Shown piece after piece: positions 1-64,000 of a DNA stretch of 64,000 nt. Under the pieces are notes generated by a model, which was not told the origin of the DNA, did no database searches, and was given only the letters and a program-made list of their open reading frames with translations. Source of the stretch: Bolinopsis microptera (Eukaryota > Ctenophora > Tentaculata > Lobata > Bolinopsidae). The stretch covers positions 13,862,983 to 13,926,982 of the forward strand of contig NC_087077.1 of assembly GCF_026151205.1 (NCBI RefSeq). Direction: 5' to 3'. The translations under genes and the position numbers were made by a program. Each line of letters begins with the position of its first letter. Position 1 is the first letter of the stretch.

Positions 1-2844
1 AAGGCCAAGGGTGACTTTCAAATGTTTCTCCCAATATTTGAGATATAAGGGAAAATATTGAGTTTTTGAAGGGTCCTAAGAACAACAGTGATTTCTCTAC
101 GGGGGGACAGAGGTGCAAGAAAGAACTTTGTTGATATATATAGTTTAGATTTGAATTTGGAGCCACAAGGCCAAGGTTAATATTAAAATATTTCCCCCTA
201 TATTTGAGATAGGGAATATATTGATTTTTGAAGGGTTGTTTTTATAAAGGGTCATTGTTTCAATTATGTGTATATTGTTTGAATAATTTATTTACCCCAA
301 AAAAAATTGGTTAGCAGTGGCGTAGTTACGTTGCCTGTTGGCGCTCCGGATTGATCACCTGAGGAACGAACTATCCATCAACAGTTGGTCTTAGAGATGA
401 AACAGATTGCCAAAGAAGGCACAGATAAACATTATTATATCAGAAGTTGTAAAATTTGTTGTTTGGACAAGGTATTGGAGTGAACGATTTATTTTATAAT
501 AATGTTTAATGATATACATCCTTAAGTTTTTTTAAAATACCGTTGCTATACTAACTTTTAATGTCAATAAGTAATTTGGTTTTGGATTTTTAAGAATTTA
601 TATCATATTCATTAACTGAATATCTTAGTTTGGGGTATATTCATTGGCCAGCCGCTTTGATATCAGCAATCTTTATTTTTATTTGGATTGTTGATATAAA
701 CGGGTTAAAAATGCTTTATTTCATTTCATTTCATTTCAAAGATAAAGTGCAATATGACAGCCATACTACACATTGAATTATGATTCCATTAAATATCAAA
801 CTGATTTATTGTAAACTTGTTTATTCTGTAAAAAATGGCATAAAATTGTAATTTTTGTTTAACTGAAATTTTTTGTTTAACTGAATATTAAAAGCTCTAA
901 ATTACGGAATTTTTGAAAAGATTTTCTACTTGAGAGTTATACCTTACTACAATGCCTACCAGTCATGAGTCATAGATGTTAAGAACTCTTGAAGTGTAAA
1001 TAATTTAAGATAAATCTAGAATGTATATTGTATCCTTAAAGGAATTTGTTATCATTATCATTGAGGAGGTGATGAGGAGGATCAGAGGAGATAACTATTT
1101 AGAGAGTAATCGTAATGACAATCTGTGGTTTCATCTGTATTTAGCAAAGAAGAAGTTTATTGATTTGAACTAGGGCTGTTGGGCTTAATATGAAATGTCT
1201 GATTTATTAAATTAGATATCTTAAATTATTAAGATATTTTTAAGAACATTTATGATGATCTTATGTATCATTATATTGTTTTGATTTGATTTGATTTGGT
1301 TTGATTTGCTCTGAGGTGTCCCACCTACTAAACGTGATTCTAATTCTAACCAATCACCTGGTTGTATAATGGGCAGCATAGAAAAAAACAGAGCCTGATC
1401 ACGAGACTGTTACCTGTTGCTATGTGCCACACAATAACCAAAAGAAGTCCATATTTGATTGGGCCTAAAAAAATGTTGCAGGTGATTATTTTACCACAAG
1501 AGCAACATATATATTTATTAGATGCAAGATATAATTATTTTGTATGATATTTTGTAAATTTTAGGAACTGACTTCCAAACCTGGAATATTGATTTCAAGC
1601 ATTGCTTCACAGAGTTTTAGTGACTTTACAGCATAGTTTGCACAATTTAATGCAAAACCATTTACCATTCCACCTCTATTTACCTCTCAATTTACTGTAG
1701 AATATGGAATTAAATTTCAGTCTCACCAATATTAACAGTTATACTGTCATAGTCGATTGCAGCAATTTTAAAACCATACCGGCTAACTATTTTAACTCTT
1801 GTAGGCAGCGCCCCACCTTTAATATAAGTACAATTACAACTCTAAGCTCCATTTGAAGGAGCATTTTAATAAAAATATGAGCAGTTTTACTCATGATATC
1901 AGTCTTTGACAAATTCAAAAGTGCACCATTCTTGTTAGTAGAGGCTCTTACGGGCAAAAAGACGTGTTTTCTGCTATGAGTTTAGAGACCTAACTATTAA
2001 TTGGACACAATAGTATGATGTGTAAGGATCGAGAATATGTTAAGAAATATAAATATAGCCTTATTAGTCACGTGCTATACCAATGCGCGTTTTAAACTTT
2101 GACAGTCTATAACTCTTAGGCCTACAAAGTAATTATATTCATGTCATGTCAGCAATACGATCACATTGTTTTCTATTTGGTGTGAAAATATGAGCTAGAA
2201 CGGACATAATCTCGCTGAGTTATGGCTGTTTGAAATTTATGATGAACGTGCGGGTGCCCATTGATAACAACTAAATGCTTTTGCGCGTAGTGCGCGTCGA
2301 AAATTAGGCAAAAACGCTTGCGGAGTGACAATATTCAAACTTCTATAAAGTATATGAAGTGGGTACATTTCGGAAAGGAAAATTTTAGGCAAACACGATG
2401 TGACTATTGTTGGGTTGATTTAATACAACTGCATAAAATCATTCAAACTTTAAGCAAAAAAGGGCACATTTTTACCACTTTTTTGGATTTTTACCCCCAA
2501 AAAAACAGAGGGATTTTTCAAATTTTTATATCATCTTGTGCGGCTGTGTTTTAGCTATCTCCATGCAAGTTTTGCCGATATGCCAACAAAATTAACTTGT
2601 TCAAAATATCAAAAAACATGGTTTTTTGGCCTATTTTTTGCCCAAAAATCGGTTTTTTGCAATTTTACCCCCAAAAAGTCAGTCCAATCATCTTAAAACC
2701 ACTTTCAATCGATTCTACGGTCAAAAATACGTGTAGTAAGGTGTATCTGGGGTCCCTAGCGTATCGAGCAGACAATGCCCGTAAGAGCCTCTACTATGTA
2801 AACTTGTGTAATTTGTAGGTGCAGTATGAATTGTTGATCAACAG
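1..2844. other. No gene recognised; AT-rich flank with a short direct duplication
   Basis: I see no supported coding exon here. The first 260 bases contain two diverged direct copies of a block that begins with AAGGCCAAGG, runs through an ATTTGAGATA segment and ends at TTTTTGAAGGGT (near 1-90 and 168-230). The open frames at 1362-1547, 2318-2554 and 2597-2818 are low complexity and show no domain features. If the ANKFN1-like gene starts at 2845, its promoter and 5' UTR should lie in this stretch, but no promoter element can be named by eye. Confidence 0.4.
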
Positions 2845-2876
2845 ATGGATGACTTAAAGAAGTGCTTTCCAGATTG
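2845..2876 (+). CDS. ANKFN1: ANKFN1-like exon 1, candidate start exon (MDDLKKCFPDW)
   Basis: The ATG at 2845 is preceded in frame by a TGA a few codons upstream. The frame runs into a perfect donor (TTG then GTAAGT) in phase 2, which is the phase exon 2 needs; the junction codon becomes TGG. It is only 32 nt long, so chance is a real alternative. A different or additional first exon is possible. Confidence 0.42.
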
Positions 2877-5800
2877 GTAAGTTTTAGATTATACACTAAT
2901 CATTAGTGTAGGATGTCAATATTATTAGTTTTTATACGTAAATTTTAAGGTTAAAATTCTCTACTCATTTTATTGGAGTGTAACCATAATTTGGAAGTCA
3001 GACAGAAATCAAAATCTACAATATTGACAACGAAAAAGATCTGAGATTGCCAAATACACAACCTCTTTTCTCGATTGGAGACTTGAAGAAATAACCGATT
3101 CATTTTGAACTGTGCTATGTGTTAATTTCCTTAGGAAGCTTATACCTGAGGTGGTTGTCCCGCAATTAAGCTTGATGGAAAGAAAATTTGTTATTACTGG
3201 TCTTTATGTCAAATATTGCCACTCTCTTAGTACGTTATAATTGTGGTCGGTACATCATACACTTGGTATGCACATAATTATACGTTTGTATTTTCTTATT
3301 GTAGTTAAATCCGCAGCCTGGCCTGAATACAACTGCCCACAGTAAATATTCTTCCTGATTTAGCATCTCTCAAACTTCTAATCGAACTTCATGATTTGTC
3401 AGATAGACTCGAAATTCAAATAATATCCGAGTTAACCGCAATATCAAATACCAGACGACATCCTTATTTATAGTTCAATGTGATCAGATCATTGAACTAG
3501 TTACAGCCTTTGTTCGGTGACCAAACCTTCTAATCCCACTGAAACATCAAGATAAGTCCTGCACGGTCCACTGAGGCCAGCCCTCTCCCGAGCCCGCCGC
3601 CTGAAATCCAATTAGACAGTTAGCGAAATGTCACCTCTTTATCCTTCTGTTAACTCGTTAGCATTGTCTCAGACAGGATTTACCACGCTTAAGCTCGCTA
3701 AATCTCCAATTAAATCCACTAGTTTTTTAGCACCTCGTATCTAAGTCTGTGTCGCTATAACATTTCTGCCCCTTATCACGGGAAATTATCTTCCGTACAA
3801 GTGTATGTATCGTGAAGTATGCCCGTTATTTTGGCGGTTCCCTTTTGTTGGTTAAACAAAATGTAGATTATAAGCTTATCAGTTGTGATATAATAGGGGT
3901 TGGAATTAGTATCATTAAATGGGTATTAGGGTGGCAGGAACAGCCTGTCAGTAGCTGGGTACTAAGATTAGAGAATCTGTATCACAACACAAGACTACAC
4001 AAGACTACACAAGACTACACAAGACTACACAAGACTACACAAGACTACACAAGACCACACAAGACTACACAAGACTACACAAGACTACACAAGACTACAC
4101 AAGACTACACAAGACTACGGAAAACAATAATATCAGTGGTATGATGTGCAGGGGAAGTTGGGGTTTTGACCTGATCTATCAGCCAGGTTGGGGTGGATGG
4201 AAGCTAAATTTTGCTACTGAATGTTTCATTATTTGAACGTACCAGGTATCCGTATTTTGTACAACATACATTGGCTGATGGCTCGTAGTGTAAATCAACG
4301 GATTTATCAGTATTTTCTATGGCTTTTTCTTCTTATTCTTTCAAATTATGCAACTTGTTATCACACCACGTGTTCAGTAGCTAGTGTGCAGGTTACAAGA
4401 GAAATATACAGCTTACCCCTGCTTACCCCTGCTTACCCCTGCTTACCCCTGCTTACCCCTGCTTACCCATGCTTACCCCTGCTTACCCCTGCTTACCTCT
4501 GCTTACCCCTGCTTACCCCTGCTTACCCCTGCTTACCCCTGCTTACCCCTGCTTACCCCTTCTTACCCCCTTCTTACCCCCTGCTTACCCCTTCTTACCC
4601 CTTCTTACTCCTGCTTACCCCTGCTTACCCCTGCTTACCCCTTCTTACCCCCTGCTTACCCCTGCTTACCCCTTCTTACCCCCTGCTTACCCCTTCTTAT
4701 CCCTGCTTACCCCTGCTTACCTCTGCTTACCCCTGCTTACCCCTGCTTACCCCTTCTTACCCCCTGCTTACCCCTGCTTACCCCTTCTTACCCCCTGCTT
4801 ACCCCTGCTTACCCCTGCTTACCTCTGCTTACCCCTGCTTACCCCTGCTTACCCCTGCTTACCCCTGCTTACCCCTTCTTACCCCCTGCTTACCCCTTCT
4901 TACCCCTTCTTACTCCTGCTTACCCCTGCTTACCCCTGCTTACCCCTTCTTACCCCCTGCTTACCCCTGCTTACCCCTTCTTACCCCTTCTTACCCCCTG
5001 CTTACCCCTTCTTATCCCTGCTCAGGGGTGTAGGAAGCGGGGGGGCAGGGGGGCCATCGCCCCCCCCATGAAATCTGGGCAAGGGGCCAAAAAGGGCCAA
5101 CTTTTTAGTTTAGGTTTCTAAAAATTTTTGGGAAACAAATTTTTTCCCGAAAATTTTATAAGTGAAGTCAAAAATTTTCTAAGTCAAAAATTTTCTAAGT
5201 TTTCTTGGAAACTACTTTTGTTCATGTTTCATACTACCCTGATCATTATGAGCAAAAAATATTTTTTTCGGTTTTCGAAGTTTGATATACGATTTTGGAC
5301 TCGAGGGTTCACCTTTGACATGCGATCTCGGAAGGCAGGCCTCCCCTTCGCAATACGAGCTCGGAAGCGGGAGCTCTGCTTTCAGAGGTACGTATCGAGA
5401 ATGACTCGGACTGAACATTTTCTATGTCAACAATTTTCAAAGTTTTCTTGGAAACTACTTTTGTTCATGTTTCATGCTACCCTGATCATTCTGAGCCGAA
5501 AATATTTTTTTCGGTTTTCGAAGTCCGCACCTACCCTCCGATATACGATTTTGGACTCGAGGGTTCCCCTTTGTCATGCGATCTCGGAAGGCAGGCCTCC
5601 CCTTCGCAATACGAGCTCGGAAGCAGGAACTCTACTTTCAGAGGTACGTATCGAGAATGACTCGGACTGAAAATTTTCTAAGTCAAACATTTTCAAAGTT
5701 TTCTTGGAAACTACTTTTGTTCATGTTTCATACTACCCTGATCATTATGAGCTAAAAACATTTTGTTCGGTTTTCGAAGTTCGATATACGATTTTGGACT

Positions 5801-8800
5801 CGAGGGTTCCCCTTTGTAATGCAATCTCGGGAGGCAGGCCTCCCCTTCGCAATACGAGCTCGGAAGCGGGAGCTCTGCTTTCAGAGGTACGTATCGAGAA
5901 TGACTCGGACTGAACATTTTCTATGTCAACAATTTTCAAAGTTTTCTTGGAAACTACTTTTGTTCATGTTTCATGCTACCCTGATCATTCTGAGCCGAAA
6001 ATATTTTTTTCGGTTTTCGAAGTCCGCACCTACCCTTCGATATACGATTTTGGACTCGAGGGTTCCCCTTTGTCATGCGATCTCGGAAGGCAGGCCTCCC
6101 CTTCGCAATACGAGCTCGGAAGCAGGAGCTCTACTTTCAGAGGTACGTATCGAGAATGACTCGGACTGAAAATTTTCTAAGTCAAACATATGTTTCAGTC
6201 CGAGTCATTCTCGATACGTACCTCCAAGAAAACTTTGAAAATATTTTCAAAGTTTTCTTGGAAACTACTTTTGTTTATGTTTCATACTACCCTGATCATT
6301 ATGAGCTAAAAATATTTTGTTCGGTTTTCGAAGTTCGATATACGATTTTGGACTCGAGGGTTCCCCTTTGTAATGCAATCTCGGGAGGCAGGCCTCCCCT
6401 TCGCAATACAAGCTCGGAAGCGGGAGCTCTGCTTTCAGAGGTACGTATCGAGAATGACTCGGACCGAAAATTTTCTAAGTAAAAATTTTTCAAAGTTTTT
6501 CTGGAAATTACTTTTGTTCATGTTTCATGCTACCCTGATCATTCTGAGCCGAAAATATTTTTTTCGGTTTTCGAAGTTCGATATACGATTTTGGACTCGA
6601 GGGTTCCCCTTTGTAATGCAATCTCGGGAGGCAGGCCTCCCCTTCGCAATACAAGCTCGGAAGCGGGAGCTCTGCTTTCAGAGGTACGTATCGAGAATGA
6701 CTCGGACCGAAAATTTTCTAAGTAAAAATTTTTCAAAGTTTTTCTGGAAATAACTTTTGTTCATGTTTCATGCTACCCTGATCATTCTGAGCCGAAAATA
6801 TTTTTTTCGGTTTTTTGAAGTCCGTATACCTACATTCGGAAGGTTGTGGATGTGATACTGATTGGTTTCATATACTAATTATAGAAAACGTGATATTTGG
6901 CCCACAGATATGAAGGAAAATACGCGAATTTGGTCCTCAGATTTAAAGGAAAATGCGCAATTTGACGCGGAGAACTGAAAAAATCGCGATTTGTCGTGAG
7001 GCCAGGATCTGAAAAATAGGGATTTGTCGCGGCAAACGTGAAAAATCGCCATACCGCACATGCTGCAATTCCCTTTTTTCCTTACCCTCGAAATTCAGGC
7101 ATTGGCGCGAAGCGCCAAAAAATTTTGACTGTGGCGCGAAGCGCAAAAAAATATTTAGAATTTGGCCCCCCCATGAAGAAAATCATTCCTACACCCCTGT
7201 CCCTGCTTACCCCTTTTTACCCCTGCTTAGCCCTAACTCCTGCTTCAACGAAGAGCGCAAATGTAGACCATGGTTTTAACAGTAAGGAAGTCTAATCACG
7301 TTTTATCATACAGATTACAGGTAGTTATAATTTGTACAACCAATTTTCTGTAGTTTTAAATTACCCGAATTCGGAGGAAGTAATTAATCTTGATCTTGAT
7401 CTAGTGTGTAAGAGCATATATTGGCCAGACAACATACGTTTAACAGATTGCTCGTGTAGCTTGTAGAAAAGACCTTTGATTAATTTTTGTATGATAATAT
7501 ATCTGTATAAAGCATCTTTGCACAACCTTTTGGGGAGTTTAACTAACTTATCATAAAATAGATACAAACAAGTTGAAATTTAAGAGCTTTTGATTTGTCA
7601 AACTATCTGTGTCGCAGTGAACAGAGATAAGTCTGAATCACAATTGATAACGTCATTAATATACTTTTATATACGCCATGATAAGCATATCTAAGATGTT
7701 TCTTAGGTCTCTAGTCTATTTCATCCTTCATATTCTTATTCTTAGAATCAAGATGTCCGATCTCACTTGCAAAAATCCCCTTCACTCAACAGAAATTTGA
7801 TACTTCTCATATAAATCGTTACCATGTGACTGTATCTTATTGTAGGTGATTATAAATAGCAGGACTAACCTGACACGATTAAAATTTTAGTAAGGACAGA
7901 TATTGGTTACTTCCTCATCAACTAAAATAACCGTGTATAAAGTTGGTCACGTGATTAAGCAACATCCGTTTTCCTACCACTTATGCCGTGGAAACGAGTG
8001 ATGAGAATTAGATGGTTTATTAAACAATTGGTGGAGGAGGAGTATTGATTATTTGCCGGTAAAGTTCAAAGCGACGGTGATGTTGATTCAAGGATCGGTT
8101 TAACTGAGGAGGGTGTTTCTCGAATGTCTTGGTAAATGTTAGTGTTAAAACGTATAATCATCTCAAAATGGTCAATATCGATCTCAGATTATCATTTCCG
8201 TAGCTTTTGAGACCCACAAACGTTGTAATGATTTCTCAAAGATATATAAATCCTGAGCCTGAATCATAGGTTTCGGCAAGGATGAATTAAATCCTTTGCT
8301 CGTCAATTCTTTGCCATGCTGGGGAAAATGAAGCAGCAGTCACTTACCGGCTCCGAATGTTTAGTCTCCAAAAATAAAACATTCACACTAATTATTATTA
8401 TTTGGCGACTGCTGAATATTTTATCGACACTCATTAATACTCTAATATAATAAAAATATATATATAATACTCTAAATACTAAGCAGCTTCTTAATTTGGA
8501 TGATAAGAGAATACGGGTCACATAGGTAGGTAGGGTGCCCTCTCTTTATTCATTCATTAATTCCACCCAACTGCCTAATTGGAAGATCACGTTGAAAGAA
8601 GACGGAGTAAATTAAAGGAAGCGTTGTAAGACTATCCCTGATTGGTTAACGATCCTGACAATTGGTACTGTTTCTGGCGGATTTCCAGGACTCGTTCGCT
8701 ACCTTTGATCTTGCTTGTCCTTGCAACCCCACCAGCAGAACTGACGCCGTGAAGATTAGTTTTTTGGATTAAATTTGTCAAAATGATAACATCGTGATAA

Positions 8801-11800
8801 TGATGTGCTAGAAGTATTGGGTACTGCTTCAGTGGACAGGGGTTGTCATGACAACGCCTCGTAACGAACGATGTGGCAGATTTAACTGGAGCAGCAAGAC
8901 CGACACTTGTTTGGAAACGAGGTATGTCCAGGAATTGCAACACTGGTTTCCAATCACTTTGATGAATTGAGCAGACGCCGGTCTTTTCTGCCCGACAAAT
9001 TGCTCTTTCTTTATCAAGAAATAAAACTATGCTCATTGGCGAGCCACAATTCGACCGTTTAAGTATTTACCATCCTTTCGTTGGAAGTTAGATAATGCTC
9101 ACACCTTCAAAAATTAATTTTTAGAATATTAAAACAATTCGGTACGATTCCAGAAGTAAGATTAGCCGATTCAGCCATTTTTGCGGGACACTCCCTCAAT
9201 AAAATAAAACAACAATAATGGAACGACATCATCATACAATTAATATCATTTTATACAAATCCAAATCATGGTCACGTTCTTTACTAGAATATTTGTATAG
9301 AAATTAGAAACCTTAACAAATAACGTGCGAACAAAACTGATTTTTACATTTTTAATCGAAACAGCAAGTTAATTATGTAATTATGAAATTAAACTAATTA
9401 ACTGACTGTTTCAGGGAGGTGCCTCTGTCGGTGGAGCAGTATTTCAGAATGTTGTACGAGAAGCCACATTCACCCAGCTGGGCCCTTCTACCACCTGGTA
9501 AGCATACCAAGATACCATTCATTACATATCGTGACTGGTATGCGAACATATGATCTGCTAACCATCATGTCATGAGTAGTCCGCGGGGCGATGACTACTT
9601 TTTGGGGCTTGTTTGAATGTTTGACTGGCCAGATAATACGTAGAGACCTGTTCCTATAATGTGCGTAGAATTGAGAAACTCTGCTTTAGCAAGTTTTACT
9701 CTCTCAACTTTTACCCGCGATGAAGGTTCCTTTAAAGTTGATGGTTAACTCATACTGTCTTCATTAATTAATTCATATAATATCCCCTGTCTTTAATCCC
9801 TTTATAATACACCTGAAAAGGAAGAACTTAAAGCAAGTATTGTTAACTATGAAGCGCTCAGCAGTTTAGAATATGTAATGCAGCTGTTAAGTACTCATGT
9901 AGTTGAGGTTAGTAACATAATAACCTTGTGGTTAGTGCATTTAACCACTTTCCGCTACAAAAGAGGCTCAATGTCTCACACTATCCTTTATTTCATTAGC
10001 TAACACTAAATAACTGAACTACAGTGAAACTTAACAGCGATCTTAATTTATCTAAGACATGATCAGTAGTTATCACTTATTTTCCGATCCTCTTTAATTA
10101 ACCTCAATTTAACTAAATTGTTAAATTTCTACCCGCGTCAAATTCTCAATCAAATCACTGTATTAATGTAATGTCTTTGAACGCTACTGATCACCCACCA
10201 CCTACATTTACCTTTCAGCTGTAATGGTGCCTTCTGAAGAAGTTAAAATATCGTAAATAAATCGCTAATGATATTTCAAAGATGATTTTTTAACGGTCGG
10301 TATCAAATCAATATGTTGCTGGTAGTCGGGTTAAGGGTGGCCGGTGGGTAATGTAAGGAGTGTATTTATTAGTTATATATTACGATAGAATATTCTAAGA
10401 ATTCATATATTATCCATTAAATTCTGATTACACTATATTATTCCAATGCTCTCGCTGAGAGACGGAGTTGTTGAAGATGATCGATTAGATACGATGGCTC
10501 TTAATTCTATCAAGCAACCACTATTCAACATGTTAAACAGGCTGATTAGATATTACTGAGACCAGTGTTGTTAACAGGATATGCATATATTATATTTATA
10601 TTAAATATATATGTGCAGGAAATCATTTTGGGGAGTCTGGAAAAATGTGTTTGAAACGTGAGGTTGTTGCTTCTGAAGCTTTCCGAGAACACGTGTTTTT
10701 AACTATGCACATTTTATTTTAACTTAGCTATAGGTGGACAATGTGTAATGTGTCGCTCAACCTAATTTACCGAAGTAGTATGATTTCAACCAAAAATGCG
10801 ATGTACTATCGAAAGGGATAATCGACTATTGACTGTTACTGCGAAAATTCGATTTAGAATTGTGACCCTGTTCACTATACGCTATAGATAACGTTAAAGA
10901 TTAATGATCTCAAGTTCTTATTAATTTCTAGCACAGTACAACCCTGATTTACCGCGGTCATGTCTTCCTCCAAATGGGGGGTTATCGTATGTATATGTAA
11001 ACAATCAAAATTCCGATTTACCGCGGCTTTTGCCTTTACTGTAGTAATGCTGGTCTTTCTCAAATTATCAAATTATCTTCCCGTCTGAGAGTTCTTATTG
11101 AGAATTTAAAGGAAAAACAGGCGTTAGAATAATAAGATCATTTTCTCACTGATTGTGCATGATTTAAGAGATAAATACTAAAATAATCTTCACGATTTAA
11201 ATTATCCAAGGAATTTAGTCTTCATAGAGGTGTTGTTGACGAAAATGCATGTTTTGGTTTTTTCTTAGAGAAACAAAAATATTAAGTTCGGATAATGTTT
11301 TAACTTCAACACAATTACGAAAATAGGAAAATTAACACCACAAAGGATTCGTAACATTATTTCAACACAATCAATAACAATCAATCAAAAATTGTTTAAT
11401 TTAATTAAATTCTATCAACAAAATATACTCATACTTATTCATTTTTCAGATGATGCTGTAGTGAAGGTAAGCATTTTATCCTTTATACCATTGCTCATAA
11501 TTTCCTGTAAAATAAACAGTTGACACGGTTCGATATTTCTATTTTCCTATCGAAAATAAATTACAGAAACTTATTGCGAATTATGCATCTAATCAAGCAT
11601 ATCGCTTATATGAACCTCGTATGCCTAAGTTTGTGAATTTTTATATGAAATCAATTTTTGGGAATCCAGTACAGATTATAGCCCATATTTGACCGCTAAG
11701 CTTACTTTGCCGATTGGTTCTCAAAAAAAGATAACGCCTAAAGTTAGTGAAAATGAGGCCGTTTAAGTCATTCATCAGTTCAATTTCTTAGATAAAAGTG

Positions 11801-14800
11801 ATAAGGATAATGCGCCATGGCATTATTTTGAAGACATTTTCTTGTGTTTGAAGTGATATCACGAATTTGGCACATAGAAATTTACCCATACTTGCACATA
11901 TTGTCAGTCTTCTGTCTTATAGTTATCTTACCATTTGGAAAGTTTGAGGGATATCGTATAGTAAGATCTGGAAGGAATTATTCTATTTAATTTAATTGCT
12001 TTAACCGCTTGATTTTCGGTCTTGCAATTTGGAACAGTTTAGTCAAAAGTCCTTCTGCGCTTCTCTCTATATGCGAAGTTATGGAACACGCGGACGCCGC
12101 TTACAATTATAACATATCAAGGGCCCAATAAAATATCCACTATGGTCGGAAACGCGCATTTTGCGATTCGCGCCAAATCGAATTAAACGTCATTTCATCG
12201 ATAACCGAAAGTTTCACTTTATTTTCATGGTCTAAAACAATTTGAAACTTTCGTGAACGTCTTAAAAGTGTGTAACTTACATCGAACCAATTGTCAAGTC
12301 TGTGTCAGACTTACACACGGTATACTATACACCGGTATCATACAGGCAATTGGCAAGGCCTTTACACTTCCAGTATTCTGTGCAATTCACATTCTTAACC
12401 TCCCCAAATATCGAATATGTAGCGTTACACAGTCAGTCAGCCTTGTTGTCGAGTGGTATATTATATATCGAGTGGCGGTATCCCAATGGGATGTGATTGT
12501 GGCTTTCAGGTGGCGGACCTATTTCTATATAACTGGTACGAGCATGATTACATTACATTGCAAGTTAAAAACAAGAACCCTGTAGTTCACACATTGAAAC
12601 ATGCTAGTCGATATATTGATGTTTTAACTACCCCCAATATCAGTCATAAGAATTTCGACATAATTTGCAAGGATATTTACCCTGTAAAGTTGAAGATTAT
12701 TATAGTTACTAACTCTAGCAATTTATCTAGCGTAACAAACTCGGTCAGCCTTGTTGTCGAGTGGCGGTATATAGAATGAATGTACATTGTACGTTTGATA
12801 GTTTAGTGACTAGTGGTGTTACTGTGATCGTGTGAGCGAAATACGTTGCTGAGTAGTTATTGGCTATCCCAATTTCCACACCCATAAACAACAAAATTCC
12901 TGTAAGAAGGTGAAATTCATACCTGCTGTTTTGTTGCTCCACCATCGTTCGTCATTTGAGTTCCCAGCTTTATCGGTCGTTCTAGTCTCAATATACTCAG
13001 CCCATGGATCCTTCTTCTTCCCCTAAGAAGAACAGCTGACCCTTCTTCTCGCACGCCATGCTGTTTCTCTTTCTTGCAGGAATCCTCGCACTGTGTATTT
13101 TTGGATTAATACAACTTCGTGAGGCGACAAACATCATGTCAGCACACGTGACCGAAATGAGACAGCTGAAACAGTCTCTACATTCCTTTCTATCGAGGCT
13201 AGACAAGCCTGAAGATGCTGCTAAACTAAAAGAAATTCTAGTTTTATGATGCATTTGTGACCCGCTCAGATCGCAGATAGACTGTGATATCAATGCTGTG
13301 ATAGAATAGACTGTAAAATACAGAATCTGTGGTTCTATAATATAAGTAGATGGACAGAATTAGGGCACTATCGTTCTGAAGTGACCAAGTTTATGAAATT
13401 ATGTATTTTAGCACTTTTGATGTTTGTTGTTTTAACATTTTGAGTGCAGCTAATTTTCTTGAGCATAAAACACACACACACCCAGACACACATTTCATAA
13501 ATTACTGTATGTAAATTATATATATATAATAGTAGTTCTGTTATATTCTTCTACCATACTTTTGAACAGTCTTTTCGAGCGATGAACACACATCTTGGTC
13601 GATTATAACGTGCTAGAAAAGACTGTTTTATTTCATTCGGAAGAATTCTTTGAACGTTACGAGTATATATTATAGTAGATGTATATTTGGAAATATAGTT
13701 GATATTTTTTGAAGTAAACTCTGTAAGAATAAGATCTTCAATTTTGTTTGTCTTTATTACACTTAACATGCAATCCAAAAACTGACATGCGATAGGCAGA
13801 CGAAACAACAGTGATGCAGAAACAAATCATAGAGTACTTAAATATTCATGACATTCACAATCAACATAAATTAATCAGCTAAACTGATCAGCTATCGAAT
13901 ACAGCCGATCAAAGTATCCAATGAAAAGATATCGTGTAACATATATCAGCCTTAAACTAACTGAAATTTTATGACAATCCTGTCTTAATTTGTCTGGTTC
14001 CACTCCTTCAGGTGTAAATCTCGCCTCGCTGCCATGGCACCCTGCCCCAACCTTACAATATATTATATAACATATCAGCCATTACCTTGTGATATGATAA
14101 ACATGACTCAAATTTCAACACTCTTTGTGTCACACATGAAAGTGTGTGTACAAAATAATTGGTCTTATCTTATTGCTTTACACATTATCAGTATTTAGTG
14201 CGCTGGTGATGGATTCTGCTGTTTGTTGCAACTCTATTTTAAAACGGGTAAGTGTAATTGTTAATTTTTTGTATTTTGCTCAGATTGTATAGTTATGTCC
14301 AACATTATCGGCGAACCTACTGTACTTTTGACAATTGCACCATTTTCTGGAGAAAGATCAGGTTGGCGGACCGAATGCCTAACACTTTTCCTAACCCTAA
14401 CCATAACCGCTAGCTTAACCGTGGTCCTAACTGTGACCCTAACCCTGAGGCCTGAACCCCATTCCTAACCCTCACCGTATCTGTACTGGTAGTTATTAGG
14501 CGCTAGGGGTTCAGTCTGCTTACTGAAAGTTTAAGATATTTGTCATATTTGTAGTCGCAGATTTTGCGCTGCATGTGTCAGACTTACTTCCATCAAACTA
14601 TGGATCTCCAAGTTTTTTAGGACATGTTGAGTTGATTAGGCAAATTCTGGAGATTCAGAGTTTCCTCGAAACTATGGTGATTTTCTGTGAATGACTAGCG
14701 CGTGTGACTATATAAATAGTAACTCACGAATCTCAGTTGCATGTCGTTTGATATGCGTACTGATGAATCGTCAGAGTACATCTGAGTCGTCTGAGCACAT

Positions 14801-17800
14801 CTGAGTCGTCTGAGTACATCTGAATCGTCTGAACTCATATCATGTGATCCATCTGGTTACATTCTGTACATGGTTGATGAGCATGGTTGATGAGCTGATG
14901 TTGCCTAATAATGTTATCAATTTAAACAAATGTACGGCTGTTAACTAATCTAGAAGCTCGCATGTCATCAGGTTACATTATTACCTACTTCTTGAAACAT
15001 AAACCTCTCCGTTTTACCTTAATTAATTGGACTAATATGTATGATCAATCAGATTTGTAGCTTTAGTGACATGCCAGTTGACATTTTATTCTTTTAAGAC
15101 TTGGAGATTTCAAGATTTTGTATCACTCGTATTTGTAAGTGGTTTACTATGCCTCGTTTTCCCCGAAGATACAGATTGTTTGGTAAACTCATGGTATGTG
15201 CTTATCTGATTTATTGCTGAGAGATATCCTCGTAGTCACAATACAAGGGCCATTGTCATTGTTGGGAGCCAACTGGAAATCCCATTGGTTTCTGGCTGTT
15301 CCTATTTTAATAGTCAGTTTCTAAAAGTTAGTGCAGTTCGGCTGACCAGATTCTCTGGACTAGGATTCAAGACTTCTCATTTGTTTGAAATTGTGTTCAG
15401 TTACAGAGCAACACTGTCGCTCCTCTCACTTTTCTCACGAGAAGCCAGAACAGATCTAGAAAGGATAAAATCGCTAACATTTTTTTCTCGATAGAGTCAG
15501 TTCACAGTTGCTAGTGGTTAGAATTTGCAGTTCATGGGATAGCCCTTTATAATGTTTAGTTACTAATAAGTACTACTAATTAATAAATATACTACTACTG
15601 ACAATTAATTTATAGTAATACTAATTGTATTAATACATTTCAGGTTTCTGCCTCAAGACAACCTCTAGTAACAAGGTAAGCCTCTCTTCTCTTTCAATAT
15701 CATTACCAGCGCTAACCAACTTACGCTATATCATTATCTCCGAATTGATATTATTAAATCTTTTAACATTCTTTGTGTGAAATTTGACGGAAATTGCTCA
15801 TATATCCCGGGGAAAAAAAGACAAAATAACATTACAACTTCACATACAATATTACACAAGGCACCTCACACCAGTAACCAGATCAATAAAATATCACGAC
15901 GTTACACTCTGTTACCGGGAGAGAGAAAATACCATAATCCCACTCTTTCTCGTAGTTACATTGAGCACCTACAGAGAATGAAAACGGTAGCCACCTGTGC
16001 TAATCTCGCTTCACACTGCTTAAATTATCTAGTCTCTGTGTGTGTGTGCTCTGTGTGATGTTGTCTGTTTGTTTCTTTGCTCTATAGTTCTCGTATTATA
16101 TACAATTGAAGAGTAGGTTCTGAAACAAATATCTTTTTAGGCCTAGCGTATAATAATTGAAACAACTATTTGAAACGGTTCAGGTAGTGGTTATCAGTAG
16201 TTAAATGTGCGTGATAATATCAAGGTTTAGACGTTTGCTATCGATATCTTATATTAAGTGATTTTTAATGCCATTAGTTCAGATTTATTCATTTAGCTAC
16301 CGGGTTCAGACTACGACATTTCATTTATCAATATTAAGTCCAGTTTCATTAATGCAACTAATAAATGCAAAGTTACGTAACCATCAGCTGCTTAAATTCA
16401 ATATGATATTGAGTATCAAGAAGTGAATCATTAATCATTCATCGTATATTCAGAAAGTGCATTATCTCGCCGGTCATGGTATTGGTAGTGCTGGTTCAGT
16501 TTGAGTCGTTACAATTGAGGCAGGTACATTTCCATTGCTTGATTGTCGATCAACGATATGTTTTTTGATCCTTGAGGCGTTGCTCCCCCCCCCCCCCACT
16601 GGAACCCCCATGTTTACTATCCGTCCTCGAAAGAAAAAGCAATGTAATGTAAACTGTGTAGTTTTTCTGTTGAGAATGAGATTGACTGTTCTCTTTAGAG
16701 GAATTTGTAACTCCACCCGCTCTCCTGCTCTAGCAACAACTTGTCAGCCAAAACTGAACCAATCTAGAAATGAGCATCATTTCTTGAAGCGTTAAATGAT
16801 TTTATGTCGTCTGCACATCGTCAAATCGACAACAAAGTCAACAGACTGAATCAGGAAACTTGGTTAACTGACGGTCCCAGACACACCAAACTGACACTCG
16901 GCCACAAGCATGCCAAAATCATCAAAAACCTCAACACTACACTCAGCAAAAACAGACAAGATTACAGAACTGCAGTTCACCTCATCACGGGTCACTGCGG
17001 CTTAAACAAACACCTTCACACCATTTGCAAATCAAACACCAGTGCTTGTCCTATGTGCGGCGACGGAGAGGAAACTGTCTCACACTTCCTTGGACAGTGT
17101 CCAGCTATTGCCCAAATTAGAGGTCAATATTTCCAGGACTACTACCTCTCTGTCAATGACATATTCGACAACCAACACATCACCACAATTGTCAATTTCG
17201 CAAACCGCACCAAACGCTTAATTGTGCCGGAAGAGCTGGATCAGACCGGGGTGACTTAAAGTATTATCTCATATGCTGTCTCGTCTCGTTTTACTTTTCC
17301 AAACCCAGCTGGCATTTAAGCGTATCATTTTGACTCATATATCATCTTACACCATCCTCCACCAATCACTCTGATTTCACCGGCAACCTTCCCCAAGGTT
17401 GCCACACCCCAGAGGTAGGCAGAGCATCTCAATGCTATCCTCTCGTGGGCTATCTTGGCCCAGCCTCTCTTAAAAAAAAAAAAAAAAAAAAAAAAACATC
17501 GTCAAGTCAATTAGACAAACATACGTTCACAAAAGTAAAATTAATCTAATGTCAGTGAGAATTCCTTGAAACTAGAGAGCTGTGACCCTGTAGTTTCTAG
17601 GAATTCTCGCTGACATTAGCCTTTTAATGTCAACAGTTAAGATGGGGTGGGGGGGGAAAAATAATTGTATAGTTTTTTAGTGACAGAGCTGCTGGAGATA
17701 AATATGTAAAAAGAAACTGCATACAAATCTGACCTTGCGTTGCTGAGATATTGCGCTCCAAAGTTTAATTATACCTGTAATTATATGTGAAACTTTAACT

Positions 17801-20800
17801 ATAACTCAAATAAGGTAAACCTTGACTTTTGAAAAAGGCTGGCCATACCCAGGACGGAGGACCTGAGACTTGGCACAGGCGTTCCTTGGGCCGCTGCCTA
17901 CAAACGGTATGTACAGAATTTTGATATTCGCCTCTGTTCTTGAAATATGAGGTTAACTGTAACCCAAATAATGAATTTTCAATGAATTACAGGCAAACCT
18001 CAAACTTTGGCGCGCTAAATCTGAGCAACGCAAGGTCAGATTTGTAAGCAGTTTTTTTTTCTTGTTCATCTCCAGCTGCTCCATCACATATTACATATTA
18101 TTTTAAACTATAAAAAATCATTTTTACCCCCTTCTGGCCCCCTTCTGGCCCCCTTCTGGCCCCCTTCTGGCCTTAAAATATCATGTCTCGCTTCAGTATT
18201 CAATGAAATAAAATTAAATCCATCACCTTATTCCAAGAAGTTCGTTGGATTTGGCACTTATAATTATGAAGTGCGATTTTTACATCAGATTTTTATTTGG
18301 GATATGTATTTTGATTTATGCATCCATCGGTTTAATTAAGTGCATTTAATAATTCGTGCCCGCGATTTGTTAAAGTTTTTGATTGTGTAACTCCCATAAA
18401 TTTGAGAACTCAAAAATAGGCTATACATAACGCATAAACTACTTGAGTAATAGTTTAATAACGCATAAACTACTTGAGTAATAGTTCAATAACGCATAAA
18501 CTACTTGAGTAATAGTTCAATAACGCATAAACTACTTGAGTAATAGTTCAATAACGCATAAACGACTTTAATAACCCGGCTTAGGACTACACCCTTCCTT
18601 TTTTACCTTTTTATAATGGATCATAAGTAATTCAATCAAATACATAGTTGCCAATTATTTTAATCAGATCAATTAATTTTCCGACACCCGAGTCATCAAA
18701 ATACTATTGAGCCCTTTGTGTGCTTGTTTTTTGTGTTCATTGCTTGTAGTGTTTGATTTGCAGTTTACTTCAGCCGTATTAAACAAGAATAGTATGTAGG
18801 CATATATGAACAATATACATTTTTTTTTTAAAAGCACGTTAATGATTATTAAAAACACATTGTTGTCAGATGCTGTATCTTATTAAAATTAATACAACAA
18901 AATAGGGTCAGAAGCTATATAGATGATTGAATTCATAACGTAACATTCTCATGCCTTCATGCAAGTAGTGATATCACGGTGCCGTATTTATTTCAGCTCC
19001 TAGTGCTGTGTTGAATCACTTTACAATGCACACTGAAATCTGTAAATTTATGCACACGTGTTCTGAAGCAAATATTTTCGTTGCTTGTCCCGCAATTTAC
19101 AATGTATTATTGCTATTAGTTGTGCAATTCCTCACGATCTTCTGCTAGTATTTGCGGTTTTCTCTACATAACAGCTTGTAAGTGTAACATGTAGGTGTAA
19201 TACGTTTACGCCATATTATCTCTGATTTTTCATTCTGATTTTCTGCATTTTAAACTACTCACAGATTTCTGAGTGAACCGGCTTGTAAACTTTATATAAC
19301 GATAAAGTTTTGGACTCCACGTGGTTCCATAAGAAGCTTAACCGCGATGGTTTATATTTCATGTATTACTATATCATAATAGCCTGTAGCAGGCAACGCC
19401 CGATACTAATGTATTATTTATAATTTATTCCGTTACACTTGCTGTCATTTTAACATGTTTAGTGGTTTCGTTGATTTTGTCGTATATTTGATGCTTAATT
19501 TTTTATTTCATGTACCCATCATGTATGCTTCGTGTCCAAAAGCATTATAATTTCATGTATTCTTTATTCTGTATTTTTTATTTCATGTTTATTTTCGACC
19601 TCTCCCGCTCCATAATTTCTAGCGGGGGTTCAATTTCTCATATACTGATATAATTTAGAAATTCTGAACCATTAAAAATTCATGACTGGTTGACGAATTG
19701 TATCACGGTTCATAATCCTATTAACCGTTTGGTAGTTGCTCTAATACCGATCAGCCTCCGTTCAAATTTCCCATAAAAGTGTCGTACATGATCCTTTATA
19801 ACTTCACATTATAACTTGAGCATTTTGGGTGTCAAAATATTTTTAAATCCGTTAACAAAGGCCTTCTTTTTCAGTCAGGTAGAGAGATGGCCAGGATCTA
19901 ATGAAATGTACTCCAGAAAGCTTTTGTCAAATTCTACCGGTAGGAGTTAATAAAAAACTTCCTTGTTCAGTTCTGACTGATGATTTATTATTTAAGCTTT
20001 TCCGTTACCCCTCAAGTGGGAATCGTGTGTTGAAACTTGAAACCTGTTTATTCATTTGATCGGTAACCATTTTATTTAATGGGGTCCGGACTCTAGGTCG
20101 TGATCTCACTTCCTAGAGCCCCTGACCCCACTTTGATTGTGCCTTAAAAGATATTTAATAATAAATTAATCAAAAACTAATCCCCCGCCAGATCGTCACA
20201 AGTCTCAGTTGAACTCAAGTAAGCAGGATCTATTTGCCCTGTTCGATGCCATTGAGCTGAGTTGGTACAGCAAAGTGTGCTCCCTTGTTACCTGTCCTGG
20301 ACTTCAGATCAATGGGTAACATACCTATTAATAAGTTAATTAATTAATTAGCCGCGAAGATATTTTGGTTTAATCAGTAACTAACAAGATAGTTGAGTAC
20401 AAATAGTTTGAGTTTAAGTTCTCGAAATCTATTAATTTCAACCTATTTTTTGGGCTTAAACCATAAAATTTTAATATGCTGAATGAAACTTTCCGTAGCT
20501 ATAATAGACATCACGTTCCCCATTCTCATGAAATGATTTCAGATTAAACGAGGAAGGGATGACCCCGTTAGACGTGTCTCTGTTGCTGGGTGATACTCCC
20601 GTTGCTAGGGTACTACAACATCACGGAGCTGCTGAAAGTATGAGATGTGAGTTTTGAAGTAGAATGTGGTTATATTTTAGGAATCACTCCTCATTCTCAT
20701 ACTATAACTGTAATTTCCTCGCTACTCTCCAGCAACATTACAACTTCTCAAGTGAAACCCAACTCCTCCAGATATGAAGGATCCTGGAGTAAGATACCAG

Positions 20801-23800
20801 CACGTGTTGGCACTTCTCCAAGAAACTGAGATAAACCGAACGAATGTTCTCAGCAATCCTTGTACCCTCTCCCTGACCTCCGATCCACCGGTATGTCGCG
20901 TTGATAAATCGATAAACTCCTCTGATTTTCCAAGATAAGACAACATTTTATATTTTCATTTCTGTACTCTGTCGATTTTTTAAACTATTAAAATCAATAT
21001 ATTATACTGTAGATTAATATGTAGACCACTTTAAAACTCAGCCCTCAAAGTTACTGAATCACTTTGAATTCAGCCGCAATTTGTGGCATAAATGGTTGGG
21101 TTTTAAATTCATTCAACTTCATAAAGCTACTCCGGGCTTTTAAGTGATTCAATATGAACTGCAACCTTATTTCAAGTTGATCAATGTTCCGAATGTAAAT
21201 AGTTAATTTTTGTGAACATTGGTATTGGGTAAAAGTTCCCTCGTTTGATTTGGACGAACGGCTCGGTTACATCTGATAAGGATTAAAATTTTCAGATTTA
21301 AGTAGATGACATACCTAATAATAATAGTCATATTTTAATGCATTTGAAACCTTTTATTTTATTTTAGGAGTTTCAGAAAATAACACCTTGTCCCAAAATT
21401 GGGGTTTCATTCAAATATCATCGACTGACAAGACAAGCACATTATTTAATTTCTCTGCAATAGAGGTACCCTAGCATGGTTTGAGAACATTATTAATTGT
21501 TCGCTGTAATATTAAAAGAAGCATGCTCATTTTCATTATAACCATTATTACCTTGCTCGCCTTGTGGAGCGCTAGACCCTGTATTAGCTGACAAGCACAA
21601 TAATGATTGCGTAACTGCAAAAGACGCTTTTCCCCAAACAGTTGAGAAATTGAGTTTTTCCCCTTGAAACAGTTGAGAAATTGAGTTAGCGATGTTCTTC
21701 ACTTTATCCTCTTCTAAGCCATGTTGATTGTTCGACTTTGTTCAATAAAACGGACGTGCAAGTTCAAAATAATTGTCTATTTTACACCGTTCGCTCTTAG
21801 TATTTTCATAGTCTATACTGCCGGGACTCTGCTACTAGAACTAACTCCACGACAGGGCAGCAGGGCCCTTAGTTCTGGTCATTATCATTTATCAGAATGT
21901 AAAATAGTGGTGGCATTATTATTATTATTACAATTTACCGCGTACAGGACCACATACACTGTACAGGTAACCACGTACAGCCGGTAGTATCTCAGGTTGT
22001 ACCTACTGTACCTACAGTACTTAGTGTACCAAATGTACCTACTGTACCTACTGTACCTACTGTACCTACTGTACCTACTGTACCTACTGTACCTACAGTA
22101 CTTAGTGTACCAAATGTACCTACTGTACCTACTGTACCTACTGTACCTACTGTACCTACTGTACCTACTGTACCTACTGTACCTACTGTTTTCTTTGTCG
22201 TCTGCCACCCCCCTCTCTCCCAGAGTGGGGTAATTAAAGTACTTTTAACACGTAAAAACATTCTGCTTGTAAAGGCAATAATGTGCATGGCAATACTTTA
22301 AGTCGTGACACTCAAAATGCTTCTGTGATTGGACAATACTTTTAGTTGCCATGGTTGCCAAAAGCTTAAGGTCGCCATGTCTTTTATTGCTTACATTGCA
22401 CGACGCTCGTCCCTAGCCTTTGTCTAATTTTTGTTCTCCTCAATTTCGTTTTATTACTGTCGTCTTTCATTTTTACTGTTGTCCTTACCTTGGTTGGGAC
22501 CTGGTACCTCTCGTTTTGAAAGGATTTAAAACGCTGTCAACGGTTTTAAAATAACCTAATTTTACGTCGATCAATAAAATGCAATTTAAAATAGACTCTC
22601 TGAACGAATAGCTTTGTCTCGACAGCTCATTTCACGGCTCATGCCTCAAGACGTATTTAGAAAGTTTTATTGCATATCATTATTTGGGTATGTCGTGAGG
22701 TTGACATTTGTTTTTTGTTGCAGGATAGCAAAGGATCTGATACAGATCAGAAATTGTGGAAATATCATCGGATGTTGTCTACCCTCAAGAACACAGGTAA
22801 CATATTAAATCGCCACACACTTAACATTAGATTTATGATCGTAAGTTATTTTAAGCATACATAAATCCTGGAAATCCCCTCGTGTAATGTGTAATGTGTA
22901 ATGTGTAAAGTGCAATGTGTAATATATGTGTAATGTGCAATGTGCATTGTGTAATGTGTAAAGTGCAATGTGTAATGTGTAATGTGTAATGTGTAATGTG
23001 TAATGTGTAATGTGTAATGTGTAATGTGCAATGTGCAATGTGTAATGTGTAATGTGTAATGTGTAATGTGTTATGTGTAATGTGCAATATGCAATGTGTA
23101 ATGTGTAATGTGTAATGTGTGTAGTGTGTAAAGAACATACCCTCAGTGTTACCAGGGATGCCTCAGAGGGTATCTGCATCCGTCCTCAGCAGCACGAGTA
23201 TAAAACTGGAGTGTTACGAGCCGACTGACTGCAAGCACTCCCTCATCACTCAATACAAAGGTTAGTCATCTTCTGTTGGATGCTTTTTTAACTAAGGTTG
23301 GTAAAGGCCTTTTCTTTGTCATTGTGCTGATGATGAGTTTGAGATGTGTCCTCAAAATTCAAAACTGACGGACCACCACAGATATTTTTTGATGAATTCT
23401 CGTTAAATCATAATTATCTACAATTCAAAATACTCGTGTGTCGAACCGTATCGAAGATTCTAATTATTATATTATGCCCTATATACCCACTCCCCAGCGA
23501 CTAAACATCAAATTTGAAGTATATTTTGTGAGTTGTGTTCAATGACCTACATTTCTAGTTAGGTCAAATCATAGGCAGAGGTTTGTAGGTTCTCAAAATT
23601 AAATTTGAAGACATGAGGCTAGACACAACATGTTATAAACAGCCGGCCACCGGGCCACCCAAATACGGTAACCAGTGAAATTCAAAAATTGTTTCACGTG
23701 AACAATGTAAAGCTTATCTCATTGGTTTAGCTTCATCGTCAGCCAACTCGTGATTTGATCACCGCCACTCCATTGCAAATTCTTCTCAATAATTTGTGTC

Positions 23801-26800
23801 AATTCCCCGTGATATCATAATTCAGTATTTTCTGCTGTCCTTACTCCTTTCTTTTATTTTCCGTACCCGAGCGAAACTGGGTTACGTGAGTTGAATAATT
23901 TTCCATGTTGATTTCCAGTTCCAGAATCGAAACTTTGGCTTTAAATTGTTATTTAGTTATTTTTACACTGTGCTCGGAACGCCAATTTATTGGCATTTTG
24001 CCTCCTTGTCCTTCGTGTCTTATGATGATTCAGCATTAAGCTCATTTAGTTCCGTGCAAACCCAATATTTCTAAATTTCCGCAATATAACGTGCACTTTC
24101 TTTATCACTCAAACAGAGAAATTGGTGAGTAAATTATACACCAGTGTTGATAGTCACATACTTGATAGTCACACTTGCCCTATAGATTTCCATGATTCCC
24201 TAAAATGATCGTAATTACAGGGAAAGTAGATAAATGGGTCCCACTGCATCTGCTCATTCGCTCAGAAGACTGAATTATGATTAATGATTGCATAATCAGC
24301 ACGAATAAATATATTCAGTACAATTTAATTACTCAAAATCCGGTCGTCCCTATGCTTACAAAACAAACTGCTGCTATTGTTTCTATTATAATAGAGAATT
24401 TAGTCGGCAGCATAATTGGTTAAATAGTTAAAGCTTTTCTTCTTTTGTTGCGGCACGCTCATGTTAACTGCTGTCCTGTTTGATGATTTCTGTTGTTTCC
24501 ATGGTTGCGTTACTCATGACTGTGATAAGGTATTAGCTTATTATGGATCTATGGACCGGGTGCCTTGAGAGTTATGGCCAAAAGACTTGGCCTACCAAAT
24601 ATGATTGCGCCAATAATAGGCATCATGTAGCCGGTGGGCCCGACATGATACGACATATCTCGACACGTCGGGGTTTGTCAGGGTTTGTCGGGGTTTGTCG
24701 GGGTTTCCGGTTTGTCGAGCCTGGAGGCTTTTTTTTCTTTTTTTTCTCCCAACAAAAAGCCGAGACGGAGTCATCAAGCTTTACGTGGAAAAACACTATA
24801 CAAGAAGGCCTCATGTAGGCGGTGGGCTCGAGGCAAAACCCCTCGACAAACCCCGACGTCGGGGTTTGTCGGGGTTTGTCGAGCCTGGAGGCTACATGAT
24901 GCCTAATAATCATGATTATGTTAACAATCATGATTACGTCGACGATCTATAGTCATTGATTGATGCATTTAAACTGTTATTGCGAAAATAAAAGGCTATT
25001 CTTTATTAGACACATCTGGGTTGTGACGTATGGGTTGTGACGTATGGGTTGTGACGTATGGGTTGTGACGTATGGGTTGTGACGTATGGGTTGTGACGTA
25101 TGGGTTGTGACGTATGGGTTGTGACGTATGGGTTGTGACGTATGGGTTGTGACGTATGGGTTGTGACGTATGGGTTGTGACGTATGGGTTGTGACGTATG
25201 GGTTGTGACGTATGGGTTGTGACGTATGGGTTGTGACGTATGGGTTGTGACGTATGGGTTGTGGCGTATGATACAACCGGAAATGAGACTTCAAAAAAAC
25301 CCACAGACGTTACGTCACTAGACCATTGTTTTGCAATTAATTTCCGTACGACCTAGCAAATATATTTTGCTTAAAACGTTTAAAATTGTAACAGAGTACT
25401 AATTGCCAAGCACGGGGCACTCACGCCTCACACGATTTATAATAGACATAATATGGTCAAACTGATGCTACGATTACTTAGACTTTTGATGTGGGGTTAT
25501 TTCTATTATCTTTCTCTTTTTTCTCTTTAGTCTAGACTTGTCTAGTGTACGTGGCCTCCAGATTGTTACAGCATCGACTGGTACGGGGTACGACACTCTC
25601 ATTTATAAGCAATCATTAATGTACGTCGTCTTCTTTTATGGCCTGATTGTGACGAATGCCGATATTAGTTTCAAGATGTTAACCAAAATAATTTACCGTT
25701 ACTGATTATTCAATTATTTTTACAGGTGAACAAACATTGCCTATCTGTAACTGATAAAAGATAGGTTATGACGCTTTATAATGATCACGTGATCTAGTTC
25801 GTTAACGTAGTTTTTAAATAATAAATTAACGTATTATTTAAATTGCTATCAAATTCAATCAATATATCAGTGCAATATTCTTTGGAGATAGCGTGATGTT
25901 AAAAAGTATGTCACAAACTCGAATTTCATATACTTTTAACACAAGATAACGAGTGTTTGATCCCCGATCCATTGCAATGAAATCTGATAAAGTTTTTTTG
26001 CGAACATTTTGCTGTGTTAATGCAGTAAAAGAGCGGTGAATGTCAAAACTTTATTAAATCCTGTTGGTCGATTCGATGATTGCTAATGCTCCATTTGATG
26101 CTCGATCAATTTGACCAAAATATGACACGTTTATGACAAAGCGTGGCTCTTTTTGTCATTCTTTGTTTGATGCTAGAATTTGGAAGGTTCAGTATTTTGC
26201 ATATGTAGGACGTAGGTCTAGCACTGGGTTGTTCTCACGGTATTTAAATTGAATTTTTAGAAATTCCATGTTTCCTTTGTTTAGAATACATACATGCTCC
26301 TCCTAGTCGTTGGAGTGGCCTGCATCACACACATCTCTTCTACGGTGTAACATGTTCCTCCATTCCACTCGTTTTATAGCTAACTGTTTTCTGCGTGTAT
26401 GCTGATGTTATCGACACCTGTAAAGTCAGCCGCATCCTCGAGTATACAGGCCATCCAGCCTTTGCGGGGTCGTCCTCTCAGTCTTTTTCCATAGTTTGGT
26501 TTCCAATCCAGTAAAAAATTGGGAAACCGTGTCTCTGGCATTCTGACAACGTGTCCGTACCACCTTAGTCTAGCCGACCGATGAAAGTTTCAATAGACTT
26601 AATTCCAGCACGCCTGAGAAATTTAGAATGGGTCGACCCTACCCCTAACCTAACCTTGAAGTCTACCTTAAACTCTACATTTAGTGGCCAGGCTTCTTAG
26701 GAACTGTTACACATGCATACTTTTAATCTTAAATAATTACTACTCACTTATCATTCGTGATTCGCCCCTTCAACATACTCGTCTATACCTGGCATTGACC

Positions 26801-29800
26801 CCACTGACGTATGCATCCGCCTCTTACCCATCGCTTAAGAGACAATTGTATTGTGTTCCATCACTTCCAATCCTATCGCCAAAAATAGATGCCGTGTACG
26901 GTGTATGTTTTAGGGATTGTGATTATGATATAAACCTAGACGCAGATTTTCTCGCTCATCCCCGACATAGCAATCATTCCTGACCTCTGAACAACCAGAA
27001 TTCACTGGGAGAGATTATCATTATGCTTGTTGCAACAAATCATCTTAAACAACCACTCACACTACATTGACCTTCATTGACTCCTTGGACGTAGATAATC
27101 GTATGCACATCCGACTCTTAGTCCTCAGTAGAGACAATTGTATTGTGCTTCTACCACAAAAATAATTCCCGAGATCGTTTTTGTAGTAAAATAAAGTTCA
27201 ATTCGTGCGATTCGTTTCATTGATTCAACTGAATTTCTCATTAAAACATTAAAGAATCAATCATCAATAACTTACATTCTTACATCATGAATTTTAATTA
27301 ATCAATAAACAGTGTTAGCTGTTTTAAAATAGATATTACACTATACCCACAATTTAAATTTTACACTATTTTGAACAGCTGCTTTCCATTATCTCACGCA
27401 TTTAAATTCTTGAAATATTGTGTGGAAATGATTCAATTCTAGAAACTTTTCATGTTTCTTAAAACAATATAATTTATGCATCAATGTTTTTTTAAATGTT
27501 ACATTGCTTTCGGAAATACGATGGTTTCTCTAGCGTTTCATAAAAAGTGAACTACTTCCCTAAGAATTCAATCATACTTAACATCTTTGGAGGGGATTCA
27601 CCAAGTCAATGGTATTGCCTATCTCCTATTGGCTGCAGATGCTAACTGCAGCCAATAGGAGATAGGCATATCTTTTTTTTTCATATTCAATACAGATCTT
27701 ATGTAGGAAAAATGCAATAAGACTATGTAGTACGTAACTAAGCGATTTTAATGAAGTTTGGGATGTTACGTCAAAAAACCAATTACAGCACTGCTCATCT
27801 CCTGTTATGCCATTAGCTGAGCAGTAAATAATGTTATATAAAACCTGATTTATTGACCGACCCTGCGTGCAGTTTGATCTGAAAACAGTTTTCACATTTC
27901 AGTTTATAAAGTTAGTTGGCTCTGTTTGGAGTGCACATCCGTCAGAATCTTGAGATTGTTTTCAAGTGAAATTGATAAATAAATAATAAATTCAATTTAA
28001 GACCTAACAGTTCAAAGTTTGTTGGATATAGTGCGGCGGCTGAAAGTGGCTCAATAACTAATACGCTCTCCCGATGATGTTTTGGATTCAAGTGTGCAGT
28101 GTACTCGAGCATTTCGAATGCAATTTGATCGTTTTTTAGTGCGAACTTGTCGCTGCTTAATGCAGTTAAAAGACCATCAAAGTTAATAAAGTTCTATCGA
28201 TTGCAGATTAACTCAGATTTATTTGACGGTTGGTGATTTTAACCAGGTGCAAAAATTACATCTTTGAGTCCTTTGTACTAGTACTAGGTAGCAGCAGGAG
28301 CCAAACTTCCATTCTGTTTCCGTTGATATAAGCACCGGCGAGTGGTGATGTCAGATAACTTTATATACAACCAGAATCACTCACAATGCAGCTGTGATTT
28401 ACAGGGTTAACCGCAGCAATTATTTCTCTTCGGAACCCTCCCTCTGTATCACATTTCAGTGTTTTATGGTAAAATGAAAGCTTCGAGACACCAGCCTGAT
28501 TTCAATGAGGTCAGGGAATAGTCTGGAGTTATTGTAGTCTCACGGGTAAGCGAGCCCAGCTGTGAGGCTGTCCACTGTTGTTTCCCAAGTTGTGACGCTT
28601 CAAATCTGATCGATGAATCTCCGTTTCTATCCGAATCTAGCTATTGACATTGTGATATATCTTAATCTACATAATATGTATATATATGATATATATATAT
28701 TATATCGTCATCTTCATATCATAATGGGCAGCACTCTTGCAGTCTTGCATCCTGGATGACTATATACCTGACTGTTGTGAAAACTAACAATAATATCCTA
28801 ATTCTTGAAAATAGTCTTCTCTTGCTTATGGAGCTGCATAAGATCTCGATCGTTACCTATTTGCCATAATGTCGTGATATTTTCTCCGTGTTCCCCTGAT
28901 GTTCAGTTAATGGTGGTATTATAACTTCTAAACTCTAAACTTGTAATTTATTCTAAGAGAGTAATTGAGATAGTGCCCATTACACGTGATTATACAATTA
29001 CAGCAGAACATTACCAAGTGGCAAGCATTTTAAATTGTTTTTCTGAACATGTTCTCCCACCTTGGGAATTTTCAGGATGAAATTTCCCAGACTATTCCCA
29101 GGTAGTCCAAATATGTTGTTCTAGTCAGGTATTACCAAGACATTCCCACCTTGGCAATGGCAGGGTGGGAACTCTACTGTTAGCCCTGGGATGAGTCTTT
29201 AGTTACAATGATATTTGATTAGTGCTCAAAAGCGTACCTGATCACTGACCAGTGACCCTTATAATATTGCAGTTCGAACTCGCCACATGATATATTACGC
29301 AATCCATTTTGCTGCTCAATTATTCCGTGTCTGAATGCTGTTTGTCTGCACTCTGCACCTGTCCAGTGCTCCCAAATTATAGGCCATTGGATCAACATCA
29401 CGTTAACCGGGAAAGATCGCTTGACTTGCCGATGCTATGGCCGATGGCCCTAATTCCTTGAGAAACTGGAATATTCTATATAACTTTTATGGGTGTTTAA
29501 CCGTGCAAAGAGTTTTTAAATATTCCATGCAACATTTCAGAGATCTTTGTCATTCCTAAGTTCCGTATAATTGTTAAAATGTTACCATCAAAGCCAACTA
29601 GAAACCTCACAGTATTGACTGTCTGAAGGTCGAGACTAATCAATCCTAAACCTTTACGAAAAGTAAGCAGTATTAACTTCGCATTAAGTATAGGTTTATG
29701 ATGAAGTCGCTTTTCACCACCCTTTCCAGTGGACCAGTCCGTTATTTCTCAGATATTGACAGCACTGGCTTTTTGGGCTACATTCATGTAGTGAATGTAC

Positions 29801-32800
29801 AGTACGCTCTCTCACAATTTTCTGTAAGCTCTCGGAATTTTATTGTGTTTTTCGAAGTTTAGCTTAGGAGAATTCCAGCAACTTAAAACTTACCCGCGAT
29901 ACCATTGCAACATGTTAGGGATGCAGGTGTCGTCATAACAAGGCCGCTCAATAATTATATATTCTTAAACGTGAAAGTGAACTCACAATTCATAGTTACA
30001 TGTTATATATTGCTGTACTCGAATATAATCATATTAATACAATTTTCCAAACTTAATGAACAAATCCCACCTGACATCCATTATGCACGGTCGTGACCAC
30101 ACGTTCGAATAACCAATTATTTTGAAATTTGTCTCGGAACAACAGGTCATTAGTTTTCAACATAGATCGCGAAATTTTTACTGTAGAATCGTAAATAGAA
30201 TTTGATACTTTTACCACCTGACGTTTGTTATTATAGATCAGTTAGCATGTTGGTTGTGGTATAATAATTTGCTCTCTTTGAGAACCTTGATGACAATTTT
30301 CATGAAGATTTTCATAATTTACACTGAAAAATAGACGCTCATAACTTTTGATTTACTTTCATGAATTTAGACTTTGATGGTGAGAAACCAATGACTTACA
30401 AAGAGTCAACCATTGTTAGAATCAAACGTAATCTTACTACAGACGATCCCAGAAAATCGCCCACCGGTGCTCATCTTCAATAATCTTTAATTATTTCACC
30501 GTCTTGTTGGTTCTTAGTTTGCAGTCCTAAGAACTACCACATTTTGAAATTCTGCATTTTTTGAAATCGTGATTTTCCAGTTTGATTTTGTTGTTGGTAT
30601 TCGACCAAATTCGTGATAATTTGATCAATCAAATAGTAAACCTAAACCCTTTTGATTGAAAGCTTAAAACAATTTGAGATTGCCTTAAAGAAAATTTGTT
30701 GATGATTGTTCACTCTTTCCCTCTATCATTTCTGCAGATTTTTATTGCTACTTAACTTTCTATGGGCAGAGAGAATTGGGTGTCAATCATTGAACTAATT
30801 AAATTACGCCCCCAATAAACCGATTCCTCATTAATCACTGTTTAGCACGGATTGCGAAAGACCCAGAATGACAGATCAGACTACCTCGAGTACAGCTCCC
30901 TACACCGGAACTGAATATCCTTACGTTTACTGGCCATTTAGTTCCATATCAGTCTTCTGCTTCTGCCTCGGTGTCCCAGTCAACCTTTTTTCTGTTGCTT
31001 ACTTCGTTTCCAAAAACAAGAAAAGACCGACATACGTGTGTCTCCTTTATATATTTATGAACACGGTAGATCTGGCGATATGTTTCCTCTGCCTCCCTAT
31101 GTCAATGACTAACTTATCAAATGGAAAACAACTTTTCTTCTCTGTCAGCTTCCTGTGTAACATATGGGGCTATCTATGGCAGATTCTGATAAGATTGTCA
31201 GTGTTTGCAGTCGGACTGATGAGTATTTGCCGGACTATTTCCCTCTCGCTGCCGTTCTTAACACTTACAAAACGACACCTTCTAATTCCTGTTGTCATAT
31301 ATTTGGTGGTACTGCTGGTACAACAGTCTATCCCTTGGTGGTTCGGGAAGAGATACAATTTCTGGAATAGCACATGCTCCTGGAGTATCTGGTTCTCTGG
31401 TACGGAGTATAAAGTTATGCTCATGTTCTTAATATTACTGCCCTTTATACTGCCCTTATTTCCAATTGTCATCAGTTGCTTGATATCAGTTGTGAAACTG
31501 AAGACTTCTGTGACTCACTTTGATTCTGGTAATACAAAAGTTGGGCACGAGCACGCTGCAAGAGCTAAGAAAAACAAAAGATCAGCAACAATTACCATAG
31601 TCATGCTAACAGTCGCATACATCGTATTCAATTTACCCTACTGCCTGCTGATGCTTGATGAACTGGTCTACAGTTTAAGCGAAGGGAAAGCAAACATTAT
31701 CCGATCATTGTTTAACTGGTCAAAAACTCCTTATTATCTGGAGATCTACTCCTTCTTCATCCAATACTCAATCCCGCTTAACAGCACAGTGAACCCTCTT
31801 ATATACATTCTGAGGATCAAGAGTCTCAGATGCTACATTCGGAACGCTCTGACTTGCGGAGGGATAACTCCGCCTAAGACAAATATCTCCTATTCGATGC
31901 AAACGATTACAAGCAAGCTCAGGCCTAAACATAGAATTTCAGCCTCAAGAAATTCTAAACTTTTGCCACGCTGACTTGATCTCACGAAGGACGTTATTCT
32001 TTGATTGCATGAATCCCGATAGATAACTGCATGAATCCCAATAGATAATTTTTATTATGATTACGAAATTATTAAGACAGTAGAACAGCTTTTATTTTAC
32101 ACAATGTTTTTTTTTCGGCGCCATGGTTCGTATCCATCTTTTATTTATTTCAATTTTCGAGAAAAACGTCTACATTACAGCAGACTTTTTGATGTTGTTA
32201 CTGTAATCAGTACCGGCTCTTCACACGACTAGAAAATAAGAGTCACGTGTCATATGAATAGTAATTAGTGAGACCTATAACAGATGGCCCTAAAATCATC
32301 GGATGATGATTAATCACTCTACGATCGACTGTCACGTGACTTTATCACCCGTTCTCTAGGTGGCCCTGAATGTCTAATGTCTATCTGAAACCCTCTAATG
32401 AGTCCAATCTGATCCCAACCCTCACCCTCACCCATTCCCTTACAAAAGCATACAGTATACTGAAACCCTACCCATAACGAAAATTAGAGTAACTTCCTTA
32501 TATGGTCATAATATGACTCATATCATAATATGACTCATATCAAGACAGTTTTTCGTCATTATCTCGCCAGGGGAGCATTTTAACCCTATATCAGGGGGAA
32601 GGGGTGATTCGGAATCAGCATCCGAAAATACATTGATTCAAGGTGGTTTCAACAGCTCTTACTAATTCGCTCGCCTAAAAATTTCACGTGACTTTGGTTT
32701 TTATGGTTTTTGCAGCCGTAAAAAACGGTTTAACATAAACCCTAATCCCAACCCTAACCCTAACCATAACCAAAAATACACCAATTTCATACCCAAAGAG

Positions 32801-35800
32801 CCTAGCCTTTTCACAAGAATTTTCTTAAAATTTGGGCGAGCGATTTAGTAGAAGCGGGTTTAGTAGAAGCGGGTTTCTATTCAACTGTCTTTTAGAAAAA
32901 TCTCGAAGATCGAGTGTAGCACGCTCGAAAATCATTAATAATACTGTTAGTGTTACTAAGATCTGACCTATAATTAGCTTTAAGGCGTGCTTCATCGACA
33001 ATGAGCCGCGCATAACATGACTGAAGGATGGTTTTTAGCGCTTATTTCGGCAAGCAAAAGAGCGATTAGAATCACATAATCGGTAAACTTCCCTCAATCC
33101 AATCCAAACAAAATTTTAACCGAAAATTCGAACACTTAAAAAAAAAGTTTGGGCATATTCAACCATCAGACATTATGTTGTAGTTCAAATTATATTATTA
33201 TTAGCTGCTTTTGCTTTTCCGGCCGGCCGCCGCGCGCGGGATCAAAAGGGGTTGTAGCGTGTGTCAAGACGAAACTCACTTATCATTCCAAAAAAGTATA
33301 ATGACAAATTTGGTATTACCTTACTAGACTCGATCATGAATTGCTTTAAAAATGATTTTGGATACGATCCATTATGATCAAAAGTAAGCAAGCTCTGTCA
33401 CTACGATAAGTATAATATTGGCAGGGCCAGGAATCAAGGCCCGGACTAAAACACACAGAGCAGACTGGGTATAAAAAATATCAATATGGAAAAATAGTAA
33501 CCATAATGAAAGTAATTAAGTATATAGATAGTATAAAGGAGGGACAAAACGGGGCCCTTCCAGTAAGAGTAAGGAGATCCTGTGTGTTGGGTGTTCTTCT
33601 CTTCTTCTTTATTGAGGGTGGACGTGGACGGTGGATATCCAGTCTTGATTTCTATAAGGAAGGTTTTGATTTTGTGAACGTATTGTCCTGTGTATTGGAG
33701 GGGTTAATCAATCAATTAAACAATTGAATGCAAGTCATTAGTATAATATGTTCTAAGAGCGACAATGGTGAGTCGGACAGGATCGAGGTGAGCGGTAAAT
33801 TGGATCATCTCCCTCTATCAAAAACAGTTAAACCTGAAAGGAGAGCAAGTATATTCACTATAGTATATTCAATGGCTTTTTATCTAAAAGTAAAGCTTGG
33901 AAGTATTAGTAAGACAAAGAAAACGTTCCATTTCTAAAGGGATAATTAATGTTGCTTTGTAATGATATAATTTTCAATCTGAGTCTATAGTATTCTTTCA
34001 CCGCGGAGTGATAGGCTCAAATACTGCGCTGAGGTATCTGTAGGATATTATTCGTTCATCTTTGCGAGTTATTTATTCCGTACAGTAATTCGTAGATCGT
34101 TAAAATCGATGTTTAATCGAGCTAAAATGCGACCAACAAATATTTCAATTGCATCTCATAGTCATTGCCCTTTTTTATGGACCAAAATTAATATTCGATG
34201 AATAAAAGTTCGTAAAAATTGCCAAATCAAATTCGGGTAATTTGCGCTTCTCCGCCTGTAGTAGCTACAGATGCCTGGAGACTGACAATAAGGCCCTTGG
34301 GTTTCGGAGTCACATGGTGATTAGATCGTGAACAAATATTTTGAGATATTTAAATAAAGTTAAACTTTAAATAAAAACTGGTCATAATTTCCATGGCTTT
34401 CAGTTTTCTGTTATTTTCTATAGCATAAGGTTATGACCTTAAAGATGGCAATGATGGTAACATTTAATTTTAAACCGCACCTTTCCAACAATTCTTCATT
34501 AATCATTACTATCAATCAAGGATCGGAAAATGACAGATCAGACCACCTCTAGTCCCTACACCGGGACAACAACTGAATATCCTTACGTTTACTGGCCATT
34601 TAGTTTCATATCAGTCTTCTTCTTCTGCCTCGGTGTTCCAGCAAACCTCTTCTCCGCTGCTTACTTTTTATCGAAAAACACGAAAAGACCGACACACGTT
34701 TCCCTCCTTTATATGTTCATGAATATAGTAGATCTGATGATATGTTTGCTCTGTCTACCCATGGCAATGACTAACTTATCAAATGGAAAACAACTTTTCT
34801 TCTCTGTCAGCTTCCTGTGTAACATATGGGGCTATCTATGGCAGATTCTGATAAGATTGTCAGTGTTTGCAGTCGGACTGATGAGTATTTGCCGGACTAT
34901 TTCCCTCTCGCTGCCGTTCTTAACACTTACAAAACGACACCTTCTCATTCCTGTTGTCATATATTTGGTGGTACTGCTGGTACAACAGTCTATACCATGG
35001 TGGTTCGGGTACAGATATTGGTATTATCCTGAGTATAGCACATGCGCCTGGAGTATCTGGTTCAAGTTTGAGTCTACGGAGTATAAAGTTATGCTCATGT
35101 TCTTAATCTGTCTGCCCTTTATCCTACCATTATTTCCAATTGTCATCAGTTGCTTGATATCGGTTGTGAAACTGAAGACCGATACAACCCACTGTGATTC
35201 TGGTAATACTGAAGTTGGGAATATGCACCGTGCAGGAGCTCTGAAATCCAAAAGATCAGCAACTATCACCATAGTCATTCTAACAGTCGCATACATCGTA
35301 TTCAATGTACCCTACTGCTTGTTGATGCTTGATCAACTGGTCTACAGTTTAAGTGAAAGGAAAGCAAACATTATCCTAGCATGGTTTAACGAGGAAACTC
35401 CCTATTATAAAGAAATTGGCCGCTTCGTCGTCGTCTACTCAATCCCATTGAATAGCACAATCAATCCGATCATATACATATTGAGGATCGGAAATTTGAG
35501 GCGCTATATTTGGAACATCTTGACCTGCAGAAGATACGCCGATACTTCACATACCATTTCTACGGTAGGCAACACCATCAGGCACAAATTCAAAATTTCG
35601 ACTTCTAAAATGTCCAAGCCTCTGCAACTTAATTTGAGTTTAATTTTGTCACTCTTTCAAGGCCTTCTCCGAAATTAAACGCAGCGTCCCGTTCTTTTAT
35701 TTATATTTCCTCAGGGATTTCAAAACAGCCCTCGTGCAGCTAGAGGGCAGCGATTACAAGGAAATACGATTCATCTTAATCCCAACGTCTCGTCACCCGC

Positions 35801-38800
35801 ATCTTTAAAAGCAAGGAGAATAACATCACCTTGTAATTCTCCTGTTCCTATCCGGAAAAAGGCTGTGAGTCTCCCCGCAACTACAATCTGGAGCTGGAGT
35901 CCAGAAAGTGTTAGAGTGCATCTCAGAGAGACAGTGCCTCCTCCGAAGAAAAGAAGCTGCAATTAGATATATGGAGCAAAACTATAATGCTGATACTCTT
36001 TAGTCTTTCTTTTGCTATCTCTTAACTGTGAAACCTTTAAATTATCACAAAATTATAGTACCTTTAGTAGTAGTTCCTTTCTTTCCTTTATATTGTCTCT
36101 TTATTCACTATCTTGCTACTTTCATGCAATTTTCATAATTTAAAAGTTCACACTGACCCTCATGTACAATTTTAATAAACGTGCGTTATCATGGTATGAT
36201 GGTTAGGGGTCGTTCACATATTACGTAATCAATATTTTAGCAAATTTTACCCCCCTCCCCCCTTCCGTAATCAACCGTAATCAAGACCCAACCCCCCCCC
36301 CCCCTCCTGACAGCAATATTACGTAATCATGGCCTGACCCCCCCCCCCCCCCCACCTTGTCTTTTTTTTCTAGAAAAAACTTTTCGCTACGTTTCATGAT
36401 CATGCTATCATGATGAGCCGAAATCATTGTTATGATATCCGGCCAAGCAACTTCTAAAATACTTACTATTATAGCCGGATATTCGATCAATTTCTAAATT
36501 TCATCACTATCAGAGTGAAATTGAGTGGAATTTGAATTAAAATATTGTCAAATTGTTATTATTCTAGAGGGTAAAAAAGAAAATTTGATTACGTAATCAA
36601 CGGCCGAAACCCTTCCCCCCCCCCCCGCCGTAATCAACCGTAAGCATTTGGAAACCCCCCTCACCCCTCGGCTGATTACGTAATATGTGAACGACCCCTT
36701 ATGATGGGTAAATGGTACAATAATTTAAATCATAACTATCAATCAAGGATCGAAAAATGACATTAAATTCCACCGGGACAACAAGGGCCGGGACAACAAG
36801 CACCTCGACAACAACTGAATATCCTTACGTTTACTGGCCATTTAGTTCCATATCAGTCTTCTGCTTCTGCCTCGGTGTTCCAGCAAACCTCTTCTCCGCT
36901 GCTTACTTTTCATCGAAAAACTCGAAAAGACCGACACACGTTTCCCTCCTTTATATATTCATGAATATAGTAGATCTGATGATATGTTTGCTCTGTCTAC
37001 CCATCGCAATGACTAACTTATCAAATGGAAAAGAGCTTTTCTTCTCTGTCAGCTTCCTGTGTAACATATGGGGCTATCTATGGCAGATTGTGATAAGATT
37101 GTCAGTGTTTGCAGTCGGACTGATGAGTATTTGCCGGACTCTTTCACTCTCGCTGCCGTTCTTAACACTAACAAAACGACACCTTCTCATTCCTGCTGTC
37201 ATATATTTGGTGGTACTGCTGGTACAACAGTCTTTACCATGGTGGTTCGGGACGGTATAATTACTTTCCTGAGTATAGCACATGCGCCTGGAGTATCTGG
37301 TTCTCTGGCACGGAGTTTATAGTTATATACATATTCTTTATATTTCTGCCCTTTATCCTGCCCTTATTTCCAATTGTCATCAGTTGCTTGATATCAGTTG
37401 TGAAACTAAAGACCGATACAACCCACTGTGACTCTGGTAATACTGAAGTTGGGAATATGCACCGTGCAGGAGCTCTGAAATCCAAAAGATCAGCAACTAT
37501 TACCATAGTCATTCTAACAGTTGCATACATCGTATTCAATGTACCCTTCTGCCTGCTGATGCTTGATCAGTTGGTCTCAAGTTTAAGCGAAGAGAAAGCA
37601 AACATTATCAAAGCATGGTTTAACGAGGAAACTCCCTATTATAAAGAAATTGGCCGCTTCGTCGTCGTCTACTCAATCCCATTGAATAGCACAATCAATC
37701 CGATCATATACATCTTGAAGATCGGTAATTTGAGGCGCTATATTTGGAACATCTTGACCTGCAGAAGATACGCCGATACTACACATACCATTTCTACGGT
37801 AGGCAATAACATCAGCAACAAATTCAAAATTTCGACTTACATAACGTCCAAGCCTCTGCAACTTAATTTGAGTTTAATTTTGTCACTCTTTCAAGGCCTT
37901 CTCCGAAATTAAATGCAGGGTCCCGTTTTTTATTTACATTTCCTCAGGGATTTCAAAACAGCCCTCGTGCAGCTAGAGGGCAGCGATTACAAGGAAATAT
38001 GATTCATCTTAATCCCAACGTCTCGTCACCCGCATCCTTAAAAGCAAGGAGAATAGTATCACCTTGTAATTCTCTTGTTGTTATCCGGAAAAAGGCTGTG
38101 GGTCTCCCCGCAACTACAATCTGGAATCCAGAAATGAGAGTCCATCTCAGAGAGACAGTGCCTCCTCCGGAGAAAAGAAGCTGCAATTAGATATAGTTAT
38201 ATGGAGCAAAACTATGATGCTGATACTCTTTAGTCTTTCTTTTGCTATCTCTTAACTGGGAAACCTTTAAATTATCGCAAAATTATAGTACCTTTAGTAG
38301 TAGTTCCTTTCTATCCTTTATATTGTCTCTTTCTTCACTATATTGCTACTTTCATGCAATTATCACAATTTAGAAGTTCACACTGACCCTCATCTACAAT
38401 TTTAATAAACGTGCGTTATCATGGTTATGATCAATGATGGTTAAATGGTATAGGTACAATGATTATACTGTAACAAAATTGCACCTTCTTCTGCTATTAC
38501 CCACAGCTATTCTTCGGAATGTTTCTCTGCGATCTGCAGATTTTCTTTTTCTCTTTTATGTTTTATACAGCTCGCCTATTCATGATCCGGTTTTGATGAG
38601 AAATTATATCTTGTTTGATATATCTATACTTTTTTACTTCTCTGCATCAACCCATTAAATTACAAAAAAGGATGGACATACATTGATCTGGTGTAAGTAT
38701 GAGAAGTTATTATTTATATTCTGACATTATTGTCTAATATTACACGGTCGATCATTTTCATCCGTTTTTAAATACCCAGTGGTCATGAAAAATATCAATT

Positions 38801-41800
38801 TCTCCAGTAAATTCTTATTTTCTAAATAAATAGATACCAAAAACTCCAAGTTGTTATTCCTCTTTTGATGCAGTAGATGATAAACCTCTGAAATATTTCA
38901 GTACAGCGGAGTAGTTGTCCTAACTTCCAGAGTGATGTTCACACCGAGATAGTATCAGCAGGACATGTCTTATCTCACCAGATAACAGGACTCAAGAAGG
39001 GGGTTTGTTTTTACTTCACCGTCCAGGCTGGGAATATCAAGGGCTTCGGAGCACCCTCGCCAATTTTAAAGTGAGTGATTTTTGTTATATTTTGTTTTTT
39101 AAATACATGTTTATCGGCATCAAATAACAGCACAGCTTGCCATTTTAACCCTCACCATTGTAATTTGTCTGAGACGTTTCCACCAAACTTTCTATCACCG
39201 TGCTTCTTGGACATTCCATCTGTTACATAATATGTGTATCTCGTTAACAAAATTGACTGGGTGATTATGTGACACGACACCTTAATTGGGCACCCTTAAC
39301 AATTCCCATAATGTTTAACGGGGTAGTTAACGGGGTCACCTTATCACGTGATTAGGTAAACCAATCACCTGATCACACGTAATGAATAAACTCGTTATGC
39401 TTCATATCTCGGTCATCTGAGAAGCTACAGTTCTAATTCTTTCAGGACAAACGTAATTCGAATGGCCAAACACAATTCAATAACATTTAGCTTGATCCGA
39501 CTATCCAAACTATCAAATAAATGTGAAAATGAACCTCAATTTGAAAAAAATGAACGCGAATATTTTACGAGTTGACAAATTCCTCGAACCAGTGGTGGTA
39601 CTAAGTCATACCAGAAGGAAGTATTTCAATTGGGCACTCAGTGACTGAGCTATTAAGGCCAACGTTTGCACACTGACTTTTGGCCCACCCTGTATTAATT
39701 ATGATAATAATATCATCACATCATACTTACAAACCCCACAGCTTTATAATACCCGATCTCAGATGTACCCCGTCACACTGGTCCGACAATGCTCCACCTA
39801 CAGACCCACTCTCCCACCAGAGCAAGTGTTCCAACATGCTCTCAGATCTCCGGACCCACTTCAACTACCTCTTCCCCACCCTACTCTCTCAGACACCTAC
39901 CAAGTGTAAACCTCGGAGCAAGAGCCTCAGTAGGATATTTACTACTCCTAAATTTGTTAAGAACTTGAATAGGTGGGTTTGAGACTTGTTGAGATGAGCT
40001 TTTCAACATATTACGTAATCAGCTGAGGGGGGGGGGGGGGTTTTCCAAATGATTACGCTAGTGTAATTTTGACAAAATAACTATGTGTAAAACTGATTAC
40101 GGAGGGGGGAGGGGGTAAAAATCTTCCAAAAAAAATGATTACGTAATATGTGAACGACCCCTTAGTCGGATTCATTTATTGCTTTAGTTTGTTTAATGGT
40201 TGGTCAATATATTGCCTGAATCAAGTAATAAATTGTGAAAGAAGTATTTTTGTATTAACATTTCCATTAATTTCAGATCTCTGTACCTATCAGTCGTGCA
40301 CTGCACTCAGAATGGAAAAGTATTGTTGACAGACTTTGATAAACTACCCACCATCGAGGTAACTTTAAAACAAAAGGTCTTCGTTGTCCACACTTGAGCA
40401 GATTAGTCATCAGTGCAATAATGCTATTGATGAAGATATTTAAAGATCGTTTTGATCTTCTGCCGATTTTGCCCCATTTCCATGCCATATTTCCCAATTC
40501 TGAATTATCTAAAAATATCTTTTCCCAGGTAGAGGATCTAGTGACAGCACCATCCGCTGAAACGGAACTATTGTGGCTGTTCAAACATGCCCTGGCAGGT
40601 TGGCCTTCAACCCGGGAGCTGAGAGAAGAACTGACTCCACACGAGGGGGTCGGGGGTATAGGGCTCAGATACAAACTACTCTCTGCTGCTATATATCTTC
40701 AGGTACTATTAAGTTTCAATTCAGATTATATCATTATACACTAGATTTTCTCCTTCTACTAGTATTATCGTCACTGATCCTAAGATTAAGATTCAATATT
40801 AATTGATGATCTGTCTTAATTCTAATAAGGCAATTATTTCAGGATTGTTTAAGTTCTAATGACTTGGGTATACCTTACTATCGACTTGTAAAGAAAAACG
40901 GCCAGCTCCTGATTCTACTGATCAAGACTGTTGATCCGTCCACTCCGCCATTTGGTGGCATCCACTTTAGGAACTTATCCACCTTGACTTCCGGGATTGT
41001 TCAACCTAAAGATGCCTTCGACATAGCACACCTTAACGCCTCAGACCTCCAGACAGTTTACGAGCAATTCGAACAACCACCTACTCCAGGACTATTCGTA
41101 GGACTCCTCCTTTTCAAGATGAAAGGAGAAGAGCTGGAGATAGTGGTGGACAAGTCATGTCCTCTGCTGCCACCACTGGAGTATGTCAGAGAGGTGGGTC
41201 ACGTGACTATGGAAGAGTGGGACTGTCTCCGGAGGGCGCAACTCGGGGGTGCTGGCAACAGCGTACTCTGTAAACAGGTATCTGCTGCAGCTTGTGCTTT
41301 GCTCTCCCGGGTCCATGACACCGAATCAGATATTGACAATTATGCTATCTTCACAAAAACTATCATCGAAATCGGGGGTACTTCAGTTATCTTGATAATC
41401 CCGCCCCAAGTTGTAGCTCCCCTCGGGTATGATGGAGATATTGACGGCACAATATCCGTCCCTCTCCAGAACTATGAGATCTTCCTGAACCGAGTCTGTC
41501 GGGGTGATCTGACCAGATCAATGCTGCACGTGACAACTCACATGAACACGTGTCACGCCATCCTCGTCCAGATGATCAGACAGACAATCAGCACTGACCA
41601 ATCAGAACAACTCAGACTTTGCCAGGACAAGTTTAAGAAAATGCACGAGGAGATGTGTGGGGTTTGGTCCGAGTATTGCAGTTTCTCTAAAGTCCTGAGC
41701 GAGTGTATGAAGGAGGGGGACCAGTGTGTCAGGAGTATATCTGATCTCCTCCGCTACGCTCCCAACTCCCCTGCTACCTCCATCAGCGACACCCTGACCT

Positions 41801-42120
41801 CCGGAGCAGACGGACAAACTCACAAACAATCAGGTGTTGTGCGGATATACTCTTCAGACGAGGTGCCGGTGATATCACCCTGTATAAAGCTCCACATCAC
41901 CCACACCACCACATCACGTGACGTCATCAATAGTGTGATCAGGAAGTTGAGACGTCAGGGAGCTGCCGGACAACTAGCCCTGGAGGACTGTGACCTGACT
42001 AAGTTGAGTCTGGTGGCGTGTGTCAGTAATGTTAAGCATCATATTCCGGACACCGTTCAAATACTTCAGCTTGGGCAGCCTTGGATCAATGCCAAGTTTC
42101 ACATCAGATATATTGACTGA
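2845..42120 (+). CDS. ANKFN1: ANKFN1 / wide-awake-like protein, whole gene model (15 exons)
   Basis: Joining the 15 exons listed separately gives 2697 nt, 898 codons plus stop, with every junction in phase. Order in the protein: a unique N-terminus (1-80); degenerate ankyrin sequence (about 84-150) with GMTPLDVSLLLGD; a fibronectin type III domain (about 218-310) starting PGMPQRVSAS and including ITGLKKGVCFYF and GNIKGFGAPSP; a CTPSHWSD patch (about 320); the family core from SLYLSVV to LPTIEVED (about 389-418), the LLSAAIYLQ segment and an LGIPYYRL segment; and a C-terminal RA-like fold (about 805-898). Ankyrin + FN3 + this core + RA is the known layout of ANKFN1/WAKE, a cytoplasmic scaffold linked to clock control of sleep and to GABA-A receptor regulation in flies and mice. 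The family is well supported; the two 5'-most exons are the weakest part. Function in this organism is inference. Confidence 0.85.
3987..4120 (+). repeat. 10-bp tandem repeat (ACAAGACTAC)n
   Basis: About 13 near-perfect copies, with one ACAAGACCAC variant, in intron 1 of the ANKFN1-like gene. The open frame through it (3812-4144) follows from the repeat and is not a gene. Confidence 0.95.
4409..5022 (+). repeat. 10-bp minisatellite (CTTACCCCTG)n, interrupted
   Basis: About 60 copies of CTTACCCCTG with CTTACCCCTT and CTTACCCCCTG variants. It stops at 5022, where a transposon-like element begins, and resumes at 7200-7235 after the element. The minus strand is GGGG every 10 bases, so it can form G-quadruplexes. 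Three long open frames across it (Leu-Thr-Pro-Ala-Tyr-Pro-Cys repeats) are artefacts. Confidence 0.95.
5023..7199. mobile_element. Non-autonomous hAT-like DNA transposon
   Basis: The terminal inverted repeat is CAGGGGTGTAGGAA (left 5023, right ending 7199). It extends imperfectly into a GCCCCCCCATGAA block at each end. Both ends are flanked by TCCCTGCT, an apparent 8-bp target duplication. An 8-bp duplication and CAGGGGTG termini are hAT hallmarks, but the flank is itself a minisatellite, so a chance match is possible. There is no transposase. The interior is a seven-copy tandem array. Confidence 0.75.
5199..6830 (+). repeat. Seven ~244-bp tandem repeats inside the hAT-like element
   Basis: The anchor TTTTCTTGGAAACTACTTTT (or its TTTTTCTGGAAAT variant) recurs near 5200, 5443, 5699, 5942, 6252, 6497 and 6739. 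Each unit carries a TCGGTTTTCGAAGT block, GGACTCGAGGGTTC, a CGGAAGGCAGGCCTCC palindrome and AGGTACGTATCGAGAATGAC. The 310-base interval between copies 4 and 5 holds an inverted scrap of the unit. The overlapping open frames on both strands are repeat shadows. Confidence 0.88.
7236..9414. other. Intron 1 remainder, no gene supported
   Basis: I see nothing firm. The 134-codon minus frame (8632-9036) has no domain signature. A possible plus-strand exon at about 8685-8747 would also fit phase 2 between exons 1 and 2, but its reading is hydrophobic low complexity, so I did not include it. Confidence 0.3.
9415..9497 (+). CDS. ANKFN1: ANKFN1-like exon 2
   Basis: The acceptor is TGTTTCAG and the donor is G then GTAAGC. 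The only frame compatible with the neighbours reads EVPLSVEQYFRMLYEKPHSP and continues SWALLPP. Phases are 2 in and 1 out. No domain is assigned to this N-terminal part. Confidence 0.65.
10930..11056. mobile_element. Short pogo/Tigger-like MITE, degenerate
   Basis: The left end is CAGTACAACCCTGATTTACC and the right end reads inverted as TACAGTAAAGGC with GCCGCGGTAAATCGG. The ACAGTA...GATTTACC ends resemble pogo-type Tc1/mariner termini. A related copy is at 50478-50625. Confidence 0.5.
11450..11466 (+). CDS. ANKFN1: ANKFN1-like exon 3, 17-nt microexon
   Basis: A strong acceptor (ATTTTTCAG) and a GTAAGC donor bracket 17 nt that encode DDAVVK when joined to exon 2. It enters in phase 1 and leaves in phase 0, as the neighbours require. 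Confidence 0.6.
13058..13249 (+). CDS. Possible small single-pass membrane protein nested in intron 3
   Basis: A 63-codon frame starts MLFLFLAGILALCIFGLIQL, a convincing transmembrane or signal-anchor helix. It continues as a charged amphipathic helix (VTEMRQLKQSLHSFLSRLDK) and ends at TGA. A strong acceptor-like tract (CTGTTTCTCTTTCTTGCAG) sits inside the start of the frame, so the coding part may instead be a last exon starting at 13080 that joins an unseen upstream exon. It is in the plus orientation inside an ANKFN1-like intron. I recognise no family. The 98-codon minus-strand frame over the same bases is probably a shadow. Confidence 0.4.
   Translation: MLFLFLAGILALCIFGLIQLREATNIMSAHVTEMRQLKQSLHSFLSRLDKPEDAAKLKEILVL
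14209..14247 (+). CDS. Possible alternative first exon of the ANKFN1-like gene
   Basis: An ATG opens 13 codons (MDSAVCCNSILKR) that end exactly at a strong CGG|GTAAGT donor in phase 0. The next downstream exon (15644) starts in phase 0, so an internal promoter could give a shorter protein lacking exons 1-3. There is no transcript evidence, and the element is short. Confidence 0.25.
14387..14475. repeat. Degenerate telomere-like CCCTAA tract
   Basis: Several CTAACCCTAACC-type words are interrupted by GCTAGCTTAACCGTGG and similar sequence. A comparable tract lies at 32735-32775 inside a MITE and a weaker one at 26640-26660, so this is more likely transposon content than old telomere. Confidence 0.5.
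14768..14835 (+). repeat. 20-bp tandem repeat, about 3 copies
   Basis: The unit CATCTGAGTCGTCTGAGTA recurs three times with single-base changes. Confidence 0.8.
15644..15675 (+). CDS. ANKFN1: ANKFN1-like exon 4
   Basis: The acceptor is ACATTTCAG and the donor AACAAG|GTAAGC. It reads VSASRQPLVT and ends in phase 2. It is short, but phases on both sides agree with exons 3 and 5. Confidence 0.6.
16828..17495 (+). mobile_element. 5'-truncated non-LTR retrotransposon (LINE) 3' end
   Basis: The coding remnant (frame open to a stop at 17259) reads WLTDGPRHTKLTLG, LITGHCGLNKHLHTI and a CPMCGDGEETVSHFLGQCP zinc-knuckle. This is the segment that follows RNase H in Jockey/CR1/I-type LINE ORF2 proteins. 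It is followed by a 3' UTR and 24-25 A residues. ACATCGTCAAATC (16815-16827) before it and ACATCGTCAAGTC (17496-17508) after the poly(A) are the target-site duplication. The first few residues of the open frame (from 16804) come from flanking DNA. It is inserted in the sense orientation in intron 4. Confidence 0.88.
17546..17619. repeat. 29-bp near-perfect hairpin
   Basis: The left arm CTAATGTCAGTGAGAATTCC (continuing TTGAAACTA) pairs with the right arm 17591-17619 with two mismatches around a 16-base loop. Confidence 0.85.
17641..18172. mobile_element. MITE with long inverted arms and TTAA flanks
   Basis: Long arms contain CTGCATACAAATCTGACCTT / its inverted copy near 18020-18050, extending through GAGCAGCTGGAGAT. 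Both ends abut TTAA (17637-17640 and 18173-18176), as in piggyBac-type insertions. The right end carries four CCCCCTTCTGG repeats. No coding capacity. Confidence 0.72.
18428..18575 (+). repeat. 31-bp tandem repeat, 4.7 copies
   Basis: Units begin TAACGCATAAACTACTTGAG at 18428, 18459, 18490, 18521 and 18552 (partial). Confidence 0.95.
19875..19939 (+). CDS. ANKFN1: ANKFN1-like exon 5
   Basis: A pyrimidine-rich acceptor (CCTTCTTTTTCAG) and a donor ACCG|GTAGGA enclose 65 nt. With the preceding AG it reads SQVERWPGSNEMYSRKLLSN and exits in phase 1 to form GAT with exon 6. I looked for it because exons 4 and 6 do not join in phase, and it satisfies both sides. Confidence 0.62.
20192..20315 (+). 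CDS. ANKFN1: ANKFN1-like exon 6, ankyrin-type helices
   Basis: Reads RHKSQLNSSKQDLFALFDAI, then LSWYSKVCSLV and CPGLQING. The spacing of LFDAIE and VCSLV resembles the two helices of an ankyrin repeat. The donor AATGG|GTAACA is phase 2 and joins exon 7 to give GLNEEG. Confidence 0.78.
20543..20646 (+). CDS. ANKFN1: ANKFN1-like exon 7, ankyrin repeat
   Basis: Reads LNEEGMTPLDVSLLLGDTPV and then ARVLQHHGA, a recognisable ankyrin repeat (G-TPL, LLLGD, V--L--HGA). Acceptor GATTTCAG, donor T|GTGAGT. Confidence 0.85.
20772..20890 (+). CDS. ANKFN1: ANKFN1-like exon 8, linker
   Basis: The correct acceptor is the CTCCTCCAG at 20771, not the earlier ACTCTCCAG at 20732, because the earlier one leads into an in-frame TGA. 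It reads YMKDPGVRYQHVLALLQETE and a Ser/Thr-rich tail up to SDPP before GTATGT. It lies between the ankyrin and FN3 regions. Confidence 0.75.
21997..22190 (+). repeat. 9-bp satellite (TACCTACTG)n with a higher-order spacer
   Basis: About 20 copies of TACCTACTG, interrupted twice by the same TACAGTACTTAGTGTACC-type spacer, so part of the array was duplicated as a block. It lies in intron 8. All open frames through it on both strands are repeat artefacts. Confidence 0.95.
22724..22796 (+). CDS. ANKFN1: ANKFN1-like exon 9, linker
   Basis: Acceptor TTTTGTTGCAG, donor ACAG|GTAACA. Reads DSKGSDTDQKLWKYHRMLST and LKNT, a charged linker just before the FN3 domain. Phase 0 in, 1 out. Confidence 0.75.
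22886..23121 (+). repeat. 7-bp satellite (TAATGTG)n next to a splice acceptor
   Basis: About 30 copies of TAATGTG with CAATGTG variants fill most of the short intron 9 and stop about 25 bases before the acceptor at 23146. The minus-strand His-Tyr-Thr-Leu frames are artefacts. Confidence 0.95.
23147..23260 (+). CDS. ANKFN1: ANKFN1-like exon 10, first half of the FN3 domain
   Basis: Reads VLPGMPQRVSASVLSSTSIK, then LECYEPTDC and SLITQYK. The P--P--V-AS--SSTSI-L pattern and the ITQYK strand are the FN3 A, B and C strands. The donor AAAG|GTTAGT is phase 1. A 7-bp satellite ends only about 25 bases upstream of its acceptor. Confidence 0.85.
24612..24909. mobile_element. MITE with 20-bp inverted repeats and GTCGGGGTTT array
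   Basis: TAATAGGCATCATGTAGCC at the left pairs with GGCTACATGATGCCTAATAA at the right. Inside are repeated GTCGGGGTTT units in direct and inverted order and a second GCCTCATGTAGGCGG scrap. The 91- to 102-codon open frames across it are not genes. Confidence 0.7.
25018..25270 (+). repeat. 14-bp satellite (GGGTTGTGACGTAT)n
   Basis: Roughly 17 almost identical copies in intron 10. Each unit contains TGACGTA, close to a CRE/ATF site. The His-Asn-Pro-Tyr-Val frames on the minus strand are artefacts. Confidence 0.95.
26300..26590 (-). mobile_element. Decayed LINE fragment (C-terminal 'GHV-RM' region)
   Basis: On the minus strand a frame reads RLRWYGHVVRMPETRFPNFL, then GKRLRGRPRKGWM and ILEDAADFTG. 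After a shift of frame it reads KRVEWRNMLHRRRD. This is the familiar tail of RTE/CR1-type LINE reverse transcriptases (R-LRW-GHV-RM ... GR-R-RGRP---W ... WR--V). It is frameshifted and lacks the RT core. Confidence 0.75.
27616..27668. repeat. Perfect 23-bp inverted repeat with 7-base loop
   Basis: Left arm TGCCTATCTCCTATTGGCTG (to GCAG at 27638), loop ATGCTAA, right arm 27646-27668 fully complementary. It contains an inverted CCAAT box in each arm. It lies in intron 10. Confidence 0.92.
27669..30867. other. Intron 10 stretch without supported genes
   Basis: It contains an AT dinucleotide tract near 28668-28705 and nothing coding that I can support. The DNA just before 30868 should contain the first receptor's promoter; the motif CCTCATTAATCA at about 30826-30837 is echoed by CTTCATTAATCA before the second receptor (34494-34505). 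Confidence 0.4.
30868..31974 (+). CDS. Class-A (rhodopsin-like) GPCR, copy 1
   Basis: An intronless 368-residue receptor. Short Ser/Thr-rich N-terminus; TM1 with GVPVNLF (residue N1.50) at about 22-46; TM2 with VDLAIC (D2.50); TM3 starting at the conserved Cys of FLCNIWG and ending SICRT in place of DRY; extracellular loop 2 Cys in STCSWSIWF; TM5 PFILPLFP; TM6 VFNLPYC; TM7 NSTVNPLIYI with intact NPxxY. The C-tail is short and basic. It sits in the sense direction inside intron 10 of the ANKFN1-like gene with two tandem relatives 3' of it. TM3-TM4 is almost identical in DNA to copy 2, whereas the tails differ. The ligand is unknown and I recognise no subfamily. The ATG is the first in frame, and all three copies share the EYPYVYWPF start of the body. 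Confidence 0.9.
   Translation: MTDQTTSSTAPYTGTEYPYVYWPFSSISVFCFCLGVPVNLFSVAYFVSKNKKRPTYVCLLYIFMNTVDLAICFLCLPMSMTNLSNGKQLFFSVSFLCNIWGYLWQILIRLSVFAVGLMSICRTISLSLPFLTLTKRHLLIPVVIYLVVLLVQQSIPWWFGKRYNFWNSTCSWSIWFSGTEYKVMLMFLILLPFILPLFPIVISCLISVVKLKTSVTHFDSGNTKVGHEHAARAKKNKRSATITIVMLTVAYIVFNLPYCLLMLDELVYSLSEGKANIIRSLFNWSKTPYYLEIYSFFIQYSIPLNSTVNPLIYILRIKSLRCYIRNALTCGGITPPKTNISYSMQTITSKLRPKHRISASRNSKLLPR
32661..32849. mobile_element. Short MITE with CGCTCGCC inverted ends
   Basis: CTAATTCGCTCGCCTAAAAA at the left mirrors the right end AAATTTGGGCGAGCGATTTAG. The interior holds CCCTAACCCTAACC telomere-like words. No coding capacity. Confidence 0.6.
32850..34529. other. Intergenic DNA between GPCR copies 1 and 2
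   Basis: Two adjacent plus-strand frames (33506-33727, 33728-33937) have no recognisable features. A GC-rich GGCCGGCCGCCGCGCGCGGG block sits at about 33221-33240, unusual for this AT-rich region. Confidence 0.3.
34530..35678 (+). CDS. Class-A GPCR, copy 2
   Basis: A paralogue of the 30868 receptor, 382 residues if unspliced. All landmarks are present: GVPANLF (TM1), VDLMIC (TM2), FLCNIWG (TM3 Cys), SICRT at the end of TM3, STCAW in loop 2, VFNVPYC (TM6), NSTINPIIYI (TM7). Near the C-tail, HTIST is followed by a good donor (ACG|GTAGGC at 35564/35565, phase 0). A pyrimidine-rich acceptor at 35714 opens an 83-codon in-frame exon, so the natural protein may be 345 + 83 residues with a different tail. 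The unspliced tail ends LSLFQGLLRN. Plasma-membrane receptor, ligand unknown. Confidence 0.9.
   Translation: MTDQTTSSPYTGTTTEYPYVYWPFSFISVFFFCLGVPANLFSAAYFLSKNTKRPTHVSLLYMFMNIVDLMICLLCLPMAMTNLSNGKQLFFSVSFLCNIWGYLWQILIRLSVFAVGLMSICRTISLSLPFLTLTKRHLLIPVVIYLVVLLVQQSIPWWFGYRYWYYPEYSTCAWSIWFKFESTEYKVMLMFLICLPFILPLFPIVISCLISVVKLKTDTTHCDSGNTEVGNMHRAGALKSKRSATITIVILTVAYIVFNVPYCLLMLDQLVYSLSERKANIILAWFNEETPYYKEIGRFVVVYSIPLNSTINPIIYILRIGNLRRYIWNILTCRRYADTSHTISTVGNTIRHKFKISTSKMSKPLQLNLSLILSLFQGLLRN
35715..35966 (+). CDS. Candidate alternative C-terminal exon of GPCR copy 2
   Basis: After ATATTTCCTCAG the frame is open for 83 codons: GFQNSPRAARGQRLQGNTIH through RRITSPCN, IRKKAVSLPATT and VPPPKKRSCN, then TAG. 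It joins the receptor in phase 0 from the donor at 35564 across a 150-base intron. The content (basic, Ser/Pro-rich, Cys near the end) suits a GPCR cytoplasmic tail. The equivalent region of copy 3 is also open, with a 9-base in-frame length difference. No transcript evidence. Confidence 0.5.
   Translation, partial: GFQNSPRAARGQRLQGNTIHLNPNVSSPASLKARRITSPCNSPVPIRKKAVSLPATTIWSWSPESVRVHLRETVPPPKKRSCN
36206..36698. mobile_element. PIF/Harbinger-like MITE with TTA target duplication
   Basis: Terminal inverted repeats GGGGTCGTTCACATATTACG (continuing TAATC) at the left and the mirror image at the right are flanked by TTA on both sides. The interior has long poly-C runs in both halves and no coding sequence. 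It lies between GPCR copies 2 and 3. Diverged relatives are at 40004-40161 and 43013-43158. Confidence 0.82.
36757..37912 (+). pseudogene. Class-A GPCR, copy 3, frameshifted
   Basis: The N-terminal part (167 codons, to 37260) covers TM1-TM4: GVPANLF, VDLMIC, FLCNIWG, SICRT and PWWFG. Right after PWWFG the frame meets TAA, because the DNA there is out of phase by one base (about 37250-37258) relative to copies 1 and 2. The other frame carries the rest: STCAWSIWF in loop 2, PFILPLFP, VFNVPFC and NSTINPIIYI, to the stop at 37912. Everything except that one spot is intact, so this is either a young pseudogene or a sequencing/assembly slip at an indel. It ends LSLFQGLLRN like copy 2. Confidence 0.85.
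37948..38190 (+). CDS. Candidate alternative C-terminal exon of GPCR copy 3
   Basis: The counterpart of 35715-35966: acceptor ACATTTCCTCAG, 80 open codons starting GFQNSPRAARGQRLQGNMIH and ending VPPPEKRSCN. The matching donor is ACG|GTAGGC at 37798. It is three codons shorter than in copy 2, and frame is kept despite many substitutions. If the frameshift upstream is real, this exon is no longer used. Confidence 0.42.
   Translation, partial: GFQNSPRAARGQRLQGNMIHLNPNVSSPASLKARRIVSPCNSLVVIRKKAVGLPATTIWNPEMRVHLRETVPPPEKRSCN
38191..38901. other. 3' flank of GPCR copy 3, then intron 10 end
   Basis: To about 38420 this matches the 3' flank of copy 2 (35967-36200), which marks the tandem duplication unit. 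Past that point I see no gene. Confidence 0.6.
38902..39070 (+). CDS. ANKFN1: ANKFN1-like exon 11, second half of the FN3 domain
   Basis: After a 15.6-kb intron this exon continues the same domain. The split codon becomes GTA (V), giving QYK-VQRSSCPNF, then VLSHQITGLKKGVCFYFTVQ and AGNIKGFGAPSPIL. The Tyr-corner-like F-F-V-A-N pattern is typical FN3. Donor TTAAA|GTGAGT. Confidence 0.88.
39742..39972 (+). CDS. ANKFN1: ANKFN1-like exon 12
   Basis: Acceptor ACCCCACAG, donor AATAG|GTGGGT. Reads FIIPDLRCTPSHWSDNAPPT and a Ser-rich, basic stretch ending FVKNLNR. The C-x-PSxW pattern just after FN3 is a family hallmark. Because the splice phases agree on both sides, it is part of the gene and not a separate ORF. 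Confidence 0.82.
40004..40161. mobile_element. Truncated relative of the 36206 MITE
   Basis: The right end ACGTAATATGTGAACGACCCC, followed by TTA, matches the 36206 element. The left end begins only at CATATTACGTAATC, and the interior has a poly-G run and a GGAGGGGGGAGGGGG block. It sits in the short intron 12. Confidence 0.75.
40277..40358 (+). CDS. ANKFN1: ANKFN1-like exon 13
   Basis: Reads SLYLSVVHCTQNGKVLLTDF and DKLPTIE. LYL-VV and LPTIE are conserved in the ANKFN1 core. Phase 2 in, 0 out. Confidence 0.88.
40529..40702 (+). CDS. ANKFN1: ANKFN1-like exon 14
   Basis: Reads VEDLVTAPSAETELLWLFKH through ELREEL to YKLLSAAIYLQ, the helical part of the ANKFN1 core. Acceptor TTTTCCCAG, donor TTCAG|GTACTA, 58 whole codons. 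Confidence 0.88.
40843..42120 (+). CDS. ANKFN1: ANKFN1-like exon 15, C-terminal exon with RA-like domain
   Basis: A single 1278-nt exon starting DCLSSNDLGIPYYRLVKKNG and ending FHIRYID. It holds the rest of the family core: LLILLIKTVD, GLFVGLLLFKMKG, EMGH-like region IEIGGTSVILIIPP, and MHEEMCGVWSEYCSF. The last ~90 residues (PCIKLHITHTTTSRDVIN through WINAKFHIRYID) resemble a Ras-association ubiquitin fold. The whole frame is open for 425 codons, which makes it the strongest coding evidence in the window outside the GPCRs. Confidence 0.92.
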   Translation, partial: DCLSSNDLGIPYYRLVKKNGQLLILLIKTVDPSTPPFGGIHFRNLSTLTSGIVQPKDAFDIAHLNASDLQTVYEQFEQPPTPGLFVGLLLFKMKGEELEIVVDKSCPLLPPLEYVREVGHVTMEEWDCLRRAQLGGAGNSVLCKQVSAAACALLSRVHDTESDIDNYAIFTKTIIEIGGTSVILIIPPQVVAPLGYDGDIDGTISVPLQNYEIFLNRVCRGDLTRSMLHVTTHMNTCHAILVQMIRQTISTDQSEQLRLCQDKFKKMHEEMCGVWSEYCSFSKVLSECMKEGDQCVRSISDLLRYAPNSPATSISDTLTSGADGQTHKQSGVVRIYSSDEVPVISPCIKLHITHTTTSRDVINSVIRKLRRQGAAGQLALEDCDLTKLSLVACVSNVKHHIPDTVQILQLGQPWINAKFHIRYID

Positions 42121-42833
42121 AGTGAGATCAAGTCGTTGAGACCAATTTTATTCAGTAATATTGAGATAATAATGTTTTTAACGTGTTTTATTGAACATTT
42201 TCGAGCTGATGAATTAAAGAAAGTTTTACAATTACATAAAAGTTTTGATAAGACTATTGTGGCATTTATTCCCATTTTAAATGATTTAGTTTGTTGTTTA
42301 TAGATGACGTTATTCTTAATTTGTAAAGAGCTGAGCTAAGTATAACTTGCACTGATAACGTAAGCATTGCAGTTAATAAGTCCAGTTGGGATTAATTTTA
42401 AATGACCAAATTCATAATTAAAAAACCACCTGTTTAGTTATAGCACGGTACATTTCACCCTAACCACCGTCAACTAAATATGAAACGCCATAAAATATGA
42501 TCTATCAGCCCATTATCACGTATATTGTATATGTATGTATTTTGTATCGGTAAATTTATTGATAATAAGGCATAGGTTCCCCCAAACATCACCCTTTTTG
42601 GAAGGTGTGGGAATTTTGTAATATAAAACTAGTATTGAACTGTATCAAAGACTGTCATTTATATGAATTTATTCAGTGAACTAATTTCTTCATGCAGTAT
42701 GTTTCTTTACAGCATTTTTTTACGATAAGCATGCATTATGAATTGTGACTTCTTTAAATGTTCAATCAAACATGTCCATAGTGTTAGTAAAAATAACACT
42801 AATAAGCACACTGCGTTACAAGAAAAGTCCTGG
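42121..42833. other. 3' flank shared by the ANKFN1-like gene and the convergent oxygenase gene
   Basis: No gene seen. Likely 3' UTR of the plus-strand gene, with an ATTAAA hexamer near 42214; the two genes are tail to tail and about 0.7 kb apart. Confidence 0.45.
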
Positions 42834-42972
42834 TCAGATCAGTGATTGATGATGGAGCAGTAGGGGTTCGTCTCTGTGCAGTTGAGTCACTTGCCACGGT
42901 CCGAATGTTTCGTACTTCTTCCCAATATCCGTTTCCAGACCCGACAGAGACTTTGATATGTTGGCATGAAAC
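42834..42972 (-). CDS. IPNS-like exon 6, C-terminus
   Basis: Reads FHANISKSLSGLETDIGKKY, ETFGPWQVTQL and ends LLLHHQSLI then TGA. KYETFG is the usual K-Y-P-xTFG helix near the end of the family. Phase agrees with exon 5. Confidence 0.85.
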
Positions 42973-44837
42973 CTGTGGGAATGCTGTTTATTGACTTATT
43001 AGTCCTTGTCTAAGAGATGGTTCACATATTAGGTAAGCCTAGACCACTCCCCATTCCGTAAGCCACTTTACGTATAGTTATTGTTTATTAATTACGCTCG
43101 TGAGCTTTTCCAATCCTCCTCCCCTTTGGTCTAGCATACGTATTTTGTGAACGATCCCGAAATAGTTTTGGTGTCTTAGTTAGCTAGGACGGTAACACTA
43201 CAGCTGTAGTAAATAAATAATCTCCCAGTCTCAAACCTACTGTAAAACTGCACATTCAAGAAGTTCCAACTGAGGTTGACTAATAACTCACGATGGATTG
43301 AAGAAGAAGGGTGTGGAATATCTGTCTGCCTTGATATCAACAACTCGGTGTCGCAGAGGGGGCATCTTCTTATCACACAGTTCTTCTATCAGACTGCCTG
43401 ACATCATGAGCAAACTCCCCATTACTGAGGGTACCTCGTACCAGCTGTCCTTGTACAGTGCCTGAATTTGATCTTGGTTTATTGCAAGTTATCTTATCGT
43501 TCCACCTCATAACCTTTTTTATCGAAAATTTTCCAGAAATCCATACCCCAGAATTAAGGAATAGGGACAGTACCTGGAGACAATAGGGACAATAGGGACA
43601 TTACCTGGAGACCTCCATTAGAGTAAGTAGCGAGTAGGGTGATAGTGGTGTCAATATGCGAGGGTATTGAGAGGTCCTGTCCATCCTCTGAGACCATGCT
43701 GTACCCACTATCTGTCTTGTATATGCTAATGTTATCCCTGTATAGCAGTGTCATTGTCAGCATTATAGAGTGAGACTCCGGCTGTACTAGGTTCAATGAT
43801 CATTCAAACATCATGTCAAATATTGTCAAAATTGAAGAGAATTAAGGCTAATTGAAGGCTAATTGAAGGCTAATTAAACAACAATAGACAATGTATGACT
43901 TCTACAGAGAAATAATAATATAACTGTTGTTGTTTATCAGTTTTATAGTTGATGTTATTAGAACATTCACAGCAACAGACTTACTTGGCTTTCCTTTCGG
44001 TGTATTTCTTGAGATAAAAACTGGAGAACTCTGCCTCTTTGAACTTCTCGACAAATTCAGAATATTCCAACGCCCCTGCTATTTCCTCAACCAACTTCCG
44101 AGCCAGTTTCAAACGGAGTTGGAAACCGTTGCTTAGCAATGGTTTGAAGTTGCGGCTACCTGGAAAGTCATTTTCTGCCGGCCACACGTTAGGCTCCCTA
44201 AGAGGAATGACTTTGTGAATCGAATATGTTGTTGTACTAGTAAAATAGAGATTTTCCATATTTTTGAAGTAGAAAGTAATGTGAATTTTAATTGAGAATG
44301 AAATGATGTTTGGCTGTACCTGGAGATGTATTCTGCAATACAGGACACATCACTTTTCTTAACATTTCTTTTCTCGTACTGCCCTATGTTGTACACCTCC
44401 TCAATGGGCTGCCCTTCCTCGTTCTTTGTAAACCCATAACCTGAGAAAAAGAAAAACTTAACTTTGCCAATATTACATTTTTATACACGTTAGGAAGCTC
44501 ACATAGAATTAAATCTCCCCGTTGTTTAATTAAAGAATACATTTAAATTCTAAGTACCTCTGAGTATGTTTGCATTGTTGGGATTGTTCTTGATGGACGC
44601 ATATTTCTCTTTGGTATCTTGGGATTGACTGAAAAATTGTTTCATGACGTCCAGCTCAGCTTGGGGATCAAAGTTTGGTATGTTCACGATGTAGAAGAAG
44701 CTGTAGTCTTTCATGGCTTGGATTATTTCCTCCCTGGCTCCTCCATTCATGATATCATTGTAATCTATTTTGGGCGTTTCGGCAAGAGGGTTGGACTGAT
44801 TCTCGACCACCATTCTCTGTTGATTAGCTGAAATCAT
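42834..44837 (-). CDS. Isopenicillin-N-synthase-like Fe(II)/2OG-type oxygenase, whole gene model
   Basis: Six exons on the minus strand give a protein of about 365 residues. The N-terminal DIOX_N part (IDYNDIMNGGAREEIIQAMK, YSFFYIVNIPNF) is followed by GYGFTKNEEGQPIEEVYNIG and REPNVWPAENDFPG. The double-stranded beta-helix core carries SHID (the H-x-D iron ligands, about 247-249), LRHRV (distal His, about 302) and DRYS (the R-x-S co-substrate motif, about 311-313), then TPFFFNPS. So it keeps all residues expected of an active non-heme iron oxidase or oxygenase. In ctenophores, members of this family ending in Phe-Tyr-Tyr are associated with luminous species and proposed in coelenterazine synthesis; this one ends HQSLI, so it is not of that type. 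Exons 3 and 4 do not join in a clean phase, which leaves that junction unresolved. Confidence 0.82.
43013..43158. mobile_element. Very degenerate MITE, relative of 36206
   Basis: GGTTCACATATTAGGTAA at the left and TGTGAACGATCCC at the right are eroded versions of the GGGTCGTTCACATATTACG inverted repeat. It lies inside the last intron of the oxygenase gene. Confidence 0.55.
43292..43461 (-). CDS. IPNS-like exon 5, distal His and R-x-S
   Basis: Reads ALYKDSWYEVPSVMGSLLMM, IEELCDKKMPPLRHRVVDIK and DRYSTPFFFNP. Acceptor AAATTCAG, donor CATC|GTGAGT. Confidence 0.88.
43605..43781 (-). CDS. IPNS-like exon 4, H-x-D iron ligands
   Basis: Reads PESHSIMLTMTLLYRDNISI through DLSIPSHIDTTITLLATYSN to GGLQ, donor GGTAAT. 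The start could be 43781 or 43786; neither restores the phase from exon 3, so a microexon may be missing. A short GGAGACAATAGGGACA-type duplication follows the donor. Confidence 0.75.
43985..44197 (-). CDS. IPNS-like exon 3
   Basis: Reads REPNVWPAENDFPGSRNFKP through FQLRLKLARKLVEEIAGALE to KKYTERKA. Acceptor CCTCTTAG, donor CCAA|GTAAGT in phase 2. Confidence 0.85.
44320..44440 (-). CDS. IPNS-like exon 2
   Basis: Reads GYGFTKNEEGQPIEEVYNIG, then QYEKRNVKKSDVSCIAEYIS. Acceptor TTTCTCAG, donor TCCAG|GTACAG; phases fit exons 1 and 3. Confidence 0.85.
44558..44837 (-). CDS. IPNS-like exon 1
   Basis: Opens at ATG 44837 (MISANQQRMVVENQ) and runs through the DIOX_N region to NILR before GTACTT. 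A TTTCAG right after the ATG means translation could instead enter by splicing, with Met at MVVENQ or further upstream. Confidence 0.8.
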
Positions 44838-47800
44838 AGCGAACGGATGCTGTTATAAAAATGAATAACTCTAATCAAATCATAATAATGTCATTGTATA
44901 TTTGTTATAATCCTTTAAATGTTATTGAGAAAATTAGGACATTCATCGCGTACCATGTAAATTATTACCAAATGCCATCGAAGTTGAATTTCAATATAAA
45001 AAGATAACAAAAATTACACTATAAAAGCTTGAACAGAGGTCAAGATAACCGAATCATCTACGATCGCAACGAATATGAAATTGTTAAATTAAAAGGAAAA
45101 GCTACTAAAAGTAAAAGTAAAAAATAATGAGTGCAACCCTGACACTCGTCACTCAGCTGGGGTTTAAGTTTACTTTGACAAATGGGTACTTACTACTTAG
45201 TCTGTGAAGCTACTGACTAATTATACTATACACTTTAACTACAAGGTTAACAATATAACGAATATATAGATACCAGGACCACTACCAGGCAAGCCATCTT
45301 GTATAATAGTTGTAATTGTATTGTATGGCGAGTAGCTTAGCAATGTACCGCCGCGCGCCGTATCGGCACATATAATATCCAGGAAATAGCTGTGAGCTGA
45401 TGCTTAAAATTGCACTTACAATTGGCGTAGTATTTAATTAATTATGTTGTACGTTAGATTAGACATAACTGGCTCATATATTATTGTTAATTTCAAATTA
45501 TAAAGCCACGGTCAAATAATTAAGATAAATTACGCTAATAATATTAATTAATGGGGCCGGATTTATCTTCTTAAAGCCAAAGGTACGTAAAGTAAGTGTA
45601 ACGGTGCACCACTAATAACAGTTTATTACGCTCTAAAATCAATAATTGGTTACGTAAAGACTCGTTAACCACATTTAAAATAGTCGTGTATAACTTGTTT
45701 TCACTTTTAGTGAGCAATTTTAGATCGCAATTTGCAACTTTGCGAAACTTGAAACTTGATTAAATTGCTATTTAATCCTATAGTTATATCATATATGATC
45801 TGCACGGTAAGTGCCAGAAGTCGATTAAATTTAAAGAGTAAAGACCTATGTCCTATACAATTACAGTTACAGTTACACCGTCGACTGTCGAGTATTTAGA
45901 AGATTCCATCGCAGGGTGCACATGCAGGACGCTGTGACTGAAAAATTAAATTTTGCTAACGTTAGTCGTCAAGTAAAAGTAACCAATAACGTATTTAGCA
46001 ACTTTCCGCCTTTAAAAAGCTTTAATAAAGCTCGCAAAATTTGAGCCACCAAATTTCCTGGATAAAGATGTTGAACTAAATTTTTTAATATTTATTCTAT
46101 TCCCTTGTTTTTCTTATAATTGAATAAATGAAAACGCAAATTCAACACGTTACCCAAATTTACATAAGTTATGTCCCGGATAATGATATTGATATTACTA
46201 ATTACTTATCATAGCTAAATTTTACTTGTGAATGCGATGCTGTAAATGCTAAATTATCGACTTGATTGCTGAATTATAACTTATTATCATTGACGTTGCT
46301 CCCCTGCCAGCCATTTTAAAGAAATTATAAACGGTATCGATCGATTTAAGAAACAATAATTGTGCTGTCTAACCAGCCTTCGAGAAAGAGTGGCGACTAA
46401 TTAACCAGGCTTAAAGTTAACGCATATCATTAAATTGTCCTTACTTTAACTGTTTATTATACAACCTCCCGTGATAAACGAACTCATTATCGGTCCGATT
46501 TTTCATTATCTTTTGATTGTTTCTGCCGAATAAAACTTCAAGGAATAAACTTGGTTAGACACAACCACTTCACACTTTACACTTCATATTATGACTATTA
46601 GTATTATATCAACTAGAGGGACCCCTCTGGAGACAGCTGCAGTTCGTATAACAGTTGATATTTTTAATGGATATTGAAGATTCTCATAGAAGAATATAAT
46701 ATTAACTAGTGTAACCCGGCCTACGGCCGGGATTTCACTGCCGCAGTTAAAAAGGGTAGGAGTAATTACCCGCTGAGTCAAAACCCGGATTAGACGAGCA
46801 ATTCTATTCGGAGTGCCCTCACGTATCCAATAGTATGCTTAAAAGATAGTAATTCTTAATCAATAATCAATAGAAATTAACCCTTAACACCATGCACCAC
46901 ACCAGCCTAGATCATATTTGTGAACATGCATTACATTGTCGTATGAAAGTATGAACTCTCTCTACAGTCCAAACAGACCGTTTGAGCACTCCCTCCCCTA
47001 ATAAGTTTATAGTATTATATGACCATGTAATATATACGCCATGTAATATATACGCTACACAATATTATGCAGAGAGAGAGAGAGAGCTAGCCCCGTAACT
47101 CTTGCCGTTCTTCTCAAGCCATTTTATGCAACATATTTTGTGGTACAAAACCATCAATTAAACCACTTACCACCGGCCAATTTTTATAAAATTTGCTTAT
47201 TGGCTTCGTCAGAGTTTTGTCGGCACTATACCGAAAAACCCAGTCCCGTAACTATTACCGTTTTTTTTTTTGTATAACCGTTCGGAAATTACACACGAAC
47301 GATCAGACACACACACATTCTGGTGTTATTAAGTTGATAGAACACTCCTTACTAATTCGTCAATGGTGAAATCGTTTACACTGTAGTTCGGCCAAAAAGT
47401 TAATTCACCTTCTTTATGGTTGATCATGGCACCAGTCATAATTGAATTGTTTTAGTTAAGCTGAATGAGAAAAGCTACGATGTCAAATAATCTACTTAAA
47501 ATAACATTTTACAAAATCATCCTACAATTTTGACACGACCCTCAGACTATAAATGACATGACACGAACAAAAAAAGGAATTAAAGACTATATCATAATTA
47601 CTATATTATTAATTATATATATATATTATAATTAGTATAATAGTTATTACTATATTATGGGCCTCATTGTGAAGTGAAACGTCAGAATATTAACAAAGCA
47701 AGACAACCTAGCAAGATTTCCCCACTGCGGTATTAAACTAAGCAGATTAATATAACTATAAGCCGCTTTACTAAACCACGCAAGTCGGTGGCATTAAATG

Positions 47801-49160
47801 CGTAACTGCGATCAACCAAATAGTTGTGCAGTTTTATTCTAATTCTCAGGAAGTTGTTTCATATTCTGGAATGAAATGATCGTGGACGACAAGCGCTAGC
47901 ACTGAGCACCGCAATTCACACACCAGAGAAGTAGATAAAACAAATGGGCACCCCTTTTCACGTTCTTCATTCTGGCCTCTTCACAACTATTTTCATTCAT
48001 TTAGATCAGCATGACATCACGTAGTTAAAGTCGATTTGGTTTTACATCATTTTCTTACTCCGCTCAGATTAACTAAATTACCGACATCACTACCACCGTG
48101 TGACGTGCATAAAATAGCACCATATTCATTATTCACAGACTCGTATTTAATTGTATTTCGGATTTATGTCCAGCTGGCCTATAATACAGACAAAGAAAAA
48201 TCGTTAAATTTAATGTCAACAAAATTTGTTAAATCTTTACAAATGGCAGCCAAAACTAAAACTGAATGGTTAATCCCACCATCAACCATGCGAGATTTCA
48301 ACTTTTATATCACATTTTTAGCAAACAAAGCTCAGTCAAATGATAACAGTCAAACATAAAATTAAAAAACCTGCACCAAACAAAAACTCAGCGAAGAATA
48401 TTATAACAATGAAGAATTGTAAATGTGATGATTATTTAGCTTCGCTGAAAAATTAACATGCGACCGAAGTGTTACATTCTGAATGAAAATGGGAACTTTA
48501 AATTGTTTTAATCATTGAAATTTATGCCATTTGGTTTCTCTTTTCTGTGCAGTACGTTGGTAAATCCGCGGTGAAAAGTCGAATAGGGTATGAAGTTAAA
48601 TAAAATATCATTATTTTACTCACAAAATGAAATCAATTCTATTTTGTGCAACAACCACAACACGGCGTTCATATATGACCTCAGAAAAACGCACGGAACT
48701 AAATAAATTGGCATAGCATAGCCATAAAATCTGTTAAAATTGCAGGGAAACTTCATCTGAAATACAAACAGTGTCGGATAACTCAATTTACAGGGTGGTA
48801 GTTACAATAGCTGCCTGAGATAACCCAATTTTAAGGGAATTCCAATCTAGTTCCGTGAACAATGGCGTTCAGCTTTTCACACCAATTTGAAATCCGGTTT
48901 GAAATCGAATCGCGTAGTTTAAAAAATCGTAGCATGTTGCCCGGTGATAATCACTGTATGTGACTAAAATCACACTAAAAACGTTCCTGCTCAAACAAAC
49001 ACAAAAACAGCAAAAAGCATAAAATCGCTGCTGGATGTTCTAAACTCAAAATTGCAAAAAAATCATCTTAAATCCTAAAAAGCTTGAGTGAAAATAATAA
49101 AACCTATAATGTCTAGACCGAGCTAACTAAACACCACATGATGCCCTTATAAGGAGCTAA
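44838..49160. other. Intergenic region, no supported gene
   Basis: Between two minus-strand genes. It holds a short GC palindrome (CCCGGCC-TAC-GGCCGGG, 46715-46731), a GAGA run near 47072-47086, an AT-rich inverted stretch (47590-47660) and an unremarkable 107-codon frame (48036-48359) without domain features. The promoter of the oxygenase gene should lie just right of 44837. Confidence 0.45.
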
Positions 49161-49374
49161 CTAAACGGGAGTAGCACTCTCAAGGTGCGCTCCCAATAAA
49201 TTGTCGCTGCTGTCGGCGCTGCCCCGACGGGAGAGCGAGCCAGGCTGACGAGAAGGAGGAGGACTGAAAAATGAGAGGAATCTGTGGCGCGAGGGTGAGG
49301 ACTCGGGGGATGCGTTGTACGAGTTAGAGGAGCAGGGGGATCCTAAATCCAGCAGCGTCTCGTCCACATGATCA
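49161..49374 (-). CDS. VHS-like gene last exon with clathrin box
   Basis: Reads DHVDETLLDLGSPCSSNSYN, a Ser/Pro-rich stretch with FLSFFSPPPS and a C-terminus HLESATPV. TLLDLG matches the clathrin-box consensus. The tail looks disordered. Confidence 0.78.
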
Positions 49375-52300
49375 CTGAGATTAGGGGCATTTAGTCAGTT
49401 AGGCTGGGCAGTGTTAGGTAATATAATTCGAATACATAAAAGATTGCAATCACAAAACAGGGAGTAGGGTTGGTCCTTCTGGTATTGTTAGGAACTCTAG
49501 CCAATTAACGCACCTGTTGGTCATAGTTTGGTATCCCACCGTAGACGGTAGGATTTTATCATAGCTGCGCTTCATATGGGACGATACGAGGTTATTTTGT
49601 GAGTTTGAGTGGGTTTGTCCTCCAATGTAGGGCGATCGCTGCAGGGTTAGACGTAATTAATCGAAGAGCAGGTGTTGTAAGTATTACGAAATCGAACTTT
49701 GCAACGTCACAATGTCTAACTTCATGCAACAACATATGTGTTACTAACCGGAGGGGACGGGCAGGGCGTAATTTCATTATCCTCGGATAATCTTGACAAT
49801 ATCCTCTGAGCTTTCTTCTTCAAATCCATGTTGTCGCAGACGGCGATTTCTTTGACGACGTGCAGAAATGTGGCTTGGCAACTGTCTGTTAGGAAAGATA
49901 TGAGGTTCAAAATTATTAATTATTCAATTACTCTTAATCTTCAACACAGAATGAAAGGGGTCCACAATTATTACACTGACCAGTGACCAACCAATTTATT
50001 GTTACTGGCAATACATGTCCAAGTGACAATAAAAAGTAAGTTGAATAGAATTCAACAAATTGTTTAATCTATGCAATAATTGACAAAATATTGGAGCTTT
50101 ACTATAATTTAAGAGGTTACAATTTTAGATTTTTAAAAATTGATTTCAGTAACTCTGTCCCAACACGAAAAAAAACTGCATCCGCCTTCCCTTTTATTTA
50201 GAAGTAAAAAGTAACATTTATCTGCGATGGAAATGAAGTAATCACGACGAGTAATGAACTTACTGTGATAATGCTGAGAAAGATAATCAACAACCGAAAG
50301 CGCCCTGAGCTGGCACATTGGCTCCTTCCCTTGTAAAACTCGCTGTAACTCCCTGCAAACACACGTGTAATTAATCTTATCACGTCGAAGAAATTTATTC
50401 AATAGGTAAACTTTTTCTTCAATTTACAGATTAAATCCCGTTTATGTACGTAAAATGATTTCAGCTGCCATTCTTGGTACAGTAGAACCCCGATTTACCA
50501 GTTTAAGGAAAGGAACCATGAACCATCTATTCGGGGGCGGAGGAGAAGGGGGAAGGAAATGGGTGCGGTAAATCAGGGTTTGTAGTAAATCGGAGCGCGG
50601 TAAATCGAGATTTTGGTGTAATATTAGTATTTAAGAAACTGAATTACATGTTGATAGCATGTTGGTTGAGTTGTTTGTATTGGGCAGCAAACTTCCATAT
50701 CTCTGTCATGGGAGGTAGAGGCTCAATACAACTGGCTGTGGTGATCTGATCAACTATCCTCTTCTCCGGAGATACTATCGCTTCTATCTGTACTTCTCGT
50801 GTGATATCGCCTTTTGTTCGCACCGGTATATCTGTGGCAGAGATCGTGTTAATCTAGTCGGAGAGTTTTATTGGAATTCTTCCAACCACAAATCACGATG
50901 TAATTCTTATCACAAAGTAATCTTAAGGTCATTAGAACGTAATCTGTATAAAAAGGTAATGTACTATAAAGTACATACCGTTCAGTGAAATACATTTGGG
51001 AACTGCAAGTTCTGAACTGTACTCGTCTCCAAGTAAACTCTTCTTGTATTCATACTCTATCAACTCGACTAACTCCTGCAACAGCGATGCGTTATTAACA
51101 TGATTAAGTTATCTTGTTCGAAATCTCCTGACCGGATCGTAGCTCCGTATAATTACAGTAAAACTGAGATTGGAACAGCATTGAACAATTCCAGACGCAG
51201 CCTAATGAGATTAAAAGTTTCTTGCTTTGGCATGGCTGCGTGTAGAAAACACCTGGATCAACAGCATGAATTCCACGATTGCACAAATATAACTGTACGT
51301 GCCATAATGCTATTTAGCAGAAAAATCCGATTTGGCGGTGGCGCGCGCTGTAAACATCCAATTCGCGTGTTGTGATTCAGTGATTGTCAAGGTTTATTTG
51401 GATAATGTTTCCGCCTTGGCCGAAATACGCCACGGAGTAGCGTATTGGGACACACGATGCATGGCATCTTTGAATCTAAGAAATGATGCAATAACGTTAC
51501 TTGAAACCGTATAAAACCAGTTAGTTATGTACCCGGCCCCGGGTCAGGATAATTGATATTGATATGTTAAGTTCTACCACATGTAACAACGTCGTGTGTG
51601 AGCCTTAGGCGGTAAACACACTTAAGAACACTTAGGAACACTTAACAATTCGACAAATTAGACAGCATAAAACATTATGGCACATTTTAGTAAGTCACGA
51701 AATTCCTTTGATCTTAATAAAGTAGTCTAAGATCCAAGTCTTGTAATAATTGAATAATATTGCTTTAAAGGTCTACTTTAATGGGGTTTACTTTAAATAC
51801 ACATTTCTGATTGGTAACCGTGGTAATGTCTAAATGGACACATTTGGGTACGGGTCCGGTGTGGTAATAGCACAGGCAGCCTCTGTGGCGCGCGTGTGTA
51901 TACTATATTATAATACAGCTGTTTCTCAATCATCTACATTTAAAAAATTAAATTCCTTTAAATCGATGAAATTTAATACACTTTACAAAAACGACGAGTG
52001 TCCTGTGTAAATTAATGAATAGCAGGAACTGGAAGATATATTTAGAAACATTTGGGACATACTTAGAGCAGATTCGTATGACGTATAGTTACTGTGTGTT
52101 TAGTTTACAGAGCATACCATAAAGACACCAGCTGTAATCATACTGATTAACCTAATATTAGCGGGTGAAATTTAGTGCCCAGCATTAACTAACTTACTAT
52201 AAACAGTTCGGGATCAGCAGGTTAAGAATTGGCTAAATGGTAACAAGTATTTGTGCTATTCATGATCATGGTATGTCATTGACTGCCTGTTAATCTAACC

Positions 52301-55300
52301 ACACCAAGTTAATTACCAGTTAACTCCCAACGAAATGATTATGAAGCGCTGCTATTTAAGCACTTGACAACCCTGCGCCCATCGCACATACCAGGCATAC
52401 CTTAAAACTCATCCCATAGAAGCTCCCAAAGCCCCCTGTTTAAATATCTCAAGTTACAATGAGTCCCAGTAGCTGCCCGAGCAACAAGTCCTTCCCAGTT
52501 TAATTCAATTAACTCTCTATCAGTACTAAAGGGTCAGGAAACCTTAGAGCGTGTGGGAGCTGTTGGACAATCTAACAGTCTGTTAGTAGGTCATTAGTAG
52601 GTCATTAGTAGGTAATTAGTAGGTAATCAGAACAGATACTGTATCTACGTCTGTCTAGATACCAGGCTGAACTTAATTACAATGTATCATGATCTCGCTT
52701 TAAATTATCTGGGAGCATGCCACTGTTCTTTTGTGTTTGATAACCTATGGAACAGTTGTAACACAGTAACACAGTTGTACAGAGAGGACCGGTTAAAATA
52801 TCGTTGAAAGATTTGGTTAAATAATGGTAAACAGTGATATAGTAAACTGTGTAGTAATTTGTGAACAGTTCTCTCAGGAAAAGGTAAGCTAGTACAGTAT
52901 ATCTCACTAGATTAGTGCTCCATAACACCTAAGTATTCCTTATTTGTAAATATTGTCGTAAAAATTAAGTCACTTTTCCATATTTTGACCAATACATAGA
53001 CTCTAAGTATGATCCCAAAGTTGCAAAATTCGAGTAACTCACCAATTGGTCCACTTTGGCAAACGTCAAACACTACCAAGAGACAAAACAGCAGGTTGCA
53101 GCAAAAAATAGAGGGTACATACGTTAAAAAGGGGGTTGAGCGAGAGATATGAGAAAGAAGCAATCAGACCATATAAGGGTGGAGGGAGTCATTGAACACC
53201 AGTAAAAGAATGGTGGTCTGACATTACAAGCATCGCAACCATCCTTAGAGGTAAGAATATAGAACAATTTGTTGGCAGTAGTGGGCACTACAATTATGAA
53301 ATGAAGTGGTACTTTGAAATAATTACCTAGTCTTTACTTCTCTGCGAGCTTTAGAATTCGTGATTGTGCGAATGAGTGTTGGAATGAACATAATTATTGA
53401 TATTAGAATGTTGGAACCAATCTTGAGACCTGATTCATGGCACGTGAGTTAGAAGAAGTATGTAATAATATTGCCCAGTTTTAATTTAAATAATTGCTTC
53501 ACGCTATGCTGCTATCATTAATTATTCTCCAGTGTGATTGCTTGATAATGAGAACAATACTAAAAATTATCGCTTTAGACAAAGTTAGCCCTCCGACAAA
53601 CTTGAAAAGTTTGTGTTTCTACATTTTACAGTTTTTTGTATGCATTAAGACAAGAGCTCTTTAATTGCTCTGCATGATAAAATTTCGAATGAAAGAAAAC
53701 AAGTAGAGTTAGTTTGCATTGGGCAGCTGCTGCTTCTCACTAACATTTCTGCGAACTTTGTCAATACATAACATTCCAGCGAACTTCACGAGTCGGGAAA
53801 ACTTTGAGACTTTTAAAAGGGTGGAGCAGAGTTTTACGACTGATTGGTTGCTTGCGATAGTGGACATCTATCATTCAATATTCATCATAATTTTATATTC
53901 ACGAGGTAAATTCCTGCACAGTAAATTATGCGCATAAAACGGGGCAATATGAATTATGAAAGCAGACAGCTTGGCGTGAACATGAGATAGATTGCACGGT
54001 TTAGATACTCCTCCCCTTCAATTCTAGAGCTGTTCTAGTGTAATTCTAGTGCAGTTCTAGTGTAATTCTAGTGCAGTTATAGTGTAATTCTAGTGCAGTT
54101 TTGGACTCCTTTAACCCAAACTTACTGAAAACACCAGGACACTTCACTCTTGACTTGTGTCCCAGTGTGTACTGTGAGGCCAGCCTCAGGGGTGCAGCAT
54201 GACAAACATCTACAGCACGGTGGGTCACGTGCTACTGTCAAGATCACATGTTACTGTCAGGTCCTTATTCACTAGTAACAAGTTAACATTATGTGGCCAT
54301 AATAATATGTGAATGTCATCAGATTATCCTCCAGCAGATCAGTACAAACCAAATCTGGTTGCTAATTACTGTCATGAGTATGGTACATTGCACGTGTACT
54401 ATTTAAGGGTCTCTACGAAATGGTAACAAATAGAATGGACACACAGCAGACTTGAGAACACGACACGTTTAGCCGACCCCCTACCGACCTGTCATTGCAA
54501 GGTAAAGGGCTGGGGTTGCTTGTCATTGCAAGCATGATACAGGGTAAAGGGGTTGCTTGATTAAGGCTGGGCGAGAGATAATGTTCACTTCAGTGCTAGT
54601 TTTAAATGGCTCACAAACTGGCTAACGTCTTAATCAGCAAAATCATGAGATAATCATCTAATCACTATTGCTAACCTTGTAAAGCTCGTGGACGACAGTG
54701 CCTTGGCAGGCAAGCGAGGACTCCATGAGTTTCACAATCAGTGTCCTCTTATATTGAACCTCCATTTTGAAGTAGTTGGAGCCCTGTCGTAGCAGGTAGC
54801 ATACCACTGGAATTATCTGAAACGTTAACAGGGTTTGTTAGTTGTTAATTTGATCGGGGGAGCCAATGAACTTAAATGGCATACATTTTTATGAAGAAAA
54901 TGGAAAAACTTTTGAGTAAATAGACATTTATGCCATTTCAGGTTATTGGCTCCCCCATTTGACCGCTTTCCAACTGTTGGTGGTGGTTTAGAACATGTGA
55001 GATGCATATCATATAACGTGTAAATTGTGTTCAACATCTTGAATAGTGTTTCATTTGCATTCTAACACAATAAGTATAATCTAAAAATTCAAAAATTCTT
55101 GTAGTTTAGCACTGGCTGCTTGGCGGTCAACACAGTCTAACTTTGTTTATACTTTCTTACTTTATATTTTTCTAGAGTGAATAAGTATAATAAAACTTTG
55201 AAATCTGTAGAAATCGTATATAATATTGCTCGCTATTTCCGGCGGTCGTCATGAAGGGAGGCCTATATTTTAGACCCCAAGATCCCACACGTATGACATA

Positions 55301-58300
55301 ATAAAGATATTCACAGGTTTAAATCTAAAACTGAGTAGAAGCCGGAAGTATCTTATACAGTTATAATTTCAAGAGAGACGTTTTAGGTAACATAACGTAA
55401 TCGAAATCGTGGACTACAATAATTAACATCGCCAATACCAAATTGTCACCTGGACCCGCATCATGATCAATTATAGCGAGCGTGTTTTTATGATTGGTAA
55501 CCAAATTGAAAGGATCAATGAAGTCCCTGTAAAGTGTAAATGATAACGGATAATTTTGATGTTCAGGCATAGAGTCCCTGTAATATACAACTTACAATGG
55601 TAAAGTACAAAGTGTCTGTATAAGATATCTCTGTGATAAAGTCATGTGTACTCCCAGGGGGACACCTTGTCTCATACACTACCTCGCAATTGTGTTATCA
55701 ATGTTTTAGGTTGCTCAGAGTACGGTATCATAGTCTTTTGACTTTCGATGTGAGCAAAGCAAGTGAGTTTATTTTTCTATTTTTTTATCGACGATGGGTG
55801 AATCATCCACAAATCTTCGGAAACACTGACGTCTAACGCGACGATCGTTTCGAGTAGGATTGGTTCCTGAGCGATTTCTTAACAATTGAAGCTCACGAAA
55901 TGCGAGACACCCCTTACTGGTCCTTACCTTTTACTGTGACAACAGTCGTAAGTCGATTTACATTTTGTTGCTCTCTTATCAGCTGTAACAACTTGCGATA
56001 AGAATTAGAAGTCACCAGTGTGATCGTTGTGTAGCATGTATTATATATAAACTGTAAATTGGACTAAGCACAAAGTTGCACAACCATACTCACTGTTCAA
56101 CTCATGACCCTGATTACTATGATCCATTCAATGTCAAGCATGCAGAATAGGTAGCGAGGGCTGAATCAGTGTTTTCAATGAAATTTGCCAAAAACTAAGA
56201 AATTACTGCGGAGGAAGGAGAGGTTCTAAGAAGCTCTGGAAGGAGTTGGGAACAGTGGAACACAGAGCCTCATTCACAGTATTCAGAACTTTTTAAAGTG
56301 GTTAGCTCTGACAGTGTGTCTAGATACAAGACAAGACCACGTGATATAGGCGTGTACAATCTCTAGTACAGTGTAGCAGTCCCGCCTGATAAAACTTAAA
56401 CTTCTCCACATTATTCGCCTAACAGTTTACATTTGCCTTTACGGGTTTTTGGTTATTGCGGGGCGGGCACAGTTCACTGTGCATTACTCATTTACTCGCA
56501 ATATTTTACAGACGGAGCCAACATTTCATCCGATTTTAAAAGTATCCGTCAATGATTTATGTACTCCAGTACTCTGTAAAATCAAAAAAGGTTTTTGACG
56601 AACAACAACAAAAAACCTAGACCCCTTAAAAAACAAAATCCCTAACTGTGTAGCTTTACCAGACCCTCTACTGTACCATATATATTCTATAATTCCGGGA
56701 CTATAAAATAATCTGTAGGAAGAATTAGAGAGAACCACCCCGTGCATGTTGACTTGTATACCACCCCTTCAACACTTTCCAAAACAGTACAGCTGTAATT
56801 CCCACACTGAAGCCACACTAAGTACAGAGTGACAACTATTGGGTTATATCCAGGAACTGACGGTAACTGGCTCGTGCAGCTAATATCGTTTGTAAACTCA
56901 GGAGAAATGTTTAGAGGTAAACCAACCGTGTACTCAACGTGTGTCGTGTGTGTAGTGGAATTGTGGAAACAAGTGGAATTGTTAAATGTATCGGTGTGTA
57001 GTATCTCTAGATACATGACATGACCACGTGATATCGGCGTGTAGAATCTCTAGATACAAGACAATACAGTTAAACTTGCTGTTGTTAAACCAGTTTCCTA
57101 ACTTTGAACTGCTTTATATCATGTTGTTACGATATTTTTAACATTCTGTCGTCAGCGACTGTTTTGTTTACAGCTATAGACTATAGTGCTTATAGATATT
57201 GGGATAATTGTAGCCTTGATAGACCTTTAATAATTGTACACCGAACAGTGAACATCGAATATGGGTGCTGTTATGTTGTAGTGTGATAATAGTACTGCTG
57301 TACCCTGAAGTAACACTCTACAGGCGTAATAAGATGATAACACATAATGATGATAACACATGATAAGAACACAATTTTATATCAGAGAGCTGATAGATAA
57401 GGGACCATAATGTTTTGCAGATAAGGAACTATATATTTTATAAGTATAGGGCGTATTGTACTGATAAGGACAGTTACTGAGTTACACTTTGAGGACTGAT
57501 AAGGTATAAACACATTGTGTGTTTACTGTATTCTTGCTCAACTGTTGATAGAAGGTGATCAATCAATTTAAATCTTTACATTTCATTGGACTGCACTGGC
57601 ACGTGCATTCCGCCTTTCTGAATCAGTCGACTTTTAATAAACTCGGAGATGCTTGATCAAGGTGTCGGGTATACTTTTTATCTGGTACAAGGCCTGATTG
57701 TCTGGATATCAATCACAGTGTAGCAGTGCAGAATGTTGGCATCTAATAGATTTGCGATCTATTTGTCAAGTTCTGGTGCTTAATCATAAGGTGAACATAA
57801 CACACATAACCCCGGCATGCGCAGGGATTATATTTCAATTTTTCCCGCGACGCGCGGGAAAAATTTATAATAATTTCGAGTGCGAAGCACGAGGGATTAT
57901 TATGAAAATAACCCCGACGTGCTTTAGCACGAGGGGTTATTTTAATATAACTTAAGCGTGCCGGTGTTATGTGTTATAAACCCCTCCGGGTTAGTGCTAG
58001 GACCAACAAATTTGACATTTTACTCTTAATTCTAGCCATATGAGATCAGTATGAAAAATATGAAATGGAATTGGGGACTACCAAATTGAAATAAATACAA
58101 CTAAGGTACTATGACATTTGAAATTGGCGTTATATCTAAACATTATTCCTCAGTCAGAAGTACGTTGAATGAATATGAATATCGACATAAAGGGGCGTCG
58201 AGTTAAGCCTGGCAAGCGATAAAAGGTGGAGCTAATAATGATATCGTGTCATGAAGTTCATCAAAGTAGACGACTATAATACATGGCTTATATCAAACAC

Positions 58301-61300
58301 GACAAAATTAACCGGACAAAATCAAATGTAACCGTCGAGACAAGTTCTGGAACTGGTCCTATTAATGTAAGAGTTTAAGTAATGTAAGCAGTGTGCTGGA
58401 GTTTTGCCAGCGCCTGCAATTAGACCGATACGTAGATCAAGTGTATTTATAGTTCTTACGTTAAGCCATAGGTCACGTGACATTTTTTACCAATGCGCGT
58501 CGTAGTAGTTAGTCACGTGATACACGTCATCAAAACACGTGACAGTGCGCAGTTGAAATTCTCATGGAATATCAAAACAAAACAAATCTTGTTGAGCCAA
58601 ATTAGCGGGGCGGGATTATAGAAGTTGTGCCGGGGTTATTTATTCAGCGGGAAAAAACTAACAGCGGGAGGCGGGATTATCAGAATCTATTTAGCGGGAG
58701 CCGGGATTATCATAATCTTATTCTATCCCGGAGGGGTTTATAAGGTAGTAGTAGTAATTCACAATCATACCTATTAAGTGCAACAGGTGACTTACTTTGA
58801 TATTTCAGTGACAACCGTCTTTGTACGAGTTGGAATCCACCTTTACAAATTGTGGATTTCAAATTTACATTGTACAGCAATTTAAAGCTTAACAAAATCT
58901 ATTTCTGCCTACATTTTCTTGGAAGATAGCTTGGTACTATGAATACACAACTTTGCACATTAGTTAGCCAATCAACATTATAATTAACGACCAACGGCTG
59001 CTTTTTTATCCATAGGTTACAACTATGAAGTTGAACTATTTTGTAAACTAGGATGGCTTCCAATTTTAGCATCAGCCACACAATATTCAGCTTTCTACAC
59101 CAACATCTTGAGCTTTTTAACGTGTACGAACAAGTCCAATATAATGGTGCGAGATGGTGCACTGTTCATTCTGCAGACTAATGTTGATTAACACGTAATT
59201 GTACGCTCTCAGACTAATGCTATGTGATCACACACCATGACACCATGACATAAACCTGCTAAAACCAGGATCAAAGTGATCAACAATTTAAAATCCTACA
59301 ATTACATCAGAATATCGAGCACGTGATACGGCTGGGTTCCTCTAATTGGTGCCCAGAGTTTTCCTTGTATTGCAACACCTAATTATCACAGGCATGGAAA
59401 CTAGATATTGCACCTCCTCATAACTTAATCAATCTTAATTACTCTATTGTGGCACTAAGGTTTGACATTGTGTTTTATACTGTTATAATGATAAAGCGAC
59501 TGAAAGGTGGGGCGGGAAGACTCCTTCATAAACTCAGGAAATACTTGTTGTGGTTGTTACCAAGGGACAAATTACATTACACTTGACTGTAACAACACAT
59601 AATATATTGATATATTTGAGACTCGAAATAGGAGGGCAAACGAATCGTTGTACATGGTATGGTTATAGAAAGAACAATCCTCGGTGCCAAATTAGAATAA
59701 AGAATTCACCAACATTCATTATTCTAATGTGCCCGCTCATTTCGAGTGTTTCACTCCTTTGAAATATAATGCTCCTGCTTGTTTGCAGTTGAGCACCAAG
59801 CTACAACTAATTATTAATACATTATCAAAACTAAGTTTCTGGCAGGATTTGTTAAAACGTCTGCATGGTATGGTCATACCACTTACCAATTACCATACCG
59901 GGATTATTACGACGGGTTTATTAACGACCGGTTAAAATATGGTTCGGGAAAAATATGGCGAAATTGCTCAAAACCCACCACATTTTCCCGGTCGCCATTT
60001 TACCGGTGTCCAACCTTTCAATTTTAGATTCAAAAATTTAGTCTCAGATGTAAATTTCCTTATTAGAGATACGGGTATCGGCCTTACAAAATGACAGGCC
60101 TCACAAAATGACAGCCCACATAGACCATGCTGTAGCTTAGGTTCCCTATACATTGAACCCTATTCCTTTTACTGTATGAAAGAAAAAGCATTAATTAACA
60201 CTTCCCAAGGAATGATAATGACATAGAATCTATATTTCTTACATAAATATGGACGTTTTTGCTGTTCAGTCATTGCCCCGCCTAACTGTTACCCAGAATG
60301 GAGACCAAAGTTTAGAATTTAACCCCAGAAAACCAGGTACTACCATGACTTATGTCAATCAAAGACTACTCTGGTCAAATAAAAAAACTGATTTAGTGAC
60401 TTTGGTAGAAGAAATGACAAAAAAATGACCTAGCCTCACAAAATGACAGTGTTATGCCTCACAAAATGACAGTTTTATTTTATGATACAAAGATGGCATA
60501 TTTATATTGGATGCCCCTTGCCTAATTATTGGTATTCTTAAACCCAGTAAGCTTATGATGAGCCTAAATGTGTTTGTTTGATCATAAATTTTGATCAAAA
60601 TGCCTCACAAAATGACACCGAAAAGCCTTACAAAATGACAATGTTTCAGATTGAATTACTTTCATCATCTAAAATGGATCAGAAACAGTCAACACAAGAA
60701 GGAGTTAAAAATAATCATAATCTGACAGTTAACAATCAAGTAGCATTAAAAAAGTGCAGTTCTGATATCAAAACTTTGATTTCAAACTCTGAATTCAAAA
60801 CTCAACGAAATAAAGCTTCTATTTTGTGAAAGCAGAGAGTAATAACAACTCCTAAAACATGTCAAACGTTAACTAAACACTGAAAAGTGATCTATCCAGC
60901 CATAGAAAATATCAAATATAACCAAATACTGTGTTCAAGTATGAAAACAAAAAATGATTTTTACGCCTCACAAAATGACATTTTTTAAATTTTTTCAAAG
61001 TACAAAAAATGTTCCTTTTTTAATATATTCTGGTAAAAACAGAACTGGTATAATATAAACAACATATATATCTAACAGTAAGACACGTGAAAGAATAATG
61101 AAACTTTTTCCCAAATCGGATTTGAAGTGATGCCGTTTTGGGTTGTCATTTTGTAAGGCACTATCTCACGCGAAATTGCCCAACTTTTTTAATCATCCTT
61201 TTTCCTGTAAAAGCTATTCTAATCTTCAATCTATTATATTTATCTAACTGTCCTAGGTGAAATCAAATTTCTATAAGCTGCTGTTAAAAAATGACAGCCG

Positions 61301-63587
61301 TGACGAAATTGTCATTTTGTAAGGCATGTTTTTTTGGAAGATTTCAAAGATGACAATTTTTATCGCAAAATTTACGGTTTTTCAATCAAATCAACCCCCG
61401 GGAAGAAGAATATACCTGTTGAACTACCTATCTGGATAATAAAACATGAACAAAACTCATTTTTGTGCATTTCAGAGCCATCTCCTTTTTCGTGTCATTT
61501 TGTAAGGCCGATACCCGTAAGCAAGTTTAGAAATTTTCGCATTGCTAAAACTTGTGAAACAAGTCGAATTATCAATAATTGTTGAAAGTAGACAGAAATA
61601 ATGACTCGTGGTTAATCAAACTAGATGGAAAATAATTTTTAACATTTGAAGCGTAACAACCAGATCGATATTAAGATAAAGGGAGAGCTGTTTAGTCTTC
61701 CAATAAGTTGTAATCATCTTCGTTATCTTCATCTGGATCATCCCTTTCATCAGTTTTAATTAATTCAAGTTTTAATTTAACTGTTACTTTTACTTTGAGT
61801 CCTATTTCATTATGTAGAGATAGTCAATACCTAAGAAATTAAAAATTGGCCGATTTAAATCAAATTTGACAATAAGGATATATGACAAGAATTGGGCAAA
61901 AAGGTGAATTTTTTGCAATTTTAGCCAAATGAAGTCGAAAAACCTACAAGTGTCCCAATAGTCTTCTTTAGTGAATATAAGACAACGATTAAAATATGAG
62001 CACCCATACCCCTTGGGAACCCTAAAAGCTGAGTAGGCGGGTTTATTAACGACCGGTGAAAATGTGGTTCGGGAAAAATATGGCGAAATTACCCTAAACC
62101 CACCACTTTATCCCGGTCATAATAATCCCGAGTAAGGTAGTCCATTACCCGTGCGGGATCATTCATTTGGAAACGTGTTATAGGACCGTCCTTACAACTT
62201 TATGTCTGTATTTGTAACTTGAAATTCAAAACCACTTACATGACCTTTTGAAGACACTCGACATCCAAATATGATTACTGATTAAAGGGGCAGAGTGTGA
62301 ACGAGACAGTAAATATTATAACATATTCAAAAAGTTCACTTGATTGTCTGATCCTTTGAGTGGCGGGTTAACCGGAGATGACTGATAGGGACATTGATCA
62401 CGTGACACGTGTCACTGGAAATTACGAGTCTACCTTTGAAGGTGGGAATATTTGACAGGAAGGGTGTTCGGACTACATATAATCTTGACACGAACATGTA
62501 CCACGATTTATACGTGTCTCGCCTATAATTATCATAAATTGTATACCCTTATCAAATTTGACCCAAATAAAACACACAGTTTTGATAAGAGATCTCCAGC
62601 AGTGGACTGAGATACAGGCGCGACATATTCATAATCATGACAAATTCCGAGTAGCAGTCCTGAAGTGCTAAAGTAGCAGGACTAGTCTAAATTAAACAGG
62701 TCACGGCGAGACAAATATGAACTTTGTGAGGCTTTAAGATGTTGACACAAAGTGACGATTTTGTTTGGGAGATTAAACATAACAACTGATAACAAGCATG
62801 CGACAAAGGATAGCAGTCAACAGACTGAGACAGAGGTTCAATATTGTGAGAAATTTCTTGAGAAAGAATAACAACGTTCAATTACGTGCCTAAGTTCAGT
62901 TTGATAAACAACTAAACGTGCCTAAGTTCAGTTTGATACACAACTAAATGTTTCAGTTATTCACTTATCGCTATTCACTTATCGCTACTACTATACTAAC
63001 ATTGTGCGCGAAGGGTTTTGGTTTGTTGAGAGGAAGTTAATTTTAGGCGACCTATCTGTTCTTCTATTCCGGATTGAGAGGGTACGTCGGTAGGATATAG
63101 TTCGAGAGGACAAGTGATAAAAGTTTGATAAATAAGGCGAGTTGAATGAACGACCAAAGCGAGACGATATATAAAGCGAGACGATATATATAATATGTGT
63201 ATGTATGTATATATATATCCGTACCATTTTACTGACACCACGGCATCAACTTTAACACGACTTTCCGCAAAAACCGTAAAAGATATACAACTTAAACTTT
63301 TTTGAATGGCTCAAAATATGCTTTAATGGCCTTCAAATTGGCATGAAAAAATAAAAATTGGCCAAGGAATAAGAATTTTAGTGCCAAAAATTTGGACCAT
63401 AAAATCAGGAACAACACTATATCCGATATATGGTCCGATAGTTTCATTGCGTCTTAATATTAAACGTGGGAAAGAATAAGGTTTACCTTTGTGGAGAGTG
63501 ATGATGATTTCTTTGCCAACTTATCAAAGAGAGACACAGCGATATGTCTGCTGACCAGGGGTCCTTCAAAGGTTACAGCTGTGGATA
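49161..63587 (-). CDS. Clathrin-associated-like protein with VHS/ENTH-like helices, partial gene model
   Basis: At least ten minus-strand exons. Consecutive exons from 56288 down to 49161 all join in phase; the one at 63487-63587 does not join directly, so exons are missing in between and upstream of the window. Order: PLVSRHIAVSLFDKL; LNTVNEALCSTVPNSFQSFL; DFIDPFNLVTNHKN; IIPVVCYLLRQGSNYFKMEV with LMESSLACQGTVVHELYK; YEYKKSLLGDEYSSEL; MTEIWKFAAQYKQLNQ; LRALSVVDYLSQHY; FLHVVKEIAVCDNMDLKKKA with QRILSRLSED; and a Ser/Pro-rich tail with ETLLDLG. The last five-helix-like segment recalls VHS/ENTH superhelices, and LLDLG is a textbook clathrin box, so I infer an endosomal or clathrin adaptor. I do not recognise the exact family. 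Confidence 0.55.
49514..49569 (-). CDS. VHS-like gene short exon
   Basis: Reads RSYDKILPSTVGYQTMTN and connects phase 0 to phase 2, which the next exon requires. The acceptor CATATGAAG is poor, so the left border is provisional. Confidence 0.5.
49749..49885 (-). CDS. VHS-like gene exon, last helices
   Basis: Reads SCQATFLHVVKEIAVCDNMD, LKKKAQRILSRLSEDNEI and a Pro-rich end. V--KA--IL--L is the closing helix pattern of VHS/ENTH folds. Confidence 0.8.
50264..50352 (-). CDS. VHS-like gene exon, central helix
   Basis: Reads ELQRVLQGKEPMCQLRALSV, then VDYLSQHYH. LRAL-V-DYL resembles the central helix of VHS domains. Phases fit on both sides. Confidence 0.8.
50478..50625. mobile_element. Short pogo/Tigger-like MITE
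   Basis: ACAGTAGAACCCCGATTTACC at the left mirrors GGTAAATCGAGATTTTGGTGTA at the right, with internal GGTAAATCAGGGTTT and GTAAATCGGAGC scraps. It lies in an intron of the VHS-like gene and matches the termini of the 10930 copy. Confidence 0.65.
50648..50831 (-). CDS. VHS-like gene exon, first helices
   Basis: Reads IPVRTKGDITREVQIEAIVS, PEKRIVDQITTASCIEPLPP and MTEIWKFAAQYKQLNQHAIN. Acceptor GCCACAG, donor CAT|GTAATT, phase 2. Confidence 0.8.
50979..51075 (-). CDS. VHS-like gene exon, ELVELIEYE
   Basis: Reads ELVELIEYEYKKSLLGDEYS and SELAVPKCISLN. Acceptor TGTTGCAG, donor ACG|GTATGT, phase 1 out. Confidence 0.78.
51076..54675. other. Long intron of the VHS-like gene
   Basis: I see no gene. 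It holds a 12-bp tandem repeat (GTAGGTCATTA / GTAGGTAATTA units, about 52577-52628) and a 22-bp repeat (TCTAGTGTAATTCTAGTGCAGT, about 54033-54100). Confidence 0.6.
54676..54816 (-). CDS. VHS-like gene exon, IIPVVCYLL
   Basis: Reads IIPVVCYLLRQGSNYFKMEV, QYKRTLIVKLMESSLACQGT and VVHELYK, 47 whole codons, alpha-helical. Acceptor GTTTCAG, donor AAG|GTTAGC. Confidence 0.78.
55439..55526 (-). CDS. VHS-like gene exon, DFIDPFNLV
   Basis: Reads DFIDPFNLVTNHKNTLAIID and HDAGPGDNL. Acceptor CTTTACAG; donor TTG|GTATTG gives the phase 0 that the next exon needs. Confidence 0.55.
56207..56288 (-). CDS. VHS-like gene exon, LNTVNEALC
   Basis: Reads LNTVNEALCSTVPNSFQSFL, then EPLLPP. The donor CCGCA|GTAATT gives phase 2, which matches the next exon. 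The acceptor (AAAAAG) is weak, so the left border is uncertain. Confidence 0.55.
56687..57016 (-). pseudogene. Possible Ig-like or cell-surface exon fragment
   Basis: The minus-strand frame has protein-like composition in its middle: VGLPLNISPEFTNDISCTSQ, PIVVTLYLVWLQCGNYSCTV and LESVEGVVYKST. The C ... W-QCGNYSCTV pattern recalls an immunoglobulin-type domain (GxYxC), with several N-glycosylation sequons. No clear start, splice sites or partner exon are visible. It is flanked by direct repeats carrying CTAGATACA and CACGTGATAT (about 56320-56365 and 57005-57062), so it may be a mobile or duplicated scrap. Confidence 0.3.
57797..57977. mobile_element. Foldback element with a row of perfect hairpins
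   Basis: Outer inverted arms ATAACACACATAACCCCGGC and the mirror of GCGTGCCGGTGTTATGTGTT enclose three hairpins. These are AATTTTTCCCGCG/CGCGGGAAAAATT with a 3-base loop (57837-57865), a GTGCGAAGCAC hairpin (about 57880-57892), and AAAATAACCCC/GGGGTTATTTT (about 57905-57943). Confidence 0.75.
57975..58742. mobile_element. MITE with TTATAAACCCCTCCGGG ends
   Basis: TTATAAACCCCTCCGGG at the left and CCCGGAGGGGTTTATAA at the right are a perfect inverted repeat. The right half carries repeated GCGGGA--CGGGATTAT motifs. It abuts the 57797 hairpin element. No coding capacity. Confidence 0.8.
60070..61519. mobile_element. 1.45-kb nested transposon with iterated GCCTCACAAAATGACA
   Basis: Perfect 27-bp terminal inverted repeats begin TACGGGTATCGGCCTTACAA. 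The 16-mer GCCTYACAAAATGACA recurs at about 60081, 60099, 60433, 60456, 60602, 60625 and 60965 on the plus strand, and inverted at about 61144, 61310 and 61493. The flank allows a TA duplication. The 83-codon frames inside carry no known domain. Confidence 0.8.
61697..61830 (-). pseudogene. Acidic-tail coding remnant
   Basis: The minus frame reads LKVKVTVKLKLELIKTDERD, then DPDEDNEDDYNLLED and TAA. An acidic C-terminal tail of this sort is common in proteins encoded by DNA transposons, and this one lies inside the 59891-62139 element, but there is too little to name it. Confidence 0.3.
63487..63587 (-). CDS. Upstream exon of the VHS-like gene (assignment tentative)
   Basis: Reads STAVTFEGPLVSRHIAVSLF, then DKLAKKSSSLSTK. 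Acceptor CCTTAACAG, donor ACAAAG|GTAAAC. It is coding-like, but it could belong to another minus-strand gene because the next known exon is 7 kb away and out of phase. Confidence 0.55.
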
Positions 63588-64000
63588 CTGTTAAGGAAAA
63601 TAGTTCTTGTGATAGTTTGGATAACTGTAGGTTTTTAAGAGGTTTTGTAGTAGTTTTGTAGTGGTTTCTAGAGGGCTCTTTAGAGGTTCTCTTTAAGGTT
63701 TTCAACTAAAGTAAGGATCAATACACAGCGCCAGTAAGTGACAGGGGTGACAACATTTATCAACATTTAACGATATATATTGTGATCCCAACAACAATAA
63801 GATGTGAAATGGTACTTATTAATGTTTTGATACACACACTCACATCTCACTTATTATAATATGGGTGTCTACATTATGCTACATACTGCAGTCTTATATA
63901 TTATTAATCTTTTACTTCATACTATACTTTTGGTGACACATATTTCATAACGCACGAGGAGGGCTCTTGCTTGTAACCAGACAATATTAACTCTCACTAA
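63588..64000. other. Right edge, nothing recognised
   Basis: No supported feature; presumably an intron of the VHS-like gene that continues beyond the window. Confidence 0.4.

Follow-up and report, generated by a model that had tools for sequence, protein, structure and literature searches.

The 1450-bp segment at 60070..61519 of the 64-kb window (the whole stretch of DNA that was analysed) is probably a non-autonomous cut-and-paste DNA transposon with dispersed putative transposase-binding sites, moved in trans. We give this reading a probability of about two in three. The segment is called the inner element here, since a larger structure encloses it. A repeat search of the window revealed that it is bounded by a perfect inverted repeat of 27 nt (100% complementary), for which the rough chance expectation is ~5e-10 for a 1450-bp stretch. 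A preliminary description of this DNA had proposed a perfect 27-bp terminal inverted repeat (TIR) element with exactly these coordinates. Inverted repeats at both ends are one criterion for a class II TIR transposon, and the inner element possesses them; we infer that it has been mobile.

The TIR is bipartite, as revealed by the repeat search together with motif alignment. The left TIR (60070..60096, + strand) joins an 11-bp tip, TACGGGTATCG, to a single copy of a 16-mer, and the inverted right TIR (61493..61519, − strand) is likewise composed of an 11-bp tip and a 16-mer. Perfect inverted homology ends at the inner edge of the 16-mer. The 11-bp tip is absent from all 8 inner copies of the 16-mer. 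Single-strand folding also pairs the TIRs, a result obtained without a shuffle control at that length, and a foldback or cruciform reading is not claimed.

The 16-mer, GCCTYACAAAATGACA, is present in 10 exact copies within the inner element, 7 forward on the left and 3 reversed on the right. The forward copies (+ strand) are copy 1 (60081..60096, T form, inside the left TIR), copy 2 (60098..60113, C form, 17 bp after copy 1), copy 3 (60433..60448, C form), copy 4 (60456..60471, C form, 23 bp after copy 3), copy 5 (60602..60617, C form), copy 6 (60625..60640, T form, 23 bp after copy 5) and copy 7 (60965..60980, C form). The reversed copies (− strand) are copy 8 (61144..61159, T form), copy 9 (61310..61325, T form) and copy 10 (61493..61508, T form, inside the right TIR). 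The seven forward and three inverted copies reported earlier were thus exact in count and position, and the terminal copies do form part of the TIR, one inside each arm. No exact copy was found in the 64-kb window outside the inner element. When up to 3 mismatches were allowed, the window contained 14 matches compared with 1.32 expected from 100 shuffles. The four non-exact matches, each with 3 mismatches, are at 2529, 31262, 34924 and 48617.

The 10 copies were aligned together with 25 bp on either side of each. 15/16 columns are invariant, and position 5 alone varies, with T and C in a ratio of 5:5. The flanks end this conservation abruptly, as 0/50 flanking columns exceed 0.97 bits and 45/50 have 0.5 bits or less. 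The long spacers between copies (n = 6) were compared as 15 pairs in both orientations, with shuffles generated in one orientation. 28/30 comparisons do not exceed their shuffle maximum, while 2/30 lie above it (51 vs 42 and 46 vs 43). Because the long spacers are mostly unrelated, the 16-mers appear for the most part not to be remnants of longer duplicated segments, but rather a constrained 16-bp word.

Could a functionless 16-bp word have been multiplied by local copying or gene conversion? The T form is found in 3/3 right-hand copies and 2/7 left-hand copies (5/7 have the C form), a pattern that local copying would give, though the numbers are small. The 23-bp spacing common to two pairs and the 2/30 spacer comparisons above their shuffle maximum point the same way, and the T/C difference between the sides means that some local copying may have taken place. 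However, slippage or unequal exchange would bring flanks along, whereas all copies stop at identical 16-bp edges and the 7-bp spacers differ between the two pairs of 23-bp spacing. Two opposite orientations also require more than tandem duplication. Neutral amplification is highly improbable in our judgment, and selection on a bound sequence would account for the 16-bp edges better than neutral copying.

The sites are widely and irregularly spread, with successive steps of 17, 335, 23, 146, 23, 340, 179, 166 and 183 bp; at none of three periods tested do they clearly share a helical phase. The last forward copy starts at position 896/1450, 62% into the inner element. When the two TIR copies are set aside, the 6 forward copies all lie to the left of the 2 reverse copies, an order with a chance of 1/28. 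By itself the mirror arrangement is therefore modestly unlikely, which is suggestive rather than strong. Possible decayed sites were also observed. Beside the 10 copies, 7 matches with up to 5 mismatches were seen compared with 1.9 expected, and 0/200 simulations gave as many; at up to 6 mismatches the excess (14 vs 9.5 expected) is not significant (0.105). These near-matches break the mirror order, since reverse ones occur in the left part and forward ones in the right part. Two possible decayed copies with 4 mismatches each are on the + strand at 60899..60914 and 61281..61296; the second faces copy 9 and is forward despite its right-side position.

Sharp 16-bp edges, one copy in each TIR and mostly unrelated spacers favor the reading of the 16-mers as iterated transposase sites. 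The 16-mer would be the core site recognised by the DNA-binding domain of a trans-acting transposase, and the 11-bp tip beside the outermost core at each end would serve as a second contact and as the cut point. The 8 inner cores, 6 facing one way and 2 the other, may load extra transposase subunits, which would raise the local transposase concentration and help to pair both ends. Occupancy of the inner cores could also regulate the reaction. Iterated transposase-binding sites had been suggested in the preliminary description, which was right about the inner anatomy in every checked detail; they remain the best explanation, with binding itself predicted from sequence. If this is confirmed, a ten-core 1.45-kb passenger transposon would be a simple test object for site number, spacing and direction, and such tests would address how transposase sites affect self-limitation and the pairing of the ends. 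From the exact 16-bp edges a DNA-binding footprint can be predicted, which could help to find the autonomous partner and its superfamily. A further proposal, which we consider decidedly unlikely, is that the ten identical, orientation-sorted cores gather transposase along the whole element, forming a body-wide loading array and not a relic of end recognition. Were it true, end pairing and self-limitation by site occupancy would be built into a short passenger transposon.

Coding capacity was examined in the stop-to-stop frames of at least 50 codons in 59800-62200. The Pfam scan covered 9/10 listed frames (all except 59936-60091, 52 codons), and none of these 9 gave a match up to E 5. Since no recognisable enzyme gene is present in the frames scanned, the inner element is non-autonomous at best. 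Codon scores were trained on the GPCR and RA-domain frames of the window, a small and membrane-biased set, and the background includes the inner element's own frames, making the test weak. A 59-aa ORF at 60249-60425 has a mid-range score (0.52 of 215 background frames score as high or higher), and an 83-aa frame at 60578-60826 is in the bottom range (0.95 of 215). For frame 61334-61582, 0.87 of background frames score as high or higher. The entry for 60634-60826 was excluded from this scoring as out of frame. The frames at 60249-60425 and 60578-60826 are suggestive by eye and not coding-like by this weak score. PDB sequence searches with the two gave 0 matches and 1 weak match (E 0.56), respectively, the latter taken as chance.

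The 16-mers might be sites for a host or element-coded regulator, such as a transcription factor or silencer, and not primarily for a catalytic transposase. The terminal copies would then belong to the TIR as the starting point of regulation, a situation like that of TNPA-type proteins, which are distinct from the catalytic transposase. Such a role is consistent with the presence of 16-mers throughout the element body, not near the ends alone, and CACTA elements have a distinct DNA-binding protein for their subterminal motif (PMC2613891). The TIR homology, however, stops precisely where the 16-mer does, which links the site to recognition of the ends, and the frames tested yielded no gene with a detectable domain. 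We regard regulator sites as quite unlikely.

Transposase sites repeated inside an element have precedents. Sleeping Beauty (Tc1/mariner) resembles the inner element in its repeated cores, longer outer site and core-only inner sites; one transposase subdomain binds the core in all four repeats, the other contacts the outer repeats only, and a further half-site has an enhancer role (PMC7827188). Its four sites lie in ~220-bp TIRs, whereas ten sites are spread over 1.45 kb here, and its outer sites are just 2 bp longer, compared with the 11-bp extra tip here. The inner element also differs in that its TA duplication is putative and a transposase was not found in it. The resemblance would be one of way of working and is no proof of membership. 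Galileo, of the P superfamily, has internal repeats said to contain secondary transposase sites, but its TIRs are long and its tandem repeats ~210 bp, in contrast to the 27-bp TIR and dispersed 16-bp sites here; the same paper regards the possession of multiple binding sites as seemingly convergent among different superfamilies (PMC3573991). For the mariner Hsmar1, autoregulation is reported to act via competition for binding sites (PMC3687335), so extra 16-mers could also limit the reaction.

Iteration of a motif is also a feature of CACTA (En/Spm) elements, which carry many copies of a 12–17 bp motif inside short TIRs. In a soybean CACTA element, motifs of up to 17 bp occupy subterminal regions in direct and inverted orientation, as does the 16-mer here in orientation (PMC2613891). 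The soybean motif is described as separate from the TIR of 13 bp (PMC2613891); the 16-mer, by contrast, makes up the inner part of the TIR here. Ac binding sites lie in 250-bp subterminal ends (PMC1978519). The iterated sites of soybean CACTA and Ac are thus near the ends in these accounts, whereas the forward 16-mers of the inner element reach far inward. The CACTA/EnSpm-like iterated direct and inverted motif is present here as 10 sites that are not confined to subterminal parts. While the parts are familiar in kind, so many identical sites throughout a whole element seem unusual. Among the titles listed by literature searches, none concerned a non-autonomous element with a short motif scattered along it, and absence from print is not claimed; a text search for the TIR and 16-mer strings returned papers unrelated by title.

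Target duplications were sought at both ends. TA is present at the left tip (60070..60071) and at the right tip (61518..61519), where it may represent a target duplication of 2 bp or simply the terminus of the TIR. It is the symmetric match of the outermost tips, with nothing longer, and no symmetric duplication of 3 bp or more was found at any of twelve boundaries tried. Because TA is self-complementary, a TIR ending in TA gives the same picture without any duplication. This terminal TA has no advantage over the 2-bp self-complementary matches inside the TIR at offsets 4, 8, 9 and 11. Identical TIRs suggest a young insertion, so decay is no easy excuse for a missing duplication. Asymmetric duplications of up to 6 bp (for example TTAGA at offsets -2/+7) emerged from 625 offset pairs and are not claimed. 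Several points count against the preferred explanation: the inner element is known from one copy and lacks any symmetric target duplication of more than 2 bp, its forward sites reach far inward, the sites share no clear helical phase, the near-matches lose significance at 6 mismatches and break the mirror order, and 2/30 spacer comparisons exceed their shuffle maximum.

The lack of a symmetric duplication of 3 bp or more is, for this copy, evidence against canonical Harbinger, CACTA, hAT and similar superfamilies. P elements generate an 8-bp target duplication, and piggyBac and Kolobok target TTAA. No TTAA duplication is present, the flanks being GAGA and AGCA, and the 8-bp duplication of P elements is absent. 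The 8 bp of hAT (PMC12730594) and Merlin (PMC10045372) and the 3 bp of canonical PIF/Harbinger (PMC12730594) are also absent. The ends do not fit CACTA/EnSpm, since the tips are TACGG and not CACTA (CAC..GTG), with a 1-bp match at the tips and no 3-bp duplication.

Two classifications, which overlap with the transposase-site explanation as its sub-questions, were weighed. The simplest remaining one, held tentatively and at somewhat less than even odds, is membership in one of the superfamilies that duplicate TA (IS630-Tc1-mariner, pogo included, or a Harbinger relative of the TA type); the tip would then start CGGGTATCG. The outermost symmetric match is TA; duplication of TA is the general pattern in IS630-Tc1-mariner (PMC10045372) and is also found in PHISTA (PMC12730594). 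A TIR made of tip and core, with core-only inner sites, resembles the IR/DR arrangement of Sleeping Beauty (PMC7827188). The palindromic nature of TA and the further 2-bp matches deeper in the TIR count against this classification, as does the failure to find a transposase in the inner element.

Membership in the IS3EU/GingerRoot superfamily, with the tips TACGG..CCGTA as true ends and the 6-bp target duplication missing, appears unlikely. Complete IS3EU families always end in TA..TA, as the inner element does, and their 6-bp duplication is usual, not invariable (PMC10045372). Rust-fungus members end in TAYGG..CCRTA, which TACGG..CCGTA fits, but a match of five bases is weak evidence and the rust-fungus TIRs are >30 bp compared with 27 bp here (PMC12730594). 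The flanking 6 bp are TAGAGA and AGCAAG, which is no duplication. Furthermore, the 64-kb window contains no TAYGG..CCRTA element with ends 60–9000 bp apart and a perfect 6-bp duplication. Because the usual 6-bp duplication is absent, the inner element was not filed under IS3EU. The earlier decision not to place it in a known superfamily was justified; the IS3EU-like tips are a partial fit, and the TA-duplicating superfamilies are a further candidate.

The inner element is enclosed by an outer element at 59899..62130, whose ends (59899-59916 and 62113-62130) match as inverted repeats over 18 nt at 89%. A gapped inverted alignment of these ends scores 68, whereas none of 200 mononucleotide shuffles scores above 37. 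By these alignments the outer ends do look related, though they are imperfect inverted repeats. An 81-bp repeat is also present, with a left copy at 59913..59993 and a right copy at 62038..62118 (both + strand, 91% to each other). It is direct though the outer ends are inverted, a mixed arrangement, and it overlaps their inner edges. When the 81-bp repeat was treated as a palindrome its score was reached in 7/300 shuffles, and a palindrome is not claimed. A 6-bp outer target duplication, ATTACC, appears in a similar search over offsets only when the ends are shifted by -2 and +11 bp; it is not convincing and not claimed. The statement that the host element is bounded by inverted repeats therefore holds for the presence of related ends, but these are imperfect, and the direct 81-bp repeat had gone unmentioned. 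A transposon nested within a transposon is plausible and unproven, given the imperfect outer ends and the lack of a convincing outer target duplication.

Relatives were sought in viral, bacterial and archaeal contigs. The 27-mer TIR and the outer-repeat pattern each had 0 matches in viral contigs, and no relative of the inner element was recognised there. The 16-mer matched 14 loci in viral contigs, one match each, and at least 117 stretches in bacterial and archaeal contigs, where each of the 80 stretches listed had one match. In 132 loci from viral and prokaryote contigs, near-matches with 2 mismatches or fewer were counted after pre-filtering on the A-rich middle of the 16-mer; two each occurred in L076 and L126 only, and more than two in none. 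Judged from the size of the collection, the 16-mer matches are taken as chance. An 18-mer of the TIR had 1 match in viral contigs, at locus L132, inside a 1474-codon ORF that looks like a phage tape-measure gene. Since this match is inside an ORF and has neither a 16-mer core nor an inverted tip partner, it too is taken as chance.

Elsewhere in the window, exact 16-mers recurring at least 3 times, listed as one row per 300-bp neighbourhood, belong to tandem arrays, duplicated GPCR frames, or repeat-family ends at 36–40 kb. No tRNA (bacterial-code scan) or Rfam match at gathering score was found in the 64 kb. The DNA probably comes from an animal. An array of ~243–256 bp units (alternatively 499 bp) extends from 5171 to 6829, with an inverted unit near 6193-6224. 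Three duplicated rhodopsin-type GPCR frames lie in 30835-37912, spaced ~3.66 then ~2.24 kb, the third split over two overlapping frames; in the Pfam scan of the first and third, the first scores above the cut-off, and the match to a part of the third does not reach it. A frame at 16774-17256 weakly matches a reverse-transcriptase zinc-binding domain (E 0.00095, below the Pfam curated cut-off). An imperfect inverted repeat of 353 bp with 59-bp arms is located at 17708-18060 and has no flanking duplication at the boundaries tried. A ~500-bp element at 36203-36701, with TTAGGGGTCGTTCACATATTACGTAATCA at its ends, is flanked by a duplication whose length depends on end placement: 6 bp (TGATGG), 7 bp or, judged by eye, 8 bp. 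Partial copies of its end are found near 40006-40018 and 40136-40162, with perhaps a degraded one near 43036.
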